IMG/VR virus record: IMGVR_UViG_3300044957_000341
Location: 1 to 56,415 of that record
Strand: one strand, 5' to 3'
Length of the DNA stretch: 56,415 nucleotides
DNA from: a virus
The notes beneath the pieces were generated by a model. It saw nothing but the letters and a program-made list of their open reading frames with translations. It made no database searches and was not told where the DNA came from. Made by a program: the position numbers and the translations under genes. This document shows positions 1 through 56,415 of this stretch, piece by piece; positions within the stretch are counted from its first letter, which is position 1, and the number at the start of each line of letters is the position of its first letter.

Positions 1-359
1 TAGATGAGGATGATTTTGAAGTCAGTCCCGCAATTTCAAGAACATTCACGATGTTCGAGGTTGATGGTAAAACAAAAAAGAAAAAACAAAAAAGACCTAT
101 ACCTAATATTCCACAATCAACAACATTTAATTATGAATTAGGTGTTAATGAACTATCTAAAGAATTTGAATACACTTGTAATATGTCACTAATAAAGTCC
201 GAAAATGTATCTTCATACGATATATACATAAATGATTTTTATTTTGGTTCGGATTTATTCGAAATTCGAATTAACACCAATGATTTGTTAAAAATAGATA
301 TTGTGAAAAACGACACTAATTTGGTTTCTACTTTAGAGTTTTCTGAAGATCTTTTGTAA
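1..359 (+). CDS. C-terminal part of an unknown phage protein
   Basis: The reading frame is open from the window edge (frame 3), passes the first internal Met at 51 and ends at TAA 357-359, so the gene starts outside the window. The visible part is about 118 residues. It begins acidic (DEDDFEVSP), has a Lys-rich stretch (KTKKKKQKRP) and then an ordinary mixed alpha/beta-like tail without a motif I recognise. It lies upstream of the tail sheath gene, a position held in T4 by the packaging genes, but nothing in the residues supports a terminase call. The stop codon directly abuts the stop of the convergent minus-strand gene. Function unknown. Confidence 0.6.
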   Translation, partial: DEDDFEVSPAISRTFTMFEVDGKTKKKKQKRPIPNIPQSTTFNYELGVNELSKEFEYTCNMSLIKSENVSSYDIYINDFYFGSDLFEIRINTNDLLKIDIVKNDTNLVSTLEFSEDLL

Positions 360-521
360 TTACTCTCCGTATATATCTCTTTTCTCAGTACATTTTTCTA
401 AAATTAGATGTTCTAAAAACTTGTACATTTTTATTCCTCGTTTATCACAATATTTTTTTAGTATCTCATGTACTGAGATGTCAATCTTCAAATTTTTTAT
501 TTTCTTATTATCCTTAGACAT
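360..521 (-). CDS. small ribbon-helix-helix-like protein (53 aa)
   Basis: This 53-codon frame reads on the minus strand from ATG (complement of 519-521) to TAA (complement of 360-362). The pattern is a short basic N-terminus, a strand-like stretch (KNLKIDISV), then two helices (HEILKKYCDKRG and KMYKFLEHLILEKC). That order resembles MetJ/Arc/CopG ribbon-helix-helix DNA-binding proteins. The family call is inferred from the pattern only. It has its own TATTTATA motif 37 nt upstream on the minus strand, facing away from the sheath gene's copy, which supports it as a real transcribed gene. It could be a small repressor. It is the only complete minus-strand gene in the window. Confidence 0.6.
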   Translation of the reverse strand: MSKDNKKIKNLKIDISVHEILKKYCDKRGIKMYKFLEHLILEKCTEKRDIYGE

Positions 522-558
522 AATGGTAGAAAAAAGTCAGAATAAAATCTTACCAAAA

Positions 559-566
559 TATAAATA
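559..566 (-). promoter_or_regulatory. TATTTATA motif, candidate promoter for the minus-strand small gene
   Basis: Reads TATAAATA on the + strand, so TATTTATA on the minus strand, 37 nt before the ATG of the 53-aa gene. It is back to back with the + strand copy at 603-610. Confidence 0.5.
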
Positions 567-602
567 CTTTTTGTTTTGTAAAGTTTTTGCTTAATAAATG
601 AA

Positions 603-610
603 TATTTATA
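603..610 (+). promoter_or_regulatory. TATTTATA motif, candidate promoter for the tail sheath gene
   Basis: TATTTATA lies 35 nt upstream of the sheath ATG, followed by an A-rich leader without a clear Shine-Dalgarno. The same motif precedes many other genes in the window. Confidence 0.5.
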
Positions 611-645
611 AGAAAATAAAATAATTAATCGGGAAAAAATAAATT

Positions 646-3600
646 ATGGCAACTAACAGTAAAGTATTTGTTTCACCTGGAGTTTATACATCAGAGGTAG
701 ATTTGAGTTTTGTAGCTCAAAGCGTTGGTGTTACAACTTTGGGGATCGTTGGTGAAACTATTATCGGTCCGGCATTTGAACCTATTTTCATCACTAATTT
801 TGATGAATTTACTCAATACTTCGGAGGTACTTCACCAGAAAAATTTGTGAATACACAAATTCCTAAATATGAAGCGGCTTATATCGCTAAAGCATATTTA
901 CAACAATCTAATCAATTATTCGTAACAAGAATATTAGGTTTATCAGGATATGACGCAGGTCCGTCTTGGTCTATAACAACAACGGCCAACGTTGACCCAT
1001 CTACAATTGATGTGTGGTGTTTAAGTGGAGGGACTTTACCTGAAGATCCTTGTGATCCAATTTGTTTAATTCCAAGGGAGGAAAGTTATTCAATTCCATT
1101 TTCCGCATGTACAGATTCACCAACATCGGTGTCATTCTTATCATCATCGGCGTTTCCTCAAGAATTGTTGGTTAAATTAAATGAGTCTTATGAAACACCA
1201 CAAGGTGGAAATTCAACATTGTTAACTCAACTTCAAGATTTGGTATTTGATGTAATAACAAGTCCTACACCATTCTTGGCTGAAGATGAAAAAATTTATT
1301 ACTTTGGTTCTGTTGCTGATGAAGATTATTATCACTTATCAATGACAGGGTTTACAGGAACTACAAATGTATTCCAAGTACCATCAATTCCATTTACTGA
1401 GAATAATTTATCATCAGGATTTAACGATTCTTGGTATTATTCCTTATTTGACCACGAGGCAATTGGGTTTGGGTATTCAGGATTTTCATTCTTTGGTATA
1501 GTACAAAACTTACAAAACTACAGTCCAATTCCAACACCAACACCTACGATAATTGCGTCAGCAACTCCGACACCAACACCTTCGGCACAAAATCCTTGTA
1601 TAACACCTTCACCACAAGTGAATGTTACACCAACACCATCACCTGTACCTGTTAATTGTTATTCAGGTAATTTGGTCGTTAAAATATATTATTATACAGG
1701 TACATCTTACACTCAATATGATAATGTTGTTATTGGTACATTACGTTCTAGAGGAGTTTCATTATATACTAATGATGAAAACCCAACTTACGAAGTTACT
1801 GGTACAACAGATGTGTCTTTAAATATGGCAGGTCAGTATTCATCTGTTCTTAAAAACCCATACGCAACATTTGCGGTGAACGCTAAAAACAGATACGGAC
1901 AAAACTATACTTTTGAAACGTCTTTCTTACAAAACGATCCTGAGTATATTACTAAAGTATTTGGCGTTACTAACTTCCAAAAACCAAGATTAGAAGTTCC
2001 TTTATTCTGTGAAGAAAGATTCCAATCATGGTTAAACTATTCTTGGAGAAAAGGTTATATTAGAGGTTTAAATCCAAACCTAATCGAATTAGATTCTGCT
2101 CAAAGCGGTGACGTTCATTCAATTGGGTGGTATTTAGATAGATGGCAAACCCCGAGTTCCCCATGGTTAGTTTCTGAACTTAGAGGTAACAAGGTTTATG
2201 ACCTATTTAAATTCTATACCGTATCTGATGGTGATGGTGCTAACACATTAGTTAAAATATCAATTGTTGATCTATCTTTCTCGAATGGTACATTTACGGT
2301 ATTAGTTAGAGATTATTTCGATACCGATGCAAATCCTGTTGTACTTGAGAAATTCACAAATTGTGGTATGGATCCTGAACAAAATAACTTTATTGGTGTT
2401 AAAATAGGTACATTTAATGGTGAATACGTTTTAAATTCGAGATATGTTATGGTTGAAATTAATGAGGACGCACCGATTGACGCACTTCCTTGTGGGTTCA
2501 ACGGATTTAACTTTAGATTATATCAAGGAGCTCAACCATCTTTTCCTATTATTAAATCAAAATACAACTTCCCTGGAGAACCAATCTGGAACCCACCTTT
2601 CGGTACAAGTACTGGCGTTGATGATGTTATTGTAAGTAGTGGTGATAATATCAGAAGAACATACTTAGGTATTGGTAATTTCTACGGATGGGATTCTTCA
2701 TATTTTGAATATGTTGGTAAGAGAAATCCTGTAAATAGTTGTGATATCGATGGTATTGATTGGAACTACAGATCGGCTGGTTTCCATATGGATAAAAATG
2801 CTTCAGGTATTACAATAGGTGGAGGATTTAGTACAAGTGGAAATCCAAGATTTGTATGTGGTAATTATTCATTCATTAATGATCCTCAAGACCCTGCTAA
2901 CGACTACTACAGATTATTCGCACGTAAGTTTACTTTATTAGTTCAAGGAGGATTTAACGGATGGGATATCTATAGAGAATCAAGAACAAATACCGATAGA
3001 TTTGTATTAGGTAGACCTGGTTTCTTAAGGGGAGCTTGTCCATCAGATAGATACCCTAACGCAAGTGGATGGGGAGCATTCAAACAAATATCTGTTGGTG
3101 ATGGTACTCAAGATTTTGCAAACACTGACTATTACGCATATTTGTTAGGTCAGCAAACATTTGCAAACCCTGAAGCCACAAACATTAATGTATTTGTTAC
3201 TCCCGGTATTGATTTTATGAATAACTCGAATCTTGTTGAGTCGGCAATCAATATGATTGAATTCGATAGAGCGGATTCGTTATATGTAACCACTTGTCCT
3301 GATTACAACTTATTCTCACCAACTACAACAGGAGATGATAACCTAATATACCCAACTGAAGCCGTTGATTTATTGTCTGATTCAGGAATTGACTCAAACT
3401 ATACGGCAACTTATTATCCTTGGGTATTAACAAGAGATACGGTTAATAACACTCAAATCTATATTCCACCAACGGCTGAGGTTACAAGAAACTTAGCATT
3501 AACCGACAATATTGCTTACCCATGGTTTGCAGCAGCAGGTTACACTCGTGGTATTGTAAATTGTATTAAAGCTCGTAAAAAATTAACTCAAGAAGATAGA

Positions 3601-4014
3601 GACATTCTATATGGTGGAAGAATTAACCCGATTGCAACTTTCTCTGATGTTGGTACGGTAATTTGGGGTAATAAAACTCTACAAATTAGAGAATCCGCTC
3701 TTGATAGAATTAACGTTAGAAGATTGTTATTACAAGCACGTAAATTGATTTCAGCAGTATCTGTAAGGTTGTTGTTTGAACAAAACGACGCACAAGTTAG
3801 ACAAGACTTTTTAAATGCGGTGAATCCTATCTTAGATGCTATCAGAAGAGACCGAGGTTTATATGACTTTAGAGTTACGGTATCAAGTGACCCTGAAGAT
3901 ATCGACAGAAATCAATTGACTGGTAAAATTTATATTAAACCAACAAGATCACTTGAATTCATCGATATTACATTCTACATCACACCTACGGGAGCGTCTT
4001 TTGAGAATATATAA
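646..4014 (+). CDS. Tail sheath protein (T4 gp18 family) with a large insert
   Basis: Forms the contractile outer tube of the tail. The N-terminal part (KVFVSPGVYTSEVDLS, then GGTSPEKF) and the C-terminal 200 residues (YTRGIVNCIKARKKLT, TLQIRESALDRINVRRLL, LTGKIYIKPTRSLEFIDITF) follow the gp18 sheath pattern. In this family the C-terminal domain holds the contacts to tube and neighbouring sheath subunits. At 1122 aa it is far longer than T4 gp18 (about 660 aa). Extra sequence lies mainly after residue 110 and includes a Pro/Thr linker at about residues 294-335, before sheath-like sequence resumes (TLRSRG). In gp18 the middle domains face outwards, so the insert is probably displayed on the tail surface. 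It is transcribed from the motif at 603-610 and closed by the hairpin at 4037-4061. Confidence 0.95.
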   Translation: MATNSKVFVSPGVYTSEVDLSFVAQSVGVTTLGIVGETIIGPAFEPIFITNFDEFTQYFGGTSPEKFVNTQIPKYEAAYIAKAYLQQSNQLFVTRILGLSGYDAGPSWSITTTANVDPSTIDVWCLSGGTLPEDPCDPICLIPREESYSIPFSACTDSPTSVSFLSSSAFPQELLVKLNESYETPQGGNSTLLTQLQDLVFDVITSPTPFLAEDEKIYYFGSVADEDYYHLSMTGFTGTTNVFQVPSIPFTENNLSSGFNDSWYYSLFDHEAIGFGYSGFSFFGIVQNLQNYSPIPTPTPTIIASATPTPTPSAQNPCITPSPQVNVTPTPSPVPVNCYSGNLVVKIYYYTGTSYTQYDNVVIGTLRSRGVSLYTNDENPTYEVTGTTDVSLNMAGQYSSVLKNPYATFAVNAKNRYGQNYTFETSFLQNDPEYITKVFGVTNFQKPRLEVPLFCEERFQSWLNYSWRKGYIRGLNPNLIELDSAQSGDVHSIGWYLDRWQTPSSPWLVSELRGNKVYDLFKFYTVSDGDGANTLVKISIVDLSFSNGTFTVLVRDYFDTDANPVVLEKFTNCGMDPEQNNFIGVKIGTFNGEYVLNSRYVMVEINEDAPIDALPCGFNGFNFRLYQGAQPSFPIIKSKYNFPGEPIWNPPFGTSTGVDDVIVSSGDNIRRTYLGIGNFYGWDSSYFEYVGKRNPVNSCDIDGIDWNYRSAGFHMDKNASGITIGGGFSTSGNPRFVCGNYSFINDPQDPANDYYRLFARKFTLLVQGGFNGWDIYRESRTNTDRFVLGRPGFLRGACPSDRYPNASGWGAFKQISVGDGTQDFANTDYYAYLLGQQTFANPEATNINVFVTPGIDFMNNSNLVESAINMIEFDRADSLYVTTCPDYNLFSPTTTGDDNLIYPTEAVDLLSDSGIDSNYTATYYPWVLTRDTVNNTQIYIPPTAEVTRNLALTDNIAYPWFAAAGYTRGIVNCIKARKKLTQEDRDILYGGRINPIATFSDVGTVIWGNKTLQIRESALDRINVRRLLLQARKLISAVSVRLLFEQNDAQVRQDFLNAVNPILDAIRRDRGLYDFRVTVSSDPEDIDRNQLTGKIYIKPTRSLEFIDITFYITPTGASFENI
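1525..1650 (+). repeat. Pro/Thr linker repeat inside the sheath gene
   Basis: Imperfect CCAACACCAACACC-type DNA repeats encode PTPTPT, PTPTPS and PTPSP runs interrupted by short Cys-containing spacers. The same linker type recurs at 51882-52050 and, on the minus strand, at 55651-55699 and 56340-56388. Confidence 0.8.
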
Positions 4015-4036
4015 GATGTTTGATAATTAAAATAAG

Positions 4037-4061
4037 AAGGGGGACTTTTGTTCCCCTTTTT
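4037..4061 (+). terminator. Rho-independent terminator after the sheath gene
   Basis: The stem AAGGGGGA/TTCCCCTT (8 bp, one G-T pair) with a six-base loop is followed by a T run. It lies between the sheath and the HAD-like gene. Confidence 0.8.
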
Positions 4062-4073
4062 AATTTATATGGA

Positions 4074-4082
4074 TATTTATTA
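4074..4082 (+). promoter_or_regulatory. TATTTATTA motif before the HAD-like gene
   Basis: The motif ends only 2 nt before the ATG at 4085, too close for a normal leader if it is a -10 element. Either this copy gives no usable start for that ATG, or the motif has another role. Confidence 0.35.
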
Positions 4083-4084
4083 TT

Positions 4085-4915
4085 ATGAATTACAAAAATT
4101 TAGTTAACCAAATTATATCTGAAATAATTCAAGATCAGATGACACCAACAATGAAGTATTATGCTTTTGACTGGGATGACAATCTTATGTATATGCCAAC
4201 CAAAATTTATTTAAAAGATAAAAATGGAAAAAGTGTTGGTATGTCTACTGAAGATTTTGCAGAATACCGAACTGAGATAGGTAATGAACCATTTGAATAT
4301 GAGGGTCATACTATTGTAAGTTTTGATGAAAACGCGTTTAGAGACTTCAGAGTTACTGGTGATAAAAAGTTTTTAGTCGATGCAATGAGAGCCCCAATAG
4401 GACCGGCATGGGACGACTTTGTTGAGGCGGTTAATAATGGGTCTATTTTTGCAATAATTACCGCAAGAGGACATACCCCAAGTGTTTTAAAAAACGCGGT
4501 TTATAATTTAATTCAAAAAAATATGCATGGATTAAATAAAAAAAAACTTGTTAAAAATCTTAGAAAGTATAGAGATATTACTGATGAAGACGATTTATCT
4601 GATGACGAACTTGTTAAGACTTATTTGGAGATGTGTAAATGGCATCCTGTAAGTTTCGGAGAAGGTTCAGCTGTCAATCCTGAAGAGTTAAAAGTCAGTG
4701 CTATGAGACAATTTATAAAGAATGTTAAAAACCTATCTCAAAGATTACAAGAAAAGGCATTTATGAAAAACAAAATATCTAATTATTTTACACCTTATAT
4801 TGGTTTTTCAGATGATGATTTAAAGAATGTACAAACAATGAAAAAACATTTTGATGATGAATCTGGACTAGACATTTATCATACTGGAGGAGGAAAGAAA
4901 ACTAAATTTGAATAA
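4085..4915 (+). CDS. HAD-superfamily-like phosphatase/hydrolase in the tail operon
   Basis: A probable phosphoryl-transfer enzyme of the haloacid dehalogenase superfamily. Motif I is seen as FDWDDNL at residues 28-34, with D29 as candidate nucleophile and D31 as general acid. Motif II is IITARG with T126. K203 may serve as motif III and SDDD at 242-245 as motif IV. Substrate unknown; a nucleotide or nucleic acid 3'-phosphate is possible, as for the phosphatase half of T4 polynucleotide kinase, but similarity is only at motif level. The N-terminus (residues 1-20) resembles a short amphipathic lead peptide with ISE at 11-13, which would fit a T4-type prohead protease site (I-x-E), so the protein may be packaged in the capsid. 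It sits between sheath and tube genes, where T4 has no such gene. Confidence 0.6.
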   Translation: MNYKNLVNQIISEIIQDQMTPTMKYYAFDWDDNLMYMPTKIYLKDKNGKSVGMSTEDFAEYRTEIGNEPFEYEGHTIVSFDENAFRDFRVTGDKKFLVDAMRAPIGPAWDDFVEAVNNGSIFAIITARGHTPSVLKNAVYNLIQKNMHGLNKKKLVKNLRKYRDITDEDDLSDDELVKTYLEMCKWHPVSFGEGSAVNPEELKVSAMRQFIKNVKNLSQRLQEKAFMKNKISNYFTPYIGFSDDDLKNVQTMKKHFDDESGLDIYHTGGGKKTKFE

Positions 4916-4984
4916 AAAAATAGGCCTATAAAAGATATAACTCGAAAAATTATTGAAGTAAATAGAAAAATTTTTATTTCATAG

Positions 4985-4993
4985 TATTTATAA
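4985..4993 (+). promoter_or_regulatory. TATTTATAA motif, candidate promoter for the tail tube gene
   Basis: The motif lies 39 nt before the ATG at 5033 and is followed by an almost pure A/T leader. Confidence 0.5.
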
Positions 4994-5032
4994 TAAAATA
5001 AAAAAAATAAAAAAATTAAAAAACTATAAAAA

Positions 5033-5521
5033 ATGGCTGATTTGTTAATGAAAATGCCTATCCCTTACGAACCGAAAAGGGAGAATAGATGGATAGTAAG
5101 ATTTCCGTCTTCATTGGGTATAAATGAGTGGTATGTTGAAACATTCTCTCGACCTAAAATGACTATCGGATCTACGGAAATTCAATTTTTAAATACTTCA
5201 ACCTATGTTGCTGGTAGATTTAAATGGGATTCGTTATCAATTAAATTTCGTGACCCTATCGGTCCTTCAGCTTCTCAAGCGATTATGGAATGGATTCGTT
5301 TGTGTGCTGAATCTGTGACTGGACGTATGGGATATGCTGCAGGGTACAAAAAAAATGTTGACCTTGAGATGTTAGACCCAACAGGTGTTGTTGTAGAAAA
5401 ATGGATTTTAGAGGGGGCATTTCTTTTAGGATATGATGGAGGTTCACTTTCATATAGTAGTGAAAGTATTGCGGGAGTTACTTGTCAAATCCAAATGGAT
5501 CGTTGTGTATTAGTATACTAA
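5033..5521 (+). CDS. Tail tube protein (T4 gp19 family)
   Basis: Builds the inner tail tube through which DNA passes. At 162 aa it is almost identical in length to T4 gp19 (163 aa). It shows the family pattern: an N-terminal RENRWIVRFP strand, a central FKWDSLSIKFRDP segment, and a C-terminal YDGGSLSYSS stretch with the ...QIQMDRCVL ending. It is placed after the sheath, as in T4, apart from the inserted HAD-like gene. A promoter-like motif stands upstream and a hairpin terminator downstream, fitting the high, separate expression expected for a major structural protein. Confidence 0.93.
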   Translation: MADLLMKMPIPYEPKRENRWIVRFPSSLGINEWYVETFSRPKMTIGSTEIQFLNTSTYVAGRFKWDSLSIKFRDPIGPSASQAIMEWIRLCAESVTGRMGYAAGYKKNVDLEMLDPTGVVVEKWILEGAFLLGYDGGSLSYSSESIAGVTCQIQMDRCVLVY

Positions 5522-5544
5522 AATTCATTATCATTTAATATTAA

Positions 5545-5577
5545 AACCGTACACTTTACTATGTACTGTTTTTTTTT
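5545..5577 (+). terminator. Hairpin terminator after the tail tube gene
   Basis: GTACA (5549-5553) pairs with TGTAC (5562-5566), extended by three pairs across one mismatch, followed by nine Ts (5569-5577). Confidence 0.65.
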
Positions 5578-5602
5578 ATTTTTTGATTAAAATACAAATA
5601 CT

Positions 5603-6376
5603 ATGCAAAATCAAGATGAATATACTTTAGCACATCAATATTTAAAATTACCACATGATGTTATTACACTTCCTTCAGGTGGTATTTTTTACACATCCAA
5701 AAAGAAAAGTGTTAGGGTTGGTTATTTAACCGCGGCCGACGAAAACATAATTTCTAATGTTGAGTCAAGAAAAAGTATTAAAGAATCTATCATATTACCT
5801 TTATTAAGAAATAGATTATACGAGAAAGACATTAGACCCGAAGATTTATTAGAAACAGATATTGAAGCAATTTTAATCTTTTTAAGAAACACATCATTTG
5901 GACCTGAATACAAAATATCATTGGAAGATCCAATAACTAATAAAAGATTTCCACATACCTTCGCTTTAGACGCTTTAAATATAAAGCGATCAAATGTTAA
6001 ACCTGATGAAGATGGTACATGGACAATTGAATTACCAATTTCTAAAACTAAAGTTAAGTTAAAACCTTTAACATTACGAGACACTATGGAAATTGATAGA
6101 ATAATTGATTCATATCCATCAGAAAGAACACCACCAACAGTAACCACAAAACTAAACAAGCATATTGTTTCAATGGACGGTAGTGATGATAGAAATAAAA
6201 TCTCAACATTTTGTGAAAATATGCCAATCGCGGATTCCAAATTTTTAAGAAAATTCTTAAATGATAATGAACCTAGATTGGAATTACTAAAAGAAACAAA
6301 CGCCCCGTCTGGAGAAAAGGTATCGTTCTCGATATCCTTTGGGGTGGAATTTTTTCGGCCTTTCTTTGGGGTATAA
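5603..6376 (+). CDS. T4 gp26-family baseplate/tail assembly protein, short (zero-frame) form
   Basis: This 257-aa product resembles the T4 base plate protein family that includes gp26. It has LPSGGIFYTS near the N-terminus, YLTAADENI, a central domain with LPISKTKVKLKPLTLRD, and the C-terminal GVEFFRPFFGV ending at TAA 6374-6376. Proteins at this position, immediately upstream of the tape measure, act in baseplate hub and tail assembly and in many phages play the role of tape-measure chaperones (lambda gpG type). A second open frame overlaps its end and continues almost to the tape measure gene; see the extended product. Confidence 0.85.
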   Translation: MQNQDEYTLAHQYLKLPHDVITLPSGGIFYTSKKKSVRVGYLTAADENIISNVESRKSIKESIILPLLRNRLYEKDIRPEDLLETDIEAILIFLRNTSFGPEYKISLEDPITNKRFPHTFALDALNIKRSNVKPDEDGTWTIELPISKTKVKLKPLTLRDTMEIDRIIDSYPSERTPPTVTTKLNKHIVSMDGSDDRNKISTFCENMPIADSKFLRKFLNDNEPRLELLKETNAPSGEKVSFSISFGVEFFRPFFGV

Positions 6377-6515
6377 AACCCATTTATTAGACGAGTTTTT
6401 TGTTTTAAACAAACAATTGAATATCCAATATTCAGAATTTTGGACTATCCCAACTTATGAAAGAAAGTATTTGATTGATAAAATTGTTGAACTTTATCAA
6501 AACTTTAACAAGTAA
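5603..6515 (+). CDS. Predicted frameshifted long form of the tail assembly chaperone (303 aa)
   Basis: The +1 frame is open from 6291 to TAA 6513-6515 and holds no in-frame ATG downstream of the slip region, so it is most simply read by ribosomes that shift +1 from the gp26-like gene. The extension of about 52 residues includes THLLDEFF, EFWTIPTYERKYLIDKI and ends QNFNK. The combination of an acidic/aromatic start and a W-x-x-P-x-x-E-R segment looks like conserved protein, not random frame. This mirrors the conserved gpG/gpGT-type frameshift placed just before tape measure genes in many tailed phages. The frame and location are seen; the shift itself is inferred. A single-base sequence error in the G4 or T6 run would give the same picture. 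Confidence 0.65.
6341..6356 (+). promoter_or_regulatory. Candidate +1 ribosomal slip site
   Basis: Zero-frame codons are GGG GTG GAA TTT TTT CGG. The Phe tRNA on TTT (6353-6355) can re-pair perfectly with TTC (6354-6356) while the unusual Arg codon CGG waits in the A site. Alternatively the Gly tRNA can move from GGG 6341-6343 to GGG 6342-6344. Both give a 303-aa product that differs in two residues at the junction. Confidence 0.5.
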
Positions 6516-6523
6516 TATTTATT
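6516..6523 (+). promoter_or_regulatory. TATTTATT motif before the tape measure gene
   Basis: Located right after the stop of the frameshift frame and 12 nt before the tape measure ATG. Confidence 0.4.
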
Positions 6524-6535
6524 TAAAAACCCAAA

Positions 6536-8344
6536 ATGCCACAAACAGAACAAGAAAAAAAAATTGCTGAGTTAGAGAAAGAATTAAAGGCTGCCAACGA
6601 AAAATTTGGTAGAGTACAATCGGCGTTTTCAGAAACATCAAGTAAATTTAACCTAAATTTTTCTTCTTTAAAAAATTACACTGAAAGTATATTACCTGGA
6701 TTTGCTAAAATAAATGACGCAATCAAAGAAACCAGAAATAATATGGATTTAGGAGATGCTATGGGATTTTTAGAAATTGAGGCCACTGAAATACAAAATG
6801 CATTCGGAGTTTCAAAACAACGTGTTGGTGAATTTAAACAATCCATTGCAGATTTAGCACCTGAGTTAATTATGTTCGGATTATCACAAGAAGATGCTGC
6901 AAAAATAATAATAAAACTAGGTGATGCTTTAGGAACAACTGGTGTTGTAGGACAAGAAGCGTTAAGAGAAATAGGAGCCGCTTCACAAATTACAGGTTTA
7001 GGATTCGAAGATTTAGCGAAAAATTTTAGAGAAGTTGGTGTATCAATATATAATGTGGGTGAAATAATGAAAGAAGTTACTGATTATGCAAAAAGCGTAG
7101 GAGTATCGGTTCAAGCAGTTTCAAAAGGGGTTGTCTCAAATTTAGATAAAATGAATATCTATAATTTTGAAAACGGAATTAATGGGTTAACTAAAATGGC
7201 GGCACAGGCATCTAGACTTGGTGTTGAAATGTCAACCGTATTTAATTTCGCAGAAAAAGTGTTCAACCCCGAAGGGGCTATTGATATGGCTGCTGGACTA
7301 CAAAGATTAGGTGTTGCCGCAGGAGACTTATTAGATCCTCTAAGAACTATGGATTTAGCAGCAAATGATCCCGCAGAACTACAAAATCAATTAGTTGAGT
7401 TAACTAAAACTTTTACAAAGTTTAATGAAAAAACTCAACAATTTGAAATAATGCCTGGTGAAAAAAGACGTTTACGAGAAATCGCGGAACAAACGGGAAT
7501 TTCTATTGGTGAGTTAACGAAAATGTCTATAAAGGCCGCAGAGTTCGATGAAAAAATGAAAAAAATACAATTCCCTAGTTTTACCGCAGATAAAGAAACT
7601 AAAGAATTAATTGCAGGAATGGCACAAATGAAAGATGGAAGAGCTCAAATTGCGGTTAAAGACGAAAGAGGTGTTGAGTTGTTAAAAGAAATTAATCAAT
7701 TAACACCTGAAGATGTTGATAAACTTAGAGAACAAGAAGAGGAATCATCTAAAACAATAGAACAATTGGCAATAGACCAACTAGATCAATTAAAAATGTT
7801 AAACTCTCAAATTGCCGCAAACGCAGGAAAAACGGTTTTAGGTATGATAACCACAAATGAACAAATGAGAGGTGAACGTGCGGCAATTGCACTTACAAGA
7901 TCTTTGGCGGTTGAAACAAACAAAAATTTTGGGTCAAAAGATGTTAGAAAAAAAGTTTCAGAAATAGAAGGTGATATTGAGGGAGGTCTTATAAAATCAG
8001 TCACAACAAATGACATCGGAGCCTTGGCTGATGCTGGTGTTGCTGCATTTGAAAAATTAATAACTTTAGAAGAAGAGACTTTTAGTAATATTGAAAAGGT
8101 TGTTGGAAACGCTATGAATACGGCATTAAAAGATATTATGAACATATACAAAGAACAGATAAAAACAACACAACCGGAAAAAAGTAAAAAAGAAATTGAC
8201 CTTAATTTGAATTATAATTTAAAATCTGACGGAACAAATATTAATATAGCTGAATTAGAGAATATGTTGAAAACGTTTTTTACATCTATTGATGGTATTC
8301 AAACTTTAAAAGACGCTGTAGGCTCTGAACAGTTACCTCAATAA
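6536..8344 (+). CDS. Tail tape measure protein (gp29 role)
   Basis: Sets tail length and is expelled during DNA injection. The 602-aa product is close to T4 gp29 (590 aa) in size, so a T4-like tail length is expected. It is almost wholly helical: an N-terminal heptad-rich region (residues 1-30), then GLSQEDAAKIIIKLGDALG and repeated small-residue helices (AASQITGLGFEDLAKNF), which are typical of tape measure proteins, and a C-terminal KSKKEIDLNLNYNL segment. No lysozyme or peptidase domain is visible. It follows the frameshifted chaperone, as in many tailed phages, and precedes the baseplate hub proteins. Confidence 0.88.
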   Translation: MPQTEQEKKIAELEKELKAANEKFGRVQSAFSETSSKFNLNFSSLKNYTESILPGFAKINDAIKETRNNMDLGDAMGFLEIEATEIQNAFGVSKQRVGEFKQSIADLAPELIMFGLSQEDAAKIIIKLGDALGTTGVVGQEALREIGAASQITGLGFEDLAKNFREVGVSIYNVGEIMKEVTDYAKSVGVSVQAVSKGVVSNLDKMNIYNFENGINGLTKMAAQASRLGVEMSTVFNFAEKVFNPEGAIDMAAGLQRLGVAAGDLLDPLRTMDLAANDPAELQNQLVELTKTFTKFNEKTQQFEIMPGEKRRLREIAEQTGISIGELTKMSIKAAEFDEKMKKIQFPSFTADKETKELIAGMAQMKDGRAQIAVKDERGVELLKEINQLTPEDVDKLREQEEESSKTIEQLAIDQLDQLKMLNSQIAANAGKTVLGMITTNEQMRGERAAIALTRSLAVETNKNFGSKDVRKKVSEIEGDIEGGLIKSVTTNDIGALADAGVAAFEKLITLEEETFSNIEKVVGNAMNTALKDIMNIYKEQIKTTQPEKSKKEIDLNLNYNLKSDGTNINIAELENMLKTFFTSIDGIQTLKDAVGSEQLPQ

Positions 8345-8360
8345 AAAAATACATTATTTG

Positions 8361-8369
8361 TATTTATAA
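8361..8369 (+). promoter_or_regulatory. TATTTATAA motif before the 1683-aa baseplate gene
   Basis: Ends 9 nt before the ATG at 8379. One of several copies at a 9-10 nt spacing. Confidence 0.45.
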
Positions 8370-8378
8370 AATAAAAAG

Positions 8379-11300
8379 ATGTCAGAAAGTACACTTTCTT
8401 TTGCGGGCTCTGAATTGTTTAGAAGACAACTATTAGTAAGAAATTTAGCACCATATAATGTTGAAGGTTCGTATACACCTCCAGAGCCTGCGGTTAATTA
8501 TGAAACTAATCTTACTGTTAGTAATGTTACTGATTCACCAAATAACTTAGTTTCTACTAATGTTTTTGCAGAAACTCTTTATCCTTTAAATGAATACGGA
8601 CCCGAAGGTGGTTTTAGTCAACCTATTGGGATTAATACTATTGCATCTACTAATAATCCTGAAGGTACTAATCAGGGTCCATACGCACCTAATGATACAG
8701 TTTTAGATATTGTTAATGAATTTTATATTGAAGCGGCATATTTGAAAAATACATACGGACCAGAGGGAGGATATAAAGATTTAGTTGTTATAACAGATCT
8801 ACAATTACCTAACCAATACTTTTCACCATATTCATTTAACCCTTTTTGGAATTGGTCAACATACTCAACATTTAACGTTGTTTTTCAGGATAATCCTTTA
8901 GGAAGTAACGGACCTTTATCTGAAGATAGTCCCCTTATGAAAATAGGGGCAATGACCTTAAAGGAATTGTTCCAAGATAGAATTAATCAAGAAATTCTTC
9001 AAAATACAGTTGGACTTGTAAATTTAGACACAATTACTGATCCGTTTACAGCATCATTATTGGCAACAGGCCAACAACCCTTTTTTGAAAAAAATTGGAA
9101 AATTACCGTACCCGAAAATCCTGTATTAGCTGCCGTAACATTGGCAAACAGACTAACAGGAACATATTTTCCGGCTTCATTTATCCCTGGTGATTATTTT
9201 GATGAAATAAATCCATATACTAATCCACAACAAACAAGTAACGCATTAAACGTTGCTAATAATTTAACAGGAGGATTACTATCACCAATATTAAATAAAA
9301 CAAGAAATCCTTCCGAAATATTTGTTGCTAACACTGGAGGTGGTACTAGATCAATACTATTTGCTTCATTAGACTATAACAAATATAGACCATCATATAA
9401 TATAGGTTTCATACAAGGAATATCTGCGATATTTGGAAATTTAGTCAACCAAAATACTTTGGCTTCGGGTGGTTATTATGTTGGAAGTCCTAATGCAGAA
9501 CCTAGTTTAATTGACTCACCACCAAACCAAGTACCTGTAAATGAATTTGGACAACAAGAAGCGTCTATAGTTTATGGGCCTCAAGAATTAGGTATTTTAT
9601 ATGAAGGTAATATAGGTCAACTACAATTTGGTTTGGCAGGTAAATCATACACAAATGATGGAGGCATAACAGGACAATTAGTTTGGACATCTCCTAAATT
9701 TAATCCAAACGCGGGATGGAAAGTAGGTGTAGGTGCCGATCCTAAATTCATAGACGAAGAATTTAACGAAATACAAGCCGACTATAATAGATATAGATCA
9801 ACCGACATTGACTTTGAACCCGGATCTATTTTACATAAAACTCAAAGATTAGTTGAATCGGCAGATCAAGTACAAGGTCAAACAAGGTTAAAACACGTTG
9901 GAAACGCAATTAATCAAATATCTAAAGTGTTTAATGATGGTTATAAAGAAATAACGAAAGGTTCTCAAGTATTGTCCTATTCGGATCAAGCAACAGGTCA
10001 GGAGGCTGGTATAGAATATTGTCGTTTGTTTCAAAAAGATACTCCTTATTTTACATATGCAGATTTACAAAAAACAGATGGTATTGTAAACTCGGGTAGA
10101 AAATTTACCTATTCAGTATTTGACAACACATATAATTTAAATATTGCACCATTAAGAAATCCAGGATCAACAAATATTGTTAATGGTAAAGTTAAAAAGT
10201 ATATGTTCTCTATTGAGAACTTGGCGTGGAGAACATCTGATAGACCAGGATATACTTACGATGATTTACCTGTGTGCGAAAAGGGACCTAATGGTGGTCG
10301 AATAATGTGGTTCCCACCATACGATTTAAAATTCAGTGACGATTCAAGACCTTCATTCAATGAAACTTCTTTTCTTGGTAGACCTGAACCTATTTACACC
10401 TACAAAAATACGGCTAGATCAGGTACATTAAATTGGACTATCATTGTGGATAACCCATCAATGATGAATACAATAATTGAAAAACAATTAGAAGGTGTTG
10501 CAAAAGAAAGAATTGATTCGATAATTGATTCTTTTTATGCTGGTTGTATTAAATATGATCTATACGAATTGGCGACAAAATTTAACACTATACCAACTAA
10601 AGATTTATATACATATCAACAAGTCTTAAATAATCCAAGACTGACAACTGAGGAATACGTTCAGACTTTACAAAATATCCCATCTAACGCTAGTGGTTCC
10701 GATAATAGTAGTAACTCATCGGGAGCTAATACGAACGTAAACCTAAATGGATCAAGTAGTAATACCACAACATCTAATCAACAATTAAGTAATCAAGACT
10801 TCCAAAAGTATGTTGGGTATGGATTTTATTTTCATAACGATTTACCTGATCCGAAAACAACACTCACGGTTGCAACTCAACCATTTAATATTTGGTACGA
10901 TCAATATTTAGCACTTGAAAATACGGACTATGCTGATAACGCACCTGAAAAAGTGTTTGTTGGTAATGATGAATTTGAAAAATCAGGAATACCACAGATG
11001 TTTAGTAAGGTAGTTCAAGGCAATTTTCAAAAAATACAAAGCGACCTATTAAAAATAATGGACGATGCTGTTGTTAAAAAAGGAGGAACAATTACAATAA
11101 CATTAACAGGATCTGCGTCAGCACCTAATACAGAAGAATATAATGTTAATTTATCACAACGAAGATTAAGTAGTGTTATAAAATGGTTTGATACACAACC
11201 CACTTCTGATAATAAAACATTTGGTCAATATAGAACTCAAGGAAAAATTTCATTTATTGAAGAGCCCAAAGGGGAAGTAATATCAATTATTAAACAAGTA

Positions 11301-13430
11301 TCTGACGACACAAATCCTAATGATGCTGAAAGTAACATTGGGTCATCGGTTAATTGTAACGTTGATATTAAACAATTAGTCAATGGACAACAAGTGACCA
11401 CTAAAAATGCTCAAAAATATAGCGTTCCCGCTATGGCATGTAGAAGAGTTGTTCTAAGAGAAATTACTGCGGTTATACCTACTGTTGAAGACATACCACT
11501 CGAAAACCCACCAATAGACATAAGTATAAATGATCCTGGAAGCGATAAAGACGTATCAACACCAACAACAGGATTAATAAGAAATATAAAACCACAGGCA
11601 GAACTTACTATCGAACAAAAAGTAAAAGAAGGTATATCAAAAAAACTATTAAGAAGTTTATTTAGTGAATGTGATTATTTTGAGGTTATAAAAGAAACTA
11701 ACCCGATGATTTTCGATACGATTAAGGAAAAAATAAAATATTTTAATCCGGCATTTCACTCTATGACACCTGAAGGGTTAAATGCTCGTTTAACATTTAT
11801 GAATCAATGTGTTAGACCGGGACAGACAATACCTGTTATTGGCCCTGATGGTAGACCAAAATATAACGATGCTTTGAATACGGCATTTGGTGCACCACCA
11901 ATATTAGTTTTAAGAATTGGAGATTTTTACCATACTAAAATAGTACCACAAAACTTAGGAATTCAATACGACCCAATTGTTTTAGATATGAACCCTGAGG
12001 GTATAGGAATTCAACCGATGATTGTTAAAATTACCTTAGGTTTCAATATTATTGGTGGTATGGGGTTAAAAGAGCCTGTACAAGAATTACAAAACGCACT
12101 TTCATTTAATTTTTATGCTAATACAGAAATTTATGATGAAAGAGCAACATCAACAGATAAAGAGAGTACTGAAATAAATGATAAGTACGTTATAGAGGCT
12201 CTTAATTTAACACTACCAACGGTAAACTCTACTATTGTTAATACACCACAACCTAAAAAAGGTCAATCAACAATAGGTACAATAACGGGAGAAAATTCTT
12301 TAGATTATAAAATACTATTTGATGAATTACAAGCGAACACCACGGCCTACGTTGAAGCGTATTTTAATTTTATGAAACAAATAGAAGATCAAAACAATTT
12401 TGGTATTCTACAAATGGTTAATAAACAAGTAAATTATAGTAGTGGTAAATTGGCCGAATACACAACACCTACTGATTCTAAAATCTATGGAAAACCAATT
12501 AATGTTGAATCCTTGATTGATACTTTAGTTAACAGAGTTAAAGATGATGTTAATAAAAGAAAAGACCCAATTATGTCTGCATTGGTAGTTGATAATGCTA
12601 ATTATAAAAATAAAACATTAAGAGAAGTTGAAGAAAAACTTAAAAAAATTGTACAAGATCAAAATGGTGTAATTGCTAATTCTGTTAATTTAACAATTAA
12701 TGATTTTGTGCCTGTACAAGAGAATTTAAATTTCACTTTGAGAAAAATGGATGTTGTTGTTAATAAATTGGATGGTTTATTAATCGACACAAACAACCCA
12801 ATCATATATGATTTAAGTGGTGATACTTTCTTTTCAGACGTAAACTCAAACGAATCCGTAAATTATTTATATTTGAGTAAAACCGCACCATCAGGTGGTG
12901 TTGCTAGTTTTTATAAAATATTAGATGAATTTACTAAATTAATGGACTCTAAAATTAACCTACCACAAGAATTTAACACTGACAATAGTACATTGAATGT
13001 TGATGAGGATTTGGGTGATGTTGGATCATATAAGTTTAACAACGTAGAAGATGATAGATTTTACTTGGTCATGTCTCAAATATTTACAGACGAAACAAAA
13101 AAACAAAAGTTATTTACAGATTTGACTAGTGGTCCTGATGTACAACGAGAGGAAGGCATAACTACCGCTATTGAAGAAATTATTGATAATATTAGTTCAA
13201 GGTATAAAAATTACTATAAGGAAGAAAAGGACTTATTTTCAAATATAGAAACAAGCAAGCAATTCGTTTCAATTAAAAGTTATATATTACCTTCTATTAA
13301 TAACCTTGTGACTTTTACTACACCACCAACAACTGATGTTGAGGTTAAAACTAATAAAATAAAAGATTTGTATGCGAATCAAAACTTAAACGATAATAAC
13401 ACTTTCAACGGAAAAATAACATTTAATTAA
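8379..13430 (+). CDS. Large baseplate/tube-initiator-like protein with an OmpA-like domain
   Basis: A 1683-aa tail protein without one clear full-length relative that I can name. Residues about 600-700 (EPIYTYKNTARSGTLNWTI) and 1180-1230 (FYHTKIVPQNLGIQYDP, then MIVKITLGFNIIGG) look like tube/baseplate-cap beta domains of the gp48/gp54 type found between tape measure and hub genes. Between them, residues about 870-1030 resemble an OmpA C-terminal peptidoglycan-binding domain: TITLTGSASAPN, NLSQRRLSSVIKW and later MACRRVV. That domain would let the baseplate grip the cell wall after the outer membrane is crossed. A Ser/Asn-rich spacer (about residues 768-810) precedes it. The family calls rest on position and pattern; the OmpA-like call is moderate. 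Confidence 0.65.
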   Translation: MSESTLSFAGSELFRRQLLVRNLAPYNVEGSYTPPEPAVNYETNLTVSNVTDSPNNLVSTNVFAETLYPLNEYGPEGGFSQPIGINTIASTNNPEGTNQGPYAPNDTVLDIVNEFYIEAAYLKNTYGPEGGYKDLVVITDLQLPNQYFSPYSFNPFWNWSTYSTFNVVFQDNPLGSNGPLSEDSPLMKIGAMTLKELFQDRINQEILQNTVGLVNLDTITDPFTASLLATGQQPFFEKNWKITVPENPVLAAVTLANRLTGTYFPASFIPGDYFDEINPYTNPQQTSNALNVANNLTGGLLSPILNKTRNPSEIFVANTGGGTRSILFASLDYNKYRPSYNIGFIQGISAIFGNLVNQNTLASGGYYVGSPNAEPSLIDSPPNQVPVNEFGQQEASIVYGPQELGILYEGNIGQLQFGLAGKSYTNDGGITGQLVWTSPKFNPNAGWKVGVGADPKFIDEEFNEIQADYNRYRSTDIDFEPGSILHKTQRLVESADQVQGQTRLKHVGNAINQISKVFNDGYKEITKGSQVLSYSDQATGQEAGIEYCRLFQKDTPYFTYADLQKTDGIVNSGRKFTYSVFDNTYNLNIAPLRNPGSTNIVNGKVKKYMFSIENLAWRTSDRPGYTYDDLPVCEKGPNGGRIMWFPPYDLKFSDDSRPSFNETSFLGRPEPIYTYKNTARSGTLNWTIIVDNPSMMNTIIEKQLEGVAKERIDSIIDSFYAGCIKYDLYELATKFNTIPTKDLYTYQQVLNNPRLTTEEYVQTLQNIPSNASGSDNSSNSSGANTNVNLNGSSSNTTTSNQQLSNQDFQKYVGYGFYFHNDLPDPKTTLTVATQPFNIWYDQYLALENTDYADNAPEKVFVGNDEFEKSGIPQMFSKVVQGNFQKIQSDLLKIMDDAVVKKGGTITITLTGSASAPNTEEYNVNLSQRRLSSVIKWFDTQPTSDNKTFGQYRTQGKISFIEEPKGEVISIIKQVSDDTNPNDAESNIGSSVNCNVDIKQLVNGQQVTTKNAQKYSVPAMACRRVVLREITAVIPTVEDIPLENPPIDISINDPGSDKDVSTPTTGLIRNIKPQAELTIEQKVKEGISKKLLRSLFSECDYFEVIKETNPMIFDTIKEKIKYFNPAFHSMTPEGLNARLTFMNQCVRPGQTIPVIGPDGRPKYNDALNTAFGAPPILVLRIGDFYHTKIVPQNLGIQYDPIVLDMNPEGIGIQPMIVKITLGFNIIGGMGLKEPVQELQNALSFNFYANTEIYDERATSTDKESTEINDKYVIEALNLTLPTVNSTIVNTPQPKKGQSTIGTITGENSLDYKILFDELQANTTAYVEAYFNFMKQIEDQNNFGILQMVNKQVNYSSGKLAEYTTPTDSKIYGKPINVESLIDTLVNRVKDDVNKRKDPIMSALVVDNANYKNKTLREVEEKLKKIVQDQNGVIANSVNLTINDFVPVQENLNFTLRKMDVVVNKLDGLLIDTNNPIIYDLSGDTFFSDVNSNESVNYLYLSKTAPSGGVASFYKILDEFTKLMDSKINLPQEFNTDNSTLNVDEDLGDVGSYKFNNVEDDRFYLVMSQIFTDETKKQKLFTDLTSGPDVQREEGITTAIEEIIDNISSRYKNYYKEEKDLFSNIETSKQFVSIKSYILPSINNLVTFTTPPTTDVEVKTNKIKDLYANQNLNDNNTFNGKITFN

Positions 13431-13434
13431 AACT

Positions 13435-13758
13435 ATGGCACTTCAATATTTTAACAGATATTCAGACTTTTTAATAAATGGACAACAAACCGTTGTTCCC
13501 TATATTACTCTACAACCAAAAAGTAGTGATAAAGCACACATTTATATTGTGGGTCAATCTAGACTTGATAAAATATCGCAACAATATTATAACACACCAT
13601 TTTTTGGTTGGTTAATAATGCAGGCAAACCCCCAATATAGTGGTTTAGAAACCAACATTCCTGATGGTGCGGTATTGACAATTCCATTTCCATTAGTAGC
13701 ATCATTACAAGATTATAAAAATAATTTAAATAACCACTTCTTCTATTATGGTAGATAG
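13435..13758 (+). CDS. Baseplate wedge protein, gp53-like, with LysM domain
   Basis: A 107-aa protein with a LysM-like core (IYIVGQSRLDKISQQYY, then GWLIMQANPQY and IPDGAVLTIPFP). The N-terminal YFNRYSDFLINGQ is reminiscent of T4-type gp53 baseplate wedge proteins. Shorter than T4 gp53 (196 aa). LysM folds in tail proteins either bind peptidoglycan or serve as structural clamps; here the gp53 context suggests the latter. Starts 5 nt after the preceding gene and overlaps the next by 11 bp, so translation is probably coupled. Stops at TAG followed at once by TAA. Confidence 0.75.
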   Translation: MALQYFNRYSDFLINGQQTVVPYITLQPKSSDKAHIYIVGQSRLDKISQQYYNTPFFGWLIMQANPQYSGLETNIPDGAVLTIPFPLVASLQDYKNNLNNHFFYYGR

Positions 13759-16700
13759 TAATGAAAACATACTTGTCGAATATGATTACGATAATATTAC
13801 TTTAATTGACCCAAATAGAGTTGTCGATAATTTAGGTAATGTACAAGAAAGATTAGTCAAACAAGAGGACTTAGTTTATTACGCTAATTTGGAATGTAAT
13901 GTATTACCAAGAACAAAATTAGCTGTAGGTACCGCACTAAATGACCAACAAAGAACAATATCTGTAGGTAAAATAAATTTTCTAAACCCTGGATTTAAAA
14001 CATTTTATGATACAAGTTGGTCTGATGAGTTGACAGGTAAAGACACTTTACAAGGTAAAGGAGTTAATCAACCTTCATTAAAGTCGGTTAAAAATCCAAA
14101 TAAGTCTGACGATTATTATATTACACAAAGTACATACTCAAATGGAACGCCAGGTGCTGTTGATACTGGTTTGTTAGGAATTAAAGACATAAACATTTCA
14201 ATGGGAATGGACTTTCTTCCTGTGGTTGAAATGACTTTAGAAGACGTTAAAGGTAGAACTTTATTTGAGGCAGGTAATAACTCGCCATATGCCGCTTTTT
14301 TCCAATTACCATATCCTTTATTTAATTTAACACTGAAAGGGTATTACGGTAAAGCGATAAAATATCCGTTGATGTTGCAATCATTTACATCAAATTTTGA
14401 CCCTTCATCTCATAATTTTTTAATTCGACTTAAATTTTTTGGATATAAATATACATTATTATCTTATGTGAATTTTGGAGCCTTAATGGCGGTTCCACAT
14501 ATGTATAATAATTTGGTAACAACCGTAACACGTAAAACTGAAACAAATGATTCGATAAAAGAAACTGGCCAAAAATCTGTATTAGTTAGTCGTGGTTATG
14601 AAAAAATGAAAGAAATTTATTCTGATTATAAATCAAAAGGTTTAATTGATGATGATTTTCCTGAAATCACTTTAAATCAATTACGATATAGGTTAGATGA
14701 GTTTATAAAAAATATTTTAGAACAATTTACCAAAGAAAATATGGGAGTTCTTACTGATGTAAGTAACTATCAAAATAGTTTAATTAACTATCAGACAAAA
14801 GTTTATTTTGGTGCCGGTACTTCATGGTTTAATAGGTACATGGACACAAAAAATCCATATATAACTAAGAATGGTGAAACCGTATATACTTGGTTAGAAA
14901 ATATTAAACTTGAAGACAGACCTAAGTGGTATAAAGAACTTGAAGGTCTTGTTATAACATACAATAAACAATTAAACGATAATTCAGTTTTAGGTAAAAA
15001 TCCAGGATCATATACAATCGCTAAAACAACATACTCGTCTTCAATTGATAACACAATACAAACTGAAGTTTTTGTTAAACCTATTAACCCAAAGACTGAC
15101 ATTGATTGGGTTAAAAGTTATAAAAGTCTAAATCCATCAGTCAATTTTGTCGATCAAGATGATGTCAAATTCAAAACATATAAAGAAGGTAGGTTAAATA
15201 TTATAAATAAAACTATAGGAAACTCAAATATAACCTTTCCAAATTTCTTATACTTCGAAGGACCAGGGTCTTTTATTGAAAAGACCAATAAAATGGCTAA
15301 AGACGCTGAGGTTAAAAAGAAAGAAATCGAAGAAAAAATTATGAATAACCTAAAGGTACAATTCAATAACAAAGAATATGGTTTAGGGTTTATACCAACG
15401 GTTAGAAATATATTGGCAATATTTTATTGTCAAGGTGAAGCGTTTTTAAGATTATTAGATGAAGTACATTCAAAGGCGTGGGATCAAAGAGAAAACCAAT
15501 ACAGAAGAGCCGCAATCTTTGGAGGATCGACAACAGCTCCGAGTGTGGATGTTAAAACCTCAACACAAAATAACGAACCCATTTATCCATGGCCACAAGT
15601 GATTAAAGAAACTATTGGTTCTGATAATCAAGAAAAATTTGAAATAATTTATCCTGGCGCCGCTGATGTTGCAACACAATATAGAGCATACATACCTGAG
15701 GTATGGCCTGAGGTTGAGTTTGTTGAAGAATTTATTAAAGGTTATACGTATAGGGATAATGATTTTACAAAACTAGACTCAAATCAAACTAACGAGGCGA
15801 ATAGACCACGAAGAATATCGTTAAACTCTATTGATTTTCCTGTGTCTAATCAGGTGTTCCAAAACAAACAACAATCTAAATATTTTTATGAAATATACGA
15901 AAGAATTATTTTGAATGCGTATTATTCGAAATTAAATCGTATCTCAGGATATCCTTTTTCGGTTTATAATGTTGTCGCTGAAAACGAATCAATTAACATG
16001 ATTGAAAGTTTAGGTCAAACAAATCCATACCTTTCTAAAATATTAAAAGAGTACCAAATAGATCAAACTAATTTCGAAATTTTCTTACGTCATATCTCTA
16101 ATGAAGGTCAAGGTGAGAGTTGGCAAAACTTTATAAGAGGTAATTTTGTTACACCTTATATTAAAAGTGAGGTTGAAAATCCATCGGTATTGTTTAATCA
16201 AGACATATTAAATAATACAAAGTCACAGCCTGATGTTAGTTTAATTATTGCGAGTAACAAAATTAACATAGAAAATTATGTTTCTGAAACACCTGCGAGT
16301 AATATTTTTGATTTTACGGACATTTATCCTTTAACCAATTTAAATTGGGATAAAGATTATTTAGCGAACGGATCATCGTTAAATTTTGCAACTGAATCAT
16401 TCGAAACCGATAGTGTAATAGAATATAACGGAGTTCAAAAAACAATAACAAATTTTCAGTTTGATGATCAAACTAATGAAAAAAAACCAATAAGTAATTT
16501 TAACTTTTTTAATTTAGTTGGTAATAGAAACATTGTCAATTTGAAAACTTTCTATGAGACAAATACAAATACAAATCAATTTGTTACTGAAGGGAATCTT
16601 AGATATACAAACTATAATGGTCAGTTGATTGCAGAACAAACCACATCAATGATGAATACACCATATTTTATTAATGCAATACAAGATGGTGTGTTTAAAT

Positions 16701-19700
16701 TTAGATATAGACCAAACGAAAAAAGTCCATATAAAGCCGCGGCGTATTTGTTTTTAGAAAGTTTACCATTGGCAACCACTAAAGAAAAATATAAAACTTA
16801 TGAAAGTGGTGCTGAAATTTCATTGGATTACATATTAGCAACATTAAAAAAATTTGGAGGAATCCACAAATTACCCTATTCATGGATTTTAAAATATGGT
16901 GCTATTTGGCATAGATATAAAACTTGGATTGATACTGGTTTTGACTTTTTAGATGATGTGTGGAAAGATTTTGATTATGCAAAAAACTATGACTCCATAA
17001 ATTCTGATGTTACTAAATTATATCAATTACTAATTGGAGGAGTTCAAAGAAATATCGTGTGTGATCAAACAACCGGAGTTGCACCATTCACAGATATGAA
17101 CGTTGGGTTTTATCCTCAACTAATGGATGATTATAATGTATTCATACAAGGGGTTAAGTTATTATCAGGAAGTTCAATAGTTCAAGGTGTTTGTACCATA
17201 TCAGGAAATACAATGCAAGTCATTTCCATTAGTAATAATATTTTATCTGGCGGTTCACAAATAGTAGGTCCGAACATTTCGGGTACAACAACTATTTTAT
17301 CTCAAGTAACAGGTACAACTGGAGGTATTGGTACTTATACGATATCACCATCACAATCTGCAAACACAACAACATTTAATGTTTTAAACACAATAATCAA
17401 TGGTCCTGGTAGTTCAGACATACAAAGTTTAATAAACAACGGGACTTTAGTTATGTTTAGCACACCTAATTCAAGTATATACGAACCTCAAGGTTTTGAC
17501 CCTAATCAAATAACAAGAACATTAAGATTAAATACTTGGTCTATGGCGGTTAAAGAAAATAACAAAGAAGATTATTTTGTATTCCCTTCTTTTGGCGCCA
17601 ACATTAATCAAACATATTCAGAGTGTTTTAAAAATGGAATAATGAGAACCGAAGTTTCCCAAAACCCTTCAGTATTCAATGGGTCAATAAGATTATATTG
17701 GAATGCTTCTCAATATGGTTATTTTGACAATAATAAAGTTGATAAGAGCGCTCCTGACCAATACTTTAAAAATATAAATAATAATTCTGAAGCTCAAGAA
17801 AATTTCAGAATAACTGGTGACCAAAATCAATATTCTAAAATTGATGAAATGTTTTCAGCATTCGATTTAAATACTTTGGATCTTTTTGAAAAAGAGTTTT
17901 TAAATTTTAGTAAATCCGTTTATGACTATACAGATACAATACCACCGACAATAAGTTTCAATGTCTCTGACTTGACACAACAAAATGTTACAACATTAAA
18001 CTCAACTGAAACACCAAGTGATAAGGCTTACAAAAATTTTCAACAATTAATGAGGGAATTGATGAAAGTACAAACTCCCGTAGGAACTACACCACAAACA
18101 TTATTTGAAAATATTACAAATAGTCAAAACGAAACATTTCAAACGGTACTTAAAAACTTTCTAGAATACAATGTTGTTTTTAAATACGGAAACCCATCAG
18201 GATTTGATAGAAAAAGTTTTTTCACATTTTCAACACAATTTATTGAGGAACCAATATCTATTGATCCATATATAAAAAACTCATTACCTGGTGATGGAAT
18301 TGCACCGGGCGTGACTTTATTACAATCAGAAACTCAGAACCCTGACGTTTGGAAAACATTACGAAAATATGTAGGATTTTCAGAAATACCACAATTAAAA
18401 TATGGTAATAATGGGTCATACATAACAGATTTTTTCATCGTTATGAATGCCGGATTCAACGAAAAAAATATCCAAGATTTTGCACCACTTATTAAAATAT
18501 TTGCAACTCAAAAAATTGCAAATCCAAATTTAACTGCGAATGAGTTTTACTCACTAATGGACGATTATTTAATCGAAAGTAAAAATTATCTTAATAATAT
18601 TTTATCTATTTTAATGCCTTCAGTCAGAAGACAATTACCTCAAGTTATAATTTCGTCACAAGAGGGTAATGTTAAGGCAAATTTAGAGGCCGGATTTACA
18701 GAACAAACTAGAACTGAATTGTGGGAAACATTTAAAACATTAAATGACACTTGGATTTCAGGTTACGATTTTTCTGACAAAACTTTATTTGAAGATGTTT
18801 TATTATTAGATAGAGCATCGAGAGATGTTGGAAACAAAATTCTTGTCGATATTTTTGAAATTAAAGATCTACTTGAAGGTTCATTATATAAAAATACAAT
18901 GTTGGGTATTGTTGAAAGTGTTTTGAAATATAATAATTTTGTAACTTACATGTTACCATCTTATATTAATTTTTATAATGTACAAAATGCAGAAAAAAAT
19001 CCGGTCCCAAGACCTGATGGTAGTGACGAATTTGCAAATTCTATGTTTGGTACATTTTTAAATGTTGATTACAGAAATAGTTCGCCTAAATATGTTTGTG
19101 TTTATGCGAGTAAACCAAGTGAACACTTGGCAATGAATGATAATATTGATTATAGATATAGAGATGATGCTTTTGATTTGAGAAGATCTAGTGATAATCC
19201 ATTAATAGAAAATCAAATAAATAAAACAGATTGGGCTAGATCAAATAAAGTTGTTGGTTTTAATGTTGATATAACATTACAAAATCAACAAATATTTAAA
19301 CAATTTGATGTCGCCCAAGACCCTGGAAAACCAACAGCAGAATCTTTGGAGGTTTTAAATCAAATGGCAAATCTATCAAGAAATAGAAGATCCTCAACAC
19401 AAAGTGTATCATTATATAATTTATATAAAAATAGAAGTTATAGATGCTCAATTGATATGATGGGAAATGCATTAATACAACCAACAATGTATTTTAATAT
19501 TAGAAACATACCTTTGTTCTCTGGTCCATACATGATAACTGGTGTAAAACATAGAATTAGTGAAAATGGTTTTGACACAACCTTTGAAGGTATAAGACAA
19601 CCTTTCTATAGTTTACCAAAAATTGAAAACTTTATTCAGTCATTAAATGAGAAAATTTTAACAAGCATACAAGAACAAATACAAGAAAACGAAACCAAAA

Positions 19701-20344
19701 AGGCCAGCGATCCTAATAACGTTATTGCAGAAAAAAATAAAATAATGTCTAATATAAATGCAGAACAAACATTAACGGCAAATCAAGATTGTAATTCTGC
19801 AATTACTGAGTTTTATAGAGGATTCACATTAGTAGAATCACCTTTAAAAACAAAAGTGACGTTTGGACAAATGAAAAACACGATAATTGAAAAATTAGGT
19901 CAGTATGGATATACGACCCAACTACAACAATATGCAACAATTTTGTTCACGTTTTTATATGTCGACTCCTCAACACAACAGGGTTTTGAAAGTTATGAAA
20001 ACAACTATAGCACTATTGATCTAAAACAATATTATGGAGACGCATTTTTTGAATACATTAATAGAAAATACTATTGTGTAAATCGAGGTACAAATGTGAA
20101 CGATCCAATTGTTAGTTTTATAGACCTTAATACATTTTTAAATTTTGCGATTTCCAAAATTGCGGGTATCTTATCAAGGGACGTGACTGTTGGTACCGCA
20201 TCATCTGAACTAGCTGAATTATATGTCAGATATTACCCAACCACAAAAAATTTAAATATTTGGACAGATTTAACACAAACGGATAAAAATATATTAATCG
20301 AAAAATTTCAAAGAGCAATTAATACTTATAATTCATTAAATTAA
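13748..20344 (+). CDS. Giant baseplate hub-like protein (2198 aa)
   Basis: The largest gene here. The N-terminal 270 residues include a domain with LLGIKDINISMGMDFLPVV and LTLKGYYGKAIKYPLMLQSF, which look like a baseplate hub/tail-tube fold. Residues about 1900-1960 (SYRCSIDMMGNALIQPTMYF, FSGPYMITGVKHRISENG, FDTTFEGI) match the pattern of the closing domain of gp27/gpD-type hub proteins, where a ring is completed and tail-tip partners bind. Residues about 1145-1215 hold a Gly/Thr-rich module (ISGTTTILSQVTGTTGGIG, TYTISPSQS) common in surface-exposed phage proteins. The central 1000 residues are unrecognised. No lysozyme active site seen. Position after tape measure, tube-cap-like and gp53-like genes supports a hub role; exact function inferred. 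Confidence 0.65.
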   Translation: MVDSNENILVEYDYDNITLIDPNRVVDNLGNVQERLVKQEDLVYYANLECNVLPRTKLAVGTALNDQQRTISVGKINFLNPGFKTFYDTSWSDELTGKDTLQGKGVNQPSLKSVKNPNKSDDYYITQSTYSNGTPGAVDTGLLGIKDINISMGMDFLPVVEMTLEDVKGRTLFEAGNNSPYAAFFQLPYPLFNLTLKGYYGKAIKYPLMLQSFTSNFDPSSHNFLIRLKFFGYKYTLLSYVNFGALMAVPHMYNNLVTTVTRKTETNDSIKETGQKSVLVSRGYEKMKEIYSDYKSKGLIDDDFPEITLNQLRYRLDEFIKNILEQFTKENMGVLTDVSNYQNSLINYQTKVYFGAGTSWFNRYMDTKNPYITKNGETVYTWLENIKLEDRPKWYKELEGLVITYNKQLNDNSVLGKNPGSYTIAKTTYSSSIDNTIQTEVFVKPINPKTDIDWVKSYKSLNPSVNFVDQDDVKFKTYKEGRLNIINKTIGNSNITFPNFLYFEGPGSFIEKTNKMAKDAEVKKKEIEEKIMNNLKVQFNNKEYGLGFIPTVRNILAIFYCQGEAFLRLLDEVHSKAWDQRENQYRRAAIFGGSTTAPSVDVKTSTQNNEPIYPWPQVIKETIGSDNQEKFEIIYPGAADVATQYRAYIPEVWPEVEFVEEFIKGYTYRDNDFTKLDSNQTNEANRPRRISLNSIDFPVSNQVFQNKQQSKYFYEIYERIILNAYYSKLNRISGYPFSVYNVVAENESINMIESLGQTNPYLSKILKEYQIDQTNFEIFLRHISNEGQGESWQNFIRGNFVTPYIKSEVENPSVLFNQDILNNTKSQPDVSLIIASNKINIENYVSETPASNIFDFTDIYPLTNLNWDKDYLANGSSLNFATESFETDSVIEYNGVQKTITNFQFDDQTNEKKPISNFNFFNLVGNRNIVNLKTFYETNTNTNQFVTEGNLRYTNYNGQLIAEQTTSMMNTPYFINAIQDGVFKFRYRPNEKSPYKAAAYLFLESLPLATTKEKYKTYESGAEISLDYILATLKKFGGIHKLPYSWILKYGAIWHRYKTWIDTGFDFLDDVWKDFDYAKNYDSINSDVTKLYQLLIGGVQRNIVCDQTTGVAPFTDMNVGFYPQLMDDYNVFIQGVKLLSGSSIVQGVCTISGNTMQVISISNNILSGGSQIVGPNISGTTTILSQVTGTTGGIGTYTISPSQSANTTTFNVLNTIINGPGSSDIQSLINNGTLVMFSTPNSSIYEPQGFDPNQITRTLRLNTWSMAVKENNKEDYFVFPSFGANINQTYSECFKNGIMRTEVSQNPSVFNGSIRLYWNASQYGYFDNNKVDKSAPDQYFKNINNNSEAQENFRITGDQNQYSKIDEMFSAFDLNTLDLFEKEFLNFSKSVYDYTDTIPPTISFNVSDLTQQNVTTLNSTETPSDKAYKNFQQLMRELMKVQTPVGTTPQTLFENITNSQNETFQTVLKNFLEYNVVFKYGNPSGFDRKSFFTFSTQFIEEPISIDPYIKNSLPGDGIAPGVTLLQSETQNPDVWKTLRKYVGFSEIPQLKYGNNGSYITDFFIVMNAGFNEKNIQDFAPLIKIFATQKIANPNLTANEFYSLMDDYLIESKNYLNNILSILMPSVRRQLPQVIISSQEGNVKANLEAGFTEQTRTELWETFKTLNDTWISGYDFSDKTLFEDVLLLDRASRDVGNKILVDIFEIKDLLEGSLYKNTMLGIVESVLKYNNFVTYMLPSYINFYNVQNAEKNPVPRPDGSDEFANSMFGTFLNVDYRNSSPKYVCVYASKPSEHLAMNDNIDYRYRDDAFDLRRSSDNPLIENQINKTDWARSNKVVGFNVDITLQNQQIFKQFDVAQDPGKPTAESLEVLNQMANLSRNRRSSTQSVSLYNLYKNRSYRCSIDMMGNALIQPTMYFNIRNIPLFSGPYMITGVKHRISENGFDTTFEGIRQPFYSLPKIENFIQSLNEKILTSIQEQIQENETKKASDPNNVIAEKNKIMSNINAEQTLTANQDCNSAITEFYRGFTLVESPLKTKVTFGQMKNTIIEKLGQYGYTTQLQQYATILFTFLYVDSSTQQGFESYENNYSTIDLKQYYGDAFFEYINRKYYCVNRGTNVNDPIVSFIDLNTFLNFAISKIAGILSRDVTVGTASSELAELYVRYYPTTKNLNIWTDLTQTDKNILIEKFQRAINTYNSLN

Positions 20345-20367
20345 CAAAACATTTTTGTTTAAACGTA

Positions 20368-20376
20368 TATTTATAA
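20368..20376 (+). promoter_or_regulatory. TATTTATAA motif before the 75-aa gene
   Basis: Ends 10 nt upstream of the ATG at 20387, in the short gap after the hub gene. Confidence 0.45.
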
Positions 20377-20386
20377 TAAAAAAACT

Positions 20387-20614
20387 ATGAGCAACGTAAA
20401 ATTAATTTTAGATAACTATCTTGGAAAAAACACAAGAGTTTCTGAAAAAGACATGGGTGATGGTACAAAACAAGTTTGTGACTTGGACACTGGTGATTGT
20501 TATACCGTTAGAATTAAAGATGGTCTTATAGAAAGAGTTGATAACACCATGAAAACTTTTAAAAAGATACAAGTAGAAACCAATCATGGTATAAAAACAT
20601 TATTAAATGGTTAA
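20387..20614 (+). CDS. Small unknown protein (75 aa)
   Basis: I do not recognise this protein. It has a compact beta-like centre (VCDLDTGDCYTVRIKDGLIE) with two Cys six residues apart and a basic C-terminal part. It sits 2 nt before the next gene and shares its TATTTATAA motif, so the two are likely co-transcribed and translationally coupled. Start chosen because it directly follows the motif and an A-rich leader. Plausibly a minor virion protein or early hub helper, but this is position only. Confidence 0.6.
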   Translation: MSNVKLILDNYLGKNTRVSEKDMGDGTKQVCDLDTGDCYTVRIKDGLIERVDNTMKTFKKIQVETNHGIKTLLNG

Positions 20615-20616
20615 AG

Positions 20617-21294
20617 ATGAGTATTAGTAACAAGATATTAGAAGAAATAAAAAGGCACAATGATATAAATAAATATATTATGGAACAAGTACCACCGGCA
20701 CCTGAAGGCGAAATTCCACCACCACCGGCAGACGCGGCTGTAACCCCACCACCACCGGCAGACGCGGCTGTAACCCCACCACCTCCACCACCACCGGCAG
20801 ACGCCTCACCACAAGTTGTTGATGTTGCAACAGATCCTGATGTTGAGGAAGTTGGTGTTGAAGGTGGGGAAGAAACTAAAGAGGAAGGAGATATCGAAGA
20901 AATTGACATCACTGATTTAGTAGATAATCAAAAAACAATGTCCGACAAACAAGAAGAATACTTCAACAACTTATTTAATCAATTAGAAACTTTACAAAGT
21001 AAATTAGGAGAAATGGATCAACTTGTCCAAAAACTAAACAATATTGAAATTAAAGTTGATAAGTTCAGACCAAAAACTCCTGAAGAAAAATTAGAGTTAA
21101 GATCGTTAGATTCAGGACCTTTTAAACAAAAACTTTCTGATTTCTTTGAAGATAAATTACCTGAAATGGAAAAATCAGGAAAAAATGAATATGTTTTAAC
21201 GTCGGATGAAGTTCAAAATTATGACCCATCTGAGGTTCAAAAATCATTTGACGCCGGTATTGAACCATCTAATCCTGACATATATTATAAATAA
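20617..21294 (+). CDS. Pro-rich/coiled-coil protein, possible internal virion protein
   Basis: 225 aa in three parts. Residues 1-23 form an amphipathic helix ending in IME, compatible with a T4-type prohead protease site (I-x-E). Residues 24-64 are a Pro/Ala-rich stretch encoded by near-perfect 30-bp DNA repeats. Residues 65-95 are strongly acidic, and 100-150 form a coiled coil (LFNQLETLQSKLGEMDQLV). The C-terminal 60 residues have mixed composition with a DYYK-like end. In T4, internal proteins share a short N-terminal capsid-targeting peptide cleaved by gp21; two other proteins in this window start in a comparable way. Capsid localisation is an inference; a scaffold or tail fibre chaperone role cannot be excluded. 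Confidence 0.55.
   Translation: MSISNKILEEIKRHNDINKYIMEQVPPAPEGEIPPPPADAAVTPPPPADAAVTPPPPPPPADASPQVVDVATDPDVEEVGVEGGEETKEEGDIEEIDITDLVDNQKTMSDKQEEYFNNLFNQLETLQSKLGEMDQLVQKLNNIEIKVDKFRPKTPEEKLELRSLDSGPFKQKLSDFFEDKLPEMEKSGKNEYVLTSDEVQNYDPSEVQKSFDAGIEPSNPDIYYK
20716..20804 (+). repeat. 30-bp tandem repeat coding for Pro/Ala units
   Basis: Two exact 30-bp units (20716-20745 and 20746-20775) encode PPPPADAAVT. A third, altered unit follows in which extra CCACCT/CCACCA triplets lengthen the Pro run. GC content is far above the surroundings. Length is likely to vary by slippage. Confidence 0.85.
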
Positions 21295-21297
21295 TTT

Positions 21298-21325
21298 AAA
21301 AGGTCACAATTAGTGACTTTTTTTT
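21298..21325 (+). terminator. Hairpin terminator after the Pro-rich protein gene
   Basis: GGTCAC/GTGACT with flanking A/T pairs, a five-base loop (AATTA) and eight Ts. It separates tail block A from the replication island. Confidence 0.8.
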
Positions 21326-21396
21326 ATTACCCATTTGACATTTGGTTAACTTACAATTATATTTCTGACATATAAACTTTTTAATTTTTATCACAC

Positions 21397-22260
21397 ATGG
21401 CGACAAACTTATTAGACGCAGTACTGGCTCAGTACGAAAAATCAACACAGAACAGCACATCAGGCGGTTCAAAAATGTCTTCTGAAGATCGAATGAAAAA
21501 ATACTTCGGAGCTCTTTTGAAAGACAATGAAAAACAAGGACAAAGACGAGTCCGAATTCTCCCAACAACAGACGGATCATCACCTTTTAAAGAAGTATGG
21601 TTCCACGAAGTTCAAGTTGATGGTAAATGGCAAAAATTTTATGATCCGGCTAAAAATGACAATGAACGTTCACCACTCAATGAAGTTTACGAAGAACTCA
21701 TGACAACAGGACGTGAGTCCGATAAAGAATTAGCAAAACAATATAAAGCTCGTAAATTTTACATTGTTAAAGTAATCGATAGAGATAACGAACAAGACGG
21801 AGTTAAATTTTGGCGTTTTAAACACAACTACAAACAAGAAGGAATCCTTGATAAAATCATTCCAATTTGGAAGGCCAAAGGAGATATTACAGATCCTGAT
21901 AATGGTCGTGACTTAATTCTTGAATTAACTAAATCAAAAACTGGAAAAGGAGCTACCTACACGGTAATTCAAACCGTAATGTATGACGACCCAACACCAA
22001 TCTCAAAAGACGAAACACAAATGTCTGAGTGGGTTTCTGATGGAATGACTTGGGAAGACGTTTATTCTAAAAAACCTGTAGAATATCTAGAAGCAATTGC
22101 AAGAGGTGAAACTCCACGTTGGGATTCTGAAAAAGGCGGATACGTTTATTCGAACGACGAAACATCAGAAGTTTCTATGGGAGGGACAAAATTAAAATCA
22201 ATTTATAAAGTCTCTGATCCACAAATCGATGACGAAATTGACGAAGATCTACCGTTTTAA
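21397..22260 (+). CDS. Single-stranded DNA-binding protein (T4 gp32-like)
   Basis: Coats single-stranded DNA during replication and recombination and recruits partner proteins. The core follows the gp32 pattern: RRVRILPTTDGSSPFKEVWF, then KARKFYIVKVIDRDNEQDGV and KFWRFKHNYK, with aromatic and basic residues in alternating strands. The His/Cys zinc site of T4 gp32 is not evident. The C-terminus is acidic and ends DEDLPF, like the tip of bacterial SSB (D-D-x-P-F), which docks host replication and repair proteins. Length 287 aa versus 301 for T4. It opens the replication island, has hairpins on both sides, and is followed by UvsX, its functional partner. Confidence 0.88.
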   Translation: MATNLLDAVLAQYEKSTQNSTSGGSKMSSEDRMKKYFGALLKDNEKQGQRRVRILPTTDGSSPFKEVWFHEVQVDGKWQKFYDPAKNDNERSPLNEVYEELMTTGRESDKELAKQYKARKFYIVKVIDRDNEQDGVKFWRFKHNYKQEGILDKIIPIWKAKGDITDPDNGRDLILELTKSKTGKGATYTVIQTVMYDDPTPISKDETQMSEWVSDGMTWEDVYSKKPVEYLEAIARGETPRWDSEKGGYVYSNDETSEVSMGGTKLKSIYKVSDPQIDDEIDEDLPF

Positions 22261-22274
22261 TTATACAAAAAATG

Positions 22275-22305
22275 GGGCACTTTTTATAGACAAAGTGCCC
22301 TTTTT
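22275..22305 (+). terminator. Strong terminator after the SSB gene
   Basis: Nine-pair stem GGGCACTTT/AAAGTGCCC with an eight-base loop and five Ts. It would isolate the SSB gene as its own transcript, fitting high expression. Confidence 0.88.
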
Positions 22306-22329
22306 CATTTATCTTTTTAATAAAAAAAT

Positions 22330-22551
22330 ATGAACAGGTTTATTGCAGAAAAACTAAAAGGAGCCCTCTTAAAAAAATATGAGGCAGAAATCGCAGACGC
22401 AGAAGCACGACTTTGTGTTTATTTCACAAGTCCAGTTGGAATTGGAGAACACCCCCAACACACAGAAGAAATGGACAACTTAGTAGAACAACTTACAAAC
22501 GCAAAAGATAAGTTAGATACAATCAACAATTTTCAAATTATTGAACTATAA
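22330..22551 (+). CDS. Small unknown protein upstream of uvsX (73 aa)
   Basis: Mostly helical: an N-terminal amphipathic helix (FIAEKLKGALLKKYEAEIAD), a middle turn with FTSPVGIGEHPQH, and a C-terminal helix (MDNLVEQLTNAKDKLDTI). The stop TAA and the uvsX start share one base (TAATG), so the two are translationally coupled. I do not recognise a named family. The coupling to a recombinase suggests a replication or recombination accessory role, inferred only. A variant ATTTATCT motif lies just upstream (22307-22314). Confidence 0.6.
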   Translation: MNRFIAEKLKGALLKKYEAEIADAEARLCVYFTSPVGIGEHPQHTEEMDNLVEQLTNAKDKLDTINNFQIIEL

Positions 22552-23555
22552 TGACTCTCAAAAAAAATGATTTTAGCTCAATTAAGAAGAAATTTTCTTC
22601 TGATGCTAAATACAAACCACAAAGATTTTTTGATCTTGGATCTGATTTTTTGGATGCGGTTGGACTTCCTGGACCTGCAATTGGTCATTTAAATATGTAT
22701 TTAGGTCACTCTGATACAGGAAAAACTACGGCTCTTGTTAAAACCGCCGTTGACGCTCAAAAGAAAGGTATTTTACCCGTGTTCATTATTACAGAACAGA
22801 AATGGTCTTTTGAACACGCCAAACTTATGGGATTTGAATGTGAAGAAGTTGTTGATACTGAAACAGGTGAATTGACTTGGGACGGTTTCTTTTTATTCAA
22901 TAATAATTTTGAATACATCGAACAAATTACAGATTACATAAATGAACTATTAGACGCACAAGAAAAAGGTGAATTAGATTATTCACTTTGTATAATGTGG
23001 GATTCGGTTGGATCCGTTCCATGTAAAATGACTTATGAAGGTCGAGGCGGAAAACAACATAATGCTGCGGCATTGGCGGACAAAATTGGTATGGGAATTA
23101 ACCAAAGGATTTCAGGATCTAGAAAGTATGATTCTAAATATGAGAATAGTTTAATTATAATCGCACAACCATGGGTGGAGCTCCCAGATAATCCTTTTGG
23201 TCAACCGAAAATTAAGGCGAAAGGCGGAGAGGCTATTTGGCTGAATTCCTCTTTAGTGTTCTTATTCGGTAATCAAAAAAGTGCTGGAACAACAAAAATT
23301 ACGGCAACAAAAGATAAGAGAACTATCAAATTTGCAATAAGAAGTAAGGTATCGGTATTAAAAAATCATATATCCGGTTTAGGTTATGATGATGGAAAAA
23401 TAATTGTAACACCACATGGGTTTTTAGCAGGAAAAGATTCTGCTGAAGAAAAAACTAATATTGAAAAATATAAAAAAGAATATGCTGATTATTGGAAAAA
23501 TATTATTGGAATTGATGGTGATTTTGATTTAAAGGAAGAAAAAGAAGAAATTTGA
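22551..23555 (+). CDS. uvsX: UvsX recombinase (RecA family)
   Basis: Catalyses strand exchange in recombination-dependent replication and repair. RecA-core features: Walker A GHSDTGKTT at residues 52-60, Walker B LCIMWDSVGS with D151, and a DNA-binding loop region around NAAALADKIG. A catalytic-Glu-like EQKW follows at 82-85. 334 aa, shorter than T4 UvsX (391 aa). The C-terminus is Glu/Lys-rich, as in other phage recombinases. Translationally coupled to the 73-aa gene and close to its SSB partner. Ends at TGA, the only intact gene here that does. Confidence 0.92.
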   Translation: MTLKKNDFSSIKKKFSSDAKYKPQRFFDLGSDFLDAVGLPGPAIGHLNMYLGHSDTGKTTALVKTAVDAQKKGILPVFIITEQKWSFEHAKLMGFECEEVVDTETGELTWDGFFLFNNNFEYIEQITDYINELLDAQEKGELDYSLCIMWDSVGSVPCKMTYEGRGGKQHNAAALADKIGMGINQRISGSRKYDSKYENSLIIIAQPWVELPDNPFGQPKIKAKGGEAIWLNSSLVFLFGNQKSAGTTKITATKDKRTIKFAIRSKVSVLKNHISGLGYDDGKIIVTPHGFLAGKDSAEEKTNIEKYKKEYADYWKNIIGIDGDFDLKEEKEEI

Positions 23556-23586
23556 TTATAAATTATAATAATTCTACTTTTATAGA

Positions 23587-23595
23587 TATTTATTA
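23587..23595 (+). promoter_or_regulatory. TATTTATTA motif before the RHH gene
   Basis: Ends 4 nt before the ATG at 23600, at the left edge of the probable RHH/HNH insertion. Confidence 0.4.
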
Positions 23596-23599
23596 ATAT

Positions 23600-23761
23600 A
23601 TGGGAAGGAAAAAAATTGAAGATCATGAAAAAAAAGTAAAAATTGGTGTATCTGTTGATCCTGATTTACCAAAATACTTTAAAGACAGATCAATAAATAT
23701 TTCTTCCCTTGTTAATAAATTATTAAAAGACTATGTAAAAAATGGAAACAAAAATTTGTAG
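23600..23761 (+). CDS. Small ribbon-helix-helix-like protein before the HNH gene (53 aa)
   Basis: A short frame from ATG 23600 to TAG 23759-23761. After a basic N-terminus comes a strand (KVKIGVSVDPDL), a first helix (PKYFKDRSIN) and a second helix (ISSLVNKLLKDYVKN). This is the order and spacing of CopG/Arc-type ribbon-helix-helix DNA-binding domains. Its last 20 bases overlap the HNH gene in another frame, so the two are probably one mobile unit, with this protein regulating or targeting the endonuclease. The 53-aa length equals that of the minus-strand RHH-like gene at the left end, though the sequences differ. Confidence 0.65.
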   Translation: MGRKKIEDHEKKVKIGVSVDPDLPKYFKDRSINISSLVNKLLKDYVKNGNKNL

Positions 23762-24440
23762 TAAGTGTAGTCAAGAAAAAAATATTTGCGAATTCTACAA
23801 AAGAAAAGAAACTAAAGATGGACATCGATCTGATTGTAAATGTTGTTTTAATGAAAGATCTTCGGAATATAAAAAAAACAATCAGGAAAAGATTAGACAG
23901 ATGCGTAAGAATTACTTTCAAAAAAACAAGCAATATCTTTTATATAAAAAACAGATTTGGAGAAAAAGTAATCCTGGAAAGTATAAAAAACAAGTTAAAG
24001 ACTATTGGGATAAAGTTAAAGATGTTCAAATTGAAAAAAAGAAAATATGGATCAACAATAATCGAAAAAAATATAACGATTATTGGAAGAATCGAAAAAA
24101 ACAAGAACCTGAATTTAAATTATTAACCGGTATGAGGTCAAGATTATCAGGATATTTAAAAAAACTCAACATTACAAAAACAAACAAAACTTTCGATATT
24201 GTTGGATGCACACCTCAAGAACTAAAAGAAAACTTAGAAAAACAATTTAGTAACGGTATGACTTGGGAAAATAGAGTAGAGTGGCATATAGATCATATAA
24301 TTCCATTATCTTCTGCAAAAACTGAAGAAGAACTTTACAAGTTATGCCATTATACTAACTTACAACCTCTGTGGGCTGTTGAAAATATGAAAAAAGGAAA
24401 CAAAATTGTTGAATCATCGAATGGTATGATAAATGAATAA
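23742..24440 (+). CDS. HNH homing endonuclease
   Basis: A free-standing mobile nuclease that cuts DNA and promotes its own spread. The N-terminus carries a zinc-ribbon-like cluster (CSKC near residue 6 and CKCC near residue 33). The middle is strongly basic (residues 40-125). The C-terminal nuclease motif is seen as EWHIDHIIPLSSA, then NLQPLW and ENMKKGNKI, the standard H-N-H layout. It lies between uvsX and the 5' nuclease gene, overlaps the RHH gene upstream and the exonuclease start downstream (ATGAATAA), and is Lys/Asn-rich compared with neighbours. Most likely a recent insertion. Confidence 0.9.
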   Translation: METKICSKCSQEKNICEFYKRKETKDGHRSDCKCCFNERSSEYKKNNQEKIRQMRKNYFQKNKQYLLYKKQIWRKSNPGKYKKQVKDYWDKVKDVQIEKKKIWINNNRKKYNDYWKNRKKQEPEFKLLTGMRSRLSGYLKKLNITKTNKTFDIVGCTPQELKENLEKQFSNGMTWENRVEWHIDHIIPLSSAKTEEELYKLCHYTNLQPLWAVENMKKGNKIVESSNGMINE

Positions 24441-25443
24441 AACATTATTAGTAGACGGAAATAATTTATTAAAAATTGGTTTTTATGGTGTTAGAGATTT
24501 CTATCATAATGGAAAACATGTTGGTGGAGTTTGGCACTTTCTAAACACTCTTCGTAAATTCTTGGAGGAACACAACTATAATAAAGTTGTGGTACTTTGG
24601 GACTCTAAAACTTCATCGGCTCAAAGAAGATTACTTTATCCCAAGTATAAGTTAAATCGTAAATCATCTGAGACCGAATCAAAAGAAGAATCTTTTTTAG
24701 AACAAAAACAAAGGATTAAACAATATCTCGAGGAGATGTTTGTAAGACAACTAGAGACAGAACACGCAGAAGCTGATGACTTAATTGCTCACTACTGTAA
24801 AGTGTCTTTAGACGAAGAAAAAACGATATTCTCGAGTGACCGAGATTTAACTCAATTAATTGGAGAAAAAGTTTCCATTTATTCACCATCCACAAAACAA
24901 TATTATAAGTTGGGAGACAAAATAAAACTTCATGATATTGAAGTTCCCCACTATAATGTTAGAACAATTAAAATCCTCACTGGTGATAGTTCTGATAATA
25001 TCGATGGAATATTTTATCTTGGTGAGAAAACTTTAATTAAATTGTTTCCTGAGTTACTTGAACAAAAAGTTGAATTAAACTATATTTTACAAAAAAGTGA
25101 AAAACTTTTAAAAGAAGAAAAAAAAAACGTAGCTCTTCAAAACATACTTAGTGGGAAAACAAAAGAGGGTATTTTTGGTGATGAGTTTTTTGTGATAAAT
25201 GAAAAACTTGTAAACTTAGATAACCCCCTTTTGAATGACAAGGAAAAAGAATTAGTTGGAATATATTATTCAGAGTCGATGGATCCCGACGGACGAGGAC
25301 ATAGAAATCTAATTCGAATGATGATGGAGGATGGATTTTTTAAGTACTTACCTAAGGGTGACGACGCTTGGGTGAGTTTTTTAAAACCATTTCTAAAATT
25401 GACAAGAAAAGAAAAACAAAAATTTAGAAACAAAAAAAAGTAA
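24433..25443 (+). CDS. rnh: RNase H-type 5'-3' nuclease (T4 Rnh/FEN family)
   Basis: Removes RNA primers and 5' flaps during lagging-strand synthesis. FEN-family metal ligands are seen in order: D8 in LLVDGNN, D57 in VLWDSKT, E113/D115/D116 in HAEADDLI, D136/D138 in SSDRDLTQ and D185/D188 in TGDSSDNI. The family's RRLLYPKYKLNRK segment (65-77) is also present. 336 aa against 305 in T4. Neighbours are the HNH cassette upstream (8-bp overlap) and the helicase region downstream. Confidence 0.9.
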   Translation: MNKTLLVDGNNLLKIGFYGVRDFYHNGKHVGGVWHFLNTLRKFLEEHNYNKVVVLWDSKTSSAQRRLLYPKYKLNRKSSETESKEESFLEQKQRIKQYLEEMFVRQLETEHAEADDLIAHYCKVSLDEEKTIFSSDRDLTQLIGEKVSIYSPSTKQYYKLGDKIKLHDIEVPHYNVRTIKILTGDSSDNIDGIFYLGEKTLIKLFPELLEQKVELNYILQKSEKLLKEEKKNVALQNILSGKTKEGIFGDEFFVINEKLVNLDNPLLNDKEKELVGIYYSESMDPDGRGHRNLIRMMMEDGFFKYLPKGDDAWVSFLKPFLKLTRKEKQKFRNKKK

Positions 25444-25450
25444 AAAACAA

Positions 25451-25900
25451 ATGAAAGAGCAGGATATAACAAAAGTTGAATTTTTGTTAATGTGTAACGA
25501 AAACATCGTGGTTCAAAGATTCTTCAACGTAAGAGGATTTAACAAAAACGCACATAAATCGGAGGAGTTTTACAACCACATTAAAAGTTTATGTCGCGAT
25601 TTAAAGTACGATTTGAAGATAAGATCAGTTGTTTATATGTTAGACAACCAATATGAAATTTCTGAGAAACCTGAAGTTCTAAACACCTCGATTACAGAAG
25701 GTCCAGAAAATTTTAACATAATAATTAAGGTTGGAGACCTGACAATTTGTCATAGACAGTTCGACGCGAAAGTATACCCTCCGAAGGTCAGATATACCGT
25801 AGACCTACGACCAAAGTTAAAATCAATCATGACTGAGTTAACTGACATTTTTTCAGCTAAAAATTTTAATTATTTTTATCCCAACTTTATCAAAAAATAA
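25451..25900 (+). CDS. Conserved-looking unknown protein between nuclease and helicase (149 aa)
   Basis: I do not recognise this protein. It is an alpha/beta protein with strands such as KVEFLLMCNENIVVQRFFNV and FNIIIKVGDLTICHRQFD, one helix region (HIKSLCRDLKYD) and a basic, aromatic C-terminus. It has no transmembrane or signal segment. Set 7 nt after the nuclease gene and 32 nt before the gp41-like helicase, it could be a replication accessory such as a helicase loader (gp59 role), but that is based only on location; gp59 motifs were not identified. Confidence 0.55.
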   Translation: MKEQDITKVEFLLMCNENIVVQRFFNVRGFNKNAHKSEEFYNHIKSLCRDLKYDLKIRSVVYMLDNQYEISEKPEVLNTSITEGPENFNIIIKVGDLTICHRQFDAKVYPPKVRYTVDLRPKLKSIMTELTDIFSAKNFNYFYPNFIKK

Positions 25901-25903
25901 TAC

Positions 25904-25911
25904 TATTTATC
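25904..25911 (+). promoter_or_regulatory. TATTTATC motif before the helicase gene
   Basis: Located 21 nt before the ATG at 25933, followed by an A-rich leader. Confidence 0.4.
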
Positions 25912-25932
25912 TTTACAAAAAGTAAAAAAAAT

Positions 25933-27324
25933 ATGGCGACTAGTAAAAATTTCGAGTATTTAGGGAACACATTTCAGTTACAACTTTTAAATCGAATTGT
26001 AGTAGATAAAGACTTTTCACACTCTATAATCGACGTTATTGAAAATGATTATTTTGAAAACAAATACTTTAAAATCATTATTCAAATGATAAGAGAGTAT
26101 TATCAAAAATACGATCATATACCATCGTTTGAAACACTTGAACAAATCACTAAATCTGAATTACAACAAGGCACCGCGTCAAAGATTGTTTTGGATATGA
26201 TTAAAAAAATTAAAGACGCGCCTATTGATGGAGTTAGTTTCGTTCAAGAAAAGGCCTTAAAATTCTGTAAACAACAAGAACTTCAAAAGGTTATGGGAAA
26301 AGCGCAAAAAATCATTGACGGGGGTGAATTTGAAAACTATGACACCCTTGAAGAAATGGTAAAGACGGCCCTTCAGGTCGGATCAAAAGATACATCAATG
26401 TTGGATGTATTTTCAAACCTTCACCAAGTACTTGAAGAGGACTACAGACACCCAATTCCGATGGGTATTTCAGGAATCGACAGATTGTTAAAAGGTGGTT
26501 TGGCAAAAGGAGAAATTGGAGTTATCTTAGCTCCTACGGGTGTTGGTAAATCAACCATACTAACAAAAATATCAAACCACGCATTTAATCTCGGTTTTAA
26601 TGTTATTCAGATATTTTTTGAGGACAACCCAAAGGTGATTCAAAGAAAACACTTTACCCTATGGACTAAAATTCATCCTGACGATTTATCAGGTAAAAAA
26701 GATGAGGTTATGAGTAAAGTTAAACAGATTGAAGTGTCGATGTCAAATAAGTTGATTTTGAAAAAACTTCCGTCTGATACAATGACTATGTTACAAATAA
26801 AAAATCAAATTAGAAAAATTGTTTCTGACGGAATTAAGATTGATATGGTAGTTTTAGATTATATTGATTGTATAGTTCCTGACAAAAATCTTGGTGACGA
26901 ATGGAAAAGTGAAGGGTCTGTGATGAGAGCTTTTGAAGCGATGTGTCACGAGATGAACATAGTTGGTTGGACCGCAACTCAAGGCAACCGATCATCAATT
27001 TCATCTGAAGTTGTGACCACGGATCAAATGGGGGGATCAATTAAAAAGGCACAAGTCGGACACGTTATTATATCGCTAGCTAAAACATTACAACAGAAAG
27101 AATTAAAGTTGGCAACAATAGCAATAACCAAGTCTCGTATTGGAGACGATGGGGTTGTGTTCGAGAATTGTAAGTTTGATAATGCTATGATTGAAATTGA
27201 TACTGAAAGCTCGATGACTTTCTTAGGTCTTGAGGAACAAAAAGAAGAAAGACAAAGACAAAGAGTTAGAGAACTTCTTGAAAAAAGAAAACAAAAAAAC
27301 TCTCAAGATCAAACAAATAATTAA
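25933..27324 (+). CDS. Replicative DNA helicase (T4 gp41/DnaB family)
   Basis: Hexameric helicase that unwinds DNA ahead of the phage polymerase and works with a primase. The N-terminal DnaB-type helical domain spans about residues 1-150, a linker follows, and the RecA-like motor begins with Walker A APTGVGKST at 200-208 (K206). Walker B is seen as MVVLDYIDC. A DnaB-like arginine-finger/GSIKKAQ region follows (MGGSIKKAQVGHVI, TKSRIGDDG). 463 aa, close to T4 gp41 (475). The very basic/Gln C-terminus (EERQRQRVRELLEKRKQKN) may hold a coiled coil. Located between the unknown 149-aa gene and the ribonucleotide reductase. Confidence 0.92.
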   Translation: MATSKNFEYLGNTFQLQLLNRIVVDKDFSHSIIDVIENDYFENKYFKIIIQMIREYYQKYDHIPSFETLEQITKSELQQGTASKIVLDMIKKIKDAPIDGVSFVQEKALKFCKQQELQKVMGKAQKIIDGGEFENYDTLEEMVKTALQVGSKDTSMLDVFSNLHQVLEEDYRHPIPMGISGIDRLLKGGLAKGEIGVILAPTGVGKSTILTKISNHAFNLGFNVIQIFFEDNPKVIQRKHFTLWTKIHPDDLSGKKDEVMSKVKQIEVSMSNKLILKKLPSDTMTMLQIKNQIRKIVSDGIKIDMVVLDYIDCIVPDKNLGDEWKSEGSVMRAFEAMCHEMNIVGWTATQGNRSSISSEVVTTDQMGGSIKKAQVGHVIISLAKTLQQKELKLATIAITKSRIGDDGVVFENCKFDNAMIEIDTESSMTFLGLEEQKEERQRQRVRELLEKRKQKNSQDQTNN

Positions 27325-27343
27325 AAGTTAAATTAAAACAAAA

Positions 27344-29203
27344 ATGAACATTTCGCAAAGAATATTAAGTGATATTACGGTTTACATGAAATATGCTAAG
27401 TTTCTTCCCGAAAAAAACAGACGGGAGACGTGGGAAGAATTGGTGACAAGAAACAAAAAAATGCATCAAAAGAAGTACCCACAAATCAAAAACGAGATTG
27501 AAGAAGTTTATAAAATGGTATATGATAAAAAAATCCTACCATCTATGAGATCATTACAATTTGGTGGAAAACCAATCGAGATTTCACCAAACAGAGTTTA
27601 CAACTGTGCTTACATGCCAATCGATCACCCTGACTCGTTTTCAGAAACAATGTTCTTGTTGTTAGGAGGAACCGGAGTTGGGTTTTCAGTTCAAAAACAT
27701 CACGTAGAAAAACTTCCTGAAATTAAAAAACCTAATTCAAGTAGAACAAGAAGATACTTGATTGGTGATAGTATCGAAGGATGGTCCGACGCCATTAAAG
27801 TTTTAATCGAATCATACTTAGGTGTTAAATCATCAACTCCAGTATTTGATTTTTCTGATATTCGTCAAAAAGGAGCGTTGTTGGTCACTTCAGGTGGAAA
27901 AGCGCCAGGACCACAACCATTGAAAGATTGTATTCATAACATCACAAAAGTATTTGAAAACAAAGTTGACGGTGAAAAACTTTCACCTATTGAAACCCAT
28001 GATATCGTTTGTCATATTGCAGATGCAGTATTGGCAGGTGGTATTCGTAGAGCGGCTTTAATTTCATTATTTTCTGCAGATGATGATGAAATGATCTCTT
28101 GTAAATCTGGAAGTTGGTGGGAACAAAATCCACAAAGAGGTAGAGCTAACAACTCAGCGGTACTACTTCGTCACAAAGTAACCAAAGAATACTTTATAAA
28201 TCTTTGGAAAAGAATTGAGTTGTCAGGAGCAGGAGAACCTGGAATATATTTGTCAAACGACAAAGATTGGGGAACAAACCCATGTTGTGAGATCGGTCTT
28301 CGACCTTATCAGTTCTGTAACTTATGTGAGGTAAATGCCTCTGATATCGAATCTCAAGAAGATTTTGAAAAAAGAGTCAGAGGGGCAGCATTTATTGGAA
28401 CACTTCAAGCGGGGTACACTGACTTTCATTACCTTCGTGATGTTTGGAAAAGAACCACCGAAAAAGACGCTCTTATTGGGGTTGGTATGACAGGTATTGG
28501 TTCAGGTGTTGTTTTAAGTTATGACATAAAAGCCGCAGCAATCACAGTAAAAGAAGAGAATGAAAGAGTGGCAAACCTTATTGGAATTAACAAGGCCGCA
28601 AGAACAACAACTGTTAAACCGTCAGGAACATCATCTTTGGTTTTGGGCACATCTTCAGGTATTCACGCTTGGCATAATGATTTCTATTTAAGAAGAATTC
28701 GTGTAGGTAAAAACGAAGCAATTTATTCTTACTTAGCAATTAATCACCCTGAGTTGGTGGAAGATGAATTTTTTAGACCTCACGATACTGCGGTAATTAC
28801 AATTCCACAAAAATCTCCTGAAGGTTCTATTCTTCGTCATGAATCAGTATCCCAAATGTTGGAGCGTGTTAAGAAAGTATCTCAAGAGTGGATTAAATTT
28901 GGACACAGAGGAGGACAAAATTCACACAACGTATCAGCGACAGTTTCAATCAAAGAAGATGAGTGGGACTTGGTGGGTGATTGGATGTGGAACAATAGAA
29001 AATTTTATAATGGACTTTCAGTTCTTCCTTATAATGGTGGAACATACACTCAAGCACCTTTTGAAGATTGTACAGAAGAAGATTTTAATCGTTTGATTAA
29101 AACTTTAACTGATGTTGATTTAACAAAAGTAATTGAGTTACAAGATAATACCAACTTAAGTGGTGAATTGGCTTGTGCAAACGGATCTTGCGAAATTACT
29201 TAA
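27344..29203 (+). CDS. nrdJ: Adenosylcobalamin-dependent (class II) ribonucleotide reductase
   Basis: Reduces ribonucleotides to deoxyribonucleotides, using vitamin B12 and no separate small subunit. Catalytic residues align by spacing with the Lactobacillus leichmannii triphosphate reductase: C88 (NCAYM) with C119, C314 and E316 (NPCCEI) with C408/E410, C325 (FCNLCEV) with C419, and the C-terminal pair C611/C616 (CANGSC) with C731/C736. Also seen are GGTGVGFSVQ, AGGIRRAAL and QAPFEDC. At 619 aa it is about 120 residues shorter than that enzyme, compatible with loss of the effector-binding insertion, though the missing part was not located exactly. Depends on host cobalamin. Ends the replication island before a terminator. 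Confidence 0.93.
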   Translation: MNISQRILSDITVYMKYAKFLPEKNRRETWEELVTRNKKMHQKKYPQIKNEIEEVYKMVYDKKILPSMRSLQFGGKPIEISPNRVYNCAYMPIDHPDSFSETMFLLLGGTGVGFSVQKHHVEKLPEIKKPNSSRTRRYLIGDSIEGWSDAIKVLIESYLGVKSSTPVFDFSDIRQKGALLVTSGGKAPGPQPLKDCIHNITKVFENKVDGEKLSPIETHDIVCHIADAVLAGGIRRAALISLFSADDDEMISCKSGSWWEQNPQRGRANNSAVLLRHKVTKEYFINLWKRIELSGAGEPGIYLSNDKDWGTNPCCEIGLRPYQFCNLCEVNASDIESQEDFEKRVRGAAFIGTLQAGYTDFHYLRDVWKRTTEKDALIGVGMTGIGSGVVLSYDIKAAAITVKEENERVANLIGINKAARTTTVKPSGTSSLVLGTSSGIHAWHNDFYLRRIRVGKNEAIYSYLAINHPELVEDEFFRPHDTAVITIPQKSPEGSILRHESVSQMLERVKKVSQEWIKFGHRGGQNSHNVSATVSIKEDEWDLVGDWMWNNRKFYNGLSVLPYNGGTYTQAPFEDCTEEDFNRLIKTLTDVDLTKVIELQDNTNLSGELACANGSCEIT

Positions 29204-29207
29204 TGTT

Positions 29208-29248
29208 AAAAAAGTAAGGAATTTTTTATAAGTTCCTTACTTTTTTTA
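29208..29248 (+). terminator. Strong terminator after the ribonucleotide reductase gene
   Basis: Eleven-pair stem AAAGTAAGGAA/TTCCTTACTTT, with an 11-base loop and a T run. It closes the replication island. Confidence 0.88.
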
Positions 29249-29258
29249 TTTTACAATA

Positions 29259-29267
29259 TATTTATAA
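29259..29267 (+). promoter_or_regulatory. TATTTATAA motif, candidate promoter at the start of tail block B
   Basis: Ends 10 nt before the ATG at 29278, directly after a strong terminator, so some new transcription start is needed here. Confidence 0.55.
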
Positions 29268-29277
29268 AAAAAATATA

Positions 29278-29910
29278 ATGAAAAAAATTATAAGATTAAC
29301 TGAAAATGACTTAAGTCGTATTGTAAAACGAATTATTAAAGAAGAAAAAACTCAAAACAAAATTGCCGCCAAAGTGGATGATGTTTTAGAAAAACCGGAA
29401 GTTCAAGATAAAATTGAAGATATTTACAAAAATTTTGATAAAAGAGATAAAGTGAAGTTAAAAAATGTTTTAGATGATTTAGGAATAAATGAATATTCTT
29501 CGGCGAAAGAAGTACACACTGCAATAGAAAAGAAAATCGAAGATAAAATTGGTGGTGAAATTGGCGAAAACGAAAGCCCAAGAAATAAGGCGTCAAAAAT
29601 ATTACATGGTATAGGAGCCGCTAATATTTCGGCTTGGGGTGGTGTACCGGCAGCAATTGCGATTGGAGGTCTTTTATCTACTACTGTTGGAGCTCCTTTC
29701 GTTGCTGGTCTTGCTGTAAGTTGGGGGGCAACGGCATTATTAATGGGTATTGCTAAATTACTTAAAGAAGACCCATCAATTGAACAATCCGAAACCGCAT
29801 CAGGTGAAAAAATATATCATAAAAAAATGAAAGGCGACGATTTACCCCAAGGACACAAAAGGACTATGGATGAAAACTACAGACGAAGACAATATAAAAG
29901 AAGATACTAA
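29278..29910 (+). CDS. Possible internal virion protein with hydrophobic hairpin
   Basis: 210 aa. The N-terminus (KKIIRLTENDLSRIVKRIIK, then EE) is an amphipathic basic helix containing IKE at 20-22, compatible with a T4-type prohead protease site. Residues 25-100 are charged and helical. Two Gly/Ala-rich hydrophobic segments, about 118-134 and 138-161, are long enough to be membrane helices. The C-terminus is basic (RTMDENYRRRQYKRRY). The combination suggests a protein packaged in the capsid and ejected to act at or in the host membrane, but this is inference. It forms its own transcription unit, with a terminator on each side. Confidence 0.6.
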   Translation: MKKIIRLTENDLSRIVKRIIKEEKTQNKIAAKVDDVLEKPEVQDKIEDIYKNFDKRDKVKLKNVLDDLGINEYSSAKEVHTAIEKKIEDKIGGEIGENESPRNKASKILHGIGAANISAWGGVPAAIAIGGLLSTTVGAPFVAGLAVSWGATALLMGIAKLLKEDPSIEQSETASGEKIYHKKMKGDDLPQGHKRTMDENYRRRQYKRRY

Positions 29911-29915
29911 AAATT

Positions 29916-29942
29916 AACCCTCCGCAACGGAGGGTTTTTTAT
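29916..29942 (+). terminator. Strong terminator after the internal-protein-like gene
   Basis: AACCCTCCG/CGGAGGGTT with a three-base CAA loop and a T run. One of the most stable hairpins in the window. Confidence 0.92.
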
Positions 29943-29965
29943 TTATATAAAAATTCAGGATACTA

Positions 29966-29973
29966 TATTTATA
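29966..29973 (+). promoter_or_regulatory. TATTTATA motif before the gp25-like gene
   Basis: Six nt before the ATG at 29980. It follows a terminator, as expected for a promoter. An out-of-frame ATG at 29975 is not used. Confidence 0.45.
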
Positions 29974-29979
29974 TATGAT

Positions 29980-30438
29980 ATGTCTACAGGTATTTCATAT
30001 GGTATAACATTTCCTTTCAGAGATTCATTTGTTGGTAGATACTTAGATGTTTCTAGCACAAATGAAGAAGAAATTAGAAATTCTTTAATTCATTTGATCT
30101 TAACTAAGAAGGGTACTAGATATTATTTACCTGATTTTGGGACAAGACTCTATGAGTATATTTTTGAACCATTAGATGGACCAACATTTTCTGATATTGA
30201 GGCCGATATTAGAGAATCAATCGGAACATATATGCCAAATTTATTGGTTACAAGTGTTACGATAGAACCGGCATCGGCGGGGTTGGAAGATAAAGGGTAT
30301 ACCGTAAATGAATTTAAACAAAGAGAATTTAAAGTACCTAACATATCACAATTAGAACACACCGCAAAAATTAAAATAGATTATAGAGTAACAAATCAGG
30401 CGTTTGAAAGTAGTGATTTTGTTATTATCAATATTTAA
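29980..30438 (+). CDS. Baseplate wedge protein (T4 gp25 / P2 gpW family)
   Basis: A small wedge protein that links baseplate and sheath and helps start sheath polymerisation. 152 aa; T4 gp25 is 132 aa. The family pattern is clear: NEEEIRNSLIHLILTKKGTR followed by YLPDFGTRLYEYIFEPLD, then a helix (FSDIEADIRESI) and the strand VTSVTIEPA. The gene starts tail block B and is followed at 6 nt by the gp6-like gene, the same order as in many myoviruses (gpW/gp25 then gpJ/gp6). Confidence 0.93.
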   Translation: MSTGISYGITFPFRDSFVGRYLDVSSTNEEEIRNSLIHLILTKKGTRYYLPDFGTRLYEYIFEPLDGPTFSDIEADIRESIGTYMPNLLVTSVTIEPASAGLEDKGYTVNEFKQREFKVPNISQLEHTAKIKIDYRVTNQAFESSDFVIINI

Positions 30439-30444
30439 TGATAT

Positions 30445-32286
30445 ATGGCAGAAAAAAAGATTTCCTATACGACAAGAGATTTTCAAGGGATAAGAACCGA
30501 ATTGATAAATTTCACAAGAACTTATTATCCTGAGTTAGTTCGAAATTTTAATGATGCTGGAATTTTTTCTGTACTATTAGATCTTAACGCCGCGGTAACT
30601 GATAACCTACAATTTCAAATTGATAGAAGTATACAAGAAACCGTATTACAATTTGCACAACAAAGATCATCAATATATAACATAGCGAGAACATATGGTC
30701 TAAAAGTACCTGGTCAAAGACCATCGGTTGCTTTAGTCGATTTTTCAATTACGGTTCCTGCTTTTGGAGATAGAGAAGATTTAAGATATTGTGGTATATT
30801 AAGAAGAGGTTCTCAAGTGAATGGTGCGGGACAACCATTCGAAACCGTATATGATATTGATTTTGCATCGCCAATTAACGCTGAAGGAACCCCAAATCGA
30901 TTAAAAATCCCAAACTTTGATTCTAATGGTAATTTAATAAACTACACTATCACTAAAAGAGAAGTTGTTGTTAATGGAATTACAAAGGTATTTAAAAGAG
31001 TTATAACACCTAATGATGTTGTACCATATTTCCCATTGTTTTTACCTGAAAAAAATGTTTTAGGTATAACAAGTGTTTTATTAAAAGACGGAACACAATA
31101 TAGTACAATACCACAACCACAAGATTTTATAACACTTGAACCAGATAGATGGTACGAAGTAAAAGCGTTGGTTGAAGATAGAGTTTTTGTTGAAGATCCA
31201 ACTAAACCATCCGATCAACCTGGTATAAAAGTTGGAAGATACATATCAACATCTCAAAAATTTATTTCGGAATATACACCTGAAGGTTTTTGTAAATTAA
31301 CATTTGGTGGTGGTAATATTTCTGCAGAACAACAATTACGAGATTTCGCCAGAGATGGTAAAGGGTTTGATCTTGCAAGGTATTCTAATAATTTAGGATT
31401 AGGAAGTACATTAAAATCTAATAGCACTTTGTTTATCCAATATAGAATAGGTGGAGGTACTGGAAGTAATTTAGGTATTGATACTATCAATCAGATTGGT
31501 ACGGTTTCTTTCTCTGTAAATGGGCCGTCCGCTAGTGTAAATAGAAGTGTTATTAATAGTCTTAGATGTAATAATGTAACTGCCGCAATCGGAGGTGCGA
31601 ATGCACCAACAACCGAAGATGTTAGACAAATGGTTTCATTTAACTTTGCCGCACAAAACAGAGCGGTGACCGTAAATGATTATGACTCAATACTTAGAAC
31701 AATGCCATCTATTTATGGAGCGCCTGCAAAAGTTTCGATAACCGAAGAGAATAATAAAATAAAAATTAAGATGTTGTCTTATGACACTAGTGGTAATTTA
31801 ACTGATGTAATATCAAACACTTTAAAACAAAATGTTGCAAATTATTTATCAAACTATAGAATGATAAATGACTATATTTCTATTGAAAGTGCTCAACCAA
31901 TAGATTTAGCCGTTGAGTGTGATGTTGTGTTGGATAGCTCAACAACATCAGGCGCGGTAGTTGCAAAAGTAATTGAAATCATTTCTGACTATTTTAATCC
32001 ACTTACAAGACAACTAGGTCAAAACGTTGTTGTTTCTGAATTAAAAAGATTAATCCAAAGTCAAAATGGGGTTATCAGTATTTCAGATATGAAATTTTTT
32101 AACTTAGTTGGAGGTCAATATTCGTCATTTGAAACATCACAAACATATTCGGACCCTTTAACTCGTGAGATACAATTATTTGCTGATACAATATTTGCAG
32201 AACCTTCGCAAATCTATCAAATTAGATTCCCAAATAAAGACATTACGGTTAGAGTCCTTAACTTAAAAACCGTTAGTTTTTCATAG
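30445..32286 (+). CDS. Baseplate wedge protein (T4 gp6 / baseplate J family)
   Basis: Core wedge component that dimerises around the baseplate. 613 aa against 660 in T4. The N-terminus (YTTRDFQGIRTELINF) and the segment NDAGIFSVLLDLNAA with LQFQIDRSIQET are typical of gp6-like proteins. The middle and C-terminal parts carry the J-like features (GGGTGSNLGIDTINQIG, then NRAVTVNDYDSILRTM and VVSELKRLIQSQNGV). Next to gp25, its partner in the wedge. Ends with TAG followed at once by TAA. Confidence 0.92.
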   Translation: MAEKKISYTTRDFQGIRTELINFTRTYYPELVRNFNDAGIFSVLLDLNAAVTDNLQFQIDRSIQETVLQFAQQRSSIYNIARTYGLKVPGQRPSVALVDFSITVPAFGDREDLRYCGILRRGSQVNGAGQPFETVYDIDFASPINAEGTPNRLKIPNFDSNGNLINYTITKREVVVNGITKVFKRVITPNDVVPYFPLFLPEKNVLGITSVLLKDGTQYSTIPQPQDFITLEPDRWYEVKALVEDRVFVEDPTKPSDQPGIKVGRYISTSQKFISEYTPEGFCKLTFGGGNISAEQQLRDFARDGKGFDLARYSNNLGLGSTLKSNSTLFIQYRIGGGTGSNLGIDTINQIGTVSFSVNGPSASVNRSVINSLRCNNVTAAIGGANAPTTEDVRQMVSFNFAAQNRAVTVNDYDSILRTMPSIYGAPAKVSITEENNKIKIKMLSYDTSGNLTDVISNTLKQNVANYLSNYRMINDYISIESAQPIDLAVECDVVLDSSTTSGAVVAKVIEIISDYFNPLTRQLGQNVVVSELKRLIQSQNGVISISDMKFFNLVGGQYSSFETSQTYSDPLTREIQLFADTIFAEPSQIYQIRFPNKDITVRVLNLKTVSFS

Positions 32287-32335
32287 TAATTTATTTTTTG
32301 ACTTTGAGACCTATTTTTGAAAATAGGAAATAAAC

Positions 32336-32343
32336 TATTTATC
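32336..32343 (+). promoter_or_regulatory. TATTTATC motif before the 1921-aa gene
   Basis: Seventeen nt before the ATG at 32361. A small A/T hairpin (CCTATTTT/AAAATAGG, 32310-32327) without a T run lies just upstream and may act in processing. Confidence 0.4.
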
Positions 32344-32360
32344 AAAAAAGTAAAAAATTA

Positions 32361-35300
32361 ATGCCTAAGTCATATAGAATAAGAACACAAGTCGGTGTTG
32401 ATAAATATATTAACGTAGAGTTAGACCAAGATTTTGAGTTCTTAGAGATACTTTCTTTAAAGTTATTATCCGAGGATGTGTACACTCGGTTTTGTTCAGA
32501 CTATGGAGTTATAGTAGGGAGAGTTTTAGTTAATAATGGATTTGGAATACCAAACGCCAGAGTTTCTGTTTTCATACCATTAGAAGCTGAAGACCAATTA
32601 AATCCTATTATTGCTGAATTATACCCATACCAAAACTTATCCGATAGAAATGAGGAAGGTTATAGATATAACCTTTTACCAAAAGATCCTTCATATATCG
32701 GACATCAAGCCACAGGAACTTTTCCAACAAGAGCCGATGCCTTGATGGATCAATCCTATATTGAAGTGTATGACAAATACTACAGATTTTCAGTTAAAAC
32801 CAACGAAAGTGGTGATTTCATGATTTTTGGAGTTCCTTTGGGTGATCAAACCGTGGTTATGGATGTTGATTTATCAGATATAGGTTGTTTTTCACTTTCA
32901 CCGCAAGATTTAATACAACAAGGTGTTGCTACTGAAGACCAAGTCGATGGAGCTAGTTTTAAAACATCTACAAATTTAGATTCATTACCACAAATAGTTA
33001 ATTTGAATTTTGACGTTGATGTAAGACCTCTTTGGGGTGATACCGATATTTGTCAAATTGGGATTACTAGAGTTGATTTTGATTTAACAAAATTGGCGAA
33101 TATTAAAATAGAACCTACTTCAGTATTCATGGGGTCTATAATATCAACAACAAATGATGACGCTCTTAGAATAAGTTGTAAACCAAAAAACAACACAGGA
33201 AATCTTTGTGAATTAATTGCGGGTGAAGGTCAAATAATGGCGATTAGACAAACAATTAATACAGATTCAGATGGTTACCCAATATTAGAGCAATATAATT
33301 TAGAAAATAACGGAAAAGTTATAGATGGAGATGGTTCTTTTTTGGTTAACCTACCGATGAATTTGGACTATGTTATCACCGATGAATTTGGACAACAAAT
33401 ATTATCTCAGGACCCAACAAAAGGAATACCAACGAAGGGTAAATACAGATTTAAATTCAAGTGGGTTAATAAAGAACAAAATTTAACAATATCCGACATT
33501 CAATCTAACTTAGAAAATCTTAAAAAAGAAGTCGGAATAAAAAATCAAGACTATAGTGGTAACTTCCAAAGAGCACATTTTTTAGTTCCTAATATAAAAG
33601 AATACGGATGGTCAACATATGATAAAGATCCATTACAAATTAAAAAACCAACAACATTTAACTACCAAATTTCGGCCAATAACAACATAGGGCCAACTCA
33701 GATTATTGGACCTGTAGGTCTTCAGTTTGTTAGCGCACCAAACACATCGTCATTTATTATTTATATAAATGGTCAACAATACTTTGGTGACACAAACCAA
33801 ATCACAATACCGGCTCTTTCATCGTTTTATATTGATGGTATTGCTTTGAATACAAACCAACCACAAAATTTCACTTTTACAGAATATCCTATTGAGTTAT
33901 ATGATGTTTATAGATCTTACGCGTTTTCTTTAGATTGGAATGATTATGGGAATACTCAAATGATACAAGAAGCAATTAATTGTGAGGATAGGTTTTATGA
34001 GTTCAATTATAACAAAGTATACACTACAGCACTTTTTCTTGACAGATATAAAAATGGTATTGGTAGAGCGAAACATTTGGGGATTAAAGAAATAGATGAT
34101 AGAACATGTGCCTCAACAAATAATACTTTTCCTGTAAATGATATTATAAGAAATTTTGACCCAATATTTTTTGTTTTTAATATATTCACAAATATTTTAA
34201 TATTTCCGTTACTAACTTTATTATATGTAACACATTTTGTTGCTTTTATTTGGCCAATTCTAAAGTGGGTTTTATTGTTTTTAAGTATTAAATTCATTAA
34301 GGATAGTTATCAGGATGCGGCGGTTGCAATTGATACCGCGGCTGAAGCGGTAAACGATGCTTTAAGTTTAATATCCTTCACGGCGGCTGGTCCTGTTATT
34401 GACCCAGGTTTAACACCTGAACTGATAAAAGACACTTTAGCTGCAATCAGAGACGCTGCTTACGCGATTTTAACATTTGCATCATCAATAGTTTATCTCG
34501 CCTTCATTACAAACGCTATATTTGATTTTAAAAATGGAACTTGGAGAAGACTTAACATACCTAGATTAGGATTTCCAATGATAACTTACAACGATTGTAC
34601 AACATGTGAATGTGAGTGTAACACCGCAGAGTTGGATGACGATGTAACACCTCAATCAATACAAGACGAAATAGATTCACAAATTGCTGAGTCTGGAGCG
34701 GGATCAAATCTTCAGTTGGCAACACCAAAAAGTTTTTTAGCACCTGTAAATTCACCAGGATCTTATGAAATATCACACCCAAATTTAAATCAAAATCCAA
34801 TAGATTCTAATAATCCTGACGATGGAAATTTTTCATGTGGAGGATTATTTAACGACTTTCAATCTTTCTCATATACACTACAACAACAAGATATTGACGT
34901 TGACTTAGTTGTAAGAGCTAATTTTGATTTTTTAAGAATATTTTCAGGTTATGATATTTTAAGCTCAACTGATCCTATTAAATTAACCGCGAATGAAAAA
35001 TATTTACTACACGCCCCACAACCATTTTTATGGGCAGCTAAAAAATTCAATGGTTTAAATCAAAGATGGTTTGCAATTCCAACATCAGTTACATACCCCC
35101 AAAAACTAAACGAATTTAACACTAGAGATAAATATTTTACTAACTCAGGTACAGGTGTTGGGCCAAATAGAGTTAAAGTTAAGGTTAATAATTCACCAAA
35201 TGATTTTTACGATCAAGTATTGGTGGTATTGGCAAACCCTGGAACAACTAATTCCTTAGGTATAGGAGAATTCTTTTCATTCCAAGATCCAAACCTTTCA

Positions 35301-38126
35301 AACTCTTTCGTTAACTTGACAGGTGCTAGTTTTAATCAGTTTCAGACCAACTCAATAACTGGTGTAACATTTACGGGACAAACCACTGTAAATGTTGGAT
35401 ACGCCAACTTTTCAAATATTGACCAAACTTCTAACTTACAAGCCCAAATTGTTATTACCGCAACTACGGAGACAGCAGTACCATCATCGATACCGGGTAT
35501 ACCGGGAGTGAACGGGTATGAAGAAAGTTACTTAAAATACCCAACGGACATTGAATACTTCCAAGTCATTACTGGTATGACCGTGGGTAGTTTCTTATCT
35601 ATGTCAAATAACACTACGCCAGGTTTATTTCCTAACGAATACTTACTTCATAGAATTAAGTATGTTACACCTGAATGTGGTATATTACCCGGATATGGAG
35701 GACCTAATTATAACATCAGAACCACTTCACCGGCTTTACAATATATGCCAGGTTACCAAAATTTTGAAGTCGTTATTATGATTAGAGGGGTTGATCCACA
35801 CACTCAAAAACAAAATATTTCATATGATTTGTCTAGAATTTTTGGTTTGACAAGTTTTGGTTTAAATCAAAATTTAATTGTTAGTGGTAGTTATTATTTG
35901 AATGTACCTATACAGGCTTACCCGACAACTCCAAGAAAACCAAAATCACACATTACAGGAAACAATCAGGGTCATAATTTGTATTTTAATTCATATTCAT
36001 TACAAATAAGTGGGCCGTCAGGTTCTAACCCTAATTTTACGGCATTTACATCCACATTACCATATTATTATTTGGCGACTGATGATAATATTTATTCATC
36101 TTACGCACCTTCAGGCAATGTTCCTCCAAACTCTAATAATTTGGCGTCACCAACCAACCCAATTGTATTTCCGTCTCAAAGTACCTTACCATATTATCAA
36201 ACTCAAATAAATCCACCATCACCATTATCGGTAGGTGCTGGTGGAGGTGCTTATTTAAAATCAAACACAAATTTAAATTTATTTGGAATAACTATAGTTA
36301 ATAATCCATTTTCATATCTTGCTCTTGGAGAGGATAGATATTATAACAACGCACCTCCACTTACGAACTTCAATAGACTATATTATTTATATTCACCTGT
36401 TTATTACGGAAACACATCTTTAACTCCAGTAAACTTTACAGATAGGAATAGAATTGTTATGAGAAGTGATCGTATTCCTACCTCAACGAGAGTTGAAAAC
36501 GGGGTCGCATCAACAACGGGATATGGTTTACATCAAAATAATAATTTTACATTTTATTCTGCGAATGGAGAACAAGCACCTGAAATAATTCAGGCGGGAT
36601 TTGACTCAACTGATGGATCACAGGCGGATCTTGACCCCATTACATCTGCTTTAACCGACACACTCCAATGTGAAAATATGGTATCATTACAATGTTATTC
36701 TGGTAGTGGAAATAATGTAGGTATTATACCAGCAGATCAATGCTCAATGCCTCCGGGTCGTGTTGTTAAAGGTTGTTATTGTTTATTAAATAAAGGAGAT
36801 GAGGTTGCAAATAAAAGATGGTATTTAATTGGAGACGCATTTAAATACGACTCAGCTTTATTATTAGAGTGGAAAGTTAGATTTACCTTAAACTTTGCTG
36901 CGTGTAGAGGAGTATTTTCACAAACGTTTCAAAATAATTGGGTAAATGGTGTGTTATATATGTTTTCTTTCAATACTAGAAAATTATTTGGTTTAGATCC
37001 AAACAATCCAAGTTACACTTCAAGAAAATTTTATAAATCGTATTGTGATGATGTTATAATTCATAATGATATTACAAATAATTTCTATTACAGAAGTTCA
37101 CCATGGAATGAGTCAACACAACAATTTGTTGGTAAAGAATCCCCAAATACAAGTGGTTTTATACAAGCATTAATAAATTTCCCCGGACCTGCATATAACG
37201 TGAAACAAATACAATTCCCTACAACCGTGGTTGATTTAGGACCAAGAGATCTATTTGTTAATGAAATTTGCTCTAATCCTTCATTTGGTTCTTATTATGC
37301 AAACCAAACAACCTCAACATCATACCAAGACAATTCAGACATATTACAATTGGCCTTCTTATCTAGAATTTTAAATAACACATTCAGACAAGGTATGCAA
37401 CCCGGTATTTTAGGTAATAACGTTAGAGAAGGTATTGGTGTTAGTGAATTTTTTGATAACGATAGAAAGGGTCAAAGAATTGATGGTGATATCGCTCAAA
37501 TGATATCAATCAACTCTGAATGGAAAGTTTCACCTTTTATTGCAGAAAATTTAATTGGTATTACTAACCCAAATTCATACATATATTTTGGAAATCAAGG
37601 CGGTAATGCGAACCAAACTAAACCTGTTTTTGGTGTATTCTTCTCCTCAAGAACCGACGAGTTTAGATATAGAAGAATTATGTCACCAGGGATTGAGACG
37701 TTCAATCAATTACCTTTAATTCAACAATCATTTGGTTACCCTAAATCTCAATTTGTACCAAATTACAAATGGTCATTAAGAAGTGGGTCTAGTATTTTTG
37801 GTAATGAAAATAACAATTGGTATACGGATAGTGTAAACTCGCAAGCAGGATTTTTTCAAAAACAATATCAAGATGTTGATTTTGACACACCACTTGAGAA
37901 ATATAGAACCACAACTACAAAGTTTGGATTCATAAGTAATTTCACGTCAACAAACCCACTATTACCAAACCCTAACCCATTTAACGTTTTACAAGGGGTT
38001 CCAAGTCCTGTCGTAACACCAATTTCTACTTTTGTTATTGGTGCACCATATCATTTTTATTTCGGGTTGGTAAATGGAAATACCGCAGTGGATAAATTCT
38101 ATAAACTATATGTTGCAGACTTCTAA
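32361..38126 (+). CDS. Giant baseplate protein in the gp7 position, with membrane-like helices
   Basis: 1921 aa, position after gp25 and gp6 as for T4 gp7 (1032 aa); residue-level identity to gp7 was not established. The N-terminal 150 residues hold a carboxypeptidase-regulatory-like beta domain (VIVGRVLVNNGFGIPNARVS, later VKTNESGDFMIFGVPLG). Residues about 593-650 contain very hydrophobic stretches (FFVFNIFTNILIFPLLTLLY, WPILKWVLLFLSI), and 700-724 another (YAILTFASSIVYLAF). These look like three or more membrane helices, unexpected in a baseplate protein. Right after, at about 742-755, comes CTTCECEC, a possible metal site. The C-terminal half is beta-rich with many Asn/Gly and aromatic residues, like receptor-facing tail proteins. 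Stop and next start overlap (TAATG). Confidence 0.7.
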   Translation: MPKSYRIRTQVGVDKYINVELDQDFEFLEILSLKLLSEDVYTRFCSDYGVIVGRVLVNNGFGIPNARVSVFIPLEAEDQLNPIIAELYPYQNLSDRNEEGYRYNLLPKDPSYIGHQATGTFPTRADALMDQSYIEVYDKYYRFSVKTNESGDFMIFGVPLGDQTVVMDVDLSDIGCFSLSPQDLIQQGVATEDQVDGASFKTSTNLDSLPQIVNLNFDVDVRPLWGDTDICQIGITRVDFDLTKLANIKIEPTSVFMGSIISTTNDDALRISCKPKNNTGNLCELIAGEGQIMAIRQTINTDSDGYPILEQYNLENNGKVIDGDGSFLVNLPMNLDYVITDEFGQQILSQDPTKGIPTKGKYRFKFKWVNKEQNLTISDIQSNLENLKKEVGIKNQDYSGNFQRAHFLVPNIKEYGWSTYDKDPLQIKKPTTFNYQISANNNIGPTQIIGPVGLQFVSAPNTSSFIIYINGQQYFGDTNQITIPALSSFYIDGIALNTNQPQNFTFTEYPIELYDVYRSYAFSLDWNDYGNTQMIQEAINCEDRFYEFNYNKVYTTALFLDRYKNGIGRAKHLGIKEIDDRTCASTNNTFPVNDIIRNFDPIFFVFNIFTNILIFPLLTLLYVTHFVAFIWPILKWVLLFLSIKFIKDSYQDAAVAIDTAAEAVNDALSLISFTAAGPVIDPGLTPELIKDTLAAIRDAAYAILTFASSIVYLAFITNAIFDFKNGTWRRLNIPRLGFPMITYNDCTTCECECNTAELDDDVTPQSIQDEIDSQIAESGAGSNLQLATPKSFLAPVNSPGSYEISHPNLNQNPIDSNNPDDGNFSCGGLFNDFQSFSYTLQQQDIDVDLVVRANFDFLRIFSGYDILSSTDPIKLTANEKYLLHAPQPFLWAAKKFNGLNQRWFAIPTSVTYPQKLNEFNTRDKYFTNSGTGVGPNRVKVKVNNSPNDFYDQVLVVLANPGTTNSLGIGEFFSFQDPNLSNSFVNLTGASFNQFQTNSITGVTFTGQTTVNVGYANFSNIDQTSNLQAQIVITATTETAVPSSIPGIPGVNGYEESYLKYPTDIEYFQVITGMTVGSFLSMSNNTTPGLFPNEYLLHRIKYVTPECGILPGYGGPNYNIRTTSPALQYMPGYQNFEVVIMIRGVDPHTQKQNISYDLSRIFGLTSFGLNQNLIVSGSYYLNVPIQAYPTTPRKPKSHITGNNQGHNLYFNSYSLQISGPSGSNPNFTAFTSTLPYYYLATDDNIYSSYAPSGNVPPNSNNLASPTNPIVFPSQSTLPYYQTQINPPSPLSVGAGGGAYLKSNTNLNLFGITIVNNPFSYLALGEDRYYNNAPPLTNFNRLYYLYSPVYYGNTSLTPVNFTDRNRIVMRSDRIPTSTRVENGVASTTGYGLHQNNNFTFYSANGEQAPEIIQAGFDSTDGSQADLDPITSALTDTLQCENMVSLQCYSGSGNNVGIIPADQCSMPPGRVVKGCYCLLNKGDEVANKRWYLIGDAFKYDSALLLEWKVRFTLNFAACRGVFSQTFQNNWVNGVLYMFSFNTRKLFGLDPNNPSYTSRKFYKSYCDDVIIHNDITNNFYYRSSPWNESTQQFVGKESPNTSGFIQALINFPGPAYNVKQIQFPTTVVDLGPRDLFVNEICSNPSFGSYYANQTTSTSYQDNSDILQLAFLSRILNNTFRQGMQPGILGNNVREGIGVSEFFDNDRKGQRIDGDIAQMISINSEWKVSPFIAENLIGITNPNSYIYFGNQGGNANQTKPVFGVFFSSRTDEFRYRRIMSPGIETFNQLPLIQQSFGYPKSQFVPNYKWSLRSGSSIFGNENNNWYTDSVNSQAGFFQKQYQDVDFDTPLEKYRTTTTKFGFISNFTSTNPLLPNPNPFNVLQGVPSPVVTPISTFVIGAPYHFYFGLVNGNTAVDKFYKLYVADF

Positions 38127-39904
38127 TGTACGACGAAAATACAAATATAATATTAGGTGACCGAAGATTTAAAGGGGGTATAAATGTTGATGGGGCTATT
38201 GATGTACCACTAAAACAAAGTACCAAATTAATTAACGAATACGATAGAACAATAAATGTTAATTTAGAAGAACTTTTCGATCAAGAAAGACAAGAATCTA
38301 CAATTTTTAGACCAGTTTGTAAGTATAGTCTTGTTTTTGATAATGCAATTACTGGATCAACTACCTATGTTCCATTTAGAAATAATTTGTATTATACAAA
38401 TGAAATACAAAACACAATCACGTCATTTCCTAATGGAAATGTTGGACAAAGCGCCTTACCAACACCATGGGATGGTTTTCCACAATATTTTGAATTTGAT
38501 TTTATTAGAACTGATAGTGGTGTTGTTGGATACACCGCACCCCCTAGTAACCACATAAATTTTAAACCATTAAGTGCTTCTACATATAATTGGACTCATT
38601 ACATAAGTTATCCATTTGAAAATGATTACACTAAAACTTTAAATCTTATTGAACCAAAGTCAAATAATTCGTGGACATGGGTTGCGTCTCAAGGTATACC
38701 ATTTGTGATACGTGTAGGTTCAGAACAAAACAAAAGGATAATTAGTTTTTATTGTCCATTACCACATGGATTAACTGCGGGTAATTACGTAGAGCTAACT
38801 ATTTCTTATAATGGTGAAAACTACTTTCAAGTGACAAGTTTGGGAACACCAGGATTTGATTCTAATGAATACTATTTTAATTTAGTAAATGTTGGTTATA
38901 TTGGTAACACTTTCCTAACAGGAACTCAAGGGTTTTTAAAAAGAGTTATAAATATTAACAATATTAGTGAAACAAAAAGTGAGTATTATATTAGAAGACA
39001 TAAAATAATAACGGATGTTCAGTGTTCTGTTTTAGTTAATTCGGGTTTTGAGCAAAACGCTTTTAACACCAAAACTAAATTTGAAAAACAAGCTCTAACA
39101 CCCACTCAAGTTGCTAGAACTTCAGTGAAAGAATCTAGTCAGTCATATACCCTAAGTTTTAATTGTGATATCGACGTTCAACCCTATCGAGATAATCAAA
39201 AAAGACCAATTAGTGAGTTGTTTTTTACTACAATATGGCGAGGTTATTTTGGATGGACAAGAAATTTGAAACAAGGATGGTTTTTTAATACATACTTAAA
39301 TAATGGTTCACCATCATCATGGTGGGATCAGTCTAATCCATTATCTAACACCAATATACATCAATTACAATACAATAGTTTATATAATAACACCGGACCA
39401 TTCTATTATAATAGAACATTAACAAGTGGTGACACTATTGATGGGGACTTTTGTGAATGGAATAACTACGATCAACAAGAACGAGTGATTTCCGAAAATA
39501 GACACAAAATCAAATTTAATACAAATTATTTTTATCAAAGTACGGGGTTACTTCCAACAAATCAACTTGGATATTTTTATGATCCACACACCCCAATTCA
39601 AATACGAAGTTTTTCTAGTTATGTTGAGGAAGGGGATGAATCGGTGGTTGGAATTCCTGATTATGCTTACTTTTCACAATTATCAAATAGTTTTAGATGG
39701 AGAGACCTATTACCTTATGGTTATATTGATGAAGATTTTAATGGGGTAGATTTTCCTTTTTTAAATGGGAAACATTATCCATATACAAATATCGTATTTA
39801 GAATAACACCCGAAAATTACAATGTCGATAGTGAATATACACAAGGTATTCTTACACCTGACATAACCCAAATACAAGACCCGATAGTAGATGAATGTGA
39901 ATAA
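38126..39904 (+). CDS. Tail/baseplate protein of unknown family (592 aa)
   Basis: Not recognised at sequence level. It is beta-rich and aromatic, with segments such as YTKTLNLIEPKSNNSWTW and FFTTIWRGYFGWTRNLKQGW, and no membrane segments. Its place after the gp7-position gene is where T4 has gp8, but it is much longer than gp8 (334 aa). Translationally coupled to both neighbours: start overlaps the previous stop (TAATG), and its last 14 bases overlap the next gene. Very likely a structural baseplate or fibre-attachment protein. Confidence 0.6.
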   Translation: MYDENTNIILGDRRFKGGINVDGAIDVPLKQSTKLINEYDRTINVNLEELFDQERQESTIFRPVCKYSLVFDNAITGSTTYVPFRNNLYYTNEIQNTITSFPNGNVGQSALPTPWDGFPQYFEFDFIRTDSGVVGYTAPPSNHINFKPLSASTYNWTHYISYPFENDYTKTLNLIEPKSNNSWTWVASQGIPFVIRVGSEQNKRIISFYCPLPHGLTAGNYVELTISYNGENYFQVTSLGTPGFDSNEYYFNLVNVGYIGNTFLTGTQGFLKRVININNISETKSEYYIRRHKIITDVQCSVLVNSGFEQNAFNTKTKFEKQALTPTQVARTSVKESSQSYTLSFNCDIDVQPYRDNQKRPISELFFTTIWRGYFGWTRNLKQGWFFNTYLNNGSPSSWWDQSNPLSNTNIHQLQYNSLYNNTGPFYYNRTLTSGDTIDGDFCEWNNYDQQERVISENRHKIKFNTNYFYQSTGLLPTNQLGYFYDPHTPIQIRSFSSYVEEGDESVVGIPDYAYFSQLSNSFRWRDLLPYGYIDEDFNGVDFPFLNGKHYPYTNIVFRITPENYNVDSEYTQGILTPDITQIQDPIVDECE

Positions 39905-40700
39905 AGTTAAAATATTACGATCTGACTTAGATAGTTATTTGAACCTTCCTGTTGAAATGACATGGGATTTTTCAGGTAGAGATCAGGCTATTGAGGAATA
40001 TGAAAATACGGTACTAAAAGAAATATTAGGTCAAATTAAAGACTTTGAGGTAATCAGATTTTCACATAAACCATTTGCAAATGAAGATACCGATATTAAT
40101 TATGAATTTAATTTTTATGATAAAATTACACCAATAACCGCAAATACTGTAAACCAATCTAATTGGGGGTCAACTTACATAAACGAAGGTTTTACGGTAG
40201 GAGAGGTTTACTATAATGCGAATTCATTTGTAAAATCCTTTTTCAAGTTGGATTTTTACGACACACCAAATGAAAGGACTCAGAAAAATTATTTTACAAT
40301 TATATTACCTACTCAACAAGGTCTAACACAAAACGTACAATTAGGGCCTCAAATCCCAAATGTTGATATTAAAATACCAACATTTAAGTTGGATTATTTA
40401 GGTGATAAGGAAGGGTTTTTTGTCTATTGGTTAAGAAATAGAGATTATATAAATATAGATACTTTTTATATGAGTGCTAAATTCTTTGATGGTAAATTGG
40501 GGGTATTTGTTGAAATGACAAACAAACCACAATCACAATTGGTACCAAGTAAATTTAGTTTTAATGGAGCGGATTATTTTTATTATAGAGTCAAATTGAA
40601 TTATTCAAATTTTACTTATGAAGTAACTGATGTGAATGGTTTAAATAGAATTGGAGGATCTTTGAATCCGATAAAGTGGTATGAATACGTAAACCCATAA
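39891..40700 (+). CDS. Tail protein of unknown family (269 aa)
   Basis: No family recognised. The first 60 residues look helical (SGRDQAIEEYENTVLKEILG), the rest is beta-rich with aromatic pairs (FFVYWLRNRDY, GADYFYYRVKLNY). It overlaps its upstream neighbour by 14 bp and shares one base of start and stop with its downstream neighbour. Co-expression with wedge and fibre genes makes a structural role likely; no more can be said. Confidence 0.55.
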   Translation: MNVNKVKILRSDLDSYLNLPVEMTWDFSGRDQAIEEYENTVLKEILGQIKDFEVIRFSHKPFANEDTDINYEFNFYDKITPITANTVNQSNWGSTYINEGFTVGEVYYNANSFVKSFFKLDFYDTPNERTQKNYFTIILPTQQGLTQNVQLGPQIPNVDIKIPTFKLDYLGDKEGFFVYWLRNRDYINIDTFYMSAKFFDGKLGVFVEMTNKPQSQLVPSKFSFNGADYFYYRVKLNYSNFTYEVTDVNGLNRIGGSLNPIKWYEYVNP

Positions 40701-41881
40701 TGGATACACAATATTATAAATTTGTAGTCTCACCCGAAAATATAAAAGGTGATTTAATTTCTGTACCATTTACAGGTGAAACGGATATTAAAATTTTAAT
40801 AGATCCGTGCTGTCCGATCACGGCAGAAACTATCACAACGATAACAGGAAACACAGGGTATTATTTACCAATGAGCGAGGTATTATCGGGAGGTACTGAC
40901 GGAAATTCAATACTAACAGGATTAAGTGTTAATTTATTATTAATTCAAAATACTGTGGATATTGGTTATTATTCGGTATTTGATGGTGCAATTTTACAGA
41001 AAGAAGTTCTAACAAATTTCTTATTTAGTGCCGATACTATCACAGATCCTTTAGGTTATTCATATTATTTTTACAATACATCTGACATTGAGTTTGCAAA
41101 ATTTTTACAACAATCAACATATGTAATTGATTGGGGAGATGGATCGCCACAACAACCAATAACAAGCCCACTTCCTGTTTTTCACCAATATCCATCGGGT
41201 AGTAATGTATATACAATAACACTTACATCATATTCTCCGTGGGGTATATCTTATGTTGAAAAAGACGTAGTTGTACCATTTACAGGGACTACAATACCAA
41301 ACCCAAATGGAACCGCTTTTTTTATACCCGCAGGTGGAAGTTGGTCTGCAACTCCAATAAGTTATGATTATATATTTACGGGAAACTCTAACACCAATAT
41401 AAATGATTTTTATAGTTATAACTATACAACAATACCTTTTCTAATTACAGGTTACACCGAGTCATCAATAAGTGAATTGATACAATATGGACCTATAAGT
41501 AGTTTAATTGGTGGAAAGTACGTATATGGACCTGTTACGGGAAATACCGGTCAAGTTGGTGAATTTATAGGACCAGACCCATCAGGAATTTACACCGCAT
41601 ATACTTTAGGTAATATTACTTATTATGATTATGAAGATTTCACAATATATGTTGTTGAGTCTTCAGGTTTTACTCAAAATGATCTTATTCTTAGTGCAAT
41701 AACGAAAAATGAAGCCTTATTAAATGTGGTAGATGAATTACAAGTGTTATCTAATGTTTATGTTGAAAGGGGTGTTTATGCACCATTAGAAAGTGTTATG
41801 AGATTGGGTGAAGTCGATAACGTTGGTGATTTAGAAAAGTACGGATATGGATTCTTTAATGTCGAAAAAATAACGACATAA
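40700..41881 (+). CDS. Tail protein with a PKD-like domain (393 aa)
   Basis: Residues about 139-195 hold the PKD signature: YVIDWGDGSPQQP, then FHQYPSGSNVYTITLT. PKD domains are Ig-like beta modules used as spacers or adhesive units on cell surfaces and in phage fibres. The N-terminus includes a CC pair (DPCCPIT). The C-terminal 80 residues are more helical (LILSAITKNEALLNVVDELQ), ending with a segment that could be an attachment helix. Start overlaps the previous stop. Likely a fibre or fibre-base protein. Confidence 0.65.
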   Translation: MDTQYYKFVVSPENIKGDLISVPFTGETDIKILIDPCCPITAETITTITGNTGYYLPMSEVLSGGTDGNSILTGLSVNLLLIQNTVDIGYYSVFDGAILQKEVLTNFLFSADTITDPLGYSYYFYNTSDIEFAKFLQQSTYVIDWGDGSPQQPITSPLPVFHQYPSGSNVYTITLTSYSPWGISYVEKDVVVPFTGTTIPNPNGTAFFIPAGGSWSATPISYDYIFTGNSNTNINDFYSYNYTTIPFLITGYTESSISELIQYGPISSLIGGKYVYGPVTGNTGQVGEFIGPDPSGIYTAYTLGNITYYDYEDFTIYVVESSGFTQNDLILSAITKNEALLNVVDELQVLSNVYVERGVYAPLESVMRLGEVDNVGDLEKYGYGFFNVEKITT

Positions 41882-41882
41882 C

Positions 41883-41891
41883 TATTTATTA
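41883..41891 (+). promoter_or_regulatory. TATTTATTA motif before the 302-aa tail gene
   Basis: Fifteen nt before the ATG at 41907, one of the few non-overlapping gene joints in tail block B. Confidence 0.45.
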
Positions 41892-41906
41892 AAAAGAAAA
41901 AAAAAT

Positions 41907-42815
41907 ATGGCAACAGGCAGTTATGGGACGGTAAGAGGTTCAGATGTTAGTCCCGAGGATGTAGAAATTATATTAACATATACACCAAGTAGGGATGATA
42001 CAAATAATTTTATTTTGACAACTTTGAACGCTCAGGATGTTCTAAGACCTTATTTTCATAACTCTGATACTGGAGGCAATGCAAATGTTGAAATATTAGG
42101 TGGTTTATACAATTTAAAATTACCGGCAAATCAATTTAATAAATTAGGTATTTACACCCTTTTAATAAGACCCGCCGAAATTAGAACGGTGATTAATGAT
42201 TGTGGTGTTTTATCTGCATTACCAAATGTTAAAGGAATTGTTATTGATATTAACCAAGTCCCAATTGAATATAGAAATAAATTCGTTAATCAAGGTTTAG
42301 TTGGGTTTAGAGTTGAATATTTAAATCCTAGTGGAACCAAGATACCAAACTTTTTTAGAATTATAACCTCATCTTTTTATTGTGAACCTGTTGTTCAAAA
42401 TTTAACAAACACAATTCAAAAATCGATTAGATATCGATATGTTGATGGTGCGACTAATTTAATTTTCTGTACACTATCACCATCATCGTCACCAACAAAC
42501 AAACCAAATGCGACACCATATATTGGTCAACCCAATCAAAATATTATTATTACAAATACATACTTTAATCCAATAACTACTGAAATAGAAATTGTTGACC
42601 AAGACATCTCAACATTGGCAATTGCGTTGTATGGTAATCAAACTAAATCTATTGATGACGGAATCTACACCATTTACGATTCTAATAATAACATATATAA
42701 ACAATACAACCTTTATGAGATTAAAGACCAATTCAATACTTTATTGTATGAGGTTAGACAAGATAGGGGTACTAACATAGATTTCAGTAAAAGTTTTACT
42801 AATATAACGGCATAA
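41907..42815 (+). CDS. Tail protein of unknown family (302 aa)
   Basis: Not recognised. Compact mixed protein with LPANQFNKLGIYTLLIRPAE and VKGIVIDINQVPIEYRN, followed by a Ser/Pro-rich spacer (SPSSSPTNKPNATP) at about residues 191-205 and a beta-rich end. The spacer suggests two separately folding parts. It shares a TAATG junction with the 996-aa gene downstream. A collar, adaptor or fibre-attachment role is possible but only inferred. Confidence 0.55.
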   Translation: MATGSYGTVRGSDVSPEDVEIILTYTPSRDDTNNFILTTLNAQDVLRPYFHNSDTGGNANVEILGGLYNLKLPANQFNKLGIYTLLIRPAEIRTVINDCGVLSALPNVKGIVIDINQVPIEYRNKFVNQGLVGFRVEYLNPSGTKIPNFFRIITSSFYCEPVVQNLTNTIQKSIRYRYVDGATNLIFCTLSPSSSPTNKPNATPYIGQPNQNIIITNTYFNPITTEIEIVDQDISTLAIALYGNQTKSIDDGIYTIYDSNNNIYKQYNLYEIKDQFNTLLYEVRQDRGTNIDFSKSFTNITA

Positions 42816-45805
42816 TGGCAACACAAAAATTTACCTGTCCACCACAAAGTGCTAGCGGTCAAGGAACATTCTCTGACAATATAGTTGGATTACAACTAGT
42901 TGGTGGAGGTGGTTTTACACAGGCTAATTTCGAGTTCACAACATCAATTTCAGAAAAACAAAATAGAAACTTCAACATAGGTACTTTTTCGGATCCAATG
43001 AGTTTGAAAAGTATGAATATTGAAGGTCTATTAGAGGCAAGAAATATTCTAACAAACAATTTTCAAGTATATCCCAATTATGATTTATCACAAGTTACTA
43101 ACTTTACAGAATATGGTTCATTATCTAAAAGGTTATCAACATCTGTTATCAAAATTATTAACTATTTTCCTGCGGCTTTAGAAATATCACCTGTAAACTC
43201 TAAATTATTAAATGTCGAAACCGCAATAAATGCGACTTATGATGTTGTTGATAATGAAACACAATTTGAAATAAAATTAACATCAATCAATAACCCTTTA
43301 GATATAGACTTCTCAATTGATGCAACAAGAAATTTAGTTTTACAAGAAATTCCTGTTTCACCACTAAGAGACATGACTACCGAATATAAAAAATATTCAT
43401 TATTTATTAGACAACAAGAATATCCTGTTAATTTCCTTTATCCTACTGATAATAACTCAATAACATTAAAGTTAATTGTTGAAGGAAATCCTTTTTCGGG
43501 CAACTCAATTTCTTACGAATATTTGGTAATTAGACCTAATAATATTGAGGTTAACAAAGTTTTTAATTATAGTTTAGATCCTGTTGAAAACTTCCTATTA
43601 AATAGAAATGTAAATCCAATATATACCGCAAGTTTTAGAGTTCCTATTGAAAATGAAGATGGGACTTATGTCTTTACAGAGCAATACGCAACATTCCCAC
43701 TTAATGGTATTTGGAACTTAGACATCCAGTCTAATGCGTTTGATAACTACCTTCAAAGACTAAGTGATTATGGTATTAGTTTAGATGAGTATAAAACTAA
43801 TTTGATATCAAGATTTTTAACCACGGCAGCATTAAAAGAATTTGACACGACCGATCAAAAGTTTGAAAAAGTTTTACAAATATATGGTAGAAGTTTTGAT
43901 GAAACAAAAACATTCATTAATGCTTTGGCAAATATGAATAATGTCAATTATATTGTAAAAAATGACATTCCATCACAACTATTGAAAAATTTGGCAGAAA
44001 CTTTAGGTTGGAAAACTAATATATCCCCAATAACTAATGAACAATTATTAAATAGTGTATTTTCACCAACAACTAACACATTTTCTGGTTTATCTAAAGG
44101 ACAAACTCCTGATGAGTTAAACTATCAATATTATAGAAATTTAATTTTAAATTCTGCATACCTTTTCAAATCTAAAGGTACTAGAAAGTCCATTGAGTGT
44201 TTGTTAAAACTAATTGGAGCGCCTGAAGCTTTAACTGAATTTAATGAATATGTTTATGTTGCAGATCAAAGAATCAATATGAGTGATTTTGAGCAACAAT
44301 ATAGACAAATCACAGGAGGCACATTTACACAACAATTTCCGTCATTACAAACAAGCAATGTATTTTCAATACAGGGAATGCAATATACTGGTTTTACAAC
44401 TAATAGTATCACGGTCGATGTCACAACAACTAAAGATGACTACCCCGTTGACATTTTTGGGTGTCCTCAAATGCCAAGATCAAGTGAGAATTACTATTAT
44501 CAAATTGGTGGTGGTTGGTTCGAATCCACACCACAACATAGAATGCCGGCAGTAACTAATATTACTAATAGTGTTTTTACAGGAAATAACCCTGACTTCC
44601 AAACCACCTTATTACCATTTAATTATGGAGAAGAATACCTTCAAAGGTATAGAGAGTTTCCTTATATGAATTTAGGGTATAGACTACAAAAAATATCAGA
44701 CAATAAAAAAAGTTGGTATGACAATCAAGGAATTTTACGACAAAATTTTGATGGTGGATTTGATGCTTATTACACAGCGTCTGAAGATTGTTTGGTATTA
44801 AACGTAAAAAATGTTGATATATTTATAAATCCTGCTCAAGGTTTGGTTTATGATGTATGGTCAATGTCTAAACAATACAATTTCCCAATACCTGAACAAG
44901 GTTTGAATTACGTTCCACCAACACCTTGTTATATATCAAATCCATATCCAAAACGAGGGGGTATTGATTGGACTGAAATAGTCCCAAAACCAAAACAAAA
45001 AACATTTTTTGAATTTGCTCAAACTTTTTGGTATAACATGATAAATGTTAGGAATCGTCAGTTTATTACTGATGGGAAAACTGGAGGTTACCCAACATTA
45101 CAATCGATATATTGGAAATATTTGGAGTCACAACAATTAGCGGGAATACAAAATGATAATTTTACATATCAAACAATGATCGATTATGTAAATGGGCTAG
45201 GAACATATTGGATAAATTTAATTGAACAAATGGTTCCTGCCACGACTATTTGGACTACTGGTATGAAGTTGGAAAATTCAATTTTCCACAGACAAAAATT
45301 TGTTTGGAGAAGACAAACAGGTTGTAAATTTGTACCTGTACCATGTAAACCATGTAGTATTATTACCCAACTTTACACTTATGATTGTCCGGCACAAACA
45401 ATAGAGTGTGGAATATTTCCATGGAATAATGATCCAACTATAGTTTCGTTTGGTTATATTTTAAACCAAACATTACAGGAATATTACCAATCTACAAATA
45501 TAAATTTTTCAGATTGTTTAGGTACTACCATAATTGCAAATTGGTTTGTTGATCTTAGAATAAACGGATCGCCCATATATCAAAACCAATTTTTAACAAC
45601 TTACGGAGCTATAAATGCACCGACGCAACAACAATGGTTGTTAGCGTTAGAAGATGGTTTGTCTAGTTTACAAGTAGACGGATATAGTTATGATATAGAT
45701 ATAGAAAATGAAACCGTAACGGTTTTTAATAATAATTGTACTTCAACATTTGACGATTTTCAAATCAATGTTGGAATAGACTTTCAAGTTTTATGTAACG
45801 GATAA
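42815..45805 (+). CDS. Large tail protein, possible gpI-like fibre attachment (996 aa)
   Basis: A 996-aa structural protein. Residues about 440-475 (YLFKSKGTRKSIECLLKLIG, preceded by YRNLILNSA) resemble the part of P2 gpI-like tail proteins with a K-S-K-G-T-x-x-A/S-I-E-x-L-L pattern, which connect the baseplate to fibres. The C-terminal part has a WYNMINVRNRQF segment and a Cys-rich stretch (CKFVPVPCKPCSII) followed by more Cys residues. No membrane segments. It is coupled by TAATG on both sides, between the 302-aa tail gene and the SprB-like fibre. The gpI link rests on one motif and on position. Confidence 0.55.
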   Translation: MATQKFTCPPQSASGQGTFSDNIVGLQLVGGGGFTQANFEFTTSISEKQNRNFNIGTFSDPMSLKSMNIEGLLEARNILTNNFQVYPNYDLSQVTNFTEYGSLSKRLSTSVIKIINYFPAALEISPVNSKLLNVETAINATYDVVDNETQFEIKLTSINNPLDIDFSIDATRNLVLQEIPVSPLRDMTTEYKKYSLFIRQQEYPVNFLYPTDNNSITLKLIVEGNPFSGNSISYEYLVIRPNNIEVNKVFNYSLDPVENFLLNRNVNPIYTASFRVPIENEDGTYVFTEQYATFPLNGIWNLDIQSNAFDNYLQRLSDYGISLDEYKTNLISRFLTTAALKEFDTTDQKFEKVLQIYGRSFDETKTFINALANMNNVNYIVKNDIPSQLLKNLAETLGWKTNISPITNEQLLNSVFSPTTNTFSGLSKGQTPDELNYQYYRNLILNSAYLFKSKGTRKSIECLLKLIGAPEALTEFNEYVYVADQRINMSDFEQQYRQITGGTFTQQFPSLQTSNVFSIQGMQYTGFTTNSITVDVTTTKDDYPVDIFGCPQMPRSSENYYYQIGGGWFESTPQHRMPAVTNITNSVFTGNNPDFQTTLLPFNYGEEYLQRYREFPYMNLGYRLQKISDNKKSWYDNQGILRQNFDGGFDAYYTASEDCLVLNVKNVDIFINPAQGLVYDVWSMSKQYNFPIPEQGLNYVPPTPCYISNPYPKRGGIDWTEIVPKPKQKTFFEFAQTFWYNMINVRNRQFITDGKTGGYPTLQSIYWKYLESQQLAGIQNDNFTYQTMIDYVNGLGTYWINLIEQMVPATTIWTTGMKLENSIFHRQKFVWRRQTGCKFVPVPCKPCSIITQLYTYDCPAQTIECGIFPWNNDPTIVSFGYILNQTLQEYYQSTNINFSDCLGTTIIANWFVDLRINGSPIYQNQFLTTYGAINAPTQQQWLLALEDGLSSLQVDGYSYDIDIENETVTVFNNNCTSTFDDFQINVGIDFQVLCNG

Positions 45806-47994
45806 TGGGATACATTGCAATATACGACTTATCGATAACTGGAGATTGTTCAAACACAGGTTCAGGTGGTTTTTCATTTAGTATTACTGGAGATAGCGGA
45901 CCAACTTGGTTAGTTTACGATATAACATTAGGAGGAACATTACCAACTTCTGCGGCTACTGATTATTATGAAGTAACAGGATTATATTCGAACACGTATT
46001 TTATTGACGTACAGGACTCTGTTGATAACCTACCCATTGTAATAAATATTTCATCAGGCACAACGGTTTCTGTTTTGTCGAGTGATACCACTTGCGGTTT
46101 GGATAATGGATCAATAACTGCGGCGACTCAATATGTTTATGGTCAATCTTTTTATTATTTGTATGATGGATCAAATAATTTAATATCCACAGGTACGACA
46201 AATGACTTGTATTTTGAATTTTCTAATTTAAGTGCCGACACTTATTATGTTATTGCCGATGATGGAGGCGGATGTACCGGAAGTACTTCATCGGTTTTAA
46301 TTCAACCATCAGTACCTTTTGATTTTGGATATTACGTTGTTAGTGATTCTAGTTGCTTCGATGAAGGAAATGGAAAAATATTCATAACAGGACTAACCTC
46401 AATAAGCGATTATGTAATAACATGGTTATCTGACGTTAACGGGCAAACTGGATCAACAATAATAGGATTAACATCAGGCGTATACCAAGTTGAAATACAA
46501 GACCCAAACCTTTGTATTACATCAAAATCTATAAATGTACCGATAGTTGACGTTATTGGTTTGGGTGCATTTTTTGTAACACCAAGTAGCGAATGTTTTA
46601 TAGATGACGCAATAGTTAACGTCGTAATTACAGGAGGTACCGCACCATTTTATTATAGTGGATCATCAGGACAAGTTGGAATATCATTTGCAACTTCATT
46701 TACTTTTACAGGTGTTTCGGCCGGTGATTTTGCGGTTAACGTTACCGATGCGGGATTGTGTAGTTTTTATGCTCAAACATCAGTTTTAAACCCAAACACG
46801 TTTTATCAAGTCGACATAAACACCACAAATTCTAATTGTTCATCAAATAATGGGACAATTCAAATAATTGTTGATCAAGGTAATCCACCCTTGTCAACTT
46901 TTAATTATAGTGTGTCAGGAGACTCAGGTTATTATCAATCAATTAGTTTTGGAAATCCAATTCAAACATTCAATGGATTAGGTTCGGGTAATTATATTAT
47001 TACGGTTTCTGATGACAATGGGTGCACTTTTACGGGAACCACATCAATAACTAATGTTTCTTCATTTTCAGTGACGGCAAATACAACAGGAACTACGTGT
47101 GGTTTCAATAATGGGATTCTCGAAATATTAGTGTCAACTGGTGGGACATATCCATATTCATTTACATTAGTAGGCCCACAAGGAGACTCACAAATTAGAA
47201 ATAATAATTTAGGCGTTTTTGAAAATTTACCACCTGGAAATTATGATCTCATAGTTTCTGATAGTAGTTCCCCAACATGTAATGAAGAGTCTTTTGTTTT
47301 TATATCATCATCAGATCGAGTAAGTTTTGACTTTTACGTTAACCAACCTGTTTTTGGTGGTGATGGTAGAATTAGTGTATATATTACAAGAGGAACACCA
47401 CCTTTCACATATAATTGGAGTGGTGATGTTGGTTCACAAACAGGTTTAGTAATTACTGGAGCGTCATCTGGTGAGTATAGTTTAGAAATCACCGATAGTA
47501 ATGGTTCTGGTCTAAAAAAAGATGTGAAATTATTTGGGACTAAAAGTGTTTCCAATTATAGAACGTTTACAATTTGTGAACAAACATTTGAAAGTGTTAA
47601 TACCGTCACAAAAAGAGGTATGAGACAAATGTTTTGGGAAGGTTTTGCAGATTTAACTAGCGGTGATACAAATTGTATATTAACATCCGCGGATTTTATA
47701 ATCGTTGCCAGCGTTGATGCAGAAACCAAAGAAGAAATTTTTTATAACTCATCGGGATTTACAGATTACCCAGCAGATTCAATTTGGGCAAATACAATTA
47801 TTGATGTTTTAAGTACTTTTCCTGGTATCTCTAACGTTGTTGTTGATATTGAGACCAACAAAGTTACAATCACAAACGATTGTGGAGAAATGCAAAAAAA
47901 TTGTGAAAACGAAACCGTAAATATTTTGAATAACACACCAATAATTGTTTATCTAAAAATAAACTACGATATTGCTTGTGTAAGTTGTATTTAA
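45805..47994 (+). CDS. Tail fibre with SprB-like repeats (729 aa)
   Basis: Residues about 1-560 hold about seven diverged repeats of some 75-85 residues with the SprB repeat pattern: a Cys start (TTCGLDNGSI, NSNCSSNNGTI, GTTCGFNNGIL), a G-G-T-P-P-x-x-Y/F core (ITGGTAPFYYS, TRGTPPFTYNWSG) and a closing L-x-x-G-x-Y-x-x-x-V-x-D (GSGNYIITVSDDNGC, SSGEYSLEITDSNGS). SprB repeats are known from the gliding adhesin of Flavobacterium and relatives. The last 170 residues are a different domain (ICEQTFESVNTVTKRGMRQM, then Cys-rich end). Likely a host-recognition fibre. Start is coupled to the previous stop by TAATG; a small decayed gene follows one base after. Confidence 0.75.
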   Translation: MGYIAIYDLSITGDCSNTGSGGFSFSITGDSGPTWLVYDITLGGTLPTSAATDYYEVTGLYSNTYFIDVQDSVDNLPIVINISSGTTVSVLSSDTTCGLDNGSITAATQYVYGQSFYYLYDGSNNLISTGTTNDLYFEFSNLSADTYYVIADDGGGCTGSTSSVLIQPSVPFDFGYYVVSDSSCFDEGNGKIFITGLTSISDYVITWLSDVNGQTGSTIIGLTSGVYQVEIQDPNLCITSKSINVPIVDVIGLGAFFVTPSSECFIDDAIVNVVITGGTAPFYYSGSSGQVGISFATSFTFTGVSAGDFAVNVTDAGLCSFYAQTSVLNPNTFYQVDINTTNSNCSSNNGTIQIIVDQGNPPLSTFNYSVSGDSGYYQSISFGNPIQTFNGLGSGNYIITVSDDNGCTFTGTTSITNVSSFSVTANTTGTTCGFNNGILEILVSTGGTYPYSFTLVGPQGDSQIRNNNLGVFENLPPGNYDLIVSDSSSPTCNEESFVFISSSDRVSFDFYVNQPVFGGDGRISVYITRGTPPFTYNWSGDVGSQTGLVITGASSGEYSLEITDSNGSGLKKDVKLFGTKSVSNYRTFTICEQTFESVNTVTKRGMRQMFWEGFADLTSGDTNCILTSADFIIVASVDAETKEEIFYNSSGFTDYPADSIWANTIIDVLSTFPGISNVVVDIETNKVTITNDCGEMQKNCENETVNILNNTPIIVYLKINYDIACVSCI

Positions 47995-47995
47995 T

Positions 47996-48214
47996 ATGAA
48001 TGAAATAGCTATTAGTTCTGTAAGTGGTTTTACTTTGCCTTTGACCGCATACACTTGTGATGTTTATCAAAATTAGTGTGTGCTTGGCGGAGTTATAACA
48101 ACAACTCCTGAAACAATAACCATTGATTCGTAATTTGACAACGCACCCGCACTTGGTTTATTATTAACCGATGGGGTTTGTGAAACGTTTGAAATTGTAA
48201 TTTGTGATAGTTAG
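47996..48214 (+). pseudogene. Decayed small tail/fibre gene with two nonsense codons
   Basis: One frame runs from ATG 47996 to TAG 48212-48214 with 72 codons. It is broken by TAG at 48074-48076 and TAA at 48131-48133 but not by any frame change. The text is protein-like throughout: ISSVSGFTLPLTAYTCDVYQ, then VLGGVITTTPETITI, then FDNAPALGLLLTDGVCETFE. It starts one base after the SprB-like fibre stop, as real neighbours in this operon do. Most simply a once-coding small virion protein inactivated by point mutations; sequence error or stop readthrough cannot be excluded from the sequence. Confidence 0.65.
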
Positions 48215-48253
48215 TCAAATTCACTTTTTATTTTTTAATCTTATCTTAGTCTT

Positions 48254-49246
48254 ATGGACGATTTGATTTTTGTTACGGCACAACCTGATGTGCCATACTT
48301 TCATTGGCAAATTCGTCTTTACGTACACAATTTCATTAATAAAGGTATTAACCCAAAAAACATTCACGTATTATTTTCCATACCAGAACAAAATGTAGAG
48401 CCTAGTGATAATGCGATTGAGTTTTTAAAGTTAGGAATACAGGTACATTTTTTTAAAGACGACAGAGACAACAAACATTATATTCCTAGTATAAAACCAT
48501 ATTTAATAAGCAAGTGGATTCAGAGAAACAAAAATCAAGGTAAGTTATTTTTCCTGCACGACGCCGATATAATTTTTATAAAATTACCAAATTTCGAAAA
48601 TTTAATTAATGATGATGTTCTATATCTATCGGACACAATTGGTTACATTGGATATGATTATTTGAGTAATTGTTCTAAGAATTATGAAACTAAATTTGAT
48701 AGTTGTAAGAAAGAAGAGTTGATAGACATAATGTGCGGTGTTGTTGGTATTGATAAAGATGTAATAATTAAAAATCAAAAAAATTCAGGAGGAGGTCAAT
48801 ACATTATAAAAAACACTACATATGAGGTGTGGGACAAGATATATAAAAATTCAAATGAATTACATTCTTCATTAATTAAATTCCAAAGAAAATACCCAAT
48901 AAATTCAGGACAAATACAATTTTGGACTGCAGAAATGTGGTCACTATTATGGAATTTATGGTTAATAAATAAAAAAACAAAAGTTACCACTGAATTAGAT
49001 TTTTCATGGGCCACTGATACAATCGAAGTTCATGAAAAAAAACCAATACTACATATGGCGGGAGTCACGGAAAATTTAAAACACGATAAATTTTATAAAG
49101 GTGATTTTATAGAAAAAAATCCAATAGAACTTTTACAAAGAGACTCAAGATATTTTGATTATATATCAAAAAACAGCTCAACTATCAAATATATTGACAA
49201 CATGAAAGATTACATAAAAAAACTAAATAATGGATTATTTATATAG
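48254..49246 (+). CDS. Glycosyltransferase-like protein in the fibre locus (330 aa)
   Basis: Probably transfers a sugar from a nucleotide sugar to a protein or glycan. The D-x-D metal/nucleotide-binding motif is seen at residues 103-105 within KLFFLHDADIIFI, preceded by an N-terminal alpha/beta part (FVTAQPDVPYFHWQIRLYV) typical of GT-A folds. A C-terminal region with QFWTAEMWSLLWNLWLI and LHMAGVT resembles the acceptor side of plant and bacterial hydroxyproline/peptidyl glycosyltransferases, at pattern level only. No signal peptide or membrane helix. Lying between fibre genes, it may decorate the Pro/Thr- or Thr-rich linkers of the virion. It ends 3 nt before the next gene and is more Lys/Ile-rich than its neighbours, which suggests later acquisition. 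Confidence 0.65.
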   Translation: MDDLIFVTAQPDVPYFHWQIRLYVHNFINKGINPKNIHVLFSIPEQNVEPSDNAIEFLKLGIQVHFFKDDRDNKHYIPSIKPYLISKWIQRNKNQGKLFFLHDADIIFIKLPNFENLINDDVLYLSDTIGYIGYDYLSNCSKNYETKFDSCKKEELIDIMCGVVGIDKDVIIKNQKNSGGGQYIIKNTTYEVWDKIYKNSNELHSSLIKFQRKYPINSGQIQFWTAEMWSLLWNLWLINKKTKVTTELDFSWATDTIEVHEKKPILHMAGVTENLKHDKFYKGDFIEKNPIELLQRDSRYFDYISKNSSTIKYIDNMKDYIKKLNNGLFI

Positions 49247-49249
49247 ATA

Positions 49250-51289
49250 ATGGAAAATTGTTATGTTTTATATTCTTGTGATGGTTCCTACGAACCTATA
49301 ATCTCTAACAATCAAGAATTGACTGTTTATACTAATGATTTTGTATCAATAACAATTTTATCACCATTTTTAGAACCATCCACTTGTTTTTATGTACTTT
49401 CACTCGGCAACATTGAATGTGATATCACTTACGACATTGAATTAAACCCTGAAGTTGAATGTGATTGTGGTACATTGTGTTATTTTGTAAATTATGGTGA
49501 CGAAATTTACGATACTATATATGTTAGAAATAATAATAACATTGTTGTTGAACAATCCCCAACAGGATCAACCGTAAATTTTTGTTCGAGAATTTATCCA
49601 TATTTTGATTATAGTGGAACGACTAAAGTTAAAATAATGGGGCAATGTGTTGGAGATGTATGTCCCACAACAATACCAACAATAAAAAAAACCAATGAAT
49701 GTGACGTAATAACCATATTTCCAATGGATGTAACTTGTTTGGTACAAGAACCAACTAATCAATATACTTTCGATGGCTCCGCTCAGTTACTTGTAACAGG
49801 AGGAACACCCCCTTATACAATTTTTTGGGAAATAGGAAGTTATGCTCCCGCATTAACCAATTTGGGTGTTGGTGAGTATAGCGCAAGAGTTGTTGATTAT
49901 TATGGTGATTTTGTAATTGACACTACTTGTGTTTTGACCGCACAGACAATCACATATTCTGCTATGTGTTTTGTATTAGAAAGTAAAACAGAAAATGTCT
50001 ACATAACGTCTGAAGCGGCAGGTGTTAAAAACACAAAACCATATTATGTAATATCGAATGGACTGGTATCATTAGGTTTAGTTTTTTGGGATGGAGAATC
50101 AAATACGTGGGTATTTTGTCAAACATTTGATTGTAATTCTAATCAATATTATGCATATTTGGATAACAATGGTGGTGAGTACCCAACAACAGACACAATG
50201 TTAATGTATGAATGGAAAGAGGGAACCTCAGATGAATATATGTTTGCTGAGTCCTATATTGGTCCTTGCAGTATTCCTGTAATACCAAAAACTTATGGTA
50301 ATCTTTGTTTGTTTTTATTAGTTAGAAGCTCAAGTGATGATCCGTTTGAACAACTTCAATACACAATGAATTTTGTTGGTAACGTTAATGGTCAACCAAG
50401 TTGGGAAAGTGTCGGAGGACAGTATTATTTATATTGGAGTACAGGATCCACACCTGATCAATGGGTAATAACAGGATATTCTAATAATAGCCAAATTGTT
50501 AATTATAGTCCACAAACACCACCAATTAGCAATTGGTTAAATTTTGGTGATAATTCATTATATAATGTTGCGGTGTTAAGCGGAAGTTGTAGTGACGAAA
50601 GTTTAGTTGGTTTTACGTTGACCACAAATAATGCAACTTGTGGTCAATATGGTAGTATTATGATAACACCTTATGGAGGTACACCTCCATATCAATATTC
50701 AATAAACTTCGGTCAAACCTATCAAAATTCACCTTATTTTCAAAATCTCGGACCAGGAACTTATGGTGTTAAAATAATAGATAGTAATGGAGTTGCCGAA
50801 CAATCTTCAGTTACTTTGTTATCGACTCAAGGTGTCACATATCAAATAGGGTTTGGATATACTGTAGGAGGACCATTCCAAATTTCGGCTCCAACATTAC
50901 CTGCTGGAGTTACAATAACATTCGATTTAGTACACTTCGGAACTTTAACATATTATCCGAATACTATTTTAGCCCAACCCGTATATAATAATTTTACAAC
51001 AATTACGGGAATTGGTTTTATGACGCCATTTAGCTCATCAAATAGTTCTTCGTCAGTTATCGGTCCTTGTAGTGTTCCAAACTTAATATTTAAAAATCAA
51101 GAATATAGAATTTACAAAAACACACTGACTATTGGAAGTAATGGTGTAATTAGTGGATTTACAACTAATAATATAATAAATGCACCATCAGGTCCGTGTA
51201 CTTTTGCTGGAGGGGGGTATACATTACAATTAACAAATCTAAAAGTTAATGGTTGTGATTGTTGTTATGTGGAGATTTTACAAACCTAA
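49250..51289 (+). CDS. Modular tail fibre/adhesin (679 aa)
   Basis: Built of modules. Residues about 169-231 and 454-524 are SprB-like units (LVTGGTPPYTIFWE, LGVGEYSARVVD; ITPYGGTPPYQYSI, LGPGTYGVKIIDSNG). Between them are two copies of a Trp-rich module (about 242-341 and 350-450) with the frame G-L/Q-x-S, a WDG...WVF or YWS...WVI core and a closing P/G-C. A related module occurs in the minus-strand gene at the right end. The N-terminal 150 residues are Cys-rich (CDCGTLCYF). The C-terminus ends with a CDCC motif (VNGCDCCYVEIL). A receptor-binding role is inferred. Expressed next to the glycosyltransferase. Confidence 0.65.
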   Translation: MENCYVLYSCDGSYEPIISNNQELTVYTNDFVSITILSPFLEPSTCFYVLSLGNIECDITYDIELNPEVECDCGTLCYFVNYGDEIYDTIYVRNNNNIVVEQSPTGSTVNFCSRIYPYFDYSGTTKVKIMGQCVGDVCPTTIPTIKKTNECDVITIFPMDVTCLVQEPTNQYTFDGSAQLLVTGGTPPYTIFWEIGSYAPALTNLGVGEYSARVVDYYGDFVIDTTCVLTAQTITYSAMCFVLESKTENVYITSEAAGVKNTKPYYVISNGLVSLGLVFWDGESNTWVFCQTFDCNSNQYYAYLDNNGGEYPTTDTMLMYEWKEGTSDEYMFAESYIGPCSIPVIPKTYGNLCLFLLVRSSSDDPFEQLQYTMNFVGNVNGQPSWESVGGQYYLYWSTGSTPDQWVITGYSNNSQIVNYSPQTPPISNWLNFGDNSLYNVAVLSGSCSDESLVGFTLTTNNATCGQYGSIMITPYGGTPPYQYSINFGQTYQNSPYFQNLGPGTYGVKIIDSNGVAEQSSVTLLSTQGVTYQIGFGYTVGGPFQISAPTLPAGVTITFDLVHFGTLTYYPNTILAQPVYNNFTTITGIGFMTPFSSSNSSSSVIGPCSVPNLIFKNQEYRIYKNTLTIGSNGVISGFTTNNIINAPSGPCTFAGGGYTLQLTNLKVNGCDCCYVEILQT

Positions 51290-51297
51290 AAAAAAGA

Positions 51298-51306
51298 TAT
51301 TTATAA
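51298..51306 (+). promoter_or_regulatory. TATTTATAA motif before the 921-aa tail gene
   Basis: Ends 5 nt before the ATG at 51312. Confidence 0.4.
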
Positions 51307-51311
51307 TTTAA

Positions 51312-54077
51312 ATGGGATATATAATAAAAAATACATCAGGTTTAGTTAATACGAGAATAACCGACACAGGTAGACAAAAATTGTCTCAAGGAAGGTTTAA
51401 TGTTGCATATTTCCAAGTAGGAGATAGCGAAGTATCATACGATAAATTACCAATTACATACAACCAATCAAATAGTTTTGTCTTGGAACCGGAGTTTAAT
51501 GGACAAAATACCGCAGGAGTACCTCAATCAAACAAACAATATGTTAAGTATCCCTATTTAGTAGATGAAAATGAAACAAATACCTATGGAATTCCTTTTA
51601 TGGATTCTTCAGTGGAATCTGTTTACAATAGGGCGGCAATGAGAGGATTTTTTAGTGGTAATACATTATCCGATCCTATCGATTGGAAGGTTATGGTTGG
51701 TGATTATTATGTTGTTACCGCAAATTATGTAACACAAATGAGTGGGTTAGACGGATCAAATAAACTAACGATCGTACAATCAGAATGTAATGGTCAAAAC
51801 ACAAGAAAACCTAGCGTTGGAGATATAATTACGATATTTTATGATGGAAACGGACAAAAGAATTGTGAGTGTTATAATTTACCGACACCAACACCTACCG
51901 CATCACCATCTGTGACATCAACCTCGATGCCAACACCAACCCCGTCATCGACTGACCCATGTTTGTCACCTACACCTACACCAACCCCAACACAAACTCC
52001 ATGTTTGTCACCTACACCAGTACCTGTATGTCCACCAACACCAACACCTGATTGTTTAACTAATATGTATAGTTGTTATTTAATGTTGACGTATAGAATT
52101 ATTGATTTTTGTGATGATGTTTTAACATTAGATAGAAGTTTACCTGATTATAGAAGTTTTTCACCCGAATGTTTTGCTAGAGTTATAGTATATCCACCAA
52201 ACATGACGGTACAATACGATACTTACACCCCACGACCTCATTGGGCAGACAATGTAATTGATTTTGAATCAATATGTGACATAGACCAATTCAACGTTCA
52301 AGTATGGAATATGAATATTCCGTGGACTGAAAATCCTGCAGGATTAATACCTACATTATTTGAAGGATATACACAATTTGGATCTATAAATTACATAGGC
52401 AGTAAAGAATATTTTGGTTATAATTCATCCAAAGGTCAAACTGATACAGACCCTCCTTACTATTACAATTCATTTGATGAAAAAATCGTTGTAACACCAG
52501 AAGAACAAAAAACAATTTCAATTCTTCATTATACAAATCAAACAATAGATTTCTTTTATGGTGAAAAATTTGCATTACAACCTTATGATAATACAAACCC
52601 ACAAGATACCACAGGACAAGCAAGAAGCTTTAAGGTTCATATTCCTTGGTTAATGTGGCATAAAAACTCAGAATGTTGTTTTGGACAAACTTTTTGGGTA
52701 GATCCTCCAGGATTTGATGGTAAAAACTTATTTCAAGTTCAATATTTGACATCTAAAGTTAATAAAGATATGAACCAACTTGGTCTCAGATATTATAATT
52801 TGTGGGATACCAACGCAAATGATAATGGATTACCAAGTAGAGTTGGTAAAGTATTTCCAGATTCTAAAATTATAATCTTTGATGATGAAGAAATTGTTGC
52901 CGCAATGTCTTACAAGTCAAATAGAAACTTTACGTTACCGGCACCACAAATTTCTTTAATAACCCCAAATGTGTGTGACACAACAACATCAAGTCAAGGT
53001 ATTTTAACAGGAAATACTGAGGCCATGTATATTACGTATGTTTTAGAAAATGATGGTGGTCTTACAAATTGGATTCATTGTAATTATTATTCTTATATTG
53101 TTGGTAACAACAACGAATGTAATCCTGATGTATCTAAAAATGTTAGCGTTAGATTTGGATCTGAATTCCCATGTTTAACACAACCTGGATACGCTCCAGT
53201 CACAACCACAACCACAACATACGCTCCTATTACAACTACAACCACAACAAACACACCGGAACCGATTTGTAAAAGATATCAAATTATTAATAACGATTCG
53301 AGAACTGCAATAATAACCTTTACACCTTGTTGTGACGAAACAAAAACGTCACCATTATTATTACCAGGAATGACTGGAACAATACTTTGCACAAGTACTG
53401 ATATTGACCCGATTTCGTCGGCCGTTACAATAACAAACATAGGTGAATGTACAGGATGTACAACAACACCACTAAAAACCACATCAACACCATTAACAAC
53501 CACAACATATTCACCATTGACAACCACAACAACAACACATTGTCCATTCTGTGATATTGAGTTTGGATTTTGGGCTACAAATTTTAAAATATTGGCTCAA
53601 AAAGTTGTAGCAGGACAGAGACCTGATCCTACAAAGTGGAAATTAATTGATTTTACATCACAAATACAAAGTGGGTTCATAAATGGGTATGTTACTCAAC
53701 CATCTTTAACAGGAACGACATTCATAGTTAGTTCAGAAAATTATACTTCGGCACCATTCTACAATCTAAACAATTATATTGATTTAGTACCTGTAGGAAC
53801 AACAGGAAGAAAATTAAATTTTGGTGATGAGTATTATTTCTATGGTAATATTGAAACTGACATTCAAGCCACTATATATGAAATGAAATATAAAATCAAT
53901 TTGAGACAAGTTGAGTTTAAAAAATCACAAAACCCAAGTTGGGTTGACGGAACCCCTTCGTATATAACAGAAATAGGTTTATTTGACGAGAATAGAGATC
54001 TTTTAGTATTATCAAAATTACAATCACCAACACTAAGACAAGGCATTCAACAATACGTTGTTAAGTTAGATTTTTAG
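51312..54077 (+). CDS. Tail structural protein with Pro/Thr and poly-Thr linkers (921 aa)
   Basis: The N-terminal domain (GLVNTRITDTGRQKLSQGRF, then NVAYFQVGDSEVSY) and the C-terminal domain (YITEIGLFDENRDLLVLSKL) look like parts of one family of phage tail-attachment proteins, here pulled apart by inserted modules. Residues about 190-246 are a PTPTP-type linker with Cys spacers. A 370-residue domain with few motifs follows. Then come two Thr runs (about 630-648 and 717-742, up to six Thr in a row). Between the runs lies a 60-residue Cys module (CKRYQIINNDSRTAI, later CTSTDI and GECTG) that recurs in the minus-strand adhesin. Ends at TAG. Confidence 0.65.
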   Translation: MGYIIKNTSGLVNTRITDTGRQKLSQGRFNVAYFQVGDSEVSYDKLPITYNQSNSFVLEPEFNGQNTAGVPQSNKQYVKYPYLVDENETNTYGIPFMDSSVESVYNRAAMRGFFSGNTLSDPIDWKVMVGDYYVVTANYVTQMSGLDGSNKLTIVQSECNGQNTRKPSVGDIITIFYDGNGQKNCECYNLPTPTPTASPSVTSTSMPTPTPSSTDPCLSPTPTPTPTQTPCLSPTPVPVCPPTPTPDCLTNMYSCYLMLTYRIIDFCDDVLTLDRSLPDYRSFSPECFARVIVYPPNMTVQYDTYTPRPHWADNVIDFESICDIDQFNVQVWNMNIPWTENPAGLIPTLFEGYTQFGSINYIGSKEYFGYNSSKGQTDTDPPYYYNSFDEKIVVTPEEQKTISILHYTNQTIDFFYGEKFALQPYDNTNPQDTTGQARSFKVHIPWLMWHKNSECCFGQTFWVDPPGFDGKNLFQVQYLTSKVNKDMNQLGLRYYNLWDTNANDNGLPSRVGKVFPDSKIIIFDDEEIVAAMSYKSNRNFTLPAPQISLITPNVCDTTTSSQGILTGNTEAMYITYVLENDGGLTNWIHCNYYSYIVGNNNECNPDVSKNVSVRFGSEFPCLTQPGYAPVTTTTTTYAPITTTTTTNTPEPICKRYQIINNDSRTAIITFTPCCDETKTSPLLLPGMTGTILCTSTDIDPISSAVTITNIGECTGCTTTPLKTTSTPLTTTTYSPLTTTTTTHCPFCDIEFGFWATNFKILAQKVVAGQRPDPTKWKLIDFTSQIQSGFINGYVTQPSLTGTTFIVSSENYTSAPFYNLNNYIDLVPVGTTGRKLNFGDEYYFYGNIETDIQATIYEMKYKINLRQVEFKKSQNPSWVDGTPSYITEIGLFDENRDLLVLSKLQSPTLRQGIQQYVVKLDF
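51882..52050 (+). repeat. Pro/Thr linker repeat in the 921-aa tail gene
   Basis: CCAACACCAACACC-type repeats coding for PTPTPT, MPTPTPS, LSPTPTPTPTQTP and PPTPTP units, with a Cys at nearly regular spacing. Confidence 0.85.
53199..53256 (+). repeat. First ACAACC-type repeat (poly-Thr linker)
   Basis: Encodes the two copies of a TTTTTT block separated by YAPI. A similar stretch follows at 53460-53539. Confidence 0.8.
53460..53539 (+). repeat. Second ACAACC-type repeat (poly-Thr linker)
   Basis: Encodes TTTP, TTSTP, TTTTYSP and a final TTTTTT block, flanking the Cys module on its C-terminal side. Confidence 0.8.
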
Positions 54078-54115
54078 GGTATAGTATCTTTATAAAACTT
54101 TTTTGTTTTTCTTGG

Positions 54116-54124
54116 TATTTATTA
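54116..54124 (+). promoter_or_regulatory. TATTTATTA motif before the decayed GIY-YIG gene
   Basis: Ends 2 nt before the ATG at 54127, like the copy before the HAD-like gene. An AT hairpin (AAAAC/GTTTT with T run, 54086-54110) just upstream may be a weak terminator of the preceding tail gene. Confidence 0.35.
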
Positions 54125-54126
54125 TC

Positions 54127-54792
54127 ATGGAAAATAAAGTTTTTATATATGGTGTAGTTGAAAAAAATACGAACAAATTAAGATACATCGGGAAAACTAC
54201 CGACCCAAAAAGACGTATAAGAAGACACATAAATGAAAGATTTATACACAACACATATAAAGACAGATAGATCAGAAAACTTATTGACTGTGGTGAAGTA
54301 CCAAAACTAATTTTGATAGATACGGTATTCAAAACGGAATGGTAATATTGGGAAAAATTTTATATATCCTACTATAAATTTATTGGATGTCCATTAACTA
54401 ATGGAACTGAAGGTGGAGATCAACCAAAGGAAGAAAACATACCGGAAAAAGTAAATTAAAAATGTCAATCACAAAAAAAAGGTAAACCAATTCCGTGAAT
54501 TAATAATGGTAGTGAACGAAGTGGACAACATAGACAAAATCTGTCTAATTCATTGAAAGGAAAAGTTTCACCAAACAAAAATAAAAAACTTAATGACGAA
54601 TATAAAAAAAATTATCAGAAGCCTCAACAACTAAAAAAAGTAAAGCAGATGGATTTGAATGGTAATCTAATAAAAATATGGGATTTAATCGCAAATGCTC
54701 AAAAAACTTTACAAATAAGACATATATCCGAAGTTTGTAGAAACGTTAACAATAACAAAACTTCAAGTGGATATAAATGGGAATACTTTTAA
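54127..54792 (+). pseudogene. Decayed GIY-YIG homing endonuclease
   Basis: One continuous frame of 221 codons from ATG 54127 to TAA 54790-54792 contains four nonsense codons: TAG 54268, TAA 54343, TAA 54457, TGA 54496. There is no indel. The N-terminus has the GIY-YIG signature in the form FIYGVVEK...LRYIGKTTDPKRR. Residues after the third stop contain GKPIP, then LSNSLKGKVSPNKNKKL (NUMOD3-like DNA-binding repeats), and the end has KQMDLNGNLIKIW, then RHISEVCRNVNN and SGYKWEYF, typical of a NUMOD1/helix-turn-helix-like tail. It resembles the free-standing Seg-type endonucleases of T4-like phages. Located between a tail gene and the RuvC-like gene. Only the last 79 residues are intact, and no function can be expected. 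Confidence 0.85.
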
Positions 54793-54801
54793 AACTAAAA
54801 A

Positions 54802-55410
54802 ATGAATAATAATAAATTAAAAAATAGTCCTAAAATTTTAGGTCTCGATGTGTCAACTAGAACAATTGGTTGGGCATTATTTGATATTGTTACACAAGAG
54901 TTATTGGAATTAAATCACGTATCACCAAGACCAAAAATGGGTGATAATGACGATAAGATTAAAGAACTTTTACATAAATCTGAGATATTCGCAGAAAAAT
55001 TAAAAGAATATAAAAATTTAGGAATTGTAAGAGTTGTAATTGAAGAACCATTACTTAATTCAAACAACGTATATACTATTCGAACATTACTTAGGTTTAA
55101 TAGTTTTGTATTCAAAGAGATATATAACATATTAGGGATAGTACCTGAGTTTATATCCACTTATAACTCAAGAAAATTTGCATTTCCTGAGTTGGTTCAA
55201 GAAAACGATAAAAAGAAGTTTGTTTTATTTGGAGGATTACCAAAAGATATTGATAAGAAAATGATTATTTGGGAAAAAGTTGCAAAAAGAGAACCTCAAA
55301 TAAAATGGTTATATACAAAAAATAATACTCTTAAGAAAGAAAATTTTGACCAAACAGATGCTTACACATGTGCTTTAGGTTTTATGAGATCTAAAGGTAT
55401 TTGGAAGTAA
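54802..55410 (+). CDS. RuvC-like Holliday junction resolvase
   Basis: A structure-specific endonuclease of the RNase H fold that probably cuts branched DNA before packaging, the job done by gp49 in T4. Acidic residues fit the RuvC pattern: D16 in LGLDVSTRTIGWALFD, E81/E82 in RVVIEEPLL, and D183/D186 in FDQTDAYTCALGF. Length 202 aa, close to RuvC (about 170-190). It begins 9 nt after the decayed endonuclease, in a compact tandem, and is followed by a strong terminator. Other RNase H fold nucleases are possible, but the D-E-DxxD spacing favours RuvC. Confidence 0.85.
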   Translation: MNNNKLKNSPKILGLDVSTRTIGWALFDIVTQELLELNHVSPRPKMGDNDDKIKELLHKSEIFAEKLKEYKNLGIVRVVIEEPLLNSNNVYTIRTLLRFNSFVFKEIYNILGIVPEFISTYNSRKFAFPELVQENDKKKFVLFGGLPKDIDKKMIIWEKVAKREPQIKWLYTKNNTLKKENFDQTDAYTCALGFMRSKGIWK

Positions 55411-55439
55411 TATCACCTAAAATACTGATAATTTGAAAT

Positions 55440-55465
55440 ATCGTCCTTTTAGACGATTTTTTTTT
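55440..55465 (+). terminator. Terminator at the convergent junction
   Basis: ATCGTC/GACGAT stem (6 bp), CTTTTA loop and nine Ts. It ends the + strand transcripts against the convergent minus-strand adhesin gene, whose stop overlaps the T run. Confidence 0.85.
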
Positions 55466-56415
55466 ATACACATGGGCCAACAAGTGCTATAATCAAGTTA
55501 GCACTTGGATTTGTTGGTGTTGTTGATGCACAAATCAAAACAGAAGTACCACCAAGTAAGTTAACTGACGTTGATCCTGAACAATCATAATAAGCAAATT
55601 TTATTGATACAACACTTTCATTTGTAATACGATACTGATACAATACACAAGGTGATGGTGTTGGAGTTGGTGTGGGTGTGGGTGATGGTGAAGGACAAGG
55701 AGTTTCTAATAGTGTTGTGAAAAATCCTGCAGATTGTTCAATACAATCAGTAAAACCAAATGGTGTATTTTGATAATCCCACTCTAATGCAGATCCAATA
55801 GGAAGTTCACTATCTATATATAAATAGGATCCAATTTGATTTGACGTAGTTTCTCTACACACCCATCTACCATTTATAGAATCCCAATAAATTTCATAAG
55901 AATATTGAGGGAAATTAGGGAAAACCCAACTATAAGATAATTTACCATTTATAAATGGACTTGGACTTACGTTAACGTTACCACACTCTGAATTCACAAC
56001 AACACATTCTAAAATAGGATCTGGTGTTGGTGGGGTACATTCTAAACAAGAACCCGAACTTAAAGGACCAATTAAATCCACAACCTCAACAACGTCAATA
56101 CCACTAATGTTTTCAACAAGACCTTCGAATACCGCACAAATACCAATACCATTTATATACACACTATATACATAACCTTCGTTTAGTGTATTTCCTGATG
56201 AATCGAAAATATTTTGTGTTGAATAATAATCTAAACCAGTAAAACAATCTTTAAATTTCTTACTATTAGCACAAGTCATAATTTCATTAATTGCACTAAA
56301 AATTGCCGTTCCACTATATACACATGTTCTTGTTACTTCAGGACTCGGTGTTGGTGTTGGTGTTGGGGACAATGAAGGAAGTGGGGTTTTACCAAGACCG
56401 CCCATTTCTGCAAAA
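55464..56415 (-). CDS. Partial modular adhesin/fibre on the minus strand
   Basis: The minus-strand frame is open to the window edge. An ATG at 56405 exists, but in-frame codons (GCA GAA) precede it and the text looks internal, so the gene is probably cut at its 5' end. About 316 residues are visible. Two PTPTP-type linkers, a Trp-rich module (YEIYWDSINGRWVCRETTS, SYLYIDSELPIG, LEWDYQ), and a C-terminal Cys module (CVLYQYRITNESVVSI, LICASTTP, ending VGPCV). The last matches the 60-residue module inside the 921-aa + strand tail gene, and the Trp module recurs in the 679-aa gene. No enzymatic motif. Likely an alternative or additional receptor-binding protein. Confidence 0.75.
   Translation of the reverse strand, partial: FAEMGGLGKTPLPSLSPTPTPTPSPEVTRTCVYSGTAIFSAINEIMTCANSKKFKDCFTGLDYYSTQNIFDSSGNTLNEGYVYSVYINGIGICAVFEGLVENISGIDVVEVVDLIGPLSSGSCLECTPPTPDPILECVVVNSECGNVNVSPSPFINGKLSYSWVFPNFPQYSYEIYWDSINGRWVCRETTSNQIGSYLYIDSELPIGSALEWDYQNTPFGFTDCIEQSAGFFTTLLETPCPSPSPTPTPTPTPSPCVLYQYRITNESVVSIKFAYYDCSGSTSVNLLGGTSVLICASTTPTNPSANLIIALVGPCV
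55651..55699 (-). repeat. Pro/Thr linker repeat in the minus-strand adhesin
   Basis: Reads PSPSPTPTPTPTPSP on the minus strand, directly N-terminal to the last Cys module. Confidence 0.85.
56340..56388 (-). repeat. Second Pro/Thr linker repeat in the minus-strand adhesin
   Basis: Reads PLPSLSPTPTPTPSP on the minus strand near the window edge. Confidence 0.85.

Follow-up and report, generated by a model that had tools for sequence, protein, structure and literature searches.

Through its C-terminal 368 aa, the gliding adhesin SprB contacts its partner SprF and the motor; this stretch binds SprF and suffices for surface movement (PMC9143113). Two further proteins, one cellular and one viral, bear on the repeats of this adhesin: the grappling hook protein A (GhpA) of Aureispira sp. 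CCB-QB1 and the UniProt entry A0A6J5LD72, a 'SprB repeat' protein of an uncultured Caudovirales phage. The latter is known by its database name, and a literature search confined to open-licence PMC articles gave no paper on it. A full-text search for 'SprB repeat' likewise returned no paper on phage tail proteins, which is weak evidence since only open-licence PMC was covered. In addition, Hoc-like and pb10-like decoration proteins place Ig-like domains bearing a GGTPPY-type motif on phage virions. Here, a 729-aa protein with SprB-type repeats is described from an IMG/VR virus record 56,415 bases long, referred to as the window.

Repeats, C-terminal module and gene neighbourhood

PF13573 (SprB) was the sole Pfam family to exceed its curated cut-off in the 729-aa protein (29.7 bits against 28 bits; E 4.8e-7), and it matched all 14 of the 14 aligned orthologs at E 0.001 (best E 8.6e-34). 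Since the short PF13573 model detects only two stretches, a cellular-repeat profile was built from 995 Bacteroidota repeats of 120 cellular loci. This profile detected seven domains with 168 bits (E 3.3e-50), as compared to 8.2 bits for the best of 200 shuffled 729-aa sequences (Table 1). Repeat 1 scored about 0 bits in the window protein and up to 53 bits in orthologs. A profile of enterobacterial-phage Ig domains sharing the GGTPPY motif gave only 15.7 bits and, thus, no Ig-like family was found to fit better. The original prediction of about seven diverged repeats of the SprB class was therefore confirmed by profile search. The motif that it had proposed needs correction: the seventh copy is without the initial Cys, and the exact GGTPPYxY core occurs in no copy, variants including GGTAPFYY, GGTYPYSF and RGTPPFTY. 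Judged by eye, the N-terminus (MGYIAIYDLSITGDCSNT) is unlike a signal peptide. In the AlphaFold2 (AF2) model, beta-rich domains follow one another in a chain (mean pLDDT 74); with a pTM of 0.28, the overall shape is not predicted.

The repeats do not fill the entire reading frame. The last approximately 147 aa form a different, alpha/beta module that is homologous to the last approximately 137 aa of the 996-aa protein encoded upstream (hhalign probability 97%, E 5e-11; reciprocal HMM matches). The order of helices and strands was identical in two separate AF2 models of the two proteins. BLASTP alone gave just E 0.034, and the relationship was detected by profile comparison. The stop codon of the 996-aa gene and the start codon of the 729-aa gene share one base, and one related contig (L105) encodes the upstream protein's module as a free-standing gene (8309-8809). 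For the 996-aa protein, neither a PDB match nor a consistent PHROG match was obtained, and a fold search was uninformative because its AF2 model was poor outside the module. It was absent from a search of 395 Bacteroidota genomes, where an empty answer carries little weight.

Table 1. Positions of the repeat gene, its parts and selected neighbours in the window.
Feature	Position	Strand	Evidence
gp25-like and Baseplate_J baseplate genes	29980..32286	+	Pfam PF04965, PF04865
996-aa tail/baseplate-region protein, near-invariant upstream neighbour of the stalk gene	42815..45805	+	
C-terminal module of the 996-aa protein (aa 860-996)	45392..45802	+	
729-aa protein, predicted tail-fibre stalk: seven SprB-type repeats and C-terminal alpha/beta module	45805..47994	+	open reading frame present
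Repeat 1 (aa 14-76)	45844..46032	+	weak here, clear in orthologs
Repeat 2 (aa 95-167)	46087..46305	+	cellular-repeat profile
Repeat 3 (aa 183-247)	46351..46545	+	cellular-repeat profile
Repeat 4 (aa 263-329)	46591..46791	+	cellular-repeat profile
Repeat 5 (aa 344-417)	46834..47055	+	cellular-repeat profile
Repeat 6 (aa 430-501)	47092..47307	+	cellular-repeat profile
Repeat 7 (aa 517-576), best stretch for Pfam SprB	47353..47532	+	Pfam and cellular-repeat profile
C-terminal alpha-beta-beta-alpha-beta-beta-beta module of the 729-aa protein (aa 583-729)	47551..47991	+	hhalign, HMMs, AF2
330-aa protein between the two repeat genes, phrog_4417	48254..49246	+	PHROG match
679-aa protein with two SprB-type repeats (aa about 171-230 and 462-525)	49250..51289	+	PF13573 30.1 bits; cellular profile 74.5 bits

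The assignment to a phage tail gene was supported by the gene neighbourhood. The 729-aa gene lies at the end of a tail/baseplate cluster, assigned as such on the basis of its gp25-like and Baseplate_J genes, with the genes for these two, for the sheath and for a T4 gp19-like tube protein (just under its cut-off) upstream. The sheath protein (646-4014) is 1122 aa long and matches known sheaths in its C-terminal part; its extra part holds a Pro/Thr-rich stretch resembling those of fibre extensions. A 1921-aa protein of the tail cluster (32361-38126) has a long hydrophobic stretch, which is unusual for a baseplate-region protein. Elsewhere, a gene that by eye resembles one for an HNH-type endonuclease is inserted among the replication genes (23742-24440).

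Downstream, the 679-aa protein, which lies outside the range of the original prediction, carries true GGTPPY cores and is a possible tip or accessory fibre. Among 50 relatives that could be tested, 28 encode a homolog of the 330-aa protein downstream of the stalk gene; it had no PDB sequence match. Its PHROG family has no assigned function; a sugar transferase is a guess based solely on the sequence, and the protein might modify the fibre. A 921-aa protein with Pro/Thr- and Thr-rich linkers (51312-54077) is related to phrog_15511, a family of unknown function, and in 24 of 50 testable loci a relative of it is encoded downstream of the stalk gene.

By their tail genes, the closest cultured relatives, Flavobacterium phage immuto and Microcystis phage Mel-JY01, are distant; together with an uncultured 484-kb phage they share 24-36% identity in tail genes. 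No SprB repeats were detected in the nine tail-region proteins of immuto and Mel-JY01 that were scanned. The Bacteroidota host that had been predicted is plausible, short of proof: the cellular relatives of the repeats occur in Bacteroidota, and a Shine-Dalgarno core was present in 0 of the 32 window genes, their leaders being A-rich. Bacteroidota are known for weak use of Shine-Dalgarno sequences, a trait shared with some other groups. TAnnTTTG, the promoter motif of Bacteroidota, was not enriched in the window (96 found, 97 expected).

Repeat number and variable ends in the phage family

At least 574 relatives of the 996-aa protein were found in the scanned viral contigs, and one viral-contig scan yielded 537 relatives of the 729-aa protein. 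Synteny was analyzed for the best 80 of the at least 574 upstream-protein loci, of which 76 had enough downstream sequence. The repeat gene directly followed the 996-aa ortholog in 74 of these 76 contigs, typically with the one-base overlap of stop and start codons. None of three query proteins (729, 996 and 302 aa) found a match in INPHARED by tblastn, and a search with the consensus repeat matched only two uncultured phages.

Repeat number was determined for 107 distinct complete relatives, which were taken from the best-scoring ones and represent the nearer part of the family. Exactly seven repeats were detected in 94 of them, six in 10, eight in 2 and five in 1. In the seven-repeat relatives, the repeats start near residue 15 and span about 557 aa, and the module follows the repeats in all 107 proteins. 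More distant members, which had been found first, likewise carry seven repeats, and their lengths range from 694 to 2083 aa. Identity was even from repeat to repeat across the conserved part, with no hypervariable repeat.

The length of the sequence after the module varied from 0 to 790 aa among the same 107 proteins. A C-terminal tip is present in roughly every second relative; these tips are very varied and often placed behind a Pro/Thr-rich linker. The 57 extensions of at least 80 aa fell into 16 clusters with no similarity detected between clusters, and 43 of the 57 contain TPTP-type linkers. Pfam analysis of nine extensions revealed DUF285 in one, a phosphatidylethanolamine-binding-protein-like domain in another and a weak Hint match in a third. 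One fibre tip consists of DUF285 repeats (L388, 8125-10494; 305 bits), and the tip extension with the weak Hint match (L368, 8131-9183; PF05203, E 0.0044) may point to protein self-processing at the fibre tip. The window protein itself ends with the module and has no tip extension. From the first 14 orthologs, the N-terminus had been taken as the variable end; the larger set varied mostly C-terminally, with one subgroup (L020, L024 and L092) bearing extensions at the N-terminus in place of the C-terminus. Owing to this subgroup, either end of the stalk may be distal. Even conservation of the repeats as opposed to variable extensions suggests a constant stalk with exchangeable tips.

Role and origin of the repeats

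The 729-aa protein is probably a conserved tail-fibre stalk from a contractile-tailed phage whose host probably belongs to Bacteroidota, with recognition residing in appended tips or in the products of downstream genes. The repeats and their constant number, the order of the genes, the module common to both proteins, the varied C-terminal extensions and the absence of a type B sorting domain are observed directly; from these we infer the protein's location on the particle, its stalk role, the site of recognition and the host phylum. The seven Ig-like SprB-type repeats would form a shaft of fixed length. The module behind the shaft, common to the C-terminus of the 996-aa protein, probably serves assembly with that protein, or oligomerisation. 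Host recognition would lie in the variable parts, i.e., for about half of the relatives, in the C-terminal tip that follows the module. In the window phage, where this tip is missing, it would probably be mediated by the downstream 679-aa and 921-aa proteins. If so, uncultured phages harbour a large and apparently undescribed family of tail-fibre stalks whose repeat is best known from Bacteroidota adhesins. A stalk that stays constant while its tips change may serve as a marker for such phages and indicates where host recognition probably lies.

An unlikely alternative places the protein among virion decorations or neck whiskers of the Hoc/pb10 kind, which provide weak adhesion, rather than among tail fibres. 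Hoc-like head-decoration PHROGs were matched by 6 of 14 orthologs, though not by the window's own protein, and the family profile weakly matched structures of phage decorations and neck whiskers (E 1e-4 to 8e-4). However, the stalk gene comes after the baseplate genes, its C-terminal module is common to the adjacent 996-aa protein of the same cluster, and the enterobacterial-phage Ig profile scored low, all of which argues against this alternative.

With a similarly small probability, the repeats themselves bind the host surface, either a carbohydrate or an adhesin, so that the repeat region would be the receptor-binding part. Cellular adhesins do carry SprB-type repeats, and the absence of a tip extension from the window phage's copy would agree with this reading, but the fixed repeat number and the even conservation, set against very diverse C-terminal extensions, argue against it. 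It is conceivable, though quite improbable, that the stalk keeps host-type repeats in order to touch, repeat against repeat, the repeat-bearing adhesin filaments of Bacteroidota cells; the phage would then attach to such surface filaments, of which some move, ahead of binding by the tip.

The relation to cellular repeats was analyzed in a tree of 361 repeats that included 12 sampled phages. The phage-family label required 12 changes on this tree as compared to 75.5 with shuffled labels, and the label for repeat position required 17 as compared to 65.1. Repeats 2 and 4 formed pure clades of all 12 phages, while repeats 1, 5 and 6 were poorly resolved; by identity, repeats 3, 4, 5 and 7 mostly paired with the same position in other phages. 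Since the phage repeats cluster by position across phages, the seven-repeat arrangement is older than the divergence of these phages. Acquisition of the repeats thus appears to be ancient, the tree giving no direction for the original transfer. If the repeats came from cells, they would represent an ancient reuse of surface-protein domains in virions.

In cells, 50 of 198 sampled Bacteroidota genomes carried SprB-class repeats, as anticipated by the original prediction, and all 14 control genomes lacked them. They occurred in several different proteins of one Flavobacterium genome, in many Bacteroidales MAGs, in Saprospiraceae MAGs and in the grappling hook protein GhpA of Aureispira. The repeat is general to Bacteroidota surface proteins and not specific to gliding. 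The T9SS type B sorting domain (TIGR04131) gave no match in the 729-aa protein, while an SprB-like control protein scored 86.2 bits.

Capture or mimicry of SprB by the phage, whether for binding the same partner or for riding on the gliding machinery, had been proposed and is hardly credible. A profile built on a single large SprB-like protein of Flavobacterium (a 5850-aa ORF that includes a type B sorting domain) does give the phage protein 152.6 bits (E 3e-45), but the repeat is common to many Bacteroidota surface proteins, the C-terminal region through which SprB engages SprF and the motor is absent, and the tree together with the near-constant gene order argues against a recent capture. 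Instead, the shaft of seven copies belongs to a large phage family as one of its old, fixed parts and is not a recent copy of SprB.

Comparison with known systems

Hoc-like and pb10-like proteins resemble the predicted stalk in their domain type and motif, and differ from it by the low profile score, their location on the head and their gene context. The closest viral counterpart, A0A6J5LD72 (714 aa), was matched in the viral fold library with 29% identity (E 4.9e-54) and appears to belong to the same family as the 729-aa protein.

GhpA was the best solved fold match of the AF2 model (E 7e-19), and the cellular SprB-repeat profile, too, had its best PDB match there (E 1.6e-24); it was not among the PDB sequence matches of the phage family profile at E 0.01. 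GhpA is a cellular protein of 5898 aa.

SprB and the phage protein are alike in repeat sequence, as reflected by the PF13573 score over the curated cut-off. In contrast to the very large SprB with its dozens of repeats, the phage protein holds a fixed number of seven copies within 729 aa, ends in a phage module without a T9SS type B sorting domain, and is encoded in a phage tail cluster.
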